64,000 nt of DNA from Trebouxia sp. TZW2008. Lineage: Eukaryota; Chlorophyta; Trebouxiophyceae; Trebouxiales; Trebouxiaceae. The stretch covers positions 121,096 to 185,095 of the forward strand of contig BDIU01000204.1 of assembly GCA_002118135.1 (NCBI GenBank), given 5' to 3'. The notes beneath the pieces are model-generated. The model was given only the letters and a program-made list of their open reading frames with translations. It was not told the origin of the DNA and searched no databases. Shown here piece after piece: positions 1 to 64,000 of this stretch. Made by a program: the position numbers and the translations under genes. Numbering within the stretch: position 1 is the first letter of the stretch; every line of letters starts with the position of its first letter.

Positions 1-824
1 CAAAGTTGACATTCACCTTAGAGGTTTTGCTGAACTGTCAAGTGACTGCTTGATTAATATTGTTAGTTGATTGCTGATCATGAATTATTATTTGACTGCA
101 GTCATCATCAACTGCTGAGCTTGCCTCAACACGCATATGTCATATGTATATGCATTGTAATCAGAATACTACATAGCTTGAATGAAGATTGAGCATATAT
201 ATCATTCGTTACAATCTGTAGTCAGCATGCAGACAAGTGAAGTAGCGGCAACTACTGGCAAGTCGTTTTTCATGGCAAAGTCCGGCAGACAATGCTGGTT
301 TGACAGCCTTTGCCACCTTTTGCCGCTATCTCGGCAAAGTGCTGGCAGCCTGTGGCAGGCGAGCGTCAAAACTGGGGGTGATTATTTGTAGTGAGTGCTT
401 GGCAAATCAGTTCCAGGCTCACATGAGCCAGTGCAGCGAGCACATGTAGACTACACTCTGTACAGCGGGCCAAACAGGCTGAAACAGCTCATGCCTGAAG
501 AGGCAGAAAAGGTGCAGCATAGTCCATACGCTGTCATAGAGGTGATTACAGCATCGCTGTTTCAATTTTGCAGCATTAGCCCAGATCAAGTTTGTTAGTG
601 ATCTCCACTTTGGCAGGTACATGTAACATAGTATCTCGCAGTTGCCTGCTTTGCTCAACGCCTCTGCAAATCAATCTCTGGCATGAGAAGGCTCTTTGAG
701 AGTGCATTACATGGAGAGGCCATTGCGGTACTGCAGCTGCCAGTTCACACCATGACACGCTGTAATTGGCAGACTGCTGCATCACTTGGACAGCACACCA
801 CTTCAAGAAGGTTTTGTGTTGCCG
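1..824. other. No gene recognised
   Basis: Only short open frames without recognisable motifs are present on either strand. I see no domain, RNA gene or structured repeat. The right end runs into the first of three related exon copies. Confidence 0.4.
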
Positions 825-1310
825 GCTTGGAAGCAGCTGAAAGGCCCTGTACAGGATGACCCTCTGGCCGTATGTGATGCTTCCAAAGTTGTGCAAGGGG
901 ACTTGATCACAGCAACATCGCAGTCTGCTGCTTGGCTGGGACGGGTGTAAATGTGAGCCCACAATCCTGACTAGCTCTTGTGCTGTAGGCTTGGAAGCCT
1001 TCACAGGGCTCTGTGCAGGACTCCCCTCTGGCCATCTGTGATGCTTCCACAATTGCGCAGGAGGACCTGATCATAGCAACATTGCAGTTTGCTGGTTGGC
1101 TGGGACTCATGTAACTGTTAGCCTCCAATCATGACTAATGCTTGTGCTGCAGGCTTGAAGGCCCAAGAAAGGCCCTGTACAGGACTCCCTCTAGCCATAT
1201 GCGACGCTCCCATAGTCCTACAGGAGGATCTGATCATGGCAACAGCGCACTGTGCTGACCGCATTGGACAGACATACCCATTAGCCCACAACTTTGAACA
1301 GAGGTATACA
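825..1310 (+). pseudogene. Three tandem copies of a CmcJ/NvfI-family oxygenase exon
   Basis: Three related segments begin at about 825, 989 and 1153, spaced 164 bp. The last two follow acceptor-like sequence (TGTGCTGTAG and TGTGCTGCAG); the first has a mutated CCG. The third copy reads LPLAICDAPIVLQEDLI, then ADRIGQTYPLAHN; the first reads DDPLAVCDASKVVQGDLI. This matches the block I remember from the CmcJ/AsaB/NvfI family of non-haem iron oxygenases of fungi and bacteria (PLALCD..SV...DL, then DR.GE.Y...HN..H.W). Copies one and two end in stop codons and the third uses a different frame in its first half because of a one-base loss, so no copy set reads as one protein. No N-terminal exon or downstream metal-binding part was recognised. 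The likely origin is serial duplication of one exon in a decayed gene. The family call rests on one 40-residue block and is moderate. Confidence 0.5.
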
Positions 1311-1697
1311 CTTGCAAGGAAGACCTGGTTCTTGTCTCTTTGTTGCACTGTGCATTGCTGCACAGTCATTGGTGCATGGCATGCATCAGGGATACATACA
1401 TACAGCTGGGCTTTAAATGCCATAGCAAAACAGGTTTGGCTGGTTGGGTTGCATCGCCTCTCATTCAGTGTAATTTGCCCTCAGCATCAGGGTTCTACAG
1501 CCCCGCTCAGCCCCGGGGGCATGACCCCCAAGCCTTCGGCCGTGCACGGGCAGGCCACACAAAAGTGCCACAATACAAGTACATCAACAGTGCAGCCCAC
1601 AAAAGCCTGCACACCTCACAAAGTTGTGCACATCATGAGGGCACCCCCTGGACTCTCAGAGCCCCTGTAAGGTTTAGAGGGAATTAACGTTGCACGC

Positions 1698-1921
1698 TAA
1701 TGTGACACCAATTAGTGGGGTTCTGGGAGCGCCTCAGCGGCTGACGTCACACTAATGTCGACGCTAATTTCCGTTCACACCCATTAGTCCACTCCCATTA
1801 GTCCGACTGCACTGCGTATCCTCTGATGTTGCGCTTTGGGCTCTATTAGTGCGGACGCTAATACATGCGCTAATCTGCGACTAATCTTTTGAGCGTAAAC
1901 CAACATTAGCCACATTAGCCA
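1698..1921. repeat. Cluster of about twelve ATTAG/CTAAT motifs
   Basis: About twelve copies of ATTAGT, ATTAGC or their complements (GCTAAT, ACTAAT) lie within roughly 225 bases at irregular spacing and in both orientations. Chance would give fewer than one. The pattern resembles the sub-terminal binding repeats of a DNA transposon or a clustered factor-binding site, but no terminal inverted repeat was found around it. Confidence 0.55.
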
Positions 1922-2947
1922 ACTACAGTAGGGCCAGAAAGTCCCGTTCAACTGCCCTGCCCATGCTGCTTGCAGTCAATATTAATGCTGACAGCGCAAC
2001 GATGCAATTGCGCGGCGGTACGACTCAGCATAGAAAGTTCAACAACACAGCTTGCTTGATGCGGAGTCACAGCTGCCGAAAGCGGTCGCAGCGCAAGATA
2101 TGCATCGGTGAAGCGTGCAGTTCTGTTTCACAAAAAGCAGTGGTGTCAGGGAGTGCCTGTCTCGTCAGCTGTGTCGTGCGCTAAAACGATAGTCAGAGAT
2201 AGCTGACTTTGGTCAACGTCACTGGGCAAATAGGACAGCTGTCAAACGTAGTATCCAGTTTTGTCAGCAAAGCAGCATACAACCAGCAGCAGCTGTTTGC
2301 CCAGAAGGCTACAAAGGCATGCTGCCTGCAAAAGCTCGCCTGTGAACAGGTAGAGCGTGTGCAGTCAGCACAACTTCGTTTTCTGTCAAACCACTTGCAT
2401 AGCCTTCCGAGCAAAGTGCACTGCCACACAAATAATTTTGCCAGGGTCTGGCCTATCCTATTCCTAATGACTTTGACGGTGACGGTGGCGCTTCGCTGGC
2501 GCGAACAATTTGCACCTGCTCATATGCAACTGCAAGCATGCGCCAGAATCCTGAGCTGAGCACGCATTTGCTCAGGAGCGTGCTGAGTTGTGCTGATGTG
2601 TTGATTGAGTCTGAGTCACACTGCTACAGCTGTGACTCATGCAAATGTCTTGATCAGGACTTTCCGGCTCCCTTGTATGAAACCAATAAGCTTCAGCAAA
2701 TCCACTACCAACGTTTGGAAATGATATGCGCATGGTAGAGGGTCTCACACTCAGAGCTTGGGTCTATGTTCTGCAAGACAAAAGACACGTGCTCAGTGAA
2801 CCTGAAAGCATGATGAATGATCAGTAGCCTCGCAGCTGGCTCTCACACTCCTGAGTGTAAATACTCGAAGGCTGTCACGACAAATTCCTATAGCCTGTGA
2901 CAAATCAGACTCCGCGGGGAAGCTGGATTTGACGGGGAGAAGCTAAC
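1922..2947. other. No gene recognised
   Basis: This stretch holds open frames of up to about 115 codons on the plus strand (2209-2559) without a domain or clear splice structure. Nothing else was seen before the hAT-like element begins. Confidence 0.4.
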
Positions 2948-3407
2948 ATCGTACCCAGGGATGCGAAATTAAGTAATTTTGCAAGGCGAAATATGAAACT
3001 ATTTCGCCCGGGTATCGCCGGTGACCCCCCCCCAAGGCGAAAAGGCGAAACTAATAACCTAGCAGTATTATAGGGTTAACCGCCTGCGGCATTAACGCTG
3101 TTTGCAGCGCTGTGCAGCGCCATTTAGGACGTCGAGCTGCCTGCAATGGACCTAGCCAGCCTGCCAGAACTGACAGACATGCTCTCAGACTACTATGAGG
3201 ACGATCGTAGGCAGATGCGCAGTGAGTGAGCCGAAGGGCGATTGGTCGCCCGGCCGATTGGTGCCGAAAGCTTTCGCCCCGGGGCGGGCCTAGACCCCCC
3301 TTCTGCCGAGTGGCGAAAGCCTCAGACCCTATTTAAACCCTAGGGCGGCAAAAAGCGCGCAAACATGCCTGTTTTTGCTTGCTATTGCCATCGTGACCAT
3401 CGCAAGC

Positions 3408-4263
3408 ATGACAGATGTCTCTGAAGTCATCGACCTAGACGCTGAAGGTACTCATACACCCAAACGCGGTCACCGCCAGCTAGATGACATCTGGGATCAT
3501 TACAAAAGGGTTTAGGGTTTAGGGTTTAGGGTTTAGGGTTTACGGCCCTGCAGACATCACTGAGCAGGAGTCACAGTTTGAGCAAGGTTTTGGTGCCAAC
3601 CAAGCAGATGACTTGGAGCTGTGCTCCACCACAGAGTTGCTGGACATGTTTGATGATTACCAAGAGGACAAGAAGCGCTTGGAGAATGACTTTCTCATCA
3701 GCCAAACAGGCACACATCTTGACATAGACTTTGACCATTCAGCACTCAGCAACCTTGCTAGGTCTTCAGCTGCAGCACCTGTTCGTGCGCAAGTCGGCTC
3801 AGGCAATGCTGCATGTGATGTTGAGAGTCGCAGAGTAGCATGTTTATATAAGTACAAACCAACTGTCTTGCAACATATCACAGTGTGTACATGCTCCACA
3901 TCATGAAAATATCTGTCAGTGCAACTGCAGTGACTTGAAGTGCTAATGATCTGCATTTTGCATTCGCTGCCAATCGCTGGCAAGTCGGGAAAAAATGGTA
4001 CAAGTTTGACCCTTTCGACAGCTTTCGCCCGTCGCCTTTCGACCCATTCGCATTCGACTGAGGCTCATGAGCTTTCAGCCCGCTCACTGCAGATGCGCGA
4101 TGAACTAGTGGACAGCAGTGCCATCCATGCAACCCTTGATTTCAACAACCCTGCTTTTGCTCTGGATTTCCAAGGCAACTTCGTCCAAGAGCAAACGCCC
4201 AACTTGGACTTTGGCAGCAGCAATGAGCAGTATGGTGTCAATGATGTATTGCAGGGTTTGTAG
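3408..4263 (+). pseudogene. Exon remnants inside the hAT-like element
   Basis: Three plus-strand coding-like blocks lie inside the transposon. The first, from ATG 3408, includes KRGHRQLDDIWDHYKR; the second (about 3613-3830) includes ELLDMFDDYQEDKKRLEN; the third (about 4080-4263) is rich in acidic and aromatic residues and stops at 4261. An upstream block near 3147 (LPELTDMLSDYYEDDRR) resembles the second, so this segment may be repeated within the element. The first block loosely recalls the region around a BED-type finger at hAT transposase N-termini, but the Cys/His ligands are not visible. The telomere tract interrupts the first block. No catalytic hAT motif is present, so this is probably a remnant or a captured host fragment. 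Confidence 0.4.
3508..3542 (+). repeat. Interstitial telomeric repeats (TTTAGGG)n
   Basis: Four full TTTAGGG units run from 3511 to 3538, with GGG before and TTTA after. This is the Arabidopsis-type telomere repeat used by land plants and many green algae. It lies inside the hAT-like element and is too short to be a chromosome end. Confidence 0.95.
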
Positions 4264-4743
4264 GTGTAGTCAGTTGCCCATTCATGCAATACATGTGCCA
4301 GCTTTGCCATCTAGCACGCTAGAACGAATGACTATCTTGCTTGTGCCTGAACTCATGTGTGGGGTTATTTTGATTCACATCAGCTTACAGTTGCGCTGAG
4401 GTCCGCACCATTGACCATTCGATATGAAAGCGTGAACAGATGCAGCTCGTTGAGACGAGCATTTTGCGGCCTTTAAAAAACTTCTGAGTCACAGTCTAGC
4501 CTATTTCGCTGCATTTCGCCCTGATTGTTTCGCCCTTTTGCCCTTTCGCCCTCGGCTCCTGAATTTCGCACCGTACCCTGATCGTACCTGCTGCCAAGCG
4601 CCTTCTGCACTGCGTATGCGTCTACTTTCGCTTGTTCACTGATGCTCTCAGCTTTATGAGTGTTGACAGGCTTTGCAGACGCAACGCGACTGTTTATCTG
4701 ACACGCGGGCGCAACCTTGCCACGCTAGCAGGCACCTGAGGTT

Positions 4744-5595
4744 GTGTTGTGGGTGGTTCTGTGTTGGGATCTTGTCTGCGGCGTTCAAGAGCAGGCAGAG
4801 GTCAGTTGTGAGCTTGCTCAATGTACAGCCAAACCCTTCGCAACACTGTCTGTATCCGTGCAAAATGCCGCAAGTGTCAGTTCAATCACAAGCACGCAAG
4901 CGGCTGCACAGGGCTCTCTTGCTGATCTTCCCCACAACTGCCTTGTCCAGATGGCAAACATAAATTACCATGTCACTGCTGTTATGTCAACCGTCTGCAA
5001 GACCCTGCGTGCAGCAGCTCTAGAAGCTCGTTCCTGCTACTTTGAATACCAGGAAAGCCCGAGGACTATAGGGCATGGGCAGATGATGTGTTGGCAGCTC
5101 TGATTGAGACTCCTAACAAGAAAGACCTGACAGACATCTTCATTGTCTTTGGTCCCTGTGCAAGGAATCCAAGGAAACACACAGCAGCCCAGGGAACACA
5201 CACAACAGCCGTGTTACGAGCACGTTATCCCAACTTGTCTAAGTTGTCCCTTGACTTTTATGAGTGGAGTCCTGATCTCGAGTGATTAGAAATCCTTCCA
5301 AAGCATTTAAAGGTTCTGGACTTGAAGTCTGAATTTGCCGATGGTCTAAAGTTCAGCATGCTCAATCATCTGCAATGTCTAGAGAAGTTACGGATCAGCA
5401 TGTGCATTACCTTTTCTCCTCGTATAGAAAAGGAAAAACTGCTGGTGTGTGAAGGGTGATCTACGTTTGCCAAACATCAAGATGCTTTACATTTGTTTTT
5501 CTAATGAGCCTGTTTCTGTCTGCTTGACTGGTCTCACCCTAAATCATGTCAGGCCATGTTGCAAAGTATTCCTAGAAAATTGCCTGGTGCGTGAG
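4744..5595 (+). pseudogene. F-box/leucine-rich-repeat-like gene, disrupted
   Basis: The 5' part encodes a segment with SLADLPHNCLVQM followed about 20 residues later by VCKTLRAAALEARS, which fits an F-box-like helical motif (LP...L, then VCK.wR). Downstream in other frames comes leucine-rich sequence: YPNLSKLSLDF, HLKVLDLKSEF, LQCLEKLRIS and LPNIKMLYICF, spaced like leucine-rich repeats. The frame changes once between the F-box part and the first leucine-rich part (near 5040-5060), a TGA stands at 5283 with in-frame continuation after it, and the frame shifts again near 5455. No introns with good signals repair these breaks, so I read it as a decayed F-box/LRR gene, a family that in plants and algae supplies substrate receptors for SCF ubiquitin ligases. 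The start is undetermined. Confidence 0.45.
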
Positions 5596-6569
5596 GATGT
5601 GTGACATCCTAGTGTTTTGGCTCTGTGAAGAAAGAACATTCTAGCATCTCATGTTACACTCTTCATGCCATTTGCATGAGCTTTTGTGTAGTGTCCATCA
5701 TGACAACGTTATGTGGCCTTGTAACACAAGCTTGCTGCTGCATTGACAATATTGCCAGCAAATGAACACTGTAATGCACAACAGCCCAAACATGTCATTT
5801 GATGTTACGCAGGATGCTTGCACCAGGTCAGGTTTGGATCCCTAGAGGCTGGCCAGGATCGTGGAAGGCCATCGCCTTTGGCTTTGCACAGACATGTCTA
5901 CACAATCAAGTCTTCACAGTCAAATGCAGCTGTTGACCAGTGGGGGCTGCAAGCGCTTGTCACAAGACATGCTTGTATTGAGGGCACGATCTTGAGCGTG
6001 TGATGCAAGATGTGCCTCAGTGCTGCCTTGCGATTACCTTAACTCTGCTCCAGATTGTTTATTTTGACTTCTACTATTCTGTTTCAGAGATGCCACAATA
6101 TCGAGAGATGTGAACATCGACGTGCAGATTTCGGCTTGACAACGATGTCATGTGAACATCACAGTCTGCAAATGAATCAAATAGCATAAACTGGGAAATT
6201 GTATCATAGTATTGGTCTAGAATGCACTCAGTAGGCTCATCCTGTTGAATGCCAAACAAGCACTTGCTGTGCTTTTGAGGAATTTGAGGAGAGGAGAAAT
6301 AGCTTGGTATGGCAACATGCATTGTGCAACATGCTGCTCCAACATACCTCACGCTACAGTCAGGCAACCACCTCACTGATTGCTTCATAAGTGCTGTTGT
6401 CGTCTCAAGCAATCAACTTCATTACAGCAAGAATATGTGCAAATAGGTGGTTTCAAGTCGCAAAGGCACCACTAGGAGACAAATGATAGATCTAGAACGC
6501 AGACTGGACCTCAGACATGTATCAACTGATGTTGCAAAGATGCACCGCAGTCAACACTGTGTTGCTGCA
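5596..6569. other. No gene recognised
   Basis: Short unrelated frames only (a 61-codon plus frame at 5818 and a 112-codon minus frame at 6074-6412), with no motif. It is probably intergenic, downstream of the minus-strand gene that ends at 6570. Confidence 0.4.
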
Positions 6570-9500
6570 CTAAGGTTGTGACACAACAATACGCCAGCCT
6601 CTCTGCCTCATCTTGATGATCCTTGCAGTAACTTCATTTGGTGGCTTCAGTACAAGCAATCTCTTAGCCCTGATGTTCTCAACGACTTCATACAGTTGGC
6701 AGTTGCAACACTCATCCTCATGCCTCTTCAATGATAAGGTTCCAGAACTGTCCAATCTGAGGTTGTTCACATCAAAGTCTATCCTAGGATCGCGCTCAGC
6801 AAATGCAGCTGTGTCCACCACCTGCATTCATCAAACTGTTAGTCGTCGCAGTGTGTTTGTACTTAATCCATGGACTTGAGCCATCCCTAGTGTTGAATGG
6901 GTCCCAATCCTTGCATGCTTGCGAAGTTGCAAACAACATACAAAAAGGCTTTTTATGCTGGTGCAAATTGCTCAGCTGACAGCCCTGTGCAGACCTCTGC
7001 ACTTTTGCAAAGCTGCCAATTTGCACAGTTTCCTTTGGCAGGAGTTGGCCAGAAAGGCAAGCTCATGTTCCAGCAAGTTGTTACCTTGAGGTGCCTTTGC
7101 AAATCTATCTTTGCTGACAAGTACCACTTATTGTGGCACAAATCTCTACCTTTTACAGCTTTTGCAAACAATCAGGCTTACAAAACAGAAACATGTGCCA
7201 AGGGTAAGCTGCAGCAGAGAATGCTGCCTCTGCAAAGTTGCATCGGCACATTTATGCGACACTTTCCTGGTACAAAATGGGGTTGGCAATTGTCAATTTT
7301 AATGGGTTTTCAAGTACAGGGATGAGCTCATGCTCTGCGACATACATGTAGTTTGCAGCGCTGTCGTGATCAGGCTATGTAGATCAAGACAGCAGTGCAG
7401 CCGTCACACTAAAGCAAAGGTGCACATGCCAACACATCAAACCAAAAGTGCAGTTATAGTTCCTACCACATATTATCACACACATGATTGGCAATTGCTG
7501 GTATAGTGCAGGATCCTGATCACAAGACTTACAAGCAGATCAGAGAACAGTCATACCTGTACCTCCACCTCACTAGACTGATCAACAGTGGTGAAGAAAG
7601 CGATGCACACACGGCGATCCGCATTCATTTTGCGCTTCACCCGCATCTCCAACTGCTCTGCCACTTCTATGACAATTTCCATGCTTGCTGCAGCATCTGG
7701 CCCTCTCCAATGCACAGGCAGGCCTATGTCCAGATCCATGCCTTTTGGGGGATCGTTGCGCACAATCATGTCCCTGACGAAGCCGCCATACAGCCACAAA
7801 CCCAGGCCCTGGTTTGCAGATCGGAGTAATAGGCGGCTGGCAATGGCCATGAGGGAGCCCGCCACACCTCGGCCATACTGGGCATAAATGTTGTGGAGGA
7901 CGCCTCCCTGCACTGGCAACCATGTTATGTAACACCAGTGACTCACATGCACATGCACACGTACTGGGCATGTCAACTTCTGAAGTGGTTTGAGCTGTTG
8001 GCATTGTCATGCAATCCTTGTGTCCTGTTTATCAGGGATCAAAGGCAGAAAGAAAGCATGAATTGCAAGATCTGAAGCCTTGGCAGTTGCTGCTGTTTTG
8101 ACAGACCAAAGTCTTGTTGGCCTACAGCAACGGCATATGCTTGCAGAGGGTTATCTGCTAGAAATTGACATTTGCAAACAAGTGATGACTGAGCTTCAGA
8201 GTCAAACAAACCACAAGATTGTTTAGCAAGGACAGACATGACACGTGGTATGCTGATTAAAAAAAGCATACACATGATGCATGTGACAATTAGCAGCTCA
8301 CCATGATATGGCTCACAGCTTGATCAACAAAGTACATTGGGTCAGGTACTTCCTACAAGCACAATCACTTTGTGTTACTACAGCGTTCAATAACCATGAA
8401 GGCATGCAGCAGCTGTACTGGCCAACTTGCTGCACATGGTGTGCCTGACTGCAGGGTTATGCAATTGTGCACATCGCCAACGCACAGCAGGTTTTTGAAC
8501 AATGAAATGAAGCTCAAGGCGCTAAATCTAGCCAGGCTAGCTAGAGCATTGGGTTGTATGCAAATGCAGACATCAGCAAAATGCCATGAATCCCCACATG
8601 TACAGCAGCAGAACCAAAGCACAGAGATCGATGCATTACTTGCAGAGGTTGCATGCATAATCAAGCATGCCAGCGTGAATCATGTGCAAGTGCAATGTGA
8701 TGCTGATGTGCACAGCAGAGCATGCAGCAATCGTGTTTGAGGTCTGGCAAAGCCTGCTGGCTGTCCATGCAGTGTGCTGCTCTCACCACAAAAGCAGTAT
8801 CACGTGCGAACTCTTCATCTGAGCTAGTGTCTGAGTCAGACCACCCATCCATACATCGGCGGTTTGCTGTCATCAGCCATTCATACCGAACACTGCCAAC
8901 TCCTTGAAGAATCTGGCAGTCATCTGAACCCAGAAAGGCACCAAAGTATATCACGTGGCTGACTCTCTGGTTGTGAGGACTGCTGAACACGCTGTCTGGA
9001 GCTGCAAAGGCCAGATGGCGGTCTTCACTCAAGATGAACCCTTGGCTAGCATCATGGCAATCTACAGCATCTGCGCTCTGCATGACGAAGCCCATGCACA
9101 GCGATGCCATTATGTGATCCCAGTCCGCCCCATAGCTTCGGTTCGTTGATGGCATGATGTCATTGATTTCAGTGAGCATGCAATGAGCGGCTTCTAGGGT
9201 CTGAGGGGACACCCCAGCTCTTGCGCACCAGAACTCATCCTGGCCACTTGCTAGCCAGGCTTCATACACTTTCAGGTAGGTTTCTGGGTCTCCTGAGCTG
9301 TTTCGCAGGAAGCTGGAGCGACGGGAAGTTGAGTGAGGCTCAAAGAGATTGTCTCTGCCTTCTGATACTGTGTACACACATGCAATGACGGCCACCTCCC
9401 TGCTGCAGTCAGCGTCTTCAGCTGCTGCAATGCTTACCCCAAACTCCACTGACACAGGCAGCGCCTCCACTAACTCGCCCAGCGGTGACAATGTCAACAC

Positions 9501-12284
9501 AGGGTCGTCTAGGTTCTCAATGAGGCCCATAATCTCGAGGTAACGCAGGGCTTCCAGCCTGCAGGCAGCAGCATACTCTGTCAGCTGTACCCAGACACAA
9601 GCTTTGACAGAGCCATGTGCACCATGTGACTGTGTGGGCTGGACTAGGGAGAACAAGCAGGAAACTGCTCTTGGCTAGAGCACTTCTATGCATGAACCCA
9701 ATACTCACGCAACTCACTGCAGAGCAAGCATGGTCATGTTCACCAGATGCGGAAGTGCATTTCATCCTATGTTACACAAGGGTTGCGTGGAGCTGTGGAT
9801 GCTCTGCTATACATGCTGATGGATTGCTGGGAGGCATCCCACCTGTCTTCTCTCTCTGGAGAGTTTGCAGGCTCTGTTGCAGCGCTGACAGGCAGGCCTG
9901 AAGCAATCCAAGTCAACAAGTTTTTGTCCAGGTCTTGATCTTCGTTGCTACTGCTAGCAGAGGCAGACAGCTCTCTGCTATCTGGTCCACGCCGGCTGTA
10001 CTCCAGATCACATGACGCCTACAGAAATTATGATCTGCTGAGGAGTTACACGCTCTGCAACACCAGCTGCACTGCAATAAAGTGCGAGGTGGAGCTGCAT
10101 GCTGTCAGAGTATAGTGCAATGCTTTGCATACTAGACACAAAAGAACAACAGAGCTGTTCATGCCGAAAGCACAACATATGGCTCCTGTCACCATGCGCA
10201 TTGCACTATTTTGGTGTGCAGCTGAGCAAATATGCTTAGACATGCCTCATCAACACAACAGGTATGCTTGCATGCAGCAAGGCCGCCAATGCAGCAAGTG
10301 CAAGTAGTGTGTGCAGCACATCAACACTTACACCAACAAAGATGTGCCAAAACCCATGAATGCTGCTCAAGGACTGCTTGCACTTTTGATGCATATGAGC
10401 TGCAGATGAGCATACATGCCCACCTTCTAATTCATTGACAACTTGCGAACAATGATGGAGCTTGCAGGCGGGCTGTTTGTAAAACATGCACATACTTGTG
10501 TAGAGCAGTCATGCCCATGTGCCTGCACCAACTAAGTGCAATTTATACCGGCAACTTATGATGTAGGTCAAGATAGCAAAAGCGCACATGGAGAAGAGGT
10601 ACTGCCCTTGTGTTTAAACATGGCATGACTGCAAGGCTTTGACACAGACAATCTGCACCAGATGATCAATGAACACTGATACAATCTAAAGCACTGTGCA
10701 TGACTATGCTTACCACAGTGTTAGGCGTCCTGCATCCCTGGCAAGTGTCGCCAAAGTGTGCCACCACCTGTGTGTGCATCAGTCTTGAGCAACCTGTAAA
10801 TGCTATTCATTGCAATGTGCATCAAGCGGCTGCAAAGCTTTGCAAACATGATGCTTGAGCATGTATGTCTTTAGCAAGCGCCGCAGTACACAAACGCAAG
10901 TTGTGATTGTGCTTGGCTACAGTGAACACTTCTGTGCCAGCATACAAGTCATGTTGCATTGCATGCACGTGCTGCAGCTGCCGCATATGTGCTCTTGTCA
11001 GACAGATGTGCATTCAGGTGCAAGGTATGTCATGCATACTCTGGCTAGTGATGCACTCAAGTAGAGGCAACATTACCTGGGCGCCAGGTGTGTGCAGGCC
11101 CACTGTAGGGTATAGACAATGTTCATTCACATTGATGAAAGCCACTCCTAAGTTTTCATCATTCTTGAAGAAGGAGACTGTCTGAGCTTTTCTGTTCAGC
11201 AATGCACCAATCACATCACCTGTCAACAAGCATGCAAACTTACATGAATGTAACGGAAAAGTCTGTGCTTGCTGTGTTCAGAACCAAGGATGACTCAGTG
11301 AATTGTGGGCTAGCACGCTTGAGCACTCCAAATTTTTGGTAGCGCAGTTCTGTCCAACATTTGCTCTACCTGCTCAAAGACAGCAGAAAGTTGATGCTAA
11401 TGCTGTACTACTGCATGACTTACCACCTATCCCATGCACCTTGAATAGACTTGCCCTGTGGCTTGTTACAAATGGTCGTGACGAGCATTGCTAGACAGGA
11501 CGGCATGTCGTCACATACGCAGCCGAGTCATGGGTTGTCCACATGGCGTGTGCATTCAGCGTTGTCTGTAGGGCTCAGAAGCAGCATCAACAAGCTAGGG
11601 GCACTGTGAGGCAGTATGTCGACCTGTTGTGAAGGTAGGGCCATAAACACAGCCCATCGGCGTGTCTGCAAAAGCCTTGCCATCATCGCCGTGATATCCA
11701 TATGAGTGTTGGTCCCACCCCGGCATGCGATCCATTCTTGAGCCAGGTGCGCAAAAGCCAATGCCTGGCCCACAAAACAGGCACAGCTGATACTGTTGCT
11801 TGGCATCTCTTTGCTTCATAGCATTGTCACACTCTCATGTACACCCAACGGGATCCTGATGGCACGTGCTGAGGCCCCACAGCATGACCTCAAGGCCAAC
11901 CCAACAAGCTCTTGGCAGATGGAAAAGTTGCAGCTTTGCGTCGCCCAGTACTATGCTGCAGATATGCTGAGCTGCTTGTGCAGAAGAGTGTCCAGTAGTC
12001 ACAAAGTATGCACAATTTCATGTAGCAGCACAAAATGCAATGGCAACCTTGGACAAGCTTGTTGGCACGCGTACACGACTACGTATATATGGTTCCCCAG
12101 CCTGTCGCAATCATGTGAGGCTGTGCCACCCCTCAAGACAAGCTTGTTGGCAGAGAAAGCATACCTATGGCGCCACTTTGACCGCAGTCTACTATGCAAA
12201 CTTTGAAGTAATACTGGTTCACATTGCTAGGCACTGGCTGGTCTGTAGAAGCAGCGCCAACATCATGATTGCTGCGGCCCCGAC
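6570..12284 (-). CDS. SPRY - DEAH-helicase C-terminal (HA2/OB) - nucleotidyltransferase fusion
   Basis: Exons in coding order are 12284-12165, 11764-11624, 11219-11077, 10767-10714, 10018-9776, 9584-8787, 8352-8302, 7907-7557 and 6821-6570 (stop). All joins keep phase and use GT-AG signals. The first four exons form a SPRY domain: [50 protein letters not shown] and VAHFG, the order seen in RanBP9 and ASH2L-like SPRY. After an acidic, Ser-rich linker comes an HA2/OB region like DEAH helicases ([38 protein letters not shown]). The last two exons hold a class-II CCA/poly(A)-polymerase-like head: [22 protein letters not shown] (DxD) and [10 protein letters not shown]. No helicase motifs I-VI are present, so unwinding is not expected; the protein may bind RNA or a partner through SPRY and HA2/OB. 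The N-terminus is undefined; ankyrin exons 2.6 kb upstream may be part of it. It is paralogous to the gene at 21378-31459. Confidence 0.72.
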
Positions 12285-14945
12285 CTGCCAGCAAGCTTGC
12301 AGCACTCAGTTGTTCCTCTGCTCACTAGGTATGCCATGGGCATGAGCCAAGCCATGTTGTCGGGGGCGCCATCAGCACTTGTAATTGAAAGCACTGCTAA
12401 GAAGCACATCTGGACCTGCTCCTTGTATGTGTCTCACACAAACAACAAGCAATGGCTATCAAGACTCCGCACAACAGCATTACATGAGAGTATTTGGAGT
12501 CCTTAGTGCCGAGCATGTGCAGAGCGCACCATAATATTTCAGGCCTCGCTCTTCTGGTCCTTTCAACTGCAGCACACCATGCTCAAATCCTTCGCCGCTG
12601 GTATGCCAGCTCGATGGACGCCGCTGGTGCCCTGTCTGCTGCATCTGTGCTTGGTGTATCTACACAACACGCACTTGGCTCTGTACTGTTTGTTGCACAG
12701 TATAGGCTGCGGCATGCAAGCTGTGAAGCGCATGACGTATGAATGAAGAGCGTACAGTGAGCAACAGCTCTATCACCAACAGCTCAGTCACTGAATTGCC
12801 TTTGTTTTGGAGAGCCCTGTTGATTCAGCTGTCGCTCAAGGAGGCACCGTGTTGAATTAAGCACACAAACTCATGCCTTGACTCAAATGCAGATCGTGGC
12901 CATGCCATGCAAGGATTTGTCCATCATAGGCGAGATGTTGGCAGCGTAGCTACTATAGACTGCGCTTGAGAGCAAGGCACCTGTGGTGATTCGGCCCGTC
13001 GGCAAGCTGTACAATGTACAACCGCTTCCACCCGTCGCCTCGAATCAGGGTATGCAGAATCGACACACCTTCAGCAGGACCAAGATGTCGGAATTTACCA
13101 GACCTTACAGGGTTTACTGTCCCATGTCCAGCAAGGCGAAAGTCACCACAAACAGACTAAAGATAGTGCGCGAATACGTCACAGATGCGTGAACTTCGCG
13201 TGTGATTGTTTCAGCCCAAGTGCAGCTCAAGCTAGGGCACATTTGCGAATGCCAGCGTTCTGAAAAGATTTTAGTCCTGTCGGTTCCATTTCGCGAAAAA
13301 AGCAGCAGCTCGCAGGGATTACTGATTGTGACCAGCCAGTTACAAATCCACGACCATGATCGTCTGCTCAACTATCATTAGTCACTCTCTATCCACTCGT
13401 TCTCACGGTAGCTGCATGCTTTGCTTCAGTATTAGTAAGTCACTACCTTGCTGACTATCCTGCTGATTTAGTCCAAATCCAGTGCTAAGTACTACTGTAG
13501 CTCTGTAGAAACCCGGTGATTCAGAAGCCTGCATGGTTCGCTGGCAGGCGCCCTTTCGACAGTGTCGAGTCGACACCGCTTCTGCGGCCGGCACCTGTGA
13601 ACATCATTTGCTGTGCATGTGCTGTGTCTGAGCATCCTTTCCAGGCGTTTGATGTTTTGATGTCTGACTGGGGGCCAGACGAACTCAATATCAATATGTG
13701 TGCTTCCCATCAGACAAATTTGAAACAGGCTTAGGGCAGACAAAACGCTGGGTCTTCAACGCGTACACGACCCATGAGTCTCTGTTGTGTGACCATGCAA
13801 GTGTGGAATGACCCACACTTGATCATTACTGAACCTTCAGAACGGTGTCACACAATGTATCAAGAGAGTCTCTTAGATTTCAACTGAGCTTACGATAATT
13901 GACCATGTATGGAACTTTGTCCACCCCGATGCCCCTCTTATTTGGTGGCATCGACTGGGCAGACATTGTACATTAAGACACGAACATGCACAATCCAACG
14001 TCTAAGAGTAAGCACCAAACCAGGGGTAGCAAGCTAGATGGTTTGGACCGAGCTGTAGGGTTGATCAAATGCTGCTCATGATTTGATAAAGCGGTCAGCA
14101 CTAAACTGATGTCCAGCTAAAAGCTGCAGTGCCTATACACTGTTAGTGTTTCCGGTAAGCGCAGTGATCAGGAGCAATGGCAAAGAAAGTAAAGCTGGTT
14201 TGCAGCTTACACACAAAAACAAGCAAAGATTTCTCGTTGAGACAAGACAACCAGATGGGTTGCCTATTCGGTCCATGTTCAGCCTCCACCTTGAGAGATC
14301 TCAGAGCTGAGCCTGGCTAATAATGTCAGCGTGTCCGGGGGAATTGGGTGAATCATTGCCATCCAGTTTCCACAATTCAAAGAATTTGCATACTACACAG
14401 ATCTCTACTTCTTGGTTATCACGCAAGCTTGCAAGCGTCCGTGTCACAAGAACAACTTTGATGGTGTTGTTTATGCTTGGGCGTCAGCTCTGTGAGGGAG
14501 TGCAGACAATGCATGCACTGTTGCTGGTGTTACAGTAAGCTTGCAAGGGATATTCACGTCGCATCAACTGGGCTTTGTCATGCCGTGACCTGGAATCCCA
14601 AAGCCTCCAAGTGTCCTGGAGCCTGAGGGGTTATCCTCTGATCCTTTTGCATCAAGGGGTTTGCTTCTGCATGGCAATGTTTTGAAGTCAGTCACAATCT
14701 TTAAGGTATCACAGGTGAAAGCCGTCACAAGTATTTAGGATGACTGCATGTCAACTCAGCAAAGAGCAGACAATCATCAAAGTATGACATGGCAGGGAGC
14801 ACTTATGCCATGCGACTGCACTGTGCTTGGTGGACATTTCACTGCCACATACTGTTGTCGCACAACTCTCACGCCGGAGTGTCATGGGAAGATTTGGCAT
14901 TGCCATTGCAGCTTGACCAGGCAAAACAAAAGTTATATAGCACAC
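12285..14945. other. Intron or intergenic DNA between SPRY and ankyrin exons
   Basis: No recognisable exon was found. A frame continuous with the first SPRY exon is open back to about 12317, so that exon may start slightly upstream. A coding-like minus-strand stretch at about 14590-14680 is open in two frames but has no domain and no phase-compatible splice to its neighbours. If ankyrin and SPRY parts form one gene, this is mostly intron. Confidence 0.35.
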
Positions 14946-17069
14946 CTGCAGGGCCTTTGTAAGCACAGTCTGAACATCTTTAAAACCCTGATGGGATGCA
15001 ATTGACATAGCTGTGTCGCCCTGCATTTTAGCAAGACTGTAAGCACCGTTTACAGTGCTCGGGATGTGGGGGGATAAGCCAAGGATGAGGTGCCACTTGA
15101 AAGCGACACTTGCGAGTACCTCAGCCCAGTGCATCACTTCTCTGCATTGTTACTGACTATGTAAGCATCAGCTGGCCAACATGCTGGCATGAGCTCACAG
15201 CAGTGTATGGCAGTTGTGCATGAGCGCAAGCTTGCATGTATGCTGGTCAACCGTCATCACACTTTGCTGGAACCAGAGCAGCATCAAGCTGACTTGCTAA
15301 CACAGACATGGTTTCGCACTTGTAAACTTGATAAGAGCTCACTTACAACTCAACTGATTTCAAGTTGCTCAGATTGCCACCATCGTTGCCTACCTTGTGG
15401 TTCTTTGCGTGTACATCAGCTCCTCTGCGTAACAGCAAGGATACAATTTTGGCATGGTTTCCGGCACAAGCGCTTAGTAAAGGAGTCGTGCCCTGCAGAG
15501 CATATAAGCAAGTCTCAGCTTTTGCATCTTGATACTGTCAGAAAGCTCGAGGCTACAGTAAAGGCTCTGTCCAAATCTGGCACGCTTGGCACTACCAGCT
15601 CAACAGTTGTCACAGACAAACAGCAATTGATGCATGTACACTTACATCATCTTGAATTGAAAGCGACTTTGACCAACAAGAATCAATGGCAGAAAGAGCC
15701 AACTATATAAGAAAGGTCGCTTGTTCGACCTTGCTTTCAAGCAGTCAACAGGCCTAGTGTGACTGACTTGACCATGCAGATGACAGAACCAAAAGAAGCC
15801 AGCAGCCAATGAAAAACTCCTGGCAGCAAGGGCAGGCAGGCTGCTGGCTGGCTGCTCAGACCTTCAGCACACACTGATCATGATGAGGTATGCACCAAAC
15901 ACCAAAATCAAGTATGACGTACTCCAGGCAGGCTCCTTGCGGTCAGACTAGCGCCGCGCCTCAATAGCAAGATGAGCAAATCTTCATAACCTTGGTAGGC
16001 TGCTATATGCAGAGCTGTACGCCACTGCATGGCAACATTACCAGGGCTAGGTCATACGTTACACCCGTCACAGCGGAGGACACATCAAGTGGACATGCCC
16101 AGGCTGCTTGAGCCAAGAAAAAGGAGCGCAAGTCAGTTTGAGACCTGCAACTGTTCACCAGGGGTGAACAAGGCCCGGCAGGCAAGGGATGTGAGCATGA
16201 AGTGAAGTTAGGATGTGAGAACGACAGCAGCATGCCAGCCACTTACTTGGTCGTCACAGCCTGTTGTAGGTGCCCCCTGCTGTAATAGCATACTTGCAAC
16301 ATTAAGATGTCCGTTTGCAGTGGCTATTACAACAGCACTTTCTGCCTACAAGAGATGCACAGGCTCAGCAATGCAGGCTTTCAGGCCACATAAGATTCAC
16401 ACGTGCTTGTGCAGCAAGGTCCACCTATCAATCCTGCTTGAAATGCTGCGCAAGTTGCACTCTACTTTTGAGGCAAATTTCAGGCAGACCTTCAATGTTT
16501 TGAACTTCATGCTATAAATGCAGCATCTACACTCAGAAGCTGCGCGCCAGGAAAGATCAACTGATCAGTCATGGCCTGCTTGCCTGCTTTGAGCGGATGA
16601 GGGACGCATCTTGACTCAGCAGCCAAGTTGCAACATCCTTGCGACCGTCACGCGCAGCAACAGCTAGAGGACCAGAAGCATGGGATGCTGGCATGCTGCT
16701 TCTATTTGCAGGAGCCCTCTGAGGTTGTGATGTGTTGGTTGTGGCTGCAGAAATGTCTGCCTGTGAAAAGGCAACGGTGCCAGATGCCAGCTTAACCCCC
16801 ACTCTGCCTGTGAGGCTGCAAAATCATGTGCAAGCATGCCTCGTCCATCACACATGCTATTGCTTTTTTTGCAAGGTCTGCAAGCTACACAACCGACAAA
16901 TGGATGCAGCCATGGGCTAGCGTCATTTGAAGTTCAGCGCATGCTTGCAAAGGCAGCAAGCTTACCCAGAAGTAACAAGCATGGATGTCTCCAAACGCAC
17001 GAGTGCTTTGTCGTATGCTCGGGCAGCACTACAAGCATCCATAGATGGGCAATCCTGTGCGATCAGTAC
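14946..17069 (-). CDS. Ankyrin-repeat exons, one repeat per exon
   Basis: Five or six minus-strand exons each carry about one ankyrin repeat. In coding order: 17069-16966 (VLIAQDCPSMDACSAARAYD, unassigned), about 16720-16595 (SGPLAVAARDGRKDVATWLL), 16345-16247 (ESAVVIATANGHLNVASMLL), 16024-15923 (WRTALHIAAYQGYEDLLILL), 15492-15394 (GTTPLLSACAGNHAKIVSLL) and 15020-14946 (GDTAMSIASHQGFKDVQTVL). The third and fifth are exactly 99 nt and the fourth 102 nt, all starting and ending in phase 0. The pattern G-TPLh-AA..G....V..LL..GA is the ankyrin signature, a protein-protein interaction fold. The second exon appears to use a GC donor. A coding-like stretch at about 17135-17275 may be an earlier exon. 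No start or stop was identified. These may be the N-terminal half of the SPRY/HA2/nucleotidyltransferase gene downstream, or a separate gene; no linking exon was found. Confidence 0.65.
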
Positions 17070-17642
17070 CTGATAGGTGGTATAGGGCTTAGCTGACAGT
17101 TGTGTATCGCGTGTCTAGGTACAGGAGCTTTACGCAATTGAAGTGTGTCCCACAGGATTCTGCCAGCCGAATGTGCCTTCACTCCCACAGCAAGTGATAG
17201 TGTGACATGGGGGCTGATTTGCTGAGCTTTGCATATATCATAAGCCCAACGTGCAAGCCTCACAGCTAACACCTGTTCAAGTGGCAATCATGTGTCATGA
17301 CTGAGCAGACTCGTACTACAGCGAGTCTTGTGAGCTAGACCACAAGACAGCCTTGCAGCAATGTTGTTAAGAAGCCCTCAGAGTTCGTGGCCATGCCTGG
17401 ACAGTCGGACTTTCCAGCACTGCCGTCACTGTAAGGGTTTCCGACTGACCAAGAGGCAAATTCAGCAGGTCGCGACCACTTGGCCGATAGATAAGAGTTG
17501 AGTGATGGCCAATCACGATTGTGTGCACCGGTGACAGAGTCAGCACACTGTATCTGGAAGCGTCGTCCAGAAAAATTCCGGCGTAGCATATCGGAGGCAC
17601 AGCAGTCATTTAGGGTAGTGAGTGGCACTCCCTGCACTCCCA
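17070..17642. other. Mostly unassigned; one possible exon
   Basis: A minus-strand open stretch at about 17135-17275, ending at a GTAAAG donor, encodes VRLARWAYDICKAQQISPH and LAVGVKAHSAGRILW. It may be a further 5' exon of the ankyrin gene. I do not recognise a domain with confidence. The rest is featureless. Confidence 0.25.
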
Positions 17643-17875
17643 GGCGAGCTGTCTGTCCGTCGAACCGGGAGAAAGAGAGAGAGAGTTTTTTCTGTCGTTT
17701 ACCGTGATCAGAGGTTCACCCGCTTACCGCGATCAGGGGAGCAGTCGGAGTAGCAACTGACACTCTTTGGACTTCTAGGCGAGCTGTCTGTTCGTCGATC
17801 CGTAAGGAAGAGACATTAGAGATAGCGGTTTTCCGTCGTTCACCGTGAGCAGCGGATTAATCGTTTACCCCGATT
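17643..17875 (+). repeat. Direct repeat of about 100 bp, two copies
   Basis: Two diverged copies start near 17643 and 17778. Both contain GGCGAGCTGTCTGT followed by CGTCGA, then TGTCGTTTACCGTGA versus CCGTCGTTCACCGTGA, and end in TTACCNCGAT. They are 135 bp apart. No terminal repeats or target duplications were seen, so the origin is unclear. Confidence 0.6.
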
Positions 17876-19785
17876 TGAGATCGTGTACAGCTGCGGCGTA
17901 AAGTCTGCACTCAAGCATTCTTGCACCTGAGTCCCAGGGAAACCTTTTGCACCATTATTATGACTCATGACGGCATGACTCAGCACATCTAGAACAAATT
18001 TTGAGGTTACAAGCTGGGGGGTGTACAGCCTGCTGTTTGAGACTCAGAGGTCACTTGGGCATGAGAGTATGTGTGACAAAACTCACACCTAAGCTGATGC
18101 ACATGCTGCTTAATCCCGCACAGAGTATAGAGTTTACAGTTGCTGCTGCTGATGCTGTTGCATCTGTCTTATACCGTAGACTGAGCTGAGGCTGCGCTGT
18201 AGCTTGCCGACCACGAGTGCTGAGCATCAAGCAACAACTGATCCCGAGTTTAGAATTGACTACCTGAAAAATAGCAACCACAAGCGGCCTTGAGCATGTA
18301 TAGATATCCACAGAGCTTACAATATCCACAGGCACATGCAAGTCACAACTCCTCAGGCACAAGGCATACAAGCACTCGTGGCCAGCTGCTCTGCTCTGCG
18401 TCGCCCGTCTGTTTAAACCTGAAGTGCTGGACAGGAAAAATTGAGACAAAGGAGGGAGCCCAGGGCAAAGCCCCTGAACTGCAAAATGAGAAAGCGGCGT
18501 AAACGCACTGACGCAACACGATTGACAAGCCCCACGTCTGTCTGTGCAGTGGTGCAGATGCAGAATGCACATGCCAGCACTGCATTACTGAAGGTAAAAG
18601 CAACACACAAGCTGACATCACAAATGCTCTTGTGGCACATAGTGTAACAATCTGCATCACCATGCACCACACAAGCATGTGTGCTGCCAGTCCGCCTGCT
18701 GTTGCCACAAGCAACACTGCAACGCTGGCATATGAGGCATCAGTGGACCTCTATACGGGCACTGCAGTGTTGAATGCAGCAACAGCAAGCAAGAAATCGG
18801 TACATGCACAAGGCAGACGCAAGTTAAAATCAACAACACAAGTCTGGAAGACACTTGACACGGGCAAAGCAAAGCCCCCAGCAGCTATGTGAGCCTGCAA
18901 GGTTACCTCAACCCTTCAACTGAAGCTGTGGTGCTGTTTGAAACAAGATGCATCTGTGTTTTGCTGTAATGAGCTGCAGTTGCGCTGTTGCTCGCCAATT
19001 GCGGGCGCTGAGCATCAAGCAGCAACTGATCCCAAGCCTGCTGTTGTGGCTGTTCCGTCCAGCCGAAGGCGCAGGCGAGCGGAGGAGCGGAGGAGCTTTG
19101 GAGCTTTGCCTTTGTCTTTGTCGGCCGTCAAAGTCCAAGTCCGAAAGTCGACAAGGCAGACTATGGACCAAACTTGTGCAGTTGCAAGTGTTTGCTCAGA
19201 AAACAGAGCTTTGCCTGTTGCACAAGCTTTGTTGGAAGTTGCAGCAAGACTTGCTCAACAGGCAGATCTCTGAGATTCTGTGAAAATGCTGCTGCTGGCA
19301 GCATACTGCTTTTCAGGACAACTTGGATACTAGGCTGGCAAGCTGGCCTGTTTTGCCAAACAGCCATAGTCTTTCAATGACTGCTTGCCTATGCTGCTTG
19401 TGTGCTACATACCTGCAAAGTGGGTACCCTCTCTCAAGCAGGTTTTCTAGGTCAAAGAGACATGCCAGTCAACGCATTGCTGCAAGCGCTACAGACGTTA
19501 TCTGCTGTAGCGGTCACTTTGATCGCATGCTTTCGAGGCTTGGCTAAACGTGTGTAGCCGCACCGCCGACCGTTCGGCGTGTGCATGACATGCAAGCCGT
19601 TCTGCTGAGCAGGCATCGTTTTTGAGTGCAGACTTTCTGCCACAGCTGTACAGTCATGTGTTATTGCAAAGCGTCACGACCGACCGTACAGCTTGGGACA
19701 GAAGCAGTATATTGAAGCTCTCCGGCTAGTCGTGCTACTCCGGCATCACGTTTAATCAGGAGAGCGCACAGACTCAGGCACAAGA
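17876..19785. other. Intergenic DNA with a dispersed repeat pair
   Basis: No gene was recognised. It contains two copies of a repeat of about 100 bp (near 18150-18255 and 18930-19038), described separately. Confidence 0.35.
18150..19038 (+). repeat. Dispersed repeat pair, about 100 bp each
   Basis: Copies at about 18150-18255 and 18930-19038 share CATCTGT, then GAGCTG, then the strongest block GCTGAGCATCAAGCA followed by AACTGATCCC. On the minus strand both read LGISCCLMLS..R..ATAQ.QL, so they may be duplicated exon pieces of an unknown gene. The interval between them is unrelated. Confidence 0.5.
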
Positions 19786-20556
19786 ATGACATCCAAGAGG
19801 TGCGACACGTTTATTGTCATTGACGGGCTCTTCTGTGGGATCCTGCTGACACTCAAAGGATCAACAAGCTGTCACTTGTCGCAGGAAGACAACAAATCAA
19901 ATCCAACTGTACAATGGATCACACGCGTCCGGCAACGCGAGCAGGAGCTTTCAGCACAAGCCGCACGCCGGCCAGCATGGACAGGCCCAGGCTGGAAGTC
20001 GGCACAGTCAGCGGGCTGTAACCCGCCACAACGCGCCAACCGGGCCCATTGGACCCTCGCTCTCAAGTCATCAACAGCAGCACGCAAACGTCACAGGTTG
20101 CAGCACGACAGTAGAGCATTCGAGTCACCCTCAGCCGCGGTCAAAGGTGGTTGTGCATGTACATGTTCATCAGCAGCGTCCCGGAAGCACAACGCGCACG
20201 ACGCACCCCGGGCAGCGGACTGGTGCGCACAGAGGGTCGCAAACTCAGTCACGGACGCACCACACGGCGCTAGCTGGCATCAACTACCACCAACCCACTG
20301 CGTATCGGTCAGCACAACAAGTCACAAGCTGCAGCAAGTTCCACCAATGGTGTCGCCATCATGGTCTTCAAATGGGGTCAAAGTCTACTACGAATGCAAT
20401 CAAGCTTCTTGCAACTGGGGTCAGCTTTATGCATGTCCTCAGCACTCTGTGTATATTTCTCATTTGAAGCGGCTTTGTGCTGCAAGGAATCATAGGCCCT
20501 TTGCATCAGTTTCGCAGGTACAGCTTGCAAATTTCAGGGCTCCAGCGCCTTCTTGA
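19786..20556 (+). CDS. Unrecognised open frame of 256 codons
   Basis: This is one of the longer uninterrupted plus-strand frames outside the recognised genes, starting at ATG 19786 and stopping near 20556. The product is rich in Ala, Ser, Gln, His and Arg, without predicted membrane segments, Cys/His metal ligands in a known spacing, or any motif I can name. An overlapping frame (20147-20467) is also open, so the lack of stops may simply reflect the locally higher GC of 19900-20300. It could be a remnant of a mobile element or chance. There are no obvious splice partners. I cannot give a function. Confidence 0.2.
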   Translation: MTSKRCDTFIVIDGLFCGILLTLKGSTSCHLSQEDNKSNPTVQWITRVRQREQELSAQAARRPAWTGPGWKSAQSAGCNPPQRANRAHWTLALKSSTAARKRHRLQHDSRAFESPSAAVKGGCACTCSSAASRKHNAHDAPRAADWCAQRVANSVTDAPHGASWHQLPPTHCVSVSTTSHKLQQVPPMVSPSWSSNGVKVYYECNQASCNWGQLYACPQHSVYISHLKRLCAARNHRPFASVSQVQLANFRAPAPS

Positions 20557-21377
20557 GTGGGCAGAGCTTTAGCATCTTGCCAAGCCAAAATGCAGGCTGT
20601 GTTGAAAGGTTGCACAAAGTTGGGAAGCCGCCCAAGAGTGCACTAGGTGACATGCAGTCCCGTAGGCTTTCAATTAGAAGTCTCAAGGGCTGCATACATG
20701 CATTGATGTCTGTCCTGTACAATCTGCATCAGTAGTACTGTCAGGCACGACAATGTTTAGGTGCGCACCAGCATGCACAAGGGCTAGATCACAAGGAACA
20801 TTTTGCTGACATGACTGTTGGCGATCACACTGTCTGAGATTGCAGTAGTAGCCACACATGCAACGACACATGGTCATGAAGGTCTGCTTGGCAACAGTTT
20901 GGTGACACTAACATGCACAATGTTCTTGTGTAGCAACATTGGCTAATGGAGCTTATTCACTTCACCTCATTCACTTGGCCTGCTGCAGCTGCCTATTGTA
21001 ATGGTGCAATAGGAGCTGCCGCTGCAGGCCACCAGTGGAATGAGCGTTTACTGCAAGCTGTGCAATACAAGTACAGTGTGCACATCAAGACTTCGGGAAG
21101 TGCGAGCACCTCATTTGTACACTTTCCCATGTGAAATTCAAATTTAGAATTTTTGACCAAACCATTTCGAAGGTCCAAGGCAAGTTCAGTATGACTGACT
21201 GACCTACTAGCACGTGAACCTTGCGTCGACTATGGTGGTCGAGATTGATTCGTCAGCCATGGTCGACCAAAGTTAACGCCCTGAGGCAATCCAAATGGCC
21301 AAAAATGGCTGTCTTGTCGCTCCTTCATGGCAACATGGAAACTCTAGCTTCAAACCCCATGCTGAGGCATGACAGTT
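20557..21377. other. No gene recognised
   Basis: A minus-strand frame at 20534-20722 is leucine- and proline-rich in a vaguely LRR-like way but too short to name. The remainder is non-coding 3' flank of the gene ending at 21378. Confidence 0.35.
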
Positions 21378-24300
21378 CTAAAAATTGACCGTCCATCCCC
21401 TGGCTTTCATTTTGTCAATTCTTGATGATACTTCCTGGACAGGTTTCAGAACAAACAAGGACTTTCCTCTGCAATTGCTGAGAATCTGGTCCTTGTCTCT
21501 GCCTGCAGCCTTGTCTTCTTCCTCACGCTTGATGTGAATTCCAGTACGGGTCATTTTCAGGTTGTTGACATCAAAGTCAACTCCTGGCTGCCTCTGTTCG
21601 AATGCTACTGTATCTACTATCTGCAAATGACACACCAGGTCATCTCAGGTGTCCAATTGTTGCAAGTTCATGAGCAACAGCCTATTGCATGTATGGTTGT
21701 ATGCATATGCATATGCAAGCATACATTATGTGCATGCATGCTTATGTCAGTGTGATCATTGCAGCTCCATTGCTCAATTGTGCAGTGTGCTGTGGTGTCA
21801 TTGGCTGCAGAAGTCGTTACCTGAACTTCAAATTCTGAAGACTTGTCAACAGTCCAAAAGAAGTTGGAACTGATCAGGGCGCCTGCGGGGACTGTCTTAG
21901 TGAACTCAATGCCCAGAGCCTGGGCGAGGTTTATGATTCTGCTTGCTCCCTCTTGCGGAGTCATGCTGCAGTCCTTGGGCAGCCCCACGTCTATGTCCAT
22001 CTCTTCATGCATGTCGTTGCGCATGACAGCATCTCTGACGAAGCCTCCATACACCCACATCTGTGTCTTTGACAGGATCTTGCGCACTAGGGCCACCATG
22101 GAGCCTCCCCGAGCTGTGCCGTATGTGGCAAATATCTGTGCTGTTGGTGCCTCCTGTGAGCAGCATATGCGTTGTAAAGAAGACTTTTTTGGATGCAGCC
22201 GCCTTGTCACAATGTGCAGTAGACATGCGATGTTCATCAGCAGGCAATGTTCTGCTACGTGATGTTGTAGTGATGGTCTGCTGCCATGTCTGTTTAATAT
22301 AATTGCCCCTGCAGCGCATTAAGACATATCGTTCAGCAAGCGCATCTTTGTCTTCACCCTGAGTCTTACTTTTGCGCTTGTGGTGGGTCTGCAAAGCAGA
22401 GTCTGCTGGTGTGCCCTGCCTACAGCATATCGGCAGTCTTGTATGCTAGAAGAGGACAAAGGGTCTAAGAAGTCATGGTCTGTTCTGATCTGACACTGCT
22501 GTCTTTCACAGACCAGTTGGCAAATTACAGGGGGAGCGGAAGGGCTCGTGAATCCCTGTTCTGAGCTGATGTCATGTCCTATAATCTGTACACCAATTGT
22601 AACTTTGAAGCACACTAGCAGCAATTACACACCAAACGCAGGATGTGTAAAGCACTTTCTGACTTAGTCTGTTTGACAGCACAGAGAGTACAGGGTTTAT
22701 GCAAGTCAGGGCTGCTGCCATCAGCTCGCAAGCAAGCTTGCAGTCCTTGATGGGGATCCCTTGCAAGATCAGACAGGCTCTGGCTGTTGCGTGAAAGCTT
22801 TGTAGCATGGTTGGGTGTGAGGCACTACTGCCATCACTTGCTGCATATTCTAGGACAGGTTGCTAACTGGAGCACTGATGACTGAAATCAAAGTGCGACT
22901 GCCCAACTGGTATCCTGCAATGCGCTTACAATGTTGAGCCACTTCATTGCAAAGACTCTTGTTGCAATGAAGTGGCCCACCTGCATTGCATCAGTTAGCA
23001 GTTGGTGCTGGGTTCTGAGTAATAAGCGGTTGGACCAGGGCTCTCATTGCAGCTGCTGATGAAACCAGATGCATGATTACCTACTTGGCTGCATTAACCA
23101 TGCCAGTGCTTGCCTCACAGATACAGCTCTCACAGAGCCCAAACTGCGACACGATGATACAGCAATTTTGCCCTCCACAGACCATACTAGCCAAGGCACA
23201 TGTTGGAGGGTGTTTTGATCACAGTGCTGGCCTCAATCACCGCGCTGCTGTCAGCCTCAACAAAGAGATGAACATGCTTTTGGGTGCTGCAAAGCAATGG
23301 CGAATGAGATGGCAGCTGGGGATGCAAATTGCTGGAAAGGACACCCACCAGAAGATCGTATACACACTGCTTCTCGTGAGGTGAGGGGTTTGCCTTGAAG
23401 CCAAAGGCTGGCACGTCCAGGCCCAGGCACTCACGCACTCGTCTCTCAACACCTGGCACAACCACTGCTAAGCTTGTAATGGTCATCACTCTCTTGGATG
23501 GGTCCACCACCAGACCAATGCACACCCCAAAGTCCTTGCTAAGTTGCTGGCGCAAGTCAGACAGGTGCTTAATGGCTGAGTGTCGAATGACAGCGCTGAC
23601 AGCAGACATGTCCACATCACAGCTCCCAATCTTGATGGACCTGGCTGCCTGCTGTAGCTTCTCTTCAACCAGGCGGCTTAAAGGGGCAGGGCAGGTAGAA
23701 ACAAGCTCAGTTGGGGTCCCTGATGCTGAGATGTTGGTTTTGAAGACGGCTAGTGGGAAGCTGACTTTCAGGTCCTTCACATTGCTGTGCAGCGCCAACA
23801 GGGCAGCATCGCGAAAGCTGCGATTCTGGGTTGCCTGTACCAAATTCAACGGTCTGAACAAAACAAAACAGAAACAAACAATAGCATAGTAGAATTTAGT
23901 GTCCAAGGTGTTGCTGAATTGGCTGGACAATGTTTTGTAGGTTGCCATCCAATTCTGTATCAAGATGCAACATTGCTTCAAAATAAGCATTTAAACTATT
24001 ACTGGCATGGATGGGAGCTTTTTCCATGAGCTTGCCATGCAGCAAGCGCCAATGTGCTGCTGTGATGTGTTGATGCGATTTGTTGTCTTGATGCAGATAT
24101 GACTGATGGACATGTAAATGATGATGTGTGTTGTTGTCAAGGGGGGTTCATGACAGTCACCACAGGTGTCATATGTGAGAGCATCTTTGCATGATGCCAA
24201 AAAACTGACCCCTTTCCGTTTTCCGGTGTTATCTGCAGATGAACAAAAGGGACATGCTGAAATCATGACGTGTGCAGTTGAATTCTAGCCGGTTGCAGAA

Positions 24301-27300
24301 AGCATATGGCAGGTAGTCAAGCACCTTGCAGGCTTGCTTTCATGATGTGTCCAGACAATCAGACAAGCTACAAGCATTACTGATTACTGCACTTGGCAGA
24401 CAAGCATGGCAGACAAAGATGGCAGATCAGCTGGGCATGAGACAATGACTCATCAAGGCTTTGCACAGTGCACGTGGTTTTGTAATCATTTTATTGTGTG
24501 GTTCTGCAGTGACTGAACACAAGGCCAAGAGGGAAGGTCGCATAAGCTGATGACAATGTGCGTGCAAATGTCAAACACCAGGTGCCTCACCAGGAAGTAA
24601 ACGAAAACCAATGACTGGCCCAATGAATGAATGAATGCATGCATAACTAAACAAGCATGTGAGCTGCCTGATCGACTGTACATCAGAGTATGACACTGTA
24701 CATGACACCATCATGCAAGAGGGCTGAGTGCAACATGCTGTGCTTTGACTTGCCTGTGACAGATTTTACCGGGACCTCGAAGCCCTTCTACAGTAAACGC
24801 TTGACTTGCGAACGGCAAGCATATGCATTGGGACATTTAGGCAATTGCACCTGTGACATCGCAATAGGCTTGCAGAAGCTTACAGGAGGGAAATGCTCGC
24901 TGACGTCTGCCTTGACAGTCACACAAGCCATGGCGCCAAGAGCTTGAGTGACTGCATCTACAGCTAGCCCTTGCCCCATACTGGCGTCCTCAATCCACCC
25001 ACGCTGCACTTTGCTGATGTTGGACACCACTCGGCTGCCATCGGCATGCTCTGTTTGGAAGGAAAACATCACCATGCCTGTGTTTGTCTGTCTGTACAGT
25101 GCAGAGCTCCTGTTCAGGGTGACGCTGGTGGGGTTCCTGTCATAGTTTTCCAGCAGCCAGAAGGCTGTCTTGCCGTTGCTGGGGTCAGCAGGCATGGCAG
25201 TTTGCGAGAAGTAGCCAGAGCACAAGGATTGCAGAACGGCTTCCTGTCTATCTTGTGGCGACCCAACGAATGCTTGCAGCGACAGCTTGTACTTCTGCAT
25301 GGAATTTTTGACCTTCTGCAGCATCTCATTGGCAATTTCCAGGGACCGCTGTGACAGCCCCTCCTTCTGGGACCAAGCACTGCTTCTCTGATGTCTGCCC
25401 CACGCTTCAAATACATTGAGGTAGGTGAGATGATCACCAGTGGGGTGGAGCAGGCTGTCCCCAGCTGCTCTCTTCGCTGTAAACAGTCTGTCGCCGCCTG
25501 CTGCTGCGACGCATGCAATGATTGCCACGTCCAGGCTACAGCGAAGAGATACGGCCTTCAAAATGCTGATACCCATTTCAATGCCAACCGGCATGCTGCT
25601 CAGAGCCAGCCCCACATTTGACACGGATGTCACACCAGTTGGGCTTTCTTGGATTGCCTTTAGTTTCAGCAAATGCTTGCGGGAGCGTTGCAGGCTGTCC
25701 CTGCATACCAGGGTGCAGAAGTGTAATGCAAAGCCAGAAACGCAAGATCAGCAGCAGGAGTTGCACAGGGGTGATGCAAGCCTAGCAGTAGTTGCAAATG
25801 GCAATCAAGCTCAAGAGTGGCATTGAAAAGCATACTCTTGCTCCAGGCAATTCCAGGTTGAACTTCGACTTGGACAGGGTAAAGTGCATTTGGCACGACT
25901 GCTGAGCACAACAGATGTTCTGCCATGGAGAAGTGCTGACAGACTGTAGCTGCTTTGGTATGGCGCAAGCAAGGCAGATTTGTAGTGCTACAGGTGCATG
26001 TGATTGGGCTGCAAATGGACCGTGCACAGCTCTACTTTACCTGCTCATGCAGAACTTGAGTCTAGCACCAGAAGCCAAAACCAACGCTCGCAATGACAAA
26101 AATGCATGATGCTAAGAACCTTGCAAAGGCATGTTTGAAATGTCAAGCACTCTTGCTGACAGCCCAGAGCGCAAATGCAGAGCTTTTGGTTTAGTAGGAG
26201 AAGAGTCTTTGGACACTCAGTGCAGCCTGAGTAGTCTCCAAATGTACGCTGCCCAATGTGCCCATGCTGCCCGATTGTGTCATGCATCCAGCAACTGTGG
26301 CAAACAGTGCAAAGTGCATGTCATTCAAGCCAGCAGGCAAGCAGGCTGCACCTGAGCTTTTCCTCGCCCATGTCAAGGGGCTTGTGCCCGTCGCCCCCTG
26401 CCAAGGGGTCCATGCCAGTTGCAATCATGCCCAGCAAAAAGCCGTCCAGGTTGGTTTTGAGCACTTCGGGCTGGCTGTACTCCTCAAATGAGCTGTTGAA
26501 GCAGTCTTCTGTGTACATAGTGTAGCAGGTGCCGGGCTGTGTGCGACCTGCTCTGCCCTTGCGTTGCACCTGAGACGCTTTTGAGATACGGGTCTGCTTC
26601 ATGGAGGTGACTCTGGTGGCAGGGTCGTATGATTGCTCCAACTGGAAACCAGTCTCCAGCACCGCAGAGATGCCTGACACACACAACATGGCCTGAGCAA
26701 GAGTGATGCAACCTAAAATAAAAGAAAACAAAACAAGCATCAGTCAGAAAATGGAAATGGGGAAAAAAGTCAAGTCAGATCAAATTGATACAACACAGTC
26801 AAGTATGTCATGAAGTGTGACTTGAAATCATTGAGATGGCAGGGGCAAGAGGAGAAACAAGAGTCCAAGACTGCTGTTGCATGTTTACAGCAGTGCCTAC
26901 ACAATCCACATTGGTACCATGTCATCAATTTTGATTGTATCACTGTGTGGTTGCTGTACACAGCATATGTATGCATGTCAAGGAGGGTTGAACGCAGCTT
27001 ATGACCATATCAAAGGAGCCTGCCTGATGTGAAGTCTCCAATGTTGCACGCTTGTGACCTGACATGCACATTATATTGCTTGTTGCAGTTGCTAGCAGAA
27101 CACTGTGATGGATGAGCTGCATAGCAGCATCAGTTGATTCAAGTGCATCACACAAGTGGCGGTGCATGCAAAAGCTTGCAGAGCCCTCTGCTTAGTGTAG
27201 CACAGAACATTAGGAGCTGGCCCAGGTGGCTGGGCAGCTGTCACAGGCAGGTGGAATGGCGTGGTGACAATTTGGGACTTTGTACTTAACAGCAAACAGG

Positions 27301-30300
27301 GTGAGCAGCAGCTATATATACCTACATGCAGCTTGCAGATCCTAGAAGCCCAACAGGGCAGGGATTGTTGGAAACGCATCATCACAACAAGTCAAGCAAT
27401 GTCGCAAGGCTAGCTCTGGGCAGCAAAAGAGGCCATCAGACTGCTTCTTGTGTGAGCTGCATTTCAATGAGCAGGCCATAGAGCGGGACTCGCACATGTT
27501 TTGATTAAACAGAAAGGCATATATGCAAATAAGACAATCAGACAAAAACAGATTTTTTGCGTGAAATGTAAATACAAGTATTCATTTCTCAGGCCAAGAA
27601 CTTGAGAAGGGTACTTATCTTGCAGGTTTGCTTGATAGACCCAAATAGCGCTGCAGGCCACGCATGACTGCAAATGGAAGTGCACTGCAACCTGGACTTG
27701 ACTATGGGGTTGCACTGGACTTTGCTCACTAATGAGGAGTTGAGAGATGACCTGGAATGGTGATTCCTGCCTCTGCCACATTGGTGGACACGCAGATGAG
27801 GCGCTTGCCCTTGTTCTTGGGGTCCTTGCTGAAGTTGGTCACCTCATCACGCTCTGCCTTGTTCAGGGCCGCATACAGTGGCAACACTTGACACTGGGGG
27901 TCGTGCACCATCATGCCCCTGATGCTCTGCACTAGCTCCCATACAGCCCCAGTAGTGCTGACAAAGATCAATACATTGCCTTTCTCCTGTAGATACACCC
28001 ATATGGCCTCCAGGGCCAGTTCTGTCAGCGCTGAGTCATCCTTGGGGTCCCAGGGCTTGCGCGCGGCATCATACCACACATTCTTCACAGGAAAGGTGAC
28101 GCCGGGAATGTCAATGACGGACAGCTCACCGGGGACTTGGTTATCCCGCAGGTTGTCCACAAACACAGAGGGGGCTATGGTGGCTGACATGATGACAGCT
28201 TTGAAGTCTGGGCGAGCTTTACAGGCTGCAACAATTTTCAGCATCAGCTCGTCAGCCCCTATCTTGCGCTCGTGTGCTTCATCCAGAATGATGCCGTCCC
28301 ACTTGGAGAAGCTCGGGTCGCTGCTGATGACGGCTTGGAAGAAGCCGTAGGTCATGAAGACAATTCTGGACTCAGGTGTGATGAAGACAGTCCCCGCTAT
28401 GCCCAGACCCACCTCTCTGCCAACTGTTGTGTCCCTCATTTCGCTGACATGCTTGGCCAGCCCCTCGGCAATGGCGCGTCTGGGGACCAGAACAGCAATT
28501 GGCTGCTGGGAACGGCCCTGGGGCGTGAAGTCATCCATCATCCACTGGGGCACCATGACAGACTTGCCTGCACATGGCGCCTGGAAGCACATGAGTCATG
28601 CTTGACATGCATGAGCACCTCAAAGGTAGAGACACACAGCAGCTGCGTCATGCCTGACATGCATGAGAAGCTTCACAGCATGGCTCTGGGGGCTGATGTC
28701 ATGCATCTGAAATTGTATGTCAAGCAAGCGTGCAGGGACCCAAATCCAGATCTGTGCAGTATATCATGTACAACACTGTTGTGCCTGTTGCACGAGCAGG
28801 CTTTGACGCGCCCGATGACTGCAAGTGCCTACTGTGCAACTGCTGTGCATGAAGTCTGCTGGTGCTGAGACCTGTGGTATAGCATGTTCAGAGTGAGAGA
28901 CATCATCAGAATATCACCCCAAGATGTCATGAGCCTCAAAAAACTTCATGAACAGTCACATAATGTGGCAGCATTGAATAAGTACATTACACCTAGCATA
29001 AAAGCCTGCAAGGCAGTGAGGTTGAGGCTTACCAATACCTGTGCCCCCTTTGAGCACAACGCATTTGGATCTGTGAAGAAGCTCAAGAAACTCCTGTTTG
29101 CGGGCATACACAGGTAGTGCTGTCTTGAACTGCATGTGCTCCACTTGAAACTTCTTGCTGCTGTCAGCTAGCTGAGCGATGGTTGCCAAAGGCAAGACTT
29201 GGATGCGCTCGCAGAAATAGTCAACCATGCCAATGCGGGCCTCGGTTGCCTGCATGCAACACACTTGTTGTCATTTGCTCACTCACTTTGGGAGGTGCAT
29301 GATCTTGGCTCAAACAGGAGTGCCCTAAGGCAGATGGTGGTGGATGCATGATGGAAGCAATGACCTGAAAGGCAAGCTGCCACTGACCCAAATACAAAGC
29401 GGTTGCATCTTATGCAAACTTGCTCTGATCTCAGCATGCTTTCTGTTGCTGCCAGCTGCCAAGCTGGCCAGTGCACATACAAGACCACATGTCAAGCTGA
29501 ACGGCGCAGAGACTGTCGAACATGTGCAGCAAAATTTAAACTTCAGTGATGCACATGTCAGGCACAGCTTTACAGCATGCAGGCCGACCTGCAGCTTGAG
29601 CTTGCGCTGCTTCTCTGCGACCTGCCACTCAAGTTCCAGCTTGTTCCTCTCGACTGCCAGCTGCTGATGTAAGGTAGGGTCAGGGCCAAAGCTGACCACA
29701 TGAGTCACACAAACTGAGTCTGGGTGGAAAAGCACCAGGTAGTGGGTGCTCATGTCTGCAGAAGAATGATAGCCGGCTTTGAACAGGCTGGCTGCTGTGT
29801 CAGATTGCCTCAAGTTTTTGCTCTTGATGTTGCCTTGGAGGGCATTGCAAATACAGACTGCCCCATCATGATCAGCATAATCGCGGGCAATGTCATGATC
29901 GACCTTGGCAACAGCATAGAACCCATGACCAAATCGGTGCCCATTAGCTGAGCCAATCATACTGAAGTCTGGGCCGGATCGGGCAATGTTGTTGCCGTTT
30001 GCCACTGGATTGGTCCCATGCAGTACCTGCAGCACCATGAGAGAAGGGTATTGAAGGGTGGCTGCTGCACACAAGCACGACTGTCTGTATCAAATGGAGT
30101 CCATACCACAACTGTCCAGAATACACCTCAATATGATGTGAACAAAATGTTTCACTACACATAAGCTCTCATCAACATCAGATAAGCTTGCGGCAGCATG
30201 CATCAACATGGCTGCTTGTGCAGTGTCTAGGTCTGCTTCTGTTTGAGCAGGGTCTGGACCTATGATCATCAGGTTGAAAGCCCATTGCTCTACCTACTGA

Positions 30301-31459
30301 GCAAGGCTGCACCCTATCACAGCATAGGCATGTGCTGCAAAAACAGCATCAACACTTGCAAATGTTGCAGAAGCAGGCAAGGCCCTTGCATTGCATAGGC
30401 TGTGTGTGCTGCTGCTTTGCAGCCAGGTGCAAAAGAGCAAAAGAAGCCCTCAGGAGAGTAGATACAGACAGCTGCTTGCGCCTGTACATGCTTGACATGT
30501 GGCTCCAGCTACCAAAGTATGCTGAAGCCTGGAAACTGTACCCAACTAGTCAGTTGAGGAGCACTGAGGTGAGCCTCAGTCAGCTCACCGTCGTGACTTG
30601 CTTGAACTGCTGATCCAATGTACAGCGCCAAGCATCAAATCTGGCTTGTCTGGCAGATACTGCAACCTTCTTGACAGACACTGGCTGCTCCTGGAACAGC
30701 GATGCAAAACGTTTGAACTCCCGAGAGGTGGGGTCCAGGGCAATCAGGTCTGAAGGCACTTTTGGGTCCTTGAAGGGAGGCGTCTCCACCTGCAGCCTGG
30801 TGATGTCAGTGCGCAATGCTCGCTGCTCTGATTGAGCTGCCTTTTTGGCAGCAGCAATATCTTGCTGCAGGTTGAAATTGGGATTCAGTGCCTGGCTCTG
30901 TGCCTGAGAAGTCACATTGGGGCTTGGTGTCTGGCGTTGTGCCACTGGATGTCGATGACCCTGTCTAGGTTGATAAGGTGCAGAGTTGGGAGATAGCGTA
31001 GGTCGTGGCTGTCCATAGCTAGGTGATGGTGTCTGGGGTGCAAATGAGGGGCCTGGTGGGGAAGCTGGACTGCTATGAGGCTGGGCACTAGACTGATGTG
31101 CTTGGTCGCTTTTGAGGAAGGCTTGCACAGGTGTAGCAGGCGTGTAGTAAATGGTTGAGGTCAGATTATGTAGTTGAGCTGCAGCTGCACGCGCAAGCGT
31201 GCTGACGTTGAAGTTGAGATAAAGGAATTGACCCTGATTAGCTTGTCCGATAGGAGGCACGAATGCAATACTTCGTGCCGATAGCTGCTGCTCAAGCTCA
31301 GCGCGCGGAATACCCGTTACAACCTGCAAAAAGTTTCATGCACGCATTATCGCGACTAGTGTGCGCTAGCAGCTTGTTGCAGGATGCTGCCAGGGTCATC
31401 TCTGCGATATTGCTTACCACTGTGCAGTCGCTGGGATACTTTCTAGACGCTGGTTTCAT
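21378..31459 (-). CDS. RRM-like - PARP - DEAH helicase - nucleotidyltransferase fusion
   Basis: Ten exons, phase-consistent throughout: 31459-31418, 31323-30589, 30026-29589, 29249-29033, 28567-27752, 26673-26352, 25700-24884, 23834 to about 23223, 22153-21821 and 21620-21378 (stop), about 1,520 residues. ATG 31459 opens a 14-codon exon spliced to VVTGIPRAELEQQLSARS, an RRM-like start; a Pro/Gln/Ser-rich linker follows. Residues about 215-375 form a PARP catalytic domain (VSVKKVAVSARQARFDAW; LHGTNP; GHRFGHGFYAVA; YHSSADMSTHYLVLF): His and Tyr of the triad are present and the Glu position appears to be His, as in mono-ADP-ribosyltransferases or inactive members. The DEAH helicase has P-loop GGTGIGKS (completed across an intron), ILDEAHER, MSATI, STNVAEAGITIPG and QRKGRAGRTQPG, then HA2/OB (GDHLTYLNVFEAW). 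Exon 8 is unassigned. The end carries [15 protein letters not shown] and DFDVNNLKM, a CCA/poly(A)-polymerase-like head. Likely RNA-directed; the exon 8 donor is the weakest join. Confidence 0.82.
30244..30314 (-). other. Degenerate tRNA-like or tRNA-derived SINE sequence
   Basis: On the minus strand this reads GGGTGCAGCC, then a canonical A-box region TTGCTCAGTAGGTAGAGC, an anticodon-arm-like GGGCTTTCAACC and a B-box-like GGTCCAGACCC at normal tRNA spacing. The acceptor and T stems do not pair well, so it is not a functional tRNA. It lies inside an intron (30027-30588) of the PARP-helicase gene. It is either a decayed tRNA gene or the head of a tRNA-derived SINE. Confidence 0.45.
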
Positions 31460-31791
31460 CCTACACTAACGCGGGTATGTCCACTCTGATTGGTTGACAC
31501 GCAATCGGTTCGACAGAGGCCAGAATCACTCGATCACAAGCTTGTAACGCGCAACGAGCCTGATTACACGGCTAGTGTTGCTGCAGGCGGCTGCAGGAGA
31601 GTACGCTCGCAAGCAAATCAGCCCAAGCAATAGTCGCAACACTTCTGGACGCTCTTTTGGGGATCGCAACAAATGAGACGCGAGAAGTGTCGAACTGCAA
31701 GCTCCCCGTCATCGCACGTGACCAATCATGCTGCTTGACCGGAAGTTGGGCTCCCCTGCTAGGGCTCCAACGATTGGTAGGGTTAGTCATG

Positions 31792-34700
31792 CCCTTTCCT
31801 TATATGTAGTGTACACTTCATGGTACTCTAGATTCCCCGGCAGCGGCCACCGCGCATAGCCGATGTGAACTCAGCGACGCGTTGAGTCCGATTCGCACTC
31901 AGCGTGACGTAACGGCGCGTGGCACAGTTAGTCACGTCGTTGCGGACTTAAATCGCCTAAGTGCTTTGCTTTGCAGTCAACGACCTGAAGTGCTGATGCA
32001 GCTTGAGCTCGCGCTATGCAGATACAGGACGTCGCTCAACGAACAAGCTCATATTTACACACTGTTGAGGATAGTAGAATTGTTCACACTGCAGTGGGCA
32101 CTCCAGGTACTCAGCTAGCATCTGCCTGAACATGATTTGCTCTTTCAGCTATAGGAGTCAGACAAGCTTGCTTGTTCTTTGGTTTGAGGCAGTTCTTGCA
32201 GAAACCGCATCTCCGCACTCTGAGTTGTCTTGATGGTCTGTGTGGCTCTGCTTGCTTGCTGACTGCAGCTTCAGGACCAGCACTGTCAAGTACAGCAGAA
32301 GTGACAGTGTTGGGTCCTACGCTAGCAGCCTGAGCAGCAGTATTAGCAGCAGGTCTGGCAGAGGCAGCAGGAATGCTGGCAGCAGCATTGCTGTTCTCCT
32401 TGTCATCCTGTTTGCTGCTGCTGAGCAGCTGAGCAAAGCTACGCTTCTTCCTAGAAGGCTGAGGCTTTGGTAGGGGCGCTACAGGGGGCAGTGAGCTGAC
32501 ATCTACTCTTGCTGCTGCTGCTTTTGATTTACGCTGCCCTTTGGTGAGCCCTTCCAATGCTGACTTCAGCCTTACAGTACTGTCATTGAGGCCGTCCTGC
32601 ACCTTCCCAATGGCTTGAGCTGGCTGGCTGAGACCAGCTAGGCTGCGGCTTGCCAGCTGCTGGAAAGAGCCTTCTGCCTGGTTGAGCTTGTTGAGCAGGA
32701 TGTTGCGCAAGTCAGCATTGCCTCTGGAGTGGTCAAGGAGCTTGTTGAATTGAGCTAGCATGTCAGCATCGCTTGTTTTGCTGAGCTGTGACACTGAAGG
32801 ACCAGCACTGGCAAGCTGCATGCTGGTGGTGCAAGCTGCGCCCTGTTCATGCTGTTGGGCTTCATGCTCAAGCTGCAAGTTCTCTGTCAGCTGTGTCCAG
32901 CTGTCAAGCTCTGGCTGTGCATCTGTGTCACTGCGTTGCAAGAGACGCTGCATGCCGCCCCGGCTGCTACCTGCCCATGTTCCCAGGAACAATACTATAT
33001 CCTGCTTTTTGCAGCCACTGAGCTGAGCAATGACCTTCACTCTATGCTTGCAAAAGTAGCCCAGGGCGCCTTGAGGGCAGCTGCAGCTGGCTGTCTCTGT
33101 GCATGCACCTGTCACCCTGTACTGAATGCTCTGTTCCTGCTGACTCTTGACCAGAGCAGGCTGTCCAGCCTCTGTTGGCAATGTGACATGCGCATCAGGG
33201 ATTCGCTCTGCAGCTATGACAGCATTAGTGACTATCTGCTCTTGCTTTCGGTTGCGAGTGAAGCCGCTGACCTTGGACTGCTGACTGCATATGATCCTGA
33301 GCTCAAACTGCATCAGACACAAACCCTTTGAACGCTGTCCTTATTGACACCAAAGAGCAGCTAGGACTGAGCAGGGTTGACGATGTGCAACCCAATGCAT
33401 ACACAGCAAAACAGTGCAGGCAAAGCTGAGTCACCATTTTGCAAATGAATGATGCAGTTGCAGTATGTTGCAGACTCTGACTGAACAATGTTGCCAGCTG
33501 CTGACCTTTTCACACAGTGCATATAGCAGCCAGTCCAAGCGCCTGTTGCTGAGCCGCCGCCTGTCTGCCAGCCCGACTCCTTTCAGGGCAGAATGGAACC
33601 CTTCACATGCACCAGTGGTGTCCTGCTGAGAATGAGGAGCTGTCCTGAAACCTCGGACCCATTGCACTGCAAAGGCAGAACACTTTCAGCAAGACTTCAT
33701 GCTTGTGCTGATGTACACATGCAGCAAAATTGCACATGCAAGCTGATTGATCAGACGTCCAGTCCTACATGTATAGGCCATTGAAACAGAAATTTCAGCT
33801 TGCAGGGTTTGACACTTGTTGCTGCAATGCAACAAACTGCAATTGCCTAAACGTGAAGGCATTTATCACTCTCAATGACATTTCACAGCATGCCCAGAAA
33901 TCAGCAAAATGCCACTCAAAGGTCTGAGCCAGCATGACTTACTCAGCTTGACATCTGTGCCCCATTGAGACCGAAAGTAGTCCACAAAGGCCTTCTGCTC
34001 AGCAAAGTCTGTGTAAAGCTGCTCCATGCATCGCTTGACCCTGTGCAGGAAGGCTGCATCTGACTCATCATGATGCTTCAGCATAGCCGTGACCTGACCC
34101 AAGCGGTCAAATATGGCTTTGGGCAGCCCACGCCCGCACTTTGCTAGCAGGTTCTTCAACCAAGCCCGCTTGACATGCCAATGACAAAGATAGACAGGGA
34201 AGTTCTTGCCATACAACTCCCTGCAGCCAATAGGCAACGTGAGGTTGTTGCTGTAAACACAATATCATACTGACCAATCTGATCAATCAGCAGATTCAGG
34301 TGCAGCACGTCATGCATGACATGCAGCAGAATTTTGGCAGGTGTGTAGGTCAGGCGTGACAATATGAACAGGTGCATGCCCATTTCAATGAACAGCTTCA
34401 GGGACTGAAAGTGTGGAGGATGCTGTCAGAATGGTAGTCTACTTGCAACGCTTGAAGACACAAGGGCAAGCTTACTTGATGGCGTTGATCTCAGCCTAAG
34501 CAGCGTCCACCATGAAGCAGCTGGGCTGAAACCCAGGATGAGCTTTCTGCATGCTGGCCTGCCACGCTTTGAAAAGCCGAAGCATTTTGGCCTCTGATGT
34601 GCAGTAGGTCAACGCATGGAATATTGGCAGCCCATTTCCAAACTCATCAATTGCCAACCCAGTGTAGAGTGACAGCTTGTTGGAGTTGGTGCCAAATGTA

Positions 34701-36022
34701 GCATTGCACAGAGCCACATCATCATTGGCATGGTCTATGGCATTCTGCACCATTCTTGGTGTGCTGAAACCTAGCTGAAAGCTGTCGTCAGGTGGCTCTG
34801 TTGCACTGTCAGGCTGATCATCGTCCTGAGCTGCATTGAAGACGGGTTTGCCTGACCTGTGCTCTTGATACATCCAGACCCAGTCAGCATGCTCAAGCAC
34901 CCATGCTCTGAGTGACGTTGCCACATCTGCATTATAACGCCATGTCTGCTGCTCCAGATGCTGAATAATGTTCCTGATGTCCTGAGCCTGTGATCTCAGC
35001 ATCTCTACCAAAAAGCTCCTTGTTCTGTTTTTTAGCTTGGAGGTCTCCTAAAATCTGAGAAGGCATCAAGCCAAGCTGGGCAAGGCTGAGCACTAGCTGC
35101 CTGGCAAATCTGGACAGATCAGGCGCTTCATGCCTACGGCTTTGTGCATGATCTGCATCAGGCCCATGTACTTGCTGGTGGTCTGCGTTGCAATGATCCA
35201 TTGATTGCAGTGAGACACGCACAGCCCAAGGCCATAGTGCATACTGCAGGATGTGGATCTGGAACAAACAGCCAAGCTTGCAGCCATCCTCCCTGGCGCA
35301 TTTTGACTTTCTGCTGCCAGCTGGCCGTTCCTGCTGCGGCAGGAGGTCAGGTTTCTGATGGCTGTCAGCTAGCTTTTGACTGCGATAGCCACTGAAGGAG
35401 CACTGCAGATCAAGTTTGACTAGGAATGAGTTCTTCTGCACATGTGGTATGTCAGCTGCGCTGCTTCTTGACTTTTGTTGATTGGCTGTCGTGAAGTCTG
35501 TGTTGTATAGATCAGCCTCACCTGCGTTGTCAAGCTGCTGTCAAGGCTTGATCTTTACTGAAATAGCAGAGACTTGGAGCTTAGCTTACCACCAATGAAA
35601 TCGTTGACATACTCTGTGCGTAGAAATGCCTCCTGATACTCAGGCTTTTTCCCATAGCTGCTGACGCGAGTCTGCCACTGTATGTCGTCGCGACTGACAA
35701 AATTTAAACCTGTCTGATCGTTTTTGCGTCGCGCGGGGGCTTGCAGCTCGTGCTCAAAAGGTACTGACTGTGCTTCAAGCTCTGCCGGCCAAGTTGCGAA
35801 AACAATCTCTTTCTTCATCGACGCGCTGCGAGCTCTGCAAGTTGTCGCAGAAGGAGTAGCGCTTCTTGTTCAAAGCTTGTTAGTAATGTCGGCAAGTCTT
35901 GCGTGACTAAGAGCTTAGCGTAGAACTCAGCGCAGCTTGAGTTGAGCGCGACCGCGGAGTCGGTGCGGTCGTCGGTGGAAATCTAGAATACCATGAAGTG
36001 TACACTACATATAAGGAAAGGG
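31792..36022. mobile_element. MULE (Mutator-like) DNA transposon, 4.2 kb
   Basis: Near-identical terminal inverted repeats bound the element. The left end, CCCTTTCCTTATATGTAGTG at 31792, continues ACACTTCATGGTA and TCTAGATT; the right end at 36022 is its complement with one mismatch in about 42 bases. A perfect 9-bp direct repeat TTAGTCATG flanks it (31783-31791 and 36023-36031), the Mutator-type target duplication length. A minus-strand transposase gene fills the interior. The near-identical ends indicate recent activity. It sits about 320 bp upstream of the start of the PARP-helicase gene, in its probable promoter region. Confidence 0.93.
32111..35818 (-). pseudogene. MULE transposase with SWIM zinc finger, disrupted
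   Basis: The start is ATG 35818; the first intron joins 35818 to about 35591 with an exon from about 35529 by GT-AG. The second exon has a Cys-containing DNA-binding-like N-terminus (KCAREDGCKLGCLFQI). The catalytic region reads ALCNATFGTNSNKLSLYTGL, where the usual first Asp is Asn, and SCFMVDAA. Further exons give YLCHWHVKRAWLKNL, then the SWIM finger CSCPQGALGYFCKHR (CxCxnCxH), a long Ser/Ala/Gln-rich stretch, and a C-terminal Cys cluster CGFCKNCLKPKNKQAC recalling half of a CXXC finger. A frameshift lies at the A5 run 35010-35014 (one base lost or gained restores ELLVEMLRSQAQ), and a TAG at 34496-34498 interrupts VDAA and AEINAIK. Either the copy is dead and mobilised in trans, or these are assembly errors. 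The family assignment is firm from the SWIM motif and the ends. Confidence 0.85.
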
Positions 36023-39000
36023 TTAGTCATGATGCGGACGCGCACGGGGCCGTGTGCTTTGCGTGAGGCTGGATGCACGGCCTTTAATGAGTGCCAAGGT
36101 AGAGGTGTGTGCATTCCCGCAGCACAAGAGTGCTTTGCAGCCATCCGACAATCGTGAAAACGTCATTTTCGGGATCAGCCAACAGGTCTTCGGCATGCGT
36201 GGAAACAGTTGACTGTGTTGTATGACTTGAAGCTTTTCCGCTTGCAACAAGTGCAGCAGTCAGACGGACTGCGCATTGGTGGGCGGCTTCTCTATAACAC
36301 TAGCGTTGGCAGCAACTTCGGTGCCCTAGCTGAGGATGGGTCAAGACTCCAAGAGGTCACTTTGCTGTACTGGGCATCCCCATGCTGTCAATCTAACGCT
36401 GCCTTGCATGCTCTAGGTGCTGGCATACGCGAGTGGTGTTACTGATATGTCCAACACAAATAGACCCCTGGTCACAGATGTTACGGTAACTGTTGAAATG
36501 GACATTGGGACAGCATTTGCAGGTGATTTTCTTGGCGACGACAGAAAATCGTGGAAATGCACCACTTGCAGGAATTTTGCAAACAATACTTTTTGTAAAG
36601 TGGTCTACATCCTACATATGGGTCATACTGTTATGGCAGGCAAGTATCATTGACATCAACTTGCAGCTGCTGTTGTTGCTTGCACAGTCATGGCCTGATA
36701 GTACACAATGCACACTGCTGCCTGCTACCTGTCCATTGCTGGAGGCAGCATGCAAAAGTTGCTCAAGTGATGCGGGCTTGCATGTGACAGTCTACAGCCA
36801 AAAGGCTTGCCACCATTTGGGCATCTCCAGGTTTTGACTTGACCAAGAGGCAGGACAGACCAGGATCAATGTCAGCGCTGCTCTGCATTTTTGAAAACAC
36901 AAACGCTATACCTACAGCCTTTAGCTTAACAGCTGAGCTCCATGATGCAGTAAGCACTCCTTTCTTACAATTTCTGCTAGACTGATCAAGGCAGAGTGCA
37001 ATTTCGACGTCATGCATGTCACAATAGCAGATTCAGGCTTGTCAGATCTTGAGCAAGCTCACTGTGCAGTGACGCATATGCGCCTGCATTGATCTTTCAT
37101 GTCTTGAAGCTGCGACATAGTGCAGACCTTGCAAGCAAAGCTCTGCAGTGAGAACTCTACAGAAGCACAGCGCTTGCATACTAACGACAATCTGTTTGCT
37201 GTGATTGCCCAGACCCACAGCAAGCATCACGGCCTCAGGTCTACAGTCAGACAGCAGCATCATGTAAAGCAGCAGGCAGGATGTGGACACTGACGCTTTA
37301 TACAGAGTGCGGTAAGGTGCGTACAAACAGGGACGTTTACAGACCATCATAATATACAGCAGGCAGCATGTTAGCATTGATGCTTTCATATGCAATGGTT
37401 CGCAAGGGCGCATAAGTGTGGGCTCTTGACCGCAGGCATGTGACAAACAGCAATGCTGCTACTTGTAGCACCACCACCTTGTACAATCAAAGAACCAATG
37501 ACGTGGTCTTCACCCTTCTTATCACCTGTGATGTCAGGGCAAGATGCATGCCATACTTCTGTCTCCATCCAGATGTCACACCTTGCCTTCTGCACTATGG
37601 CATGTTCAACAAGCATCTGCAATGCTGCTGCTTTGAAGCTGAATAAACTGTCTCAGCAGGGTAGACCCTGAAGGCCGACTGCATGGTGCCCTGACCCTGA
37701 GTCTGGCCCTGGTTTGTTGTCCATGCCCTGTCTGTCATGAGACTGCCCCGCCATGCTGCAGAGTTAAGCCCACTGCAGTTTGGCCACTCAATCCCCCCTT
37801 GCATCAAGGCAGGAGCAGTAGCTATGAGTGTGTGGCATGCAGGCCAACAGTGCAGTCCTTCCTTACTTGACAGACTATGACAGTACTGAGTCCTCACTGA
37901 TCATGGACAATGCTACATACATTGCCTGCAACGCAATGCTCCTGCCACTTCCAGACTCCCCACCGTAATGCTGCTGTCATCCTTGCCTTGCCTTGCCTTG
38001 CATTGCCTCACCATTTCTTGTCTTCAGCAGCTGTTTTGTCTGAGAGCGTGCTGTCAAACGGCTCCAAACTGTGTCGGCAAGCTCACTTCTTGCCCGTGAT
38101 GTTGAAGCACTGCATGTTGAGCACTGCCCATGTTGCCAGCTTTTGCCTTGCTGAGGAACGCGCAGAAATATCATTCGGAAAGTGATTTGCTTTTGCGCAA
38201 CAGTGTCTTGCTCTACTGTGGGGTGAGTGGAGCGCAACATTGAGAGTAACATTCTAATCCAAGGGCTGTTCAATCACGCTGAATCAGTACTACAGCCTTT
38301 CTCGTGACAGAATCAAGAGTTGACCTGCATGCCACCAACACTGATAGGGTCCTGATACAGGTGAGCTCTGCAAGCAACAAGCTTTGGTGTCTCCAACCCT
38401 GCATTATAGGCCATTGTTGACATGTTTTGCAGCTGAGCATCTGAAAGTCTTTGACACTGTGCAAAATCATAACAGCTGCTTCATCTTCAGCAGCCTTCTG
38501 TGCCTGCCCTGCTGTGCTGGGCTGTCCTGTTCCATGCTGTTCCGTGCTGTGCTATGCTGTGTTGTGACAAAAACGGGCCTGGCCTTGCTGGGACGTGCTG
38601 GGCAGCGGGTCAGCAGAGCTTCACCCTGCACCTTGCCAACATTCCCAGCTAGTCTTAGACAACATAAGCAGCCTACTTGCAGTTTGGTAGTGTGCCTGAA
38701 GCTTGCTGCTTGCAAAAGTTTGCCAGTAACGCTCTGAAGACTCTCACAGAGGCAAATGACACTTGTTCCACGGTCACTGTTCTGCTCAGCAGGTCGCGCT
38801 ACCTCAGCACAATTGTGGCCCTATCTAAACGTGCTCCTGCTGCATTTGTGCACACAAGTGTATGCGCCAGTTGCTCTTGTCTTGACTCCATATCTTACAA
38901 AATGCAGCGCACCGTCGCCTACTGGCCTCAGCGGATATTCCTGTGTCGCTGCCTGCCACATGTCACTTACATCTGCTGCTGCTGATGATCTCCTGCAACA

Positions 39001-40831
39001 GAATAGCAATCACGCTTGCTTGTGGTATTGGACTAGCTGCCAGCAGTAGCTGCCTCTCACATCTCAGGTCTTTTGTCAGCAGCACTGCAAGCAACAGCAT
39101 GACTGAGCAAGGGAACTTAGGAAGAACAAAGAAAGGTTGTACCAAATTGTGTCTAGACGCTTGACCGTTTCGGTATATGCTATGCACAAATAAAACTGCA
39201 GCACAGAAGGAAAAGATATGGCTACTTATCCATACACAAGACGCACCTACATATGTATGTGTCTTCATTGGCTATCATATGTACAATTGTACATTGCAAA
39301 GCACAACAGTCAATGCTTGACTAAGTGAATGATTTGCAGTGAGTGACAGCCAGGGAGAAGTACCATCGCTTGCTGAAGCAAGCTTACCTCAATGGCATGT
39401 ACAGCAGCGCAGTAATAGAGCACTATGACGAGTATGTCAGCTTCAGGACCCTTGTGCTCTGGCTCCAAAGGTACAACAGCCTCTCAAGACGTCAGATTAT
39501 TGTGGAACATATGGTGATGATGTCATCATAATGATTCATGACAATGACGAGTGATGGCAACATATTGATGCTGCAATGAATACTTAGGAGTATCATCTGT
39601 CATGCTGCATGCATAGCATAGAGTCAAGAATGATGTGACAGCCATTGACGTTGCATGTTGTGTAACAAGACATGCTGTTTATATGTCGTGTTGTCCCCTA
39701 ATTGCCCATTGAAAGAAGGTTGCTAAAATTGCATTCAATTTGTCCTTGTGCAGTGTGAGAGCTAGTCATGCTAACAGAGCACAGTACAACGGGCAGGCAT
39801 CAGCAGAACCTCGTCCTTAAATGCAGCTGCACAAGTGTCACCTGGCCAGTCCATCTGTGCATCCTATTATGGCATCATGGAGCCTGCAACTGTGATGAGA
39901 TCATTGCATGAGGCTTCAATTGCATGCTGCCAGCAGAATTGCAATGCTTACGTATTGTTACGCTTCAAGTTGTCCATCTGCAGGCAAACTCCTTCATGCT
40001 TGAATGATTGTTTACAAGTATAATGGGCTGCAGGGAGGTAATTGCAGTTGCATGATTACAGACCTTGCTGCCTTGGCATCAGCGCAAGACCAGCTGCTTG
40101 CTTCTTTGCTGGACGACATGACAATAGATCTTGTTGCCGGTGAGTGCCTCAACGCGGCAACGTCCTTCAGAAACCATTAAGGCTTCACGCAGATTTATTG
40201 TAGCAATGTGTATTTCACAGTTGTCATGAAGCTTCATGCCTTAAGGCACACGACCTGACAGAGCAAGTGTATAGAACAGATCAAACTGGACCCTGGCTCT
40301 CAAAATGTAAGCAAGAATCAGCCAGAGTCCACTGACCAACGCTGGCAGCAGCCAGCTGCGGTACGTTGATGACCATTTCGCATATATTAAATCTGACTCC
40401 GAACGCATGTAGTACCATCAGACAGTAGGTGTACATTTTCGAAGTACACTGCCAAGGCAACTGCCATCGCCGTTGATATCAACACATGCTGTCTACCTAC
40501 TTGGCCTGCCACACTTGCTGTAATGCTCGACTCGTAGAACATGTGTCTCAGGTGTTGCAATCTAGCAACTAACAATAGGTTGAACCTAACAAGTTGGGGT
40601 CACAGCAGGAGTCTAGACAGTACCAGCACAATATACAGCATGTTCCGCAGAAATGACTTGCAAAGTCAGTTTCAGCCCCTCACTACGGTGATCAAAATCT
40701 GATTGGAGGCGTGTACCCTTTGCACACACCACTCTGCACAGTCGTCATGCCTCAACCCGAACGCAGGCCGGCCTCAATGCTTGCAACATAACATGCACAT
40801 TTCCGTTATAAACTGACCCCTACTCAGCTGA
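36023..40831. other. Long stretch without a recognised gene
   Basis: The longest unassigned stretch in the window. Coding-like minus-strand pieces occur at 36770-36960 (AVKLKAVGIAFVFSKMQSS), 37450-37600 (KARCDIWMETEVWHA and DHVIGSLIVQGGGATSSS) and 37680-37790 (WTTNQGQTQGQGTMQSAF), which could be exons of one unknown gene, but I recognise no domain and could not phase them. A plus frame at 39343-39531 (AREKYHRLLKQAYLNGMYSS) is similarly unassigned. Short simple repeats lie at 37979-38006 (CCTTG units) and about 38515-38570 (GCTGT-rich). Confidence 0.3.
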
Positions 40832-43800
40832 CTACATGATCACCAATTTGATCCCTGGCACAGCATTGCAGATACCACGTAGGTGGTCAAGCAAGGGTTC
40901 TGTCTCTGTGCTACCTGGGAGGCTCACCACAATGGCCCCAAAGGCATCAATGTCATACTTGGGTTTTTGAAAGAAGGCTGGAGTCACATAGATTGTGCGT
41001 GAGTGTGCCGAGACCACGACATTGCCAGGCTTGACCAGCCCCACCTCCTCGCCTAGCTGGCACCCTTTTGCCTCGCACAGTTTTGACGCTGCAGCTTCCA
41101 CCGCCGCTGGATCCATCACCATCAGCACGTGCTGGGCATCTCTGCTTTTGTCCTTGTAATAGTCTGCACACATTATGTAGCATCATGTCTGCTGCCTGCA
41201 TGCATCCATGCAGGTGCATGGTGTCTGATGCACCCGTGCAAATGATCTGGATGAGATCTGTTGTTGCTGTCTGTACCAGTCCTTGGAAGGTTATATAATG
41301 CGCAAGGGGAGTGGATAAAACAGCGCAAGCAAGCCAGAAGGCAAACAGCTTTCACTCTGTGTCAGAATATGACATGAGCCAATCAGATGATGGACAGCTG
41401 TGTGAAAGTTGAGGCAATGAGTCAGCAACATGGGCAGAAGGCACAACAGTGGCATGACAATGACTCCACTACAATTGCCTTCATATTGTGTATATGCGTT
41501 GAGGAATTTCTGACGGATTGCACAGCATGCAACTTGCATAGTTTCTGACTGCAAAGATGATGAAAGCAAAACTCACCCGGCTCAGCGCAGCTGTTGAGAA
41601 CAAGGGGTTGTTGATGATGCAGTGACTCTGGGAGCTTGGCCCTGTCTGAAGTTGGTGCACTCAGTATGGTATCTGTAAAGCTCTCACTGCTTGCAGCTGA
41701 CTCATGGGCATATGGCTCGTGGTTTGAGGGAAGTCCTCCAGTGAGCTGCATCAGCGCACACTGTCAGCACAGCAAAGCCAGGGAGCAGGCACAGACAGCT
41801 GCAGCATCACATGGACAATCACCATGATGACGTTGAGAAAGCATGCACAGTGATGCATGCGCCAACATGGCATTATGCAGTCAGCAAAAGGGAGCATCAG
41901 CGCAGAAGGCAGAACACAAACCAAAAACAGAAAACAAATAAAGGAGTCAGTTGGTTTTCAGGAATACAAGCAGTCTTTGCATGCAGGCTGACACATATCT
42001 TGCAATGCAACTGATGCATGCACAGGCATTCAGCATCAGTCATCAGCAGACTGGAGGCAATCCCATACCTGCTCCTCGCCTTGAGGCACAGGGTGAATTG
42101 CTTTGGGCAGCTTGGCAGGGTCCCCTTCTGCTTGCCAAGCATAGCTGGTTTTGCCAGCAGCCAAGTGGGCACCAACATTGGCAGCATTCTCTTCAACATC
42201 CTCTTCAGTTGCGACAGGAGAAGCTCTATGGATGTGGGCAGGTGCTTGGGAGGTGAGGGGAGGCGTGTGAGGATTAGCTGCTTCATAGGCAAGGTTTGCT
42301 GCGCTGTCTGTGAAAAATTGTGAAGGGGTGGTGTCTTGGGGCTGCGCCTGCTTACCACTGAAAGGTGCTCTGTTTACTGGTCCAGGTTTGCCGGAAAATG
42401 GCTGTGCAAAAGTAGCAGCCTGAGGAGCATTCAGAGATGTTGTGCGCCCTGCGTTGAAGGCTGTAGGCATGAAGTGGCCAGGGGCCACAGGGGCGGCATG
42501 AGGGGCTGCCAGGGGCCCTGATGCAGATTCAACATGCTCTACCTGAGGCTGAGGTGTAGCTGTTGGTGCTTTGCTTTTGGCAAGAGCACCTGCTGGTCTG
42601 ACAAGGGCTGTTGTGTTGGTGACACTGGATGAGGGTTGGCCACCAGACGTCATGCGAGGCTGAACAGCAGTAGGCAAGCTGCTGGCAGGACCTGATGTTG
42701 GCACCTTGGCCAGTGTTGGAGTCACAGACTCCACAGCTGGCGTCTGACCATGTGGGCTTGCTATGTGCGTCTGGACCCAACTTTGAATGCCTGATCACAA
42801 CACATGACTGAACACAACACACGGACGAAGAAACAGCGCTCAATCTGGCAGACAACAGATGGTGCTTTCTATGGGCGTGATCCTGGCTCATGCACCTGAA
42901 TGTCAGGTTTGTGAACAAGAAGTAAGGCAGACAGCAGATGTGCTGAACAGGATCAGAGACTTGAAACAAACCTGCAAGACAGGACCCGCCTGATTTTGGC
43001 AGTGGCGTTTGCGCCACAGGGCCAGATCCATGGTGAATGGCAGCTGTCACCCATTCTTGCAGGGGCGCACACTCAGAAACAACTTTAGCCAAAAATGGGC
43101 TCAGCTGCGACTGTTTAGCTGCTATGACGTGCCGAGGGTGCACTTTGAACCATTCCAGAGCCTGCATTTCCTGCTGTGCAACTGGCAAGCTCTTCCAAGC
43201 CGCACCTGTGCGGAACTTGGCGAAACGAGGGCCAATGGTGTCAAACTGCTTGGTGGCTGCTGATCGTAGGGACTGCGACTGGGGAGTGCTGTCTGGGAGG
43301 GTGGCAATGTCAAGAACATACAGTGCATACATGGAATTGGTGCTGGCACCACAGACCCAGATAACGCTGGCATACGGCATCAAGGACACCAAGAGTGCCC
43401 CTGCTGCCTCTGGCTCTAGCTGGTAAGCTGTTTCCTCGTTGAACTCTCGAGAAGCTGTCAACTGTGAGCCTTCTCCAAACTCGTGTTTGCCGCCAAGCAG
43501 TGTCAGCCGTCCAGCCTCCCGACCCAACAAAACCTCAACGAGGCCACTGGCAGAGCGCTTTGCACAGAGCAGTCCAGCAGACTTGAAGTATGTCTCATCC
43601 ACTGGCCTCAGCTGCTTAGCACAGTAAGGGGCTTGACTGACCTGCTGTTTGTTCAAACTGCTTTTCAAAATAGCTCTGGAGGTGATGTGCTTGTACAGGT
43701 GCCGGGTGAGGGTGCTACTGTTGTAACTCCTCACAGCATCAGATGCTGCTGCATGCGTGGCAAAATTGAAGTAGACCAGCGGAAGCCGTGCTACTATCTG

Positions 43801-44333
43801 GATCGCATTGCAGAAGTCGTCTGTTTGCTTCCAGTCTTCAATCTGCTGCGCCACATCACTTGCAATCAGGGAGCCAGCCTCCACCACCACAGTAAAGCTG
43901 TTTGGAAGCTGATTACTTGAGAGCGGCTGGACTGGTTTGCCGCCTGCTGCTGTTGCATTTCCGTGCCGAGGAGGGCCAGCATGCTTGATTGACGCTGACA
44001 TTCCGGCAGCACTGGCCGAGAAGCTGTTGAGCTTGGTGTTCGCTGCATCAGCTGCTTCAGGAGATGCGAAATTACAGAACAGCTTGTTGTAGCTCTCTCC
44101 TATAGAACCTTGAACAGGTAGATGCAAGACGCTGACAAGCTGGTGCAGCACTTCAGGTTCGACTCCTTGTACGACCTGCAGTTGGGTCCCACCTCAAGCA
44201 ACCAATTGCAAGCGGTGTGGCTGCTTCCCGAAAAGCTCTTACCACTGTGCAATCGGCTGAAAACATTGCAGACGCGGACATCGTCCAGTTCTTCAAGCCT
44301 AGTCTTGTTTGCTGCAGATAGCTGGATTGCCAT
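40832..44333 (-). CDS. RRM-like - Nudix - degenerate DEAH-helicase fragment protein
   Basis: Five exons in phase: 44333-44243, 44099-42972, 42790-42069, 41745-41577 and 41163-40832 (stop), 813 residues. The start ATG gives MAIQLSAANKTRLEELDD. The first 250 residues hold two RRM-like segments (KLFCNFASPEAADAANTKL; VYFNFATHAAASDAV). Then a Nudix hydrolase domain: GLLCAKRSASGLVEVLLGR leads into the box GGKHEFGEGSQLTASREF with NEETA, an exact fit to Gx5Ex7REUxEExG up to the last Gly, which is Ala. Nudix enzymes cleave nucleoside diphosphate-linked compounds such as ADP-ribose or RNA caps; the substrate is not predictable here. A Pro/Ala/Ser-rich linker follows. The last 110 residues align with RecA1 of the PARP-DEAH gene (HVLMVMDPAAVEAA; GLVKPGNVVVSAHSRTIYVT; GIKLVIM), but the P-loop is absent, DEAH is replaced by SLPG, and the protein stops just before motif III. 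The helicase part must be inactive. Confidence 0.82.
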
Positions 44334-44769
44334 GGTTAGTAGCGTGCCCTAACGAGCCCCCCTACAGGGCAGTGGGTGCTCCCCGCTCGATTCGAGCGGC
44401 TCGTTAGCTAGTTACCGCCAACCGCCCTATGTCCCTGCCGCAGGGCCTATCGTAAAGCGACACCGGACGAGAGCTCGCTGGGCAGGCGACACGCATTGCA
44501 AGGCTGCAAAACCGAGAGATCAAGCACTGCACCCCGTGGCCGTGTTGGAGCACGCCGCGCTCAGCTTTGCACGAAATTGCGACACGGCTTGCGACATCTG
44601 CAATTGCACGATCAGCACAAGTTCTTCGCTGTGTAGTCGGTGCAGGCATTATGGTCACATGCTTTTCCTATTGCGTGATCAAGGGCAAGATGAAACAGCC
44701 AGGAAACACACATCACAAGCACTGCAATCTTCCGTCGCGTTGCAAAACGCCAGACGCGTGACAGAGCTG
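44334..44769. other. Upstream region of the Nudix gene
   Basis: No gene was recognised. The first 80 bases contain imperfect inverted repeats (AACGAGCC with GGCTCGTT; CCGCTCGATTCGAGCGG) that may belong to the promoter of the minus-strand gene. Confidence 0.35.
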
Positions 44770-45490
44770 CAACCTGTAGTCTTGTTTTCCAGACTGGCAG
44801 CCATCGGTGGGACAGCTGCTGAACACTGAAGGCTGCATATCTCAGTGCATACATGCAGTACGCATCAGGTAGGCAGGCGCTAGGGCATGAGAATGTGATG
44901 TTTCACTATCGAGGAGATGGAGTGATGTCTGCACACAGTCCTCTTGATTCAGACTGGAAGCACTCTTTGTGACAGTTGCAACATACTGAAGGCAGCGTGA
45001 GTTTGCATGAGCATGCAGCCTGCATCAACCAAGCACTGCTACAGGCAGGCCTTGCAAAGGGCAACACAGTGTGATGTTTCATGTCAGCAGTGATCAAGCA
45101 CTGCTCTCGATTGCAGCCCTCTTGTTTTCCAGATCTGTGTGACAGCTGCTAAATACTGAAGGCAGCATAGCTGCATACAGTGTGTGCAGACATGCAACAT
45201 GCATCAAGCAGGCACTGCTACAGGCAAGCCTTGCAGAGGGCAACAGAATGTGCTGTTTCACTTCAGCAGTGATCAAGGGATTTTGGCACGATACTTCTCT
45301 TGCTTTTCAGATTGGAACGATCTTTGTGACAGTCGTCAAATACTGAATCTGGAAGGCAGCACATCTTTGTGCATACATGCAGCATGCAACAAGCATACAC
45401 GCAGCAGGCATCTGGGATGCACTGTTCCAGATTAGAGCCATCTGTGTGAAAGCTGCTAATGACTCAAGGCACTCATGTCCGTACCGATCT
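44770..45490 (+). repeat. Degenerate tandem repeat, unit about 170 bp, 4-5 copies
   Basis: Units begin near 44775, 44937, 45115, 45297 and (partial) 45430. Each has CTTGTTTTCCAGA or a variant, GTGACAGCTGCTAA, ACTGAAGGCAGC, GCATACATGCAG, then CATCAAGCAGGCACTGC and ATGTTTCA. Copies are roughly 70-80% alike by eye. The CTTTTCCAG start resembles a splice acceptor, so these may be exon-plus-intron units. They lie directly upstream of the LTR-element gag remnant. Confidence 0.65.
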
Positions 45491-45540
45491 GCAAGCTGAG
45501 ATGGCAACCGAGCAGGACATTCAAAGATCAAGGTTATGAT

Positions 45541-46455
45541 TGCTACGCTGACGCCTGCTCAAGGGTCGTCCACTTTCTAGTGTGCTGACTCTTGGTCGCA
45601 CTGAGGCTCCACCTGCCAAGGATAAGACGCCTATGCCTCCTTCAACTTCAGCTCCTTCATCTTCAGCGCCTCTTGGTGACATGACCTCACTGCCTATGGG
45701 CACTACTTCATCTGCGCTACCTTTATCATCAGCGCCTTTGTTTGTTGCTGCTGATGATAGTGCTGGTCTCAGGCGCTTGTTGCCTAAACCTGAGAAGTTT
45801 GCCAAGTTCTCTGCTGATTATAATTTCATGCTTTGGCTGACTAGCCTTCCGGGCTCAGGATTCCCTGTATCTTGTTGAGCTATTATTGCCAGCTGCTCCC
45901 TTGACCAAGCGCCTCTGCGTCTTTGGCAATCTCATAAGGCTCAGTTGCTTGCCGATGGCAACAATGATGTCTACAAGTGGGACTACTTCAAGCAATGGCA
46001 TCATACTCAGCGTGCCATTGAGCAACATCATGAGCTGCGCCAAGTTGACTCTGTTGCTGACTACAAGGCTGAGTATGATGCTCTTATTGCACAAACTTCA
46101 TTGCCTATGGAGGCACGCTTGTTCTTCTGGCATCGTGGTCTCAAGCCTCATATCATGGCTGCATGCACCCTTGATTCAGCCACTCACACCTGTTTCAGAG
46201 ATACTCAAGGCTGCTCTGGCCACAGACTCATTTGACCGCAAGTCTACCAGTAGCAAGGATGGGCTTGACTACAGCCAAAATGCTGATAAGGACCATCGTG
46301 CTGATGACTGTGATGGTGAGCACATTCACTACGCACCTGCTGATGAATAGCGCCATTCTGGTCGCAAACGCAAATGTTACAAATGTGGCAAGCCTGGGCA
46401 TATTGCAACAGATTGCCCACAACATGCACAAGCGCCAACTGATGCTGCATGACCT
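45541..46455 (+). pseudogene. LTR-retrotransposon gag remnant with CCHC zinc knuckle
   Basis: Plus-strand pieces in several frames form a decayed gag. They are KPEKFAKFSADYNFMLWL (near 45787), LRLWQSHKAQLLADGNNDVY, WHHTQRAIEQHHELRQ, SVADYKAEYDALIAQT and MEARLFFWHRGLKPHIMAAC, the usual capsid helices of Ty3/gypsy-like gag, and finally CYKCGKPGHIATDCP, a textbook CCHC zinc knuckle (Cx2Cx4Hx4C) that packages element RNA. Frame changes near 45870 and 45935 and a TAG before the knuckle break the gene. No protease, reverse transcriptase or integrase motifs follow, so the pol part is deleted. The LTR-like repeats just downstream support a collapsed element. Confidence 0.75.
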
Positions 46456-46533
46456 CAAACTCATGAGACAACTGTCCACTACTTGGCTACATATCTTTGT
46501 GCCAAGCAATTGCTTGGCTTTGTGCCATTTATT

Positions 46534-46614
46534 TTCTTTGTGGCTGAGTGCTGCAATCCTCTCTCTGTGGCTGAGTGCTGCAATCCTCTCTCTGTGGCTG
46601 AGTGCTGCAATTCT
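46534..46614 (+). repeat. 27-bp tandem repeat, three copies
   Basis: GTGGCTGAGTGCTGCAATCC followed by TCTCTCT repeats at 46540, 46567 and 46594, nearly without mismatch. It lies between the gag remnant and the LTR-like repeats. Confidence 0.9.
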
Positions 46615-46691
46615 TGATGGCTTTCTGCCATTCTCTTTTGTTATGTTATGTCCACCTTGGCATGAGTTCTGCCTTTCATGAGGGGGGAGAA

Positions 46692-47063
46692 TGTCACATG
46701 GTGACTCTGCTTGAGCTAGCTTATTTCAGCTCTTACTGACGCTATTAGTCTATTACATAAAGAGAACTATGTCTCTTTTTCTGTTTGCCTGCTTTAGACA
46801 ATCTCTGTCTAAAGGCGTCGAGTTAATCAAGGTGCATGCATTGCTCTGATGCATTGTATCTCTTGATATAGTTCCACCTAGAGCTCGTGCACTGCTGACA
46901 TCACTAGGAGGGGGGAGATTGTCACATGGTGACTCTATTAGCTGAATCTATTCAGCTCTTACTCATGTTGTCTTGTTACATAACAAGACCTATTCTTCTA
47001 CTTCTCTTATCTTTGCCTGCTTAAGGCAATCTCTACCTTCAGCGGCGTTAACTCGACGCCCCC
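46692..47063 (+). mobile_element. Two LTR-like repeats each preceded by a polypurine tract
   Basis: TGTCACATGGTGACTCT starts at 46692 and again at 46920. Each is immediately preceded by a purine run (AGGGGGGAGA; AGGAGGGGGGAGAT). Downstream both share CAGCTCTTACT, TTACATAA, TTTGCCTGCTT and CAATCTCT, ending near GGCGT..GAGTTAA or GGCGTTAACTCG. A polypurine tract followed by TG is the 3' LTR boundary of a retrotransposon. The two copies lie only 228 bp apart, suggesting a tandem or nested 3' LTR remnant of the element whose gag lies upstream. Confidence 0.65.
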
Positions 47064-47379
47064 GGTGTTGGAATACTCACACTCTGTGACAGAGCCCCAG
47101 AGGGACAAGGGTGTGCTGTGGGCTGTGTTTGTGAGGGAACAGTGGGATCCTCCCATGGCCATATACTGCTGCAGTTGTTGCAAAAGCCTACACCACAGGG
47201 TTTAGCCAGCTGATGCCGCACATTGTCAAACTTCTTCTTCTCCTTCTTTTGTTGGAGATATCACTGTCTCTGTTTCATGTCAGTCACACAACTTTCAGGC
47301 ACTGGTGCTGACAGTTTCTGCAATGCTGTACAGAAATGTTGCACTGACTTCAGCAGACAGTGCAACTTTTCACCGCTAT

Positions 47380-49272
47380 TGATTGAAGAGCAAGCTGCGG
47401 AACAGGATACAGAAAGGGAGCAGAAGCTGCAGATGGCTGCAAATTCAGTATCCAGCTTTTTTTACATGTGACCATCTCTTCACAACTGGAGTACATTGAC
47501 AGCATACCTCAGCTTTAGCATTTCTGTTTTGCTTTCTCTTGTTGCGGTTGGTGGAAGCAGCAATTGGTGATGCAGTGCGTATCGCAATCTTTGAGTCGGC
47601 ATGGGCATGTGCTGACTGAGTAACAGCTGGCAACCTTGCAGCAACGCCATTGCTTGCAGATTATCCAGGCTCGCCATGTCTGAGGGTCTTTGGAAGATGA
47701 GTCAATGTTCTAGGGGCATCATTGTGCAGTGGTAATGCTGCATCATGGGTAAAGGTTTCCTGAGAGTCTGTAGTTGCAGCTGGTAAGCTGAAACTAGAGT
47801 TTGAAATTGGCTCTTTCTGGTCGTTGTGCACAGCCTGCAGGAAATATACAACATTACAAGCCGACATCAGGAAAAGGCACACGTGTCAGCAGTGGAGATT
47901 TGCAACTGCAGAACTCCTTGTTGTGCAAGAGTTGCAGTACGTGAGTGTCAGCAGCACTGGAGCTAGACTGATGACTTCCGCTGACGACGCCAGATATGGC
48001 TGTTTCTGCAGACCAAGTGACCAACTTTGCTGGGTCAGCAGCTTGGCTATCAACCTGTCTTAAAAGTGACGGCTGCATACCAATTTGCTATCAGACACTA
48101 CTCCACCTCTTTCATGCAAGTTGCATTGGCTTCTGTCATTACATACTTGAGTTAAGGCCTCATGTGCAGCACTAGCAGTCTTGATGAAGGTGTCAGCAGT
48201 TCTGACATCAGAAGGCTGGCCATTGTCAATCCCCTCCTGCAGAGCATGTACAAACACCTGTGCACTTGCAAGATCATAAAGGTCATCAGCCACAGCAACA
48301 TCACTGTACAGTTAGTGATGCAGATCACTGATTTTCTACTATACCTCAGAGAAAGCACATAGTTCACTCGAGCCTGTGGCTGGCTCTTGCTGGCTGACCC
48401 TTGGATGCTGAGCAGCTGTAGAGCCTGGGCCTGTGCTTGCAAAAGGCAGCCCAGTGTCAAGCTGTTCAGCAGCAGGTTGGCTGGCAAACTGCTTATGCTT
48501 CTGCAGCACAGCAAGTTGCTGAGTCTTCACTATGTCAGAGACTGGAATGGGATATATTGCCTGGCATGAATGCAGTTTACCTCTGGATCAATCTCATCAC
48601 CAACACCATCAGACTCAATGCACGTTGGGGTGCTGACACCAGCAGCAGACTGACTGTAGATGGCCTGCTCCTGCATTGGACGCATGAACGTCACTTTGCT
48701 TTGCCTTGCATACAGGTTCAAACAGACACTGGCAACGGTTTGACTTGCTGGTTTTGTCTTGCCAGAGCAGTGTATACCTCAGCTAGTGATACAGCTGGAT
48801 GATGGCTGCTTTCAACTGCATGATCAGCCTTGCAACTCAGACTGTCAGCACATGCTTGACTTCCCAGCTGATTGACATCAGCATGATTTGAAGCCACCAC
48901 ATCATCACCAATGTCAGCAAGTTCTGGTGTGTGGCCAGCTGCGACTTGGCCGTGATGCAAAGCAGGGATGCCGCGAAAGTCTGCCGCAGCCACGTTTGGT
49001 GCATGTCGCGTGCCATTTGCAACGAACTCTGCCTGACCAGGCGACAAGAAGGCTTGTCTAGCCTTTCTGTTGTAGATCAGCCAGGGCTTATACAAATATA
49101 TGTGCAGGGACTTGCATATCGTCTCGTCAGGAGGAGGCTGTGCGACTCGCCTCCGGAGATAATTATCCGGAGGAATGAGACCCGGAGACAAGCTTCCCGC
49201 TGTACACGTTGCTGTGTCAGCAACGCGCTCAGTGGTCCTGAACAGCCGTGCGAGCAGCTTCAAATTTTCCAT
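47380..49272 (-). CDS. Uncharacterised disordered protein, multi-exon
   Basis: ATG 49272 opens a 165-codon exon (49272-48778, MENLKLLARLFRTTERVADT), followed by exons at 48670-48581, about 48524-48345, smaller ones around 48280-48130, 48057-47940 and 47834-47680, and 47630 to about 47510, most with good GT-AG signals. A last exon near 47445-47370 ends in TGA. The product is rich in Ala, Ser, Gln, His and Thr with no folded domain that I recognise. A basic segment near the end (NRNKRKQNRNAKAE) resembles a nuclear localisation signal. It is transcribed divergently from the kinase gene that starts at 49538, 265 bp away. A regulatory or RNA-associated nuclear role would be a guess. The first two exons are firm; the small internal exons are tentative. 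Confidence 0.55.
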
Positions 49273-49300
49273 CACTTCAAAGTGTCTGCAACCTTCATTG

Positions 49301-49336
49301 ACCGCCTTTGGCACCCGCTTAGTTGCCAAAGGCGGT
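49301..49336. promoter_or_regulatory. Perfect 13-bp inverted repeat in a divergent promoter
   Basis: ACCGCCTTTGGCA at 49301-49313 and its exact complement at 49324-49336 are separated by ten bases. The repeat lies 29 bp upstream of the minus-strand start (49272) and about 200 bp upstream of the kinase start. It could be a dimeric factor-binding site or a 5'-UTR hairpin. Confidence 0.5.
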
Positions 49337-49537
49337 CATGCATATACTTGCGGAGCTCTGCAAAATTTAGCTCCGGCAGTCAGTCCGGCATGGCGCAGTG
49401 CAGGAACGCATCTAGGGATCTTTCGATCTTCGGCTTTTTTGAAGCCTGTTCTGGGTTTTCCACAATTACTAATCTGCGCTTCTTTGCGCTTGCTCCTCAT
49501 TGCTTCTCAGCTGACAGCAAATGCAAACTTGTCCGAT

Positions 49538-52500
49538 ATGAAATTGTTCAGGTGGCTGCAACAGCAGCCTAACCAAACCTCAAGCAGCTCAAGCAGTCTT
49601 GCCAGTACGCCCCATGCTTTTTACGAAGATCCGCGAGCCTTTGCTGCGAGAGGTCTTGCTGAAGCCGTGCGTCCATGGGCAGGCTTGCATGCTATTGACA
49701 AACCTTTTCAGCTGTTGGCAAGAGCTTTGAATCCCAGCAGATACGTCCCTGTCGAAGGCCTTCGACTAGGTCAACGTCCTTCTGAAGGCGTGATTGAACT
49801 GGTCAACGACAGCTTCCGCTTTCCTTCCTCTTTCTGATGTCCAGATGTTCGCAGCAAAAAGTTCAAGTTTGGCCGAGGTTCCTCTGGCTCGGTGGAACGG
49901 TATGTGTTGCGGAACTCTGCCCAGGAAGCAAGTCTACCTTTGTGCTGCACCCCTCGTTCTCGCTGCTGACCCTTGTGTGTGGCACCAGATTCTACGAGCA
50001 GAGCACAGGCAAGGCAGTTGCTGTCAAGAAGATGCGCCAACAGATGAAAAATATCAGTATGATGAGGCAGGAAGCTCTAGCACTCAAGCAAGCTCACAAG
50101 TGCAAAGTGCCCAGAGCGATTGTTTATGTTGGCACTGGGTATGCGATGAATTGTCTGCTTGTCGAGTAAGTTCCACACTGGACTTCTTGCTTGGAAGCCA
50201 AGCTGTTTGAGCTTGTTGTTTGTTTGTTCAAAATGCTAGCTAGGCTCAAAGGCACGTGTAGTCACTCAGCAACAGTCTTTGAGCAACCCAGTCTGTGCCC
50301 ATGCTGAACCACTGCCACTGGACTGATCAACACTGGCACGCATTTCATGAGCTTGCTGCATTGCATCTTATGGTGCTTTATCAAACACTTTGTGCGCTGC
50401 AGACTGGTCCAAAGGTCGACGTTGACAAAGCTCATTCCCAGCAGTCCTGTGAACACACCCGTCATGGAGAAGCAGATGCTGACAATAGCCCCACAGCTTG
50501 CTGAAGTAAGCAGATGCATTGCATCGACAGTCATCCGTTGTTTTCGCTGCTCCTACTGTCAAATGTCCTTGCAAGAGCATGTTTGCTTCAAGCTACACTG
50601 CTGGTGAGACTCAGCTCATGTAAGCTCAGCGCTGCGTTTGCCGCGCAGACTCTCTGGCAGCTACACTGGACAAGTGAGCTATGCCACCTTGACCTGTCTC
50701 CAGCCAATGTCATGGTTCGAGAAGACAAGTGCAATGCATAAGATTCAGTGACTTGGCTTTTGCCCAGACTTTTGACCAGGGTGAGATTGCAGGCTGCAGG
50801 GTCCTTCCTGTGACAACAGCGTCTGCCTGTATTTTCATTGACGAACACTTAAGCAGCAAGCATCTGCCTGGAAGCATGAATTTTGCATACACAGCATCAT
50901 TGGGATATGCTGCAGTCTGAGCATATGCTGAGCTGCTGCTGCATAGCACAAAGTTGGGCATAAGTGTTGATCCAACCTTGTCCAGCTATTAGCATGTGAC
51001 TCACCCCGTTTTTTCTTGCCGGAGGTTTAATCAAGGGCGCTAGTCTGCTTTGCCCAGCAAATTTTTGCTGCTGCGTGTATAGCATGCAAGTAATGCATAC
51101 TGTGCACAACCGGTCTGAACTTTCTGCATGCCTGACCAATTGTGCATCTTTATGACTTGGCTTACAAAGCACCACATGCTGCAGGCCTTGTTGACACCAG
51201 CGTGAGAGTCAATCAGCTTGAGCTCCTGTAGCGACGTCTTATGAGCTTCATGGGCATCAGCCTTTTCAGAGGATGCATGCAGCAGCTGGTCAACCGGCAA
51301 GGGTACTCGTCACCTGCAGGTCAGCAGTAGCATATTGCAGATTCTGCATGCTGTCCGTCAGCGGCGGTTGCCTGCAAGTCTGTCGTGACTGCTGCTGCAC
51401 TCATGCTCCTTTGCTCATATGGATTGGCTCAGTTTAGTTGACAATGTATAATTCCCATTGTATTGCATTGTATTGTATTGTATTGTATTGTATTGTATTG
51501 TATTGTATTGTATTGTATTGTATTGTATGAGCTCATGCATAAGGCATTACCCTGTGTTATCTTGTGATTTCTTGTGCTGCAGGCTGTCAGCAATCTAGCA
51601 GGATGCTGAGACTTGTGACTCTCCTCACTTTGCTGCGCCTATCATATTGGAACTTGAAATACATCACAGGATCTCGGTTGTGAGACTCCGCAACCAAGCC
51701 TGAAGTACTTGTTGTGCACATCTGGCAAATAGAAGGAAGGCGGACCACTGTCGCTGTTGTTGACATCCTCGATTGAGCAATCCGAAGCAGGTGACCAGGG
51801 GCCAGATCTTCTACATGAATGTATTTTTCGGAATGCAGCGTTTCTGCCAATTGATGTGAAGAGGTCTGACGTCGATCAAGACCTGCCCCGGGACGTAAAC
51901 TTGCTGAAAGTCCACTAGCAGCAATCGGCTGTGAGTCACAGTAAAAGTTGCTACAGCGATCATGCTGGCCGAAACCACCAGCAGCCGGCTGATGACGGCG
52001 GAAGATCCTCATCTCAAGGTAACGACATACGCGCTGGGAGTCCAAATGAATGTCAAACAGTGCACAGCAGCTTGCTTGTCTAAATGAGAGAAGAGAGAAT
52101 AATTTTACATGCTTTAGCCAGCCAACAAGGCTGATCACATGTGCCACACTGTGGCAATGACTATATGTCACTGAAATTCAGGCAGTCTATAACATAGTGA
52201 CACACCCCCAAATGATCATGTTGCGCAAAAAAAACGCGCATGTTAACCGCAGCTCTCAAACAAACCAGGGTACTCGGCCCGCACCCCAGCCAATGCTCCA
52301 AATTCAAACACACAGTGCCTTTCATAGCCTAAGGCCCCAGAACCACACAGTGTGCACAACCTACAGGCTCTAGCAATGCCACTGCGACGNNNNNNNNNNN
52401 NNNNNNNNNAAGCCTAAACTGTAGAAAGCGCTGCATGTTCCTGCCAGAAACAGGCAATTGACAATATCGTCTGCGAGCGCTAAAAGGCCGAAACCACTGA

Positions 52501-54943
52501 GCATATGTGTAACAAACCACACCTGCACTGGGGGCCTGACGTGGGCAATACAAAGCAACAGCCGCAGGGCCTGCTAAATCAGCCTTCAAAGCATCAATGA
52601 CAGCAGGCACGTCTAACACAGGCTCTCTATCCGTCACGTGAGGCATCTATGCTTTTCAAACTGAGAGTTGAACATTACTCATCACCAAAGCATGATAAGT
52701 TCTGTCACAGCAGCTGTCAAAGTCATGATCAAATGCCAGAGCTGAGCCCCGACCTATGCAGTCAGTCATGAGCCTCATGACCGAGCTCGCTGGTGTGTCA
52801 ATTATTGACACTTTTACACGGTATACGTAGCTCCGCAGACTAATTGGAAAGCTTACAACGGCTTGTAAGGCTTGGTGAGCAGCCTCCCTGTCTACAGTGT
52901 GGCCTAATGCATACAATTCAATAGTACATTCATGCAGATAGGGACAGATCTAGATGGGTGGAGCGAATTTTGCAGACTCGAAAATTGCAATCTTCACCAA
53001 TGTATGATCAGAGCTAATTTCAAAGCAGAAAAAGGAGAGACAACATATTACAGAAAGGAAACAGAGCTGAGTCATGCAAAGTTGCAGCCCTAGCGGCGCA
53101 ATGTTGAGCAAACCTGTGCAAGTCTTGCAATGAGTGACACAGCGTATACATATATTTACAAGCGGACTGCCGGGCAACCGTGTGTTCATTTAGCAGAACT
53201 GCAGAGCTATTTATCAGTACATATATAGTACTTGAGAGGCCGCTGGAGTGTGGCTAGCGGGGAAGTAAACTGTTGCTAAAACGGTAGCTGATTCATATGT
53301 ACAGCTGTCAAAAGCTACTAGAATGTTCGTGCATGACGTCAACACCTGCCATGGAGCCTTAAACGCTGGCAGTTGCCGCGCAGCTGGCAAACGTAAGCAT
53401 TTGCTCAGCAATGGCCACTGCATGTGTCGACAAGCAAAGACCAGCTTGCAGAAAGGACATGAAGGATCCAAGCCATGCAACTTGCTTTCTGCTCTGCAGA
53501 CTTTGTGGCAACTACACTGCCACAGCAACATTTGCCATCTTGACATCTCACCCAGCAATGTGTTGGTGCAGGAAGACTGTTGCAATGCGTGGGACTCTAT
53601 GAGGCTCATCGACTTCGCATTTGCTCAACACTTCCGCACAGGTAATGGTCGCTAGTAATGGTCGCTGATTTGCAAGCTGCAATGTCATACATTGCATTGC
53701 ATTACAGCTGAGCAGTCATGTATGCTGCAGGTTTTGAGATGCCCTGCCATACAGACTGTTAATTTTTGCATTAGCGCCTGAGTAGCACAAGCAAGCACTT
53801 CAGCACTATCATAGGGTGCATTCTTTTGTTGCACATGATACAGGTTCACATAGCACGCTGCTCGCAAAAGGACGCATGCCATGTCCACTGCTGTGTATTG
53901 ACCAATCAGCATCATGCATTCAAACGATGCCAAGGTAAACCCTCAAGCCAAAGAGTCTGCTGCAGGTACCATTGACAAGCTTGTGGACACCAGAATCAAG
54001 GATGTCAAGCCATCAGGCATGACAATACAGTATGCAGCTCCAGAGGTCTTGATGTCAACTCAGATACAGCATGGCTTGTATGGGGAAGGTGAACACATCC
54101 AGAGGATCTTGATCAACGGCTGCGCAGCTGACATGTGGTCTTTTGGTTGCGTGCCGTATGAGCTGCTGACTGGCTGCAAGGCCTTTCCATTGCCTGACAA
54201 GGACTCTAGCCAGACAAGCTCCTCCCGTCACTCTTCTTCCTCAGGCCAGTCAAGTGCCTCCAGTCACTGTTCTTCCTCCAGTGAGTCAACATCCGGTTCT
54301 ATATGTTGGCAGTGTGGTCAGGCCATGGACAGCCAAGTCACATGGGTAAGAGTTGCTTCTAGCAGTACGCTGATATTCTTGAAGTGCACACATAGCCTGC
54401 AATATACAGCAATTTGTTGTGTGGTCAAGCTTTCTAGTTGCCTTGACCTCCCCTGATGCCCGCCCTTGTCACAGACTCTACGTGCATTGCAACTTTGTTT
54501 CACTGATGCTGAAAGTCAATCTCTTCTCGCTTGTGCCCGCAACCTAATCTTGACTTGCACGGTAGATGTTGCTTGTTCGCCTGTTTACAGTGTGCCATGT
54601 CACTGAGGGCATGACCATCTCAAGCACATGGTGCAAAGATCCCACAAATTGTTGTCTGCAGGCCTTGGCGTTTCAAGCAGCACGGCAGCAGGATCTAGAA
54701 TTCGTTGACCATCCTATCATTCGCAGGCTTCAGCTATGCAGTGCAGAACCGTCAGCTGCTGCTCACTTCTTCACGACGCTGTTCAACCCCTGCCCGCAAG
54801 AGCGCCTCACAAGCCACTCTGCATGTACTCATCCATATACTGGACACAGGCCTTCAGCTGGAAGAAGTCGCTCTCAAGCAAGCTGGTCGTCCAGAATCAG
54901 ATGGTTTTGTAGTTACAGCAATTTCTCATGTTGTCATTATTGA
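49538..54943 (+). CDS. Serine/threonine protein kinase-like protein
   Basis: Phase-consistent exons are 49538-49769, 49845-49899, 49989-50165, 50403-50505, 53500-53641, 53966-54345 and 54662-54943 (stop), about 456 residues. After an 80-residue leader comes the glycine loop FGRGSSGSVER, then GKAVAVKKM with the ATP-binding Lys, and MMRQEALALKQA (helix C Glu). The catalytic loop is CHLDISPSNVLV (HxDxxxxN) and the metal motif IDFAFAQ has DFA in place of DFG. YAAPEVL and ADMWSFGCVPYELLTG are subdomains VIII and IX. A Ser/Thr-rich insert of about 40 residues follows, then FFTTLFNPCPQERLTSHSAC closes the C-lobe. The first intron (49770-49844) has a strong pyrimidine tract and removes an otherwise in-frame TGA. 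The fourth intron is 3 kb and holds a dead copy of exon 5, an inverted copy of exons 1-2 and a LINE fragment. All key kinase residues are present except the DFG Gly. Substrate unknown. Confidence 0.75.
50649..50780 (+). pseudogene. Decayed extra copy of the kinase catalytic-loop exon
   Basis: This segment, preceded by GCGCAG and followed by a GTGAGA donor, encodes TLWQLHWTSELCHLDLSPAN, like the exon at 53500-53641 (TLWQLHCHSNICHLDISPSN). About ten bases are missing after KCNA, which shifts the frame and gives a stop before the metal motif (SDLAFAQTF in another frame). Skipping it keeps phase, because the preceding exon ends and 53500 starts in phase 0. Confidence 0.75.
50936..51454. other. 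Intron sequence, nothing recognised
   Basis: Part of the long kinase intron between the dead exon copy and the pentanucleotide repeat. No domain or structured repeat was seen. Confidence 0.35.
51455..51528 (+). repeat. (TATTG)n microsatellite
   Basis: About fourteen TATTG units with one CATTG variant near the start. It lies in the long kinase intron. Confidence 0.97.
51640..52012 (-). pseudogene. Inverted, decayed copy of the kinase 5' exons
   Basis: On the minus strand from ATG 52012 the sequence parallels kinase exons 1-2. MRIFRR corresponds to MKLFRW; NFYCDSQPIAASGLSASLRP to AFYEDPRAFAARGLAEAVRP; SEKYIHVEDL to PSRYVPVEGL; and, after a frame change, PDVHNKYFRLGCGVSQ to PDVRSKKFKFGRGSSGS. 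The glycine loop is lost and frames are broken. It sits opposite to the kinase gene inside its own intron, which indicates an inverted duplication or inversion of a second kinase copy. Confidence 0.7.
52150..52916 (-). pseudogene. LINE-type retrotransposon C-terminal fragment
   Basis: Minus-strand fragments in changing frames resemble the C-terminal part of algal non-LTR retrotransposon ORFs downstream of the reverse transcriptase. They are RRYCQLPVSGRNMQRFLQFR, then after the assembly gap VAVALLEPVGCAHC, YERHCVFEFGALAGVRAEYP and MRVFFAQHDHLGVCHYVIDC. The order L.isgR...l..FRlG, C.hC, H..FeC..l..vR, then m..FF.q.d....vC..i..C is what I recall for these elements. An upstream part runs to about 52916. 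Stops and frameshifts interrupt it and no catalytic reverse transcriptase motif is present, so it is a 5'-truncated dead copy in the kinase intron. Confidence 0.6.
52390..52409. other. Assembly gap (20 N)
   Basis: Twenty unknown bases interrupt the LINE fragment. The true gap size is unknown. Confidence 0.99.
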
Positions 54944-55079
54944 CTGCTCCATTTGCCAAGAAAGCTGCCCTTATATACAATTGTCCTTACTCAGCAGTGT
55001 AACTTCAGTCAGAATGCAGTGATCAATGATCAAATGCTAATTGCGTTGTTCTTGAAACAGACTGCCCTTATATTGAGTG

Positions 55080-57832
55080 CTCTTATCAGCAGAAATCACT
55101 GTTTTGTCTTGATTTGCATGTAGCCTCAGACTTGGCAGTAACTGATGTCTCTGAATGCTCTGCTACAGAGCCCATATTTGCCATCCTCAAGCATCCAAAT
55201 GCTTTTCATGCTGGTGAACCTGTTCTTGTGCCACAGTGGAAGACATCAAGCCTTTCATGCATGTTGTCAGTGTCTTGCCAAAGCTTGGGCATTCAGTAAT
55301 ATTCTTGTAGTTGCGTCCTTGCTCTTTGATATCCTGGTGAGCTAAGCATTTTGGCGCTCTGGACAGCTGCCAAGTGCGTGTTTTGGCCTGCAGGCACCAT
55401 GCTGAGTGACATAGGGCGCACATATGACGACCCAGATGACTCGTCAGTTGCATCTGACCAGTATGGGTCCGCAGTCTCTCACAATCCTGACAGCCCAGAG
55501 TCATTGGCTCAGCAGCAGACTGACTGTCATGACCACAATGATGAGACACAGGGATCTTCAGCTGATGCGCCCAAGCCTGCCAGGTAATGCAGTACACAAC
55601 ACTTTTGCCCATTTCCCACCATGCTGCACTCAACAAGCAGTACATGCTTGGCCGCACCCCTGTGTGACGCCATGTATCATCTTGCAAATGGACGCACACT
55701 ATGTTTGTATGCTCTTGCAAAGGCAACCTGGTTGGTAGTGACATCATGCACAGAAGCATTCCATTGGGCAAAGTCATCACAGTAACCTCTACATTGTAGG
55801 ATGATATGCATTAAGGCTTGCATGCCATGCAAACAGCTGTCTGGCTTTTGCAAGCTAAATAAAACAATATGAAAAAGAGGAAATATAAATGAAAGCAACA
55901 AGAAGCCTTATGAAACTAAAGAGCACACATCTCCAAACCCAGTTAGGACAAGAAACATAACAGTAAGTCAGAAGCGAATGTCAAGCATTGAGCGTTTCTT
56001 GGGGCTGTGCAGGCCTGATGTTTCTGATGGACCAGACTACCCTACTCAGGTCCTTGGCTGGTGCTTGTCAGTAGCCAAGGCTGTGTGCCAGATAGGCCAG
56101 TGCTTGTGGAGTAGCATTGCAAGGTCATGCAGCAAGTGAGGCCACCGCAATCAGCCAGCGTGTGTCAGGTCATATCGGTTTACAGTACAGGTCTTGCGCA
56201 AAACACCTCAGGCAGTAATCGACACCAGCATAGCCCCACAGTAGCCCTCTTTCTCCAGCATCTCCCCCCCAACACAGCCCGACAGTAGCTCTTGCATCCA
56301 GCACCTGGCCCCCACCATAGCCCCACAGTAGCCCTTGCCTCCAGCACCTCCCCCAGCATAGCCCGACAGTAGCCCTTGCCTCCAGCGCCTCCCCCCAAAC
56401 CACCTCCAGCATAGCCCTGCAGTAGCCCTTGCCTCCAGCACCTCCCCACAACCACCCCCAGCATAGCCTGGCAGTAGCCCTTGCCTCTAGCATTGCAGTT
56501 GCCTGTCCCTTGCCCCAAGTCAGCATCAAGAGCATCTCTGCCTGCACACCCCGACTGAGGGCACCTAATCTAGCAGCCCCAGCACCTTCCCCACCTTCTG
56601 CTTTACTTTGGATCTCCTTCTAGCTTTTGTCATAGCTTCCTCCTCTTGCACTTGCTGCATGGGGCTGGGCAGCACCAGTGCTTTGCGCGTCTTCAATTGA
56701 ACTCTCTATTTCCTGTTGCAAGCTTCCCTGACGGTGTATGAGCTCAACATTGCTAAGACCATGAGCGCCCTTAGCAAGCCCTCTATCATCACATGCAAAG
56801 CCCCCTTCACTGATGTGACGGCAGTCTTCGCTACCACCTCATGCAATCCCCCTTGGAACACCACGGCACTGGCCTTGGATGTTATCTGTTGCCACCTTGC
56901 TGCATGTAGCTCACCGAACTTTGGGCTGGACGTTTTCCAAGATCAGACCTTCAACAGCAACTGGTCAGCCATCATGTCATGAGCACCTTATCGTGGCAGC
57001 ATGCCAGCAGTCAGCCTGCACAGCTGACATTGTTTGAAGGACGCTGCACTCATCATAATACAAGGTGAGGCAGTAGAGAACATGTTGATTGCGTATGATA
57101 TGCATATGTCCAATTGCTTGTTGACCAGTGTTTGGCATGCTGCCAGCTTTTGCATATGCAGCAAGCATGACACTCAGCTGTTAGACAATGTGCTTCACAA
57201 CAGGCAGTGCGATGTTTACCGCATTGTCCTGATTACAGATGGCCTGTTTTGAAGGCCTCTGTGAGCAAGCATTGCTTTCTGCCTCACGTGTATAGCTCAC
57301 ACATTCTGCTCACAGTCTGCAACCCCTGCATGTCTGCTTGTTGATGACGCTCCACCGTTTGGCTTACATCCATGTTTCTGTTCTGTAGGCCTTTTTCACA
57401 TCTTGTGAAATATCAGAGCCAACTTGAGCAGCTCATATTCCAGAGCACAATAAATGCCACAAGTAGCAGCCCAGGCAAGGGACGACATGCACAGCAGCTG
57501 GTCAAGCAACATTCTCTGAACTCACTGCAGGTCAGCACTAAGATATCTCACGACTTGTTGAGTGCTTGTCAACTTTGTTGTCACTTGCAGAATTTGTTGT
57601 GGCTGCTGTGGCATGTGTGGCTGCTGCAGTCTGTGAGCATGCTTGCAATTCAAGCAATTGTGCTGAACAGTGTGTATGCAGTATCGATGTATTGCATGTC
57701 TACGTGGCGCGGCACGCGCTTGCTGATATGTATGTGGCAGTTTCTCTGCATGACCCTGAGAGTGTGCTGCCTTGTGCTGCAGATGATAGGGCAAATTGTC
57801 ATGGCTGGATAACGGCTCTGGAATGTGGTTGA
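55080..57832 (+). CDS. Candidate exons of an unrecognised plus-strand gene
   Basis: Several open, splice-bounded blocks follow the kinase: about 55124-55290 (TEPIFAILKHPNAFHAGEPV), 55390-55584 (acidic and Ser/Asp/Gln-rich, MLSDIGRTYDDPDDSSVASD, ending at a GTAATG donor), about 56008-56137 (RFLGLCRPDVSDGPDYPTQV), 56726-56980, 57388-57530 and a last block about 57591-57832 (EFVVAAVACVAAAVCEHACN). No domain is recognised and I did not establish a phase-consistent chain. They may be one gene, parts of two, or the remains of a kinase C-terminal extension. A GC-rich minisatellite lies in the middle and produces long artificial minus-strand frames. Confidence 0.25.
56225..56510 (-). repeat. GC-rich minisatellite, unit about 40-48 bp, six copies
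   Basis: Degenerate units of CAGCATAGCCC.ACAGTAGCC followed by CTTGCCTCCAGCACCTCCCC repeat about six times. The minus strand reads as Gly-rich peptide in two frames, which is a by-product of the repeat. Confidence 0.9.
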
Positions 57833-58691
57833 GGGATGTCAATTTTGTACCTTGGACGGGGCCAAGGGCCGCAGCAGATGCAGTCAGCAGCAGGTTCAGT
57901 GCAAGAGAATAACAGTCTTTTGGTGTAGACTGATGTGCAATGACAGCAAATGTAACCTGTGCAGACCATTGTCTGGTTGATTAGGCTCACAGCAGTCCCT
58001 TGCTCAATACCAGATGTTTGTTTGAGCAGGCTCAACCTATAGCATGTTGTCAGTGGTGGCAATGCAGTCAGAATGATAGCTTTCCATGGCCGTTTCGTGT
58101 GATTACCTTGATTCTATTGAGACGGTGTTGCATGCTATGACAGTGTTCATCGGCACGCCCAGAGTGGGTTGTCGACTTTTATAGACCAATCACAAAGTGT
58201 CAGAGCCGCATGAAAGTGTGATGATTAAACGTAACCGCAACATGTCAACACCTTGCAGCGATTGTTCACCTAGCACAAGCTCTCGTGCTGCATGCAAAGT
58301 TTCAAGTCGTTTGCATGCGACTGTTCATAAGTGACCAACGATGATTTTTTTGTAAGCTCACGAAGCTACTAGGGCTACTAGGGTGCAAAAATTTTCTCTT
58401 GTGCAAAACACGTCGTGGAATGCTGCACAATTCAAGCCAAGTTGACCGAGTCAAACATGACATGCGCGTATGAAACTACCTACTTCATTGAAGTAGCGCA
58501 AGCTGTTGCAACCTTACATAGCGCATGTCACGCTGATTAATTTTTGTTCAACTGTGCCGACTACAGGTCTGCTCAAGGCCTCCGCTGCTCTTGCAACGAC
58601 TTGACGGCATGCATGCACTCTGCTGATCAGCCTGGACTAGGGCTGCATAGTCCGCAGGGCAGCTGATATGGCTTAGGCCTACAGGCAAAAT
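57833..58691. other. Intergenic region upstream of VPS18
   Basis: No gene was recognised. It is more AT-rich than the flanks and contains the promoter region of the VPS18 gene that begins at 58692, but no core motif can be assigned. Confidence 0.4.
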
Positions 58692-61600
58692 ATGAGCCTG
58701 CTAGAGGACTGGGACGCCGGCACGCGCTATCAAGACCCGGCTCAAGGGTTTACCATAGTCGATGATGGCCTGACAGGCGTCAGTGACCCCGTGCCCGCAT
58801 CTCCTTTGGCCGACCAGTCGATATTTGGCCTGCAAGTATTGGAACGACAGTTCTCGAGGTGCAAAATTGGCTTGTGCTCAGTAAGCAGAGTGTTTCAGCC
58901 CAGAAAACTTTGACGTGGCTGTTGCTTTTGCAGGGGAAAAGGATTTGCTGTAGCAGTAGCTGCTGCAGAAGGGTCGGTGACGGTAGTTACAAACAAGGCC
59001 CACCTGCTGCGCTATGACTTGCAACAAGGCGCAAGCCCTGGTAACGCCCACTGACACAATGTAGCAAGTTTACCTGCTGTCACCATCAATAGCCTTGCCC
59101 CAGGATCTGGTTCACACTGTACAGCATTGCAGCTCCTTTCCCAAAAGCTCTTTATGCTGCACAATGTCTGTTTCATGCAGTGTTGGAGCTTGAGCTATCA
59201 AGACACACAGATGCGGTGGTCAAGGGACTGTGGACTTCATCATCTGGGGGTCACACCATCATCGCCTTACAGCTTGGGACAGTGCATGAAGCTCACTATC
59301 TTCATGCCAGTTGGAAGAAGAGCAGGGTCCTGGGCAAGCTGAAGGGCATTGGGGTGTCGTGTGTTGGCTGGAACAAGCAAGCACAGTCTGACAGCACCAC
59401 AGGGTGAGAATCATGGTGCAACTGCAAGCCTGAACAACTCTAGTATACAGCCAAGTGAGAATCCACAGACAAAATCATCTTCCACAAGCACCTTCAGCAG
59501 CATGCAAGGTCATTCTCAGCATTCACGTCCAACCTTGGCTCCCACACAACTGCACTTTTGTGAGTTGCCTACCTTGTCCCTTGTTTGACGAGTTTTGGAT
59601 GAGCTGCACTTCACGCTTCAGCAAACATGCAAAACAGAGAGCTTTGCCGGATCACTGTAACAACCGCTCGTGATCTTTCTGCTCAATCACGGCTTTGGCT
59701 CTCATGATGTGCCCCTATGTACAGGGACTCCCTTGTGGGTTCCTCTGCTGGTGCTTTGCACGAGGTGGTAGTGGATGAGAAGGACAAGAAAGAGAAGCTT
59801 GCAAAAAGGGTCTTTCAGCTGCAAGACAGCAAGGACCCTATCAGCAGCGTGTATCAGCATCATGCCTCGCAAGGGCAGCGCATGATACTGATGGCTACCA
59901 GCAAGCGCTTGTATGTGTTCTCTGGAAAAGGCGGCTTGGAACCAATCTTTGCCAGGTACACCTCCCCAGGTAAAGCATTAGCACTACAGTATTTTCTCTT
60001 GCTAAAAACTGCATTGGTCACCAAGCAGTTGTATGTGGTTACTGGAAAGGGCGGATTGGAACCAGTCTTTGCCAGGTACACCTCTCCAGGTGAAGCATTA
60101 GCACTACAGTGTTTCCTCTCGCTAAAGACCACACTTGTCATCAAGCAATTGTATGTGTTTTCTGGAAAAGACAGCTTGGAATTCATCTTTGCCAGGTACA
60201 TCTCCTGAGGTAAAGCATTAGCACTGTAGTGCTTACTCTTGCTAACGTCTGCATTGGTCATCAAGGAAATCGCCCTTATACCGAATTGCTCCGACTCAGA
60301 GATACAGCTGCAGATAGAATGCAGTGATGGGCTCACCACTGTTTTGTCATTACATCAAGAATGTCCTCCTTAGGCATTACTGTACTACAATGGCACACCT
60401 AAAACTCTGACATGAGCTGGTCTGACCCTCTCATCCAAATTACTGCTGTACATGCTACAGCAGCATGCAGGCATCTGTCTGTGACGACTGCATGGCTAGT
60501 TCCTGAGATAACTCGTTTAGTTATGGAAACCATGTAGTCATGATAGACCCATCGTTGGAAGAGCACTGCACCCTACTTTGCAGAATCAGGCAGGAGCAGC
60601 TTTGGTGCTCAGGTTCATAGATGGCATTGCACGCAATGGGTTGCACGCTGACAGATGCTCTGACAGCTGTTTGACATCTTGTGAGACCCTTCAGCAATAT
60701 GCTGGCTGATTGCCTCAGCAGCAGCAGCATCTGAGTGTCCAAATGCTTTAAGTCATGCCTGCTGCATTGTCATGCACGCTCACTCTGGCCCTCAATGTCC
60801 TTGCATCAGCCAAGATGCGGTGTTCCAGCTTGTGGGCATGATGTAGTTTGTTGATTCTTCTGGTTGCATACATACATTGAGGTGATTGGTCCTCTCAATC
60901 TGTGATGGTGATGTGCAGACATGAACAACTACATTGAGCTGGGAGGAAGCGCAAGCTCAGCGCCTCTACAGCTATACCACCAGCCTGGCAATGACAAGCC
61001 TGATGCCTTTGCATGGCTCACACAGCCTGGCATCTACTATGGCAGCTTCAGCTGGGACACCTTGCACCACAAGAGGGAGCTGGATCACCTGACCAACCAC
61101 AGGCTGCTGCCTTATGGCAGCTCCCGCATTGAATCTGCCACTGCTCCTCTAGCTGTGGTAAGCTGCAAAAGTCACTGACTGTGGAATGCAATCACAAATG
61201 GCCAGTGCAGAGCAGCAACTCTAGACATGACACCTTGACATGACGCAAATGACCCATGCGCAGATGCTGCTGAGCTGCAAAACTGGGTTGGAATTGCAAA
61301 GGTTTGTGTGCAACCGGCAGCCTGACTGTAGTTGTCCTTGCTCAAGAGCATAGCAGGGCTGACACTCAAATCAGACAGTGTTGAAGTTTCAGCAGTGTCT
61401 TGACACAAAAACACGACTCCTTGCACCTGGATGCAGCAAATCTCAAGCTCATGAGCCAAAGCTTGCATTGCTGCATTGCAGGCCCTCAGCCAATTTCACC
61501 TGTTGCTGTTGTTCCCCAGCAAAGTGCAGTGCATCAATGGGCCAGTCCATCAGGAGTTGCTTTTGCCGCCTTCCCATATTGTCAACGCCCCTCCCGCCGC

Positions 61601-64000
61601 CTGCTAAATTGGACATCATTGTCTTACACTGCAGGCCCTCAGCTAATTTCACCTGTTGCTGCTGTCACCTAGCAAAGTGCAGTGCATCAACATAATCAAT
61701 GGGCAAGTCCACCAGGAATTGCTTTTGGCGCCTTCCCACATGGTCAACGACCCTCCCACCGTCTGCTAAATTGGATGCTGTTACATTGCAGGCCTTCAGC
61801 CAATTTCACCTGCTGCTGCTGTTTCCCAGCAAGGTGCAGTGCATCAATAGGGTGAATGGGCAGGTGCGGCAGGAGTTGCCTTTGGCCCCTTCCCGCAGCA
61901 TCAGCTTCAGCTGAATTTCGTGCTGTTACATTACAGGCGCTCAGTCAGTTTCACCTGTCGCTGCTGTTCCCCAGCAAAGTGCAGTGCATCAACAGGATCA
62001 ATGGGCAAGTACGCCAGGAGCTGCCCTTGGCCCCTTCCCGCAGCATTAATGGCCCTCTGCCGTCTGCTCAAATCCTAGCCTTTACATTGGGACACAGCAG
62101 TCTGTACGCTCACAAGATGAAGCATGCAGTGCTACATTGCAGGCGCTCAGCCAATTTCACCTGTTGCTGCTGTTCCCCAGCAAGGTGCAGTGCATCAACA
62201 GGATCAATGGGCAAGTACGCCAGGAGCTGCCCTTGGCCGCTTCCCGCAGCATTAATGCCCCCCCTCCATCTGCTCAAACCCTAGCTCTTGCCAGTGATGA
62301 TGCAGAAGGCACGCTGTACCTCATATCAGGTAGGGTCTTAGTTTTGTCCTGCCTTGGTCTAACTACAAGGCAGGCCTGTTGCAGACAAGAGCCATCTGTG
62401 AAGTCAGGACTTTGTCAGCCGCTTTGAGTGAGGATTTGTGCATAAGGAAATGTACATCTGTTCCGCTGTCAGTTGAATTTGTTGCTAGACTAGCTGCATG
62501 CAGTCTGTGAAAAGTGCTAACCAAACTGACACATGCAGGCATTTGCAGCTTGTGTGACACAAAGCACAGCTGTCGCACCTCATGCTTGCCGGCCAGCAAG
62601 TCTTTGCTGTGTCTTCTCGTACCCACTTGTATATCATTGCGATTTGTTATTGCTGGAAGAGAGTTCAATCAAGGTGTCTTGCCGCAGGGGACAGCTTGCA
62701 GGAAGTCACAGTCCAGAATGAGTCCAGGGACATGTGGCGCATCTACCTGGAACAACAGGACTACAAGAATGCTTTCCGGCAATGCAAGTCTCAGGTCCGC
62801 TCCTGTTCCCCCATTATTTTGGTCTTGGAAGCTTATGTGCTTTGCGAGCTGTATGCAAGGCAAAATGCAGCGGCATCTGCTTTCTCATGCCATTCACAAG
62901 CTGGACTACAATTTGTCAGCAACAAATGTCTATACAGTTAGCTGCGATGGATTTGACTCCCCAGTCAGTGTGTGCGTACTGCAGCAAGCGGAGTGTTATT
63001 CAAGGTGAGACTGGACATGAGCATGAAATGTTCATTCATGATTGTTTACATGAACACGCGAACAAGCACGACCACATTCACAAACATCAACATTGGCAGA
63101 AACAAGATACACAAAAACAACTGTGAAAGCGTCTGACACAGGTTGAAAGAGATACAGTCTACAGTGCAGAGGCAGAGGCGTGCTTTGGTGATGATGCCAA
63201 AGTAATGGTGTCAAAGTAACAGCTGCTGTGAACATATGAACTTTGAGACAAACAAACAAGTAAGCAAATGCATCTTGCACAGGCTGAAAGAGACACTGTC
63301 AACAGCGCAGAGGCAGAGGCGTGCTTTGGTGACGGCAACTATGTGGCCGCAGCCAAGCTACTAGGCAAAGTGACAGCTGCAGTGCCTGGCTTTGAAGAGG
63401 TGGTGCTGCGCTTTGTGGAGGTCAACAGCCCGCCTGCCTTGCAGGCCTTCCTGCAGACCAAAATGGACTCCCTGGGCCAAGAAGACAAGGCACAGGTCAG
63501 CTTGCTAGTCCACTTTTTGGCCACATGCAGCCTGTAACATAATTTGCTTTGCTGGCATGTTTGATTGAGGTGTCCTGGACTAAGCGGACAAGGCACAGGT
63601 CAGCTTGCTTGTCCAGAGCTGGCGTTTGTGATGCCTGTCAAATCTGTGGCTACATGCAGCCCGACCTGCAGGCCTTCCTGCAAACAAATTGGACTCTTTG
63701 GATGAAGAAGACAAGGCACGGGTCAGCTTGCTTATCTGTGGCTGCCTTACTGATGCTGAGCATATCTGCTCTTACGAGCTGAATGACTTGCTGATTGCAT
63801 AGGCTGGCTGACTTGCTTGGCTGCCCTCTCTGCGTCTTCACGTAGTGTGGTTACAAGTCTCCCTTCTCCTGTGTCAGGCAAACATGGTTGGCACTTGGCT
63901 GCTGGAGCTGTACCTAGATCAGCTCAACAGGAGCATGCTGAAGCTCAAGGCCCGGCCCCAGACCACCCAGCCAAAGCTTTTCCTGTGGCAAACTTTACAC
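58692..64000 (+). CDS. VPS18: Vacuolar protein sorting-associated protein 18 (5' part)
   Basis: Phase-consistent exons are 58692-58858, 58934-59040, 59181-59403, 59725-59969, 60919-61157, 62143-62329, 62688-62794, 63283-63495 and 63878 to beyond the window end. VPS18 (Pep3/Dor) is the core subunit shared by HOPS and CORVET, which tether endosomes and vacuoles before fusion. The N-terminal part matches the Pep3/Vps18 beta-propeller: GKGFAVAVAAAEGSVTVVTN with LLRYDL; QLGTVHEAHYLHASWKKSRV; QRMILMATSKRLYVFSGKG; DAFAWLTQPGIYYGSFSW; ALSQFHLLLLFPSKVQCINR. The clathrin-repeat solenoid begins with NESRDMWRIYLEQQDYKNAF, EAEACFGDGNYVAAAKLLGK, GFEEVVLRFVEVNSPPALQA and GTWLLELYLDQLNRSMLKLK. The C-terminal RING finger lies outside the window. 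ATG 58692 begins MSLLEDWDAGTRYQD and precedes the propeller directly. Several exons have decayed tandem copies in the flanking introns. Confidence 0.9.
59905..60215 (+). repeat. 121-bp tandem repeat: VPS18 exon 4 end plus intron start, three copies
   Basis: Copies begin at about 59911, 60022 and 60143. Each contains TTGTATGTG, TCTGGAAAAG or a close variant, then CTTTGCCAGGTACA, then AAAGCATTAGCACT in the intron. The first is the real exon end (GKGGLEPIFARYTSPG); the second and third lie in the intron, and the third has a TGA in place of the donor. Confidence 0.88.
61482..62329 (+). repeat. Five tandem copies of a VPS18 exon
   Basis: Exon-like copies start at 61482, 61635, 61792, 61937 and 62143, each just after an AG acceptor. 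All encode variants of ALSQFHLLLLFPSKVQCINR followed by xNGQVRQELPL. Copy 2 has a TAA after ALS; copies 1 and 3 end in stops (copy 3 at SISFS). Copy 4 continues SINGPLPSAQILA but then diverges. Only copy 5 reads through DDAEGTLYLISG to a GTAGGG donor that matches the phase of the next exon. Confidence 0.9.
63130..63780 (+). repeat. Duplicated pieces around VPS18 exon 8
   Basis: A decayed copy of the exon start lies at about 63142-63215 (GGTTGAAAGAGATACAGTCT, then GCAGAGGCAGAGGCGTGCTT), 150 bp before the real exon at 63283. After the exon, the segment CTGCAGGCCTTCCTGCA..AA, GACTC, GAAGACAAGGCAC.GGTCAG recurs at about 63665-63735, with a shorter copy at 63585-63615. These are further tandem duplications of exon pieces in the adjoining introns. 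Confidence 0.82.

Follow-up and report, generated by a model that had tools for sequence, protein, structure and literature searches.

A Trebouxia gene predicted to join RRM-like, PARP-like, DEAH helicase and nucleotidyltransferase parts, with relatives in rotifer proteins of another domain order

Mono-ADP-ribosyltransferases can be without the catalytic glutamate of the PARP triad, and RRM-bearing members such as PARP10 and PARP14 are not known to carry a helicase or a nucleotidyltransferase. The algal protein described here shares with such enzymes an RRM-like part and a PARP-like domain that lacks the catalytic glutamate. In vitro, phosphorylated RNA ends are substrates of PARP10, PARP11, PARP15 and TRPT1, and the enzymes that take ADP-ribose off RNA ends include NUDT16 (PMC6582358); RNA ADP-ribosylation is also reported in human cells (PMC9458441). 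A paper on bdelloid DNA repair genes gives PARP1 in four copies, and the available portion of its text makes no mention of a helicase–nucleotidyltransferase–PARP set (PMC6264785); in a survey of PARPs across life, the word "helicase" occurs zero times in the main text (PMC4245714). A literature search for the PARP/helicase/nucleotidyltransferase set returned no description of it.

The window, meaning the whole 64-kb stretch of Trebouxia sp. TZW2008 DNA analysed here, lies within contig C196 of the genome searched (68.5 Mb, 527 contigs). The genome has 47 matches to the chlorophyll a/b-binding family, including one of CP26 type that hits a solved CP26 at E 2.8e-60, as befits a photosynthetic organism of the green lineage. 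On its minus strand, ten exons between positions 31459 and 21378 assemble into one frame of 1537 aa whose sole stop is the terminal one, which bears out the proposal of a preliminary description that ten exons join in phase; the four joins named there (30589/30026, 29033/28567, 24884/23834 and 23223/22153) all work in frame. The exons of this main gene are as follows.

31418..31459, minus strand: exon 1, 42 nt, start codon and first 14 aa, followed by a GT donor; similar in length and residues to exon 1 of copy B, which is likewise 42 nt with its ATG
30589..31323, minus strand: exon 2, most of the RRM-like segment (aa 6–74), a Pro/Gln-rich linker and the N-terminal part of the PARP-like domain (about aa 211–259)
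29589..30026, minus strand: exon 3, PARP-like core with HGT (H262), GHGFY (Y296) and, in third place of the triad, H354; a charged helix follows
29033..29249, minus strand: exon 4, link to the helicase and first half of Walker A
27752..28567, minus strand: exon 5, RecA1 and part of RecA2 of the DEAH helicase (motifs I–V)
26352..26712, minus strand: exon 6, remaining RecA2 with motif VI (QRKGRAGR)
24884..25700, minus strand: exon 7, HA2/OB-like region of a DEAH/RHA helicase, within the Prp43 profile match
23223..23834, minus strand: exon 8, a linker kept in copies A and B, in which no known domain is found; its end is unsure (23223 or 23364)
21821..22153, minus strand: exon 9, nucleotidyltransferase head with GGFVRD and DID
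21378..21620, minus strand: exon 10, end of the head with DFDVNNL, RIDKMKARGW and the stop; DUF5769 match at 4.8e-05, below its cut-off

Walker A is split by an intron in the main gene, and the splice 29033/28567 restores GGTGIGKS. An alternative acceptor at 28579 also leaves the frame open but breaks Walker A. For exon 8, the alternative donor at 23364 likewise keeps the frame open, giving 1490 aa. Because the aligned exon in copies A and B ends no more than about eight columns from 23364, and because residues 1304–1346 of the main protein are 19–28% alike between copies, this segment is doubtful. As predicted from the sequence, one gene very probably encodes the RRM-like, PARP-like, DEAH helicase and nucleotidyltransferase parts. 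These domain calls, made in the preliminary description, hold to different degrees: the helicase is clear, the PARP assignment is remote, and the RRM-like and head calls, like the PARP-like one, stand on profiles, models and motifs, with no Pfam score over its cut-off in the main copy.

Related loci occur both in the window and elsewhere in the genome. Copies A and B lie head-to-tail on contig C179 (22.9 kb), and copy C and gene D share the minus strand of the window with the main gene. Located features are listed below.

2765–9691, plus strand, in the 1–10000 piece of contig C179: copy A
6588..9545, minus strand, in the window: copy C, HA2/OB-like part and nucleotidyltransferase
40833..44193, minus strand, in the window: gene D, encoding two RRM-like units, a domain resembling NUDIX (Pfam E 0.0073) and, at 41182–40833, the remnant of a helicase RecA1 that has no DEAH

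The order PARP-like domain, DEAH helicase, nucleotidyltransferase is kept in three copies (main, A and B), while tblastn finds no RecA or PARP part in copy C. Additionally, copy B carries a NUDIX domain, which scores over cut-off in Pfam (1.3e-06) and sits between its RRM-like and PARP-like parts. A single open frame covers this domain and the beginning of the PARP-like region, and the domain is related to the NUDIX-like one of gene D, with 40% identity over the aligned stretch. An ankyrin repeat is encoded upstream of copy C (15522–15394, minus strand; Pfam 2.5e-08), and many rotifer proteins carry ankyrin too. Between the main gene and gene D lie transposase-like gene pieces (32112–35047, minus strand) with a SWIM zinc finger (Pfam 4.9e-04), a ZSWIM RNaseH-like match at 1.1e-05, below cut-off, and a MULE match. 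At 45879–46235 on the plus strand, an ORF resembles by eye part of a retrotransposon gag.

The helicase is the best defined part of the main protein. Its motifs are intact, comprising GGTGIGKS (I), DEAH (II), SAT (III), STNVAEAGITI (V) and QRKGRAGR (VI), and Pfam applied to the whole protein places DEAD at 1.2e-12 and Helicase_C at 2.2e-09, both over cut-off. A profile comparison with Prp43 reaches 1e-80 across positions 436–1100, which include the HA2/OB-like region; the Pfam HA2 and OB models have no match in the main protein. By sequence, it is clearly a helicase of the DEAH/RHA type, Prp43/DHX15-like, sharing with those RNA helicases the RecA motifs and the profile match, whereas it differs from them in being fused to other domains and in lying on a long branch. 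In copy A the motifs are degenerate (DDAH, SAH, RRRSLAGRN), yet the aligned exons remain open. In a helicase tree of 31 rows, the three algal sequences form one clade and 11 rotifer-type sequences another; the two clades are joined against the other DEAH rows at 76/85, a value that is not strong and carries a long-branch warning. The algal and rotifer-type helicases perhaps share descent.

For the PARP-like domain, the HMM check divides, with PF00644 missing the main copy and matching two of the three copies (best 9.9e-05). A genome search with the same model returns nine places, none within the main gene or its copies. Profile–profile comparisons support the PARP-like call, which fold comparisons may support as well, and the profiles match rotifer PARPs; for the main copy the assignment is that of a remote relative. 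Specifically, the histidine (HGT, H262) and the tyrosine (GxGxY, Y296) of the triad are kept in all three copies, and the catalytic glutamate is replaced in all three, by H354 in the main copy and by arginine in A and B. Because of this replacement, the PARP-like part would be at most mono-ADP-ribosyltransferase-like. In a PARP tree, the algal sequences do not fall with the rotifer PARPs and have a very long branch.

The nucleotidyltransferase head carries the motifs GGxxRD and DxD in each of the four algal copies that contain it. The third aligned acid is replaced in all four, with EVQ standing where the CCA enzyme of the same genome has EVD. The earlier nucleotidyltransferase call finds little from PolyA_pol, which scores 0.027 at best and in three of the four copies, and is supported by profile–profile and fold comparisons. 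The head is closest to RNA-tailing enzymes. It resembles CCA-adding enzymes of class II and the TENT5/FAM46 poly(A) polymerases, with which GGFVRD, DxD and the fold of the rotifer-type head are shared, whereas the algal protein ends soon after a neck-like motif and has the third aligned acid replaced. For the RRDFTxNA motif of CCA enzymes, the head offers at best a partial equivalent: DFDVNN, which lies at a similar place by eye, is without RR and was not paired with that motif by the alignment programs. Rotifer-type heads match the CCA enzyme at an E value of only 0.022, and the modelled head, when searched by Foldseek alone, has no PDB match at E ≤ 0.001. The giant-virus nucleotidyltransferase model DUF5769 matches all four algal heads, at E 2.1e-04 in the best case, and 11 of the 12 rotifer-type ones, at 3.1e-05 in the best case, and Foldseek with a rotifer-type head model gives 15 viral matches at E ≤ 0.001, 11 of them to named giant viruses and four nameless. 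Since DUF5769 is shared and the model finds these viral matches, the head may have a history with giant viruses.

Proteins with the same enzyme parts are already deposited. A search with the head region reaches P0015 at an E value of 6.9, which alone is not significant; this metagenome protein contains ankyrin, helicase, head and PARP parts. The head and PARP of P0015, used in turn as queries, retrieve 72 proteins among 2162 candidates, P0015 included. The head motif is carried by 69 of these, namely 56 rotifer-named proteins (Rotaria, Adineta, Didymodactylos), 12 unnamed ones and P0082, whose EukProt label EG_transcript_144 we take to denote Euglena gracilis; the other three, without the head motif, resemble PARP14 or tankyrase. 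By motif, helicase signatures lie upstream of the head in 68 of the 69 and a PARP signature downstream in 45, in every one of which the PARP glutamate is present. The remaining 24 have no downstream PARP signature, in some cases because the protein ends early. The deposited set (the rotifer proteins, the metagenome proteins P0015 and P0016, and P0082) thus holds the three enzyme parts, in many members with ankyrin, and its nucleotidyltransferase is clearly homologous to the algal head (3.2e-21); as judged from sequence, the algal and rotifer-type heads share descent. The arrangement differs: in the deposited proteins the PARP is C-terminal and keeps its glutamate, whereas in the algal protein the PARP-like part is N-terminal and the stop follows the head. 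Moreover, full-length Pfam scans of P0015, P0082 and P0025 find neither an RRM-like nor a NUDIX part in these three. The preliminary description knew of no protein with this order, and its account needs one correction: the combination of parts extends beyond the Trebouxia genome, as the databases already contain it with the PARP at the C-terminus. What is new is the PARP–helicase–head order and the NUDIX-bearing form, both found only in the Trebouxia genome; the scanned prokaryote and viral collections are unlikely to hold algal relatives.

Whether one gene or several occupies the locus is addressed by the introns of the three copies, which were placed with a purpose-written spliced aligner guided by the main protein, so that a bias towards its boundaries is possible. 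Under this procedure, main, A and B agree on the column and phase of four introns: one interrupts the PARP-like domain, one Walker A and one the head, and one precedes the HA2 part. A fifth intron, at the PARP–helicase join, agrees between main and B, and copy A places its donor two columns off. Translated flanks of the five shared introns average 38% identity where they are exonic and 8% where they are intronic, from 30 ungapped values in each case. This excess, together with the domain order kept in A and B, indicates a gene structure beyond chance. A very improbable arrangement is that two or three adjacent genes (PARP-like, helicase, nucleotidyltransferase) lie in kept order: a methionine in exon 4 could begin a helicase frame, and the ungapped exon-side identity at the PARP–helicase join, where copy A is displaced, is low, at 0–35% (before the HA2 join it is 0–25%). 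With gaps allowed, however, identity is 30–37% over the last 30 residues up to the end of exon 3 and 33–48% across exon 4, which argues for continuity, as do the shared intron columns and phases. Furthermore, no stop separates the parts in the spliced frame, and elsewhere the same set stands within single deposited proteins, one of them labelled as a transcript. In all four head-bearing copies the stop follows the RGW motif by 4 to 7 codons.

For this single gene, we give an even chance to the whole explanation that its product, about 1500 aa long, is a multi-enzyme handling RNA ends, and an RNA-end function of the multi-domain protein is advanced tentatively, at somewhat less than an even chance. 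In such an enzyme, the RRM-like unit would bind RNA, the helicase would open or feed the RNA end, the head would extend the 3′ end by nucleotides, or would once have done so, and a single ADP-ribose would be placed by the PARP-like domain on either a partner protein or the phosphate of an RNA end; in copy B, NUDIX could trim this ADP-ribose. The recurrence of the same parts in rotifer proteins suggests that they work together; given the substitutions at catalytic positions, the PARP-like part and the head may or may not be active. These substitutions speak for a scaffold or sensor, a rather unlikely reading in which the helicase alone works, and the PARP-like part and head are no longer catalytic and would bind partner proteins or ligands that are NAD-like or nucleotides. 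The PARP glutamate is replaced in three of three copies and the third acid of the head in four of four, and the helicase itself is degraded in copy A and reduced in gene D to a remnant without DEAH; against this, the PARP histidine and tyrosine and the DxD pair of the head are kept throughout the same copies, and mono-ADP-ribosyltransferases are known to lack the glutamate too.

An enzyme of stress or genome repair is unlikely. Here the PARP-like part would mark proteins or DNA at damage, the helicase would remodel nucleic acid and the head would be a nucleotide-binding or DNA-end part. The rotifer family may itself serve DNA repair. Relatives occur in many copies in bdelloid rotifers, and in Adineta vaga 17 PARP genes are raised after radiation and nine after rehydration, with domain forms unspecified in the available text (PMC10809525). 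The Prp43 RNA type of the helicase, the closeness of the head to RNA-tailing enzymes and the RRM-like units all point instead to RNA. Returning to RNA-end handling, a wider and doubtful extension is an unnamed class of RNA-end multi-enzymes in green algae, bdelloid rotifers and probably Euglena, whose members would unwind RNA, tail its 3′ end and write ADP-ribose, with one algal form trimming it through NUDIX; the algal form would be a circular permutation, in which head-to-tail gene copies moved the PARP from the end to the front. The algal order may have arisen by such a permutation or by separate assembly; descent is shared by the heads and perhaps by the helicases, and the PARP tree does not show it for the PARPs.

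The natural role of RNA-end ADP-ribosylation is unclear, and a link between PARP-like, helicase, head, RRM-like and, in one copy, NUDIX parts would be expected if writing, tailing and erasing hit the same RNA end. A joint function is likelier than a chance fusion given that rotifers have the set too, differently ordered, and rotifers are laboratory organisms in which such a joint function could be tested.
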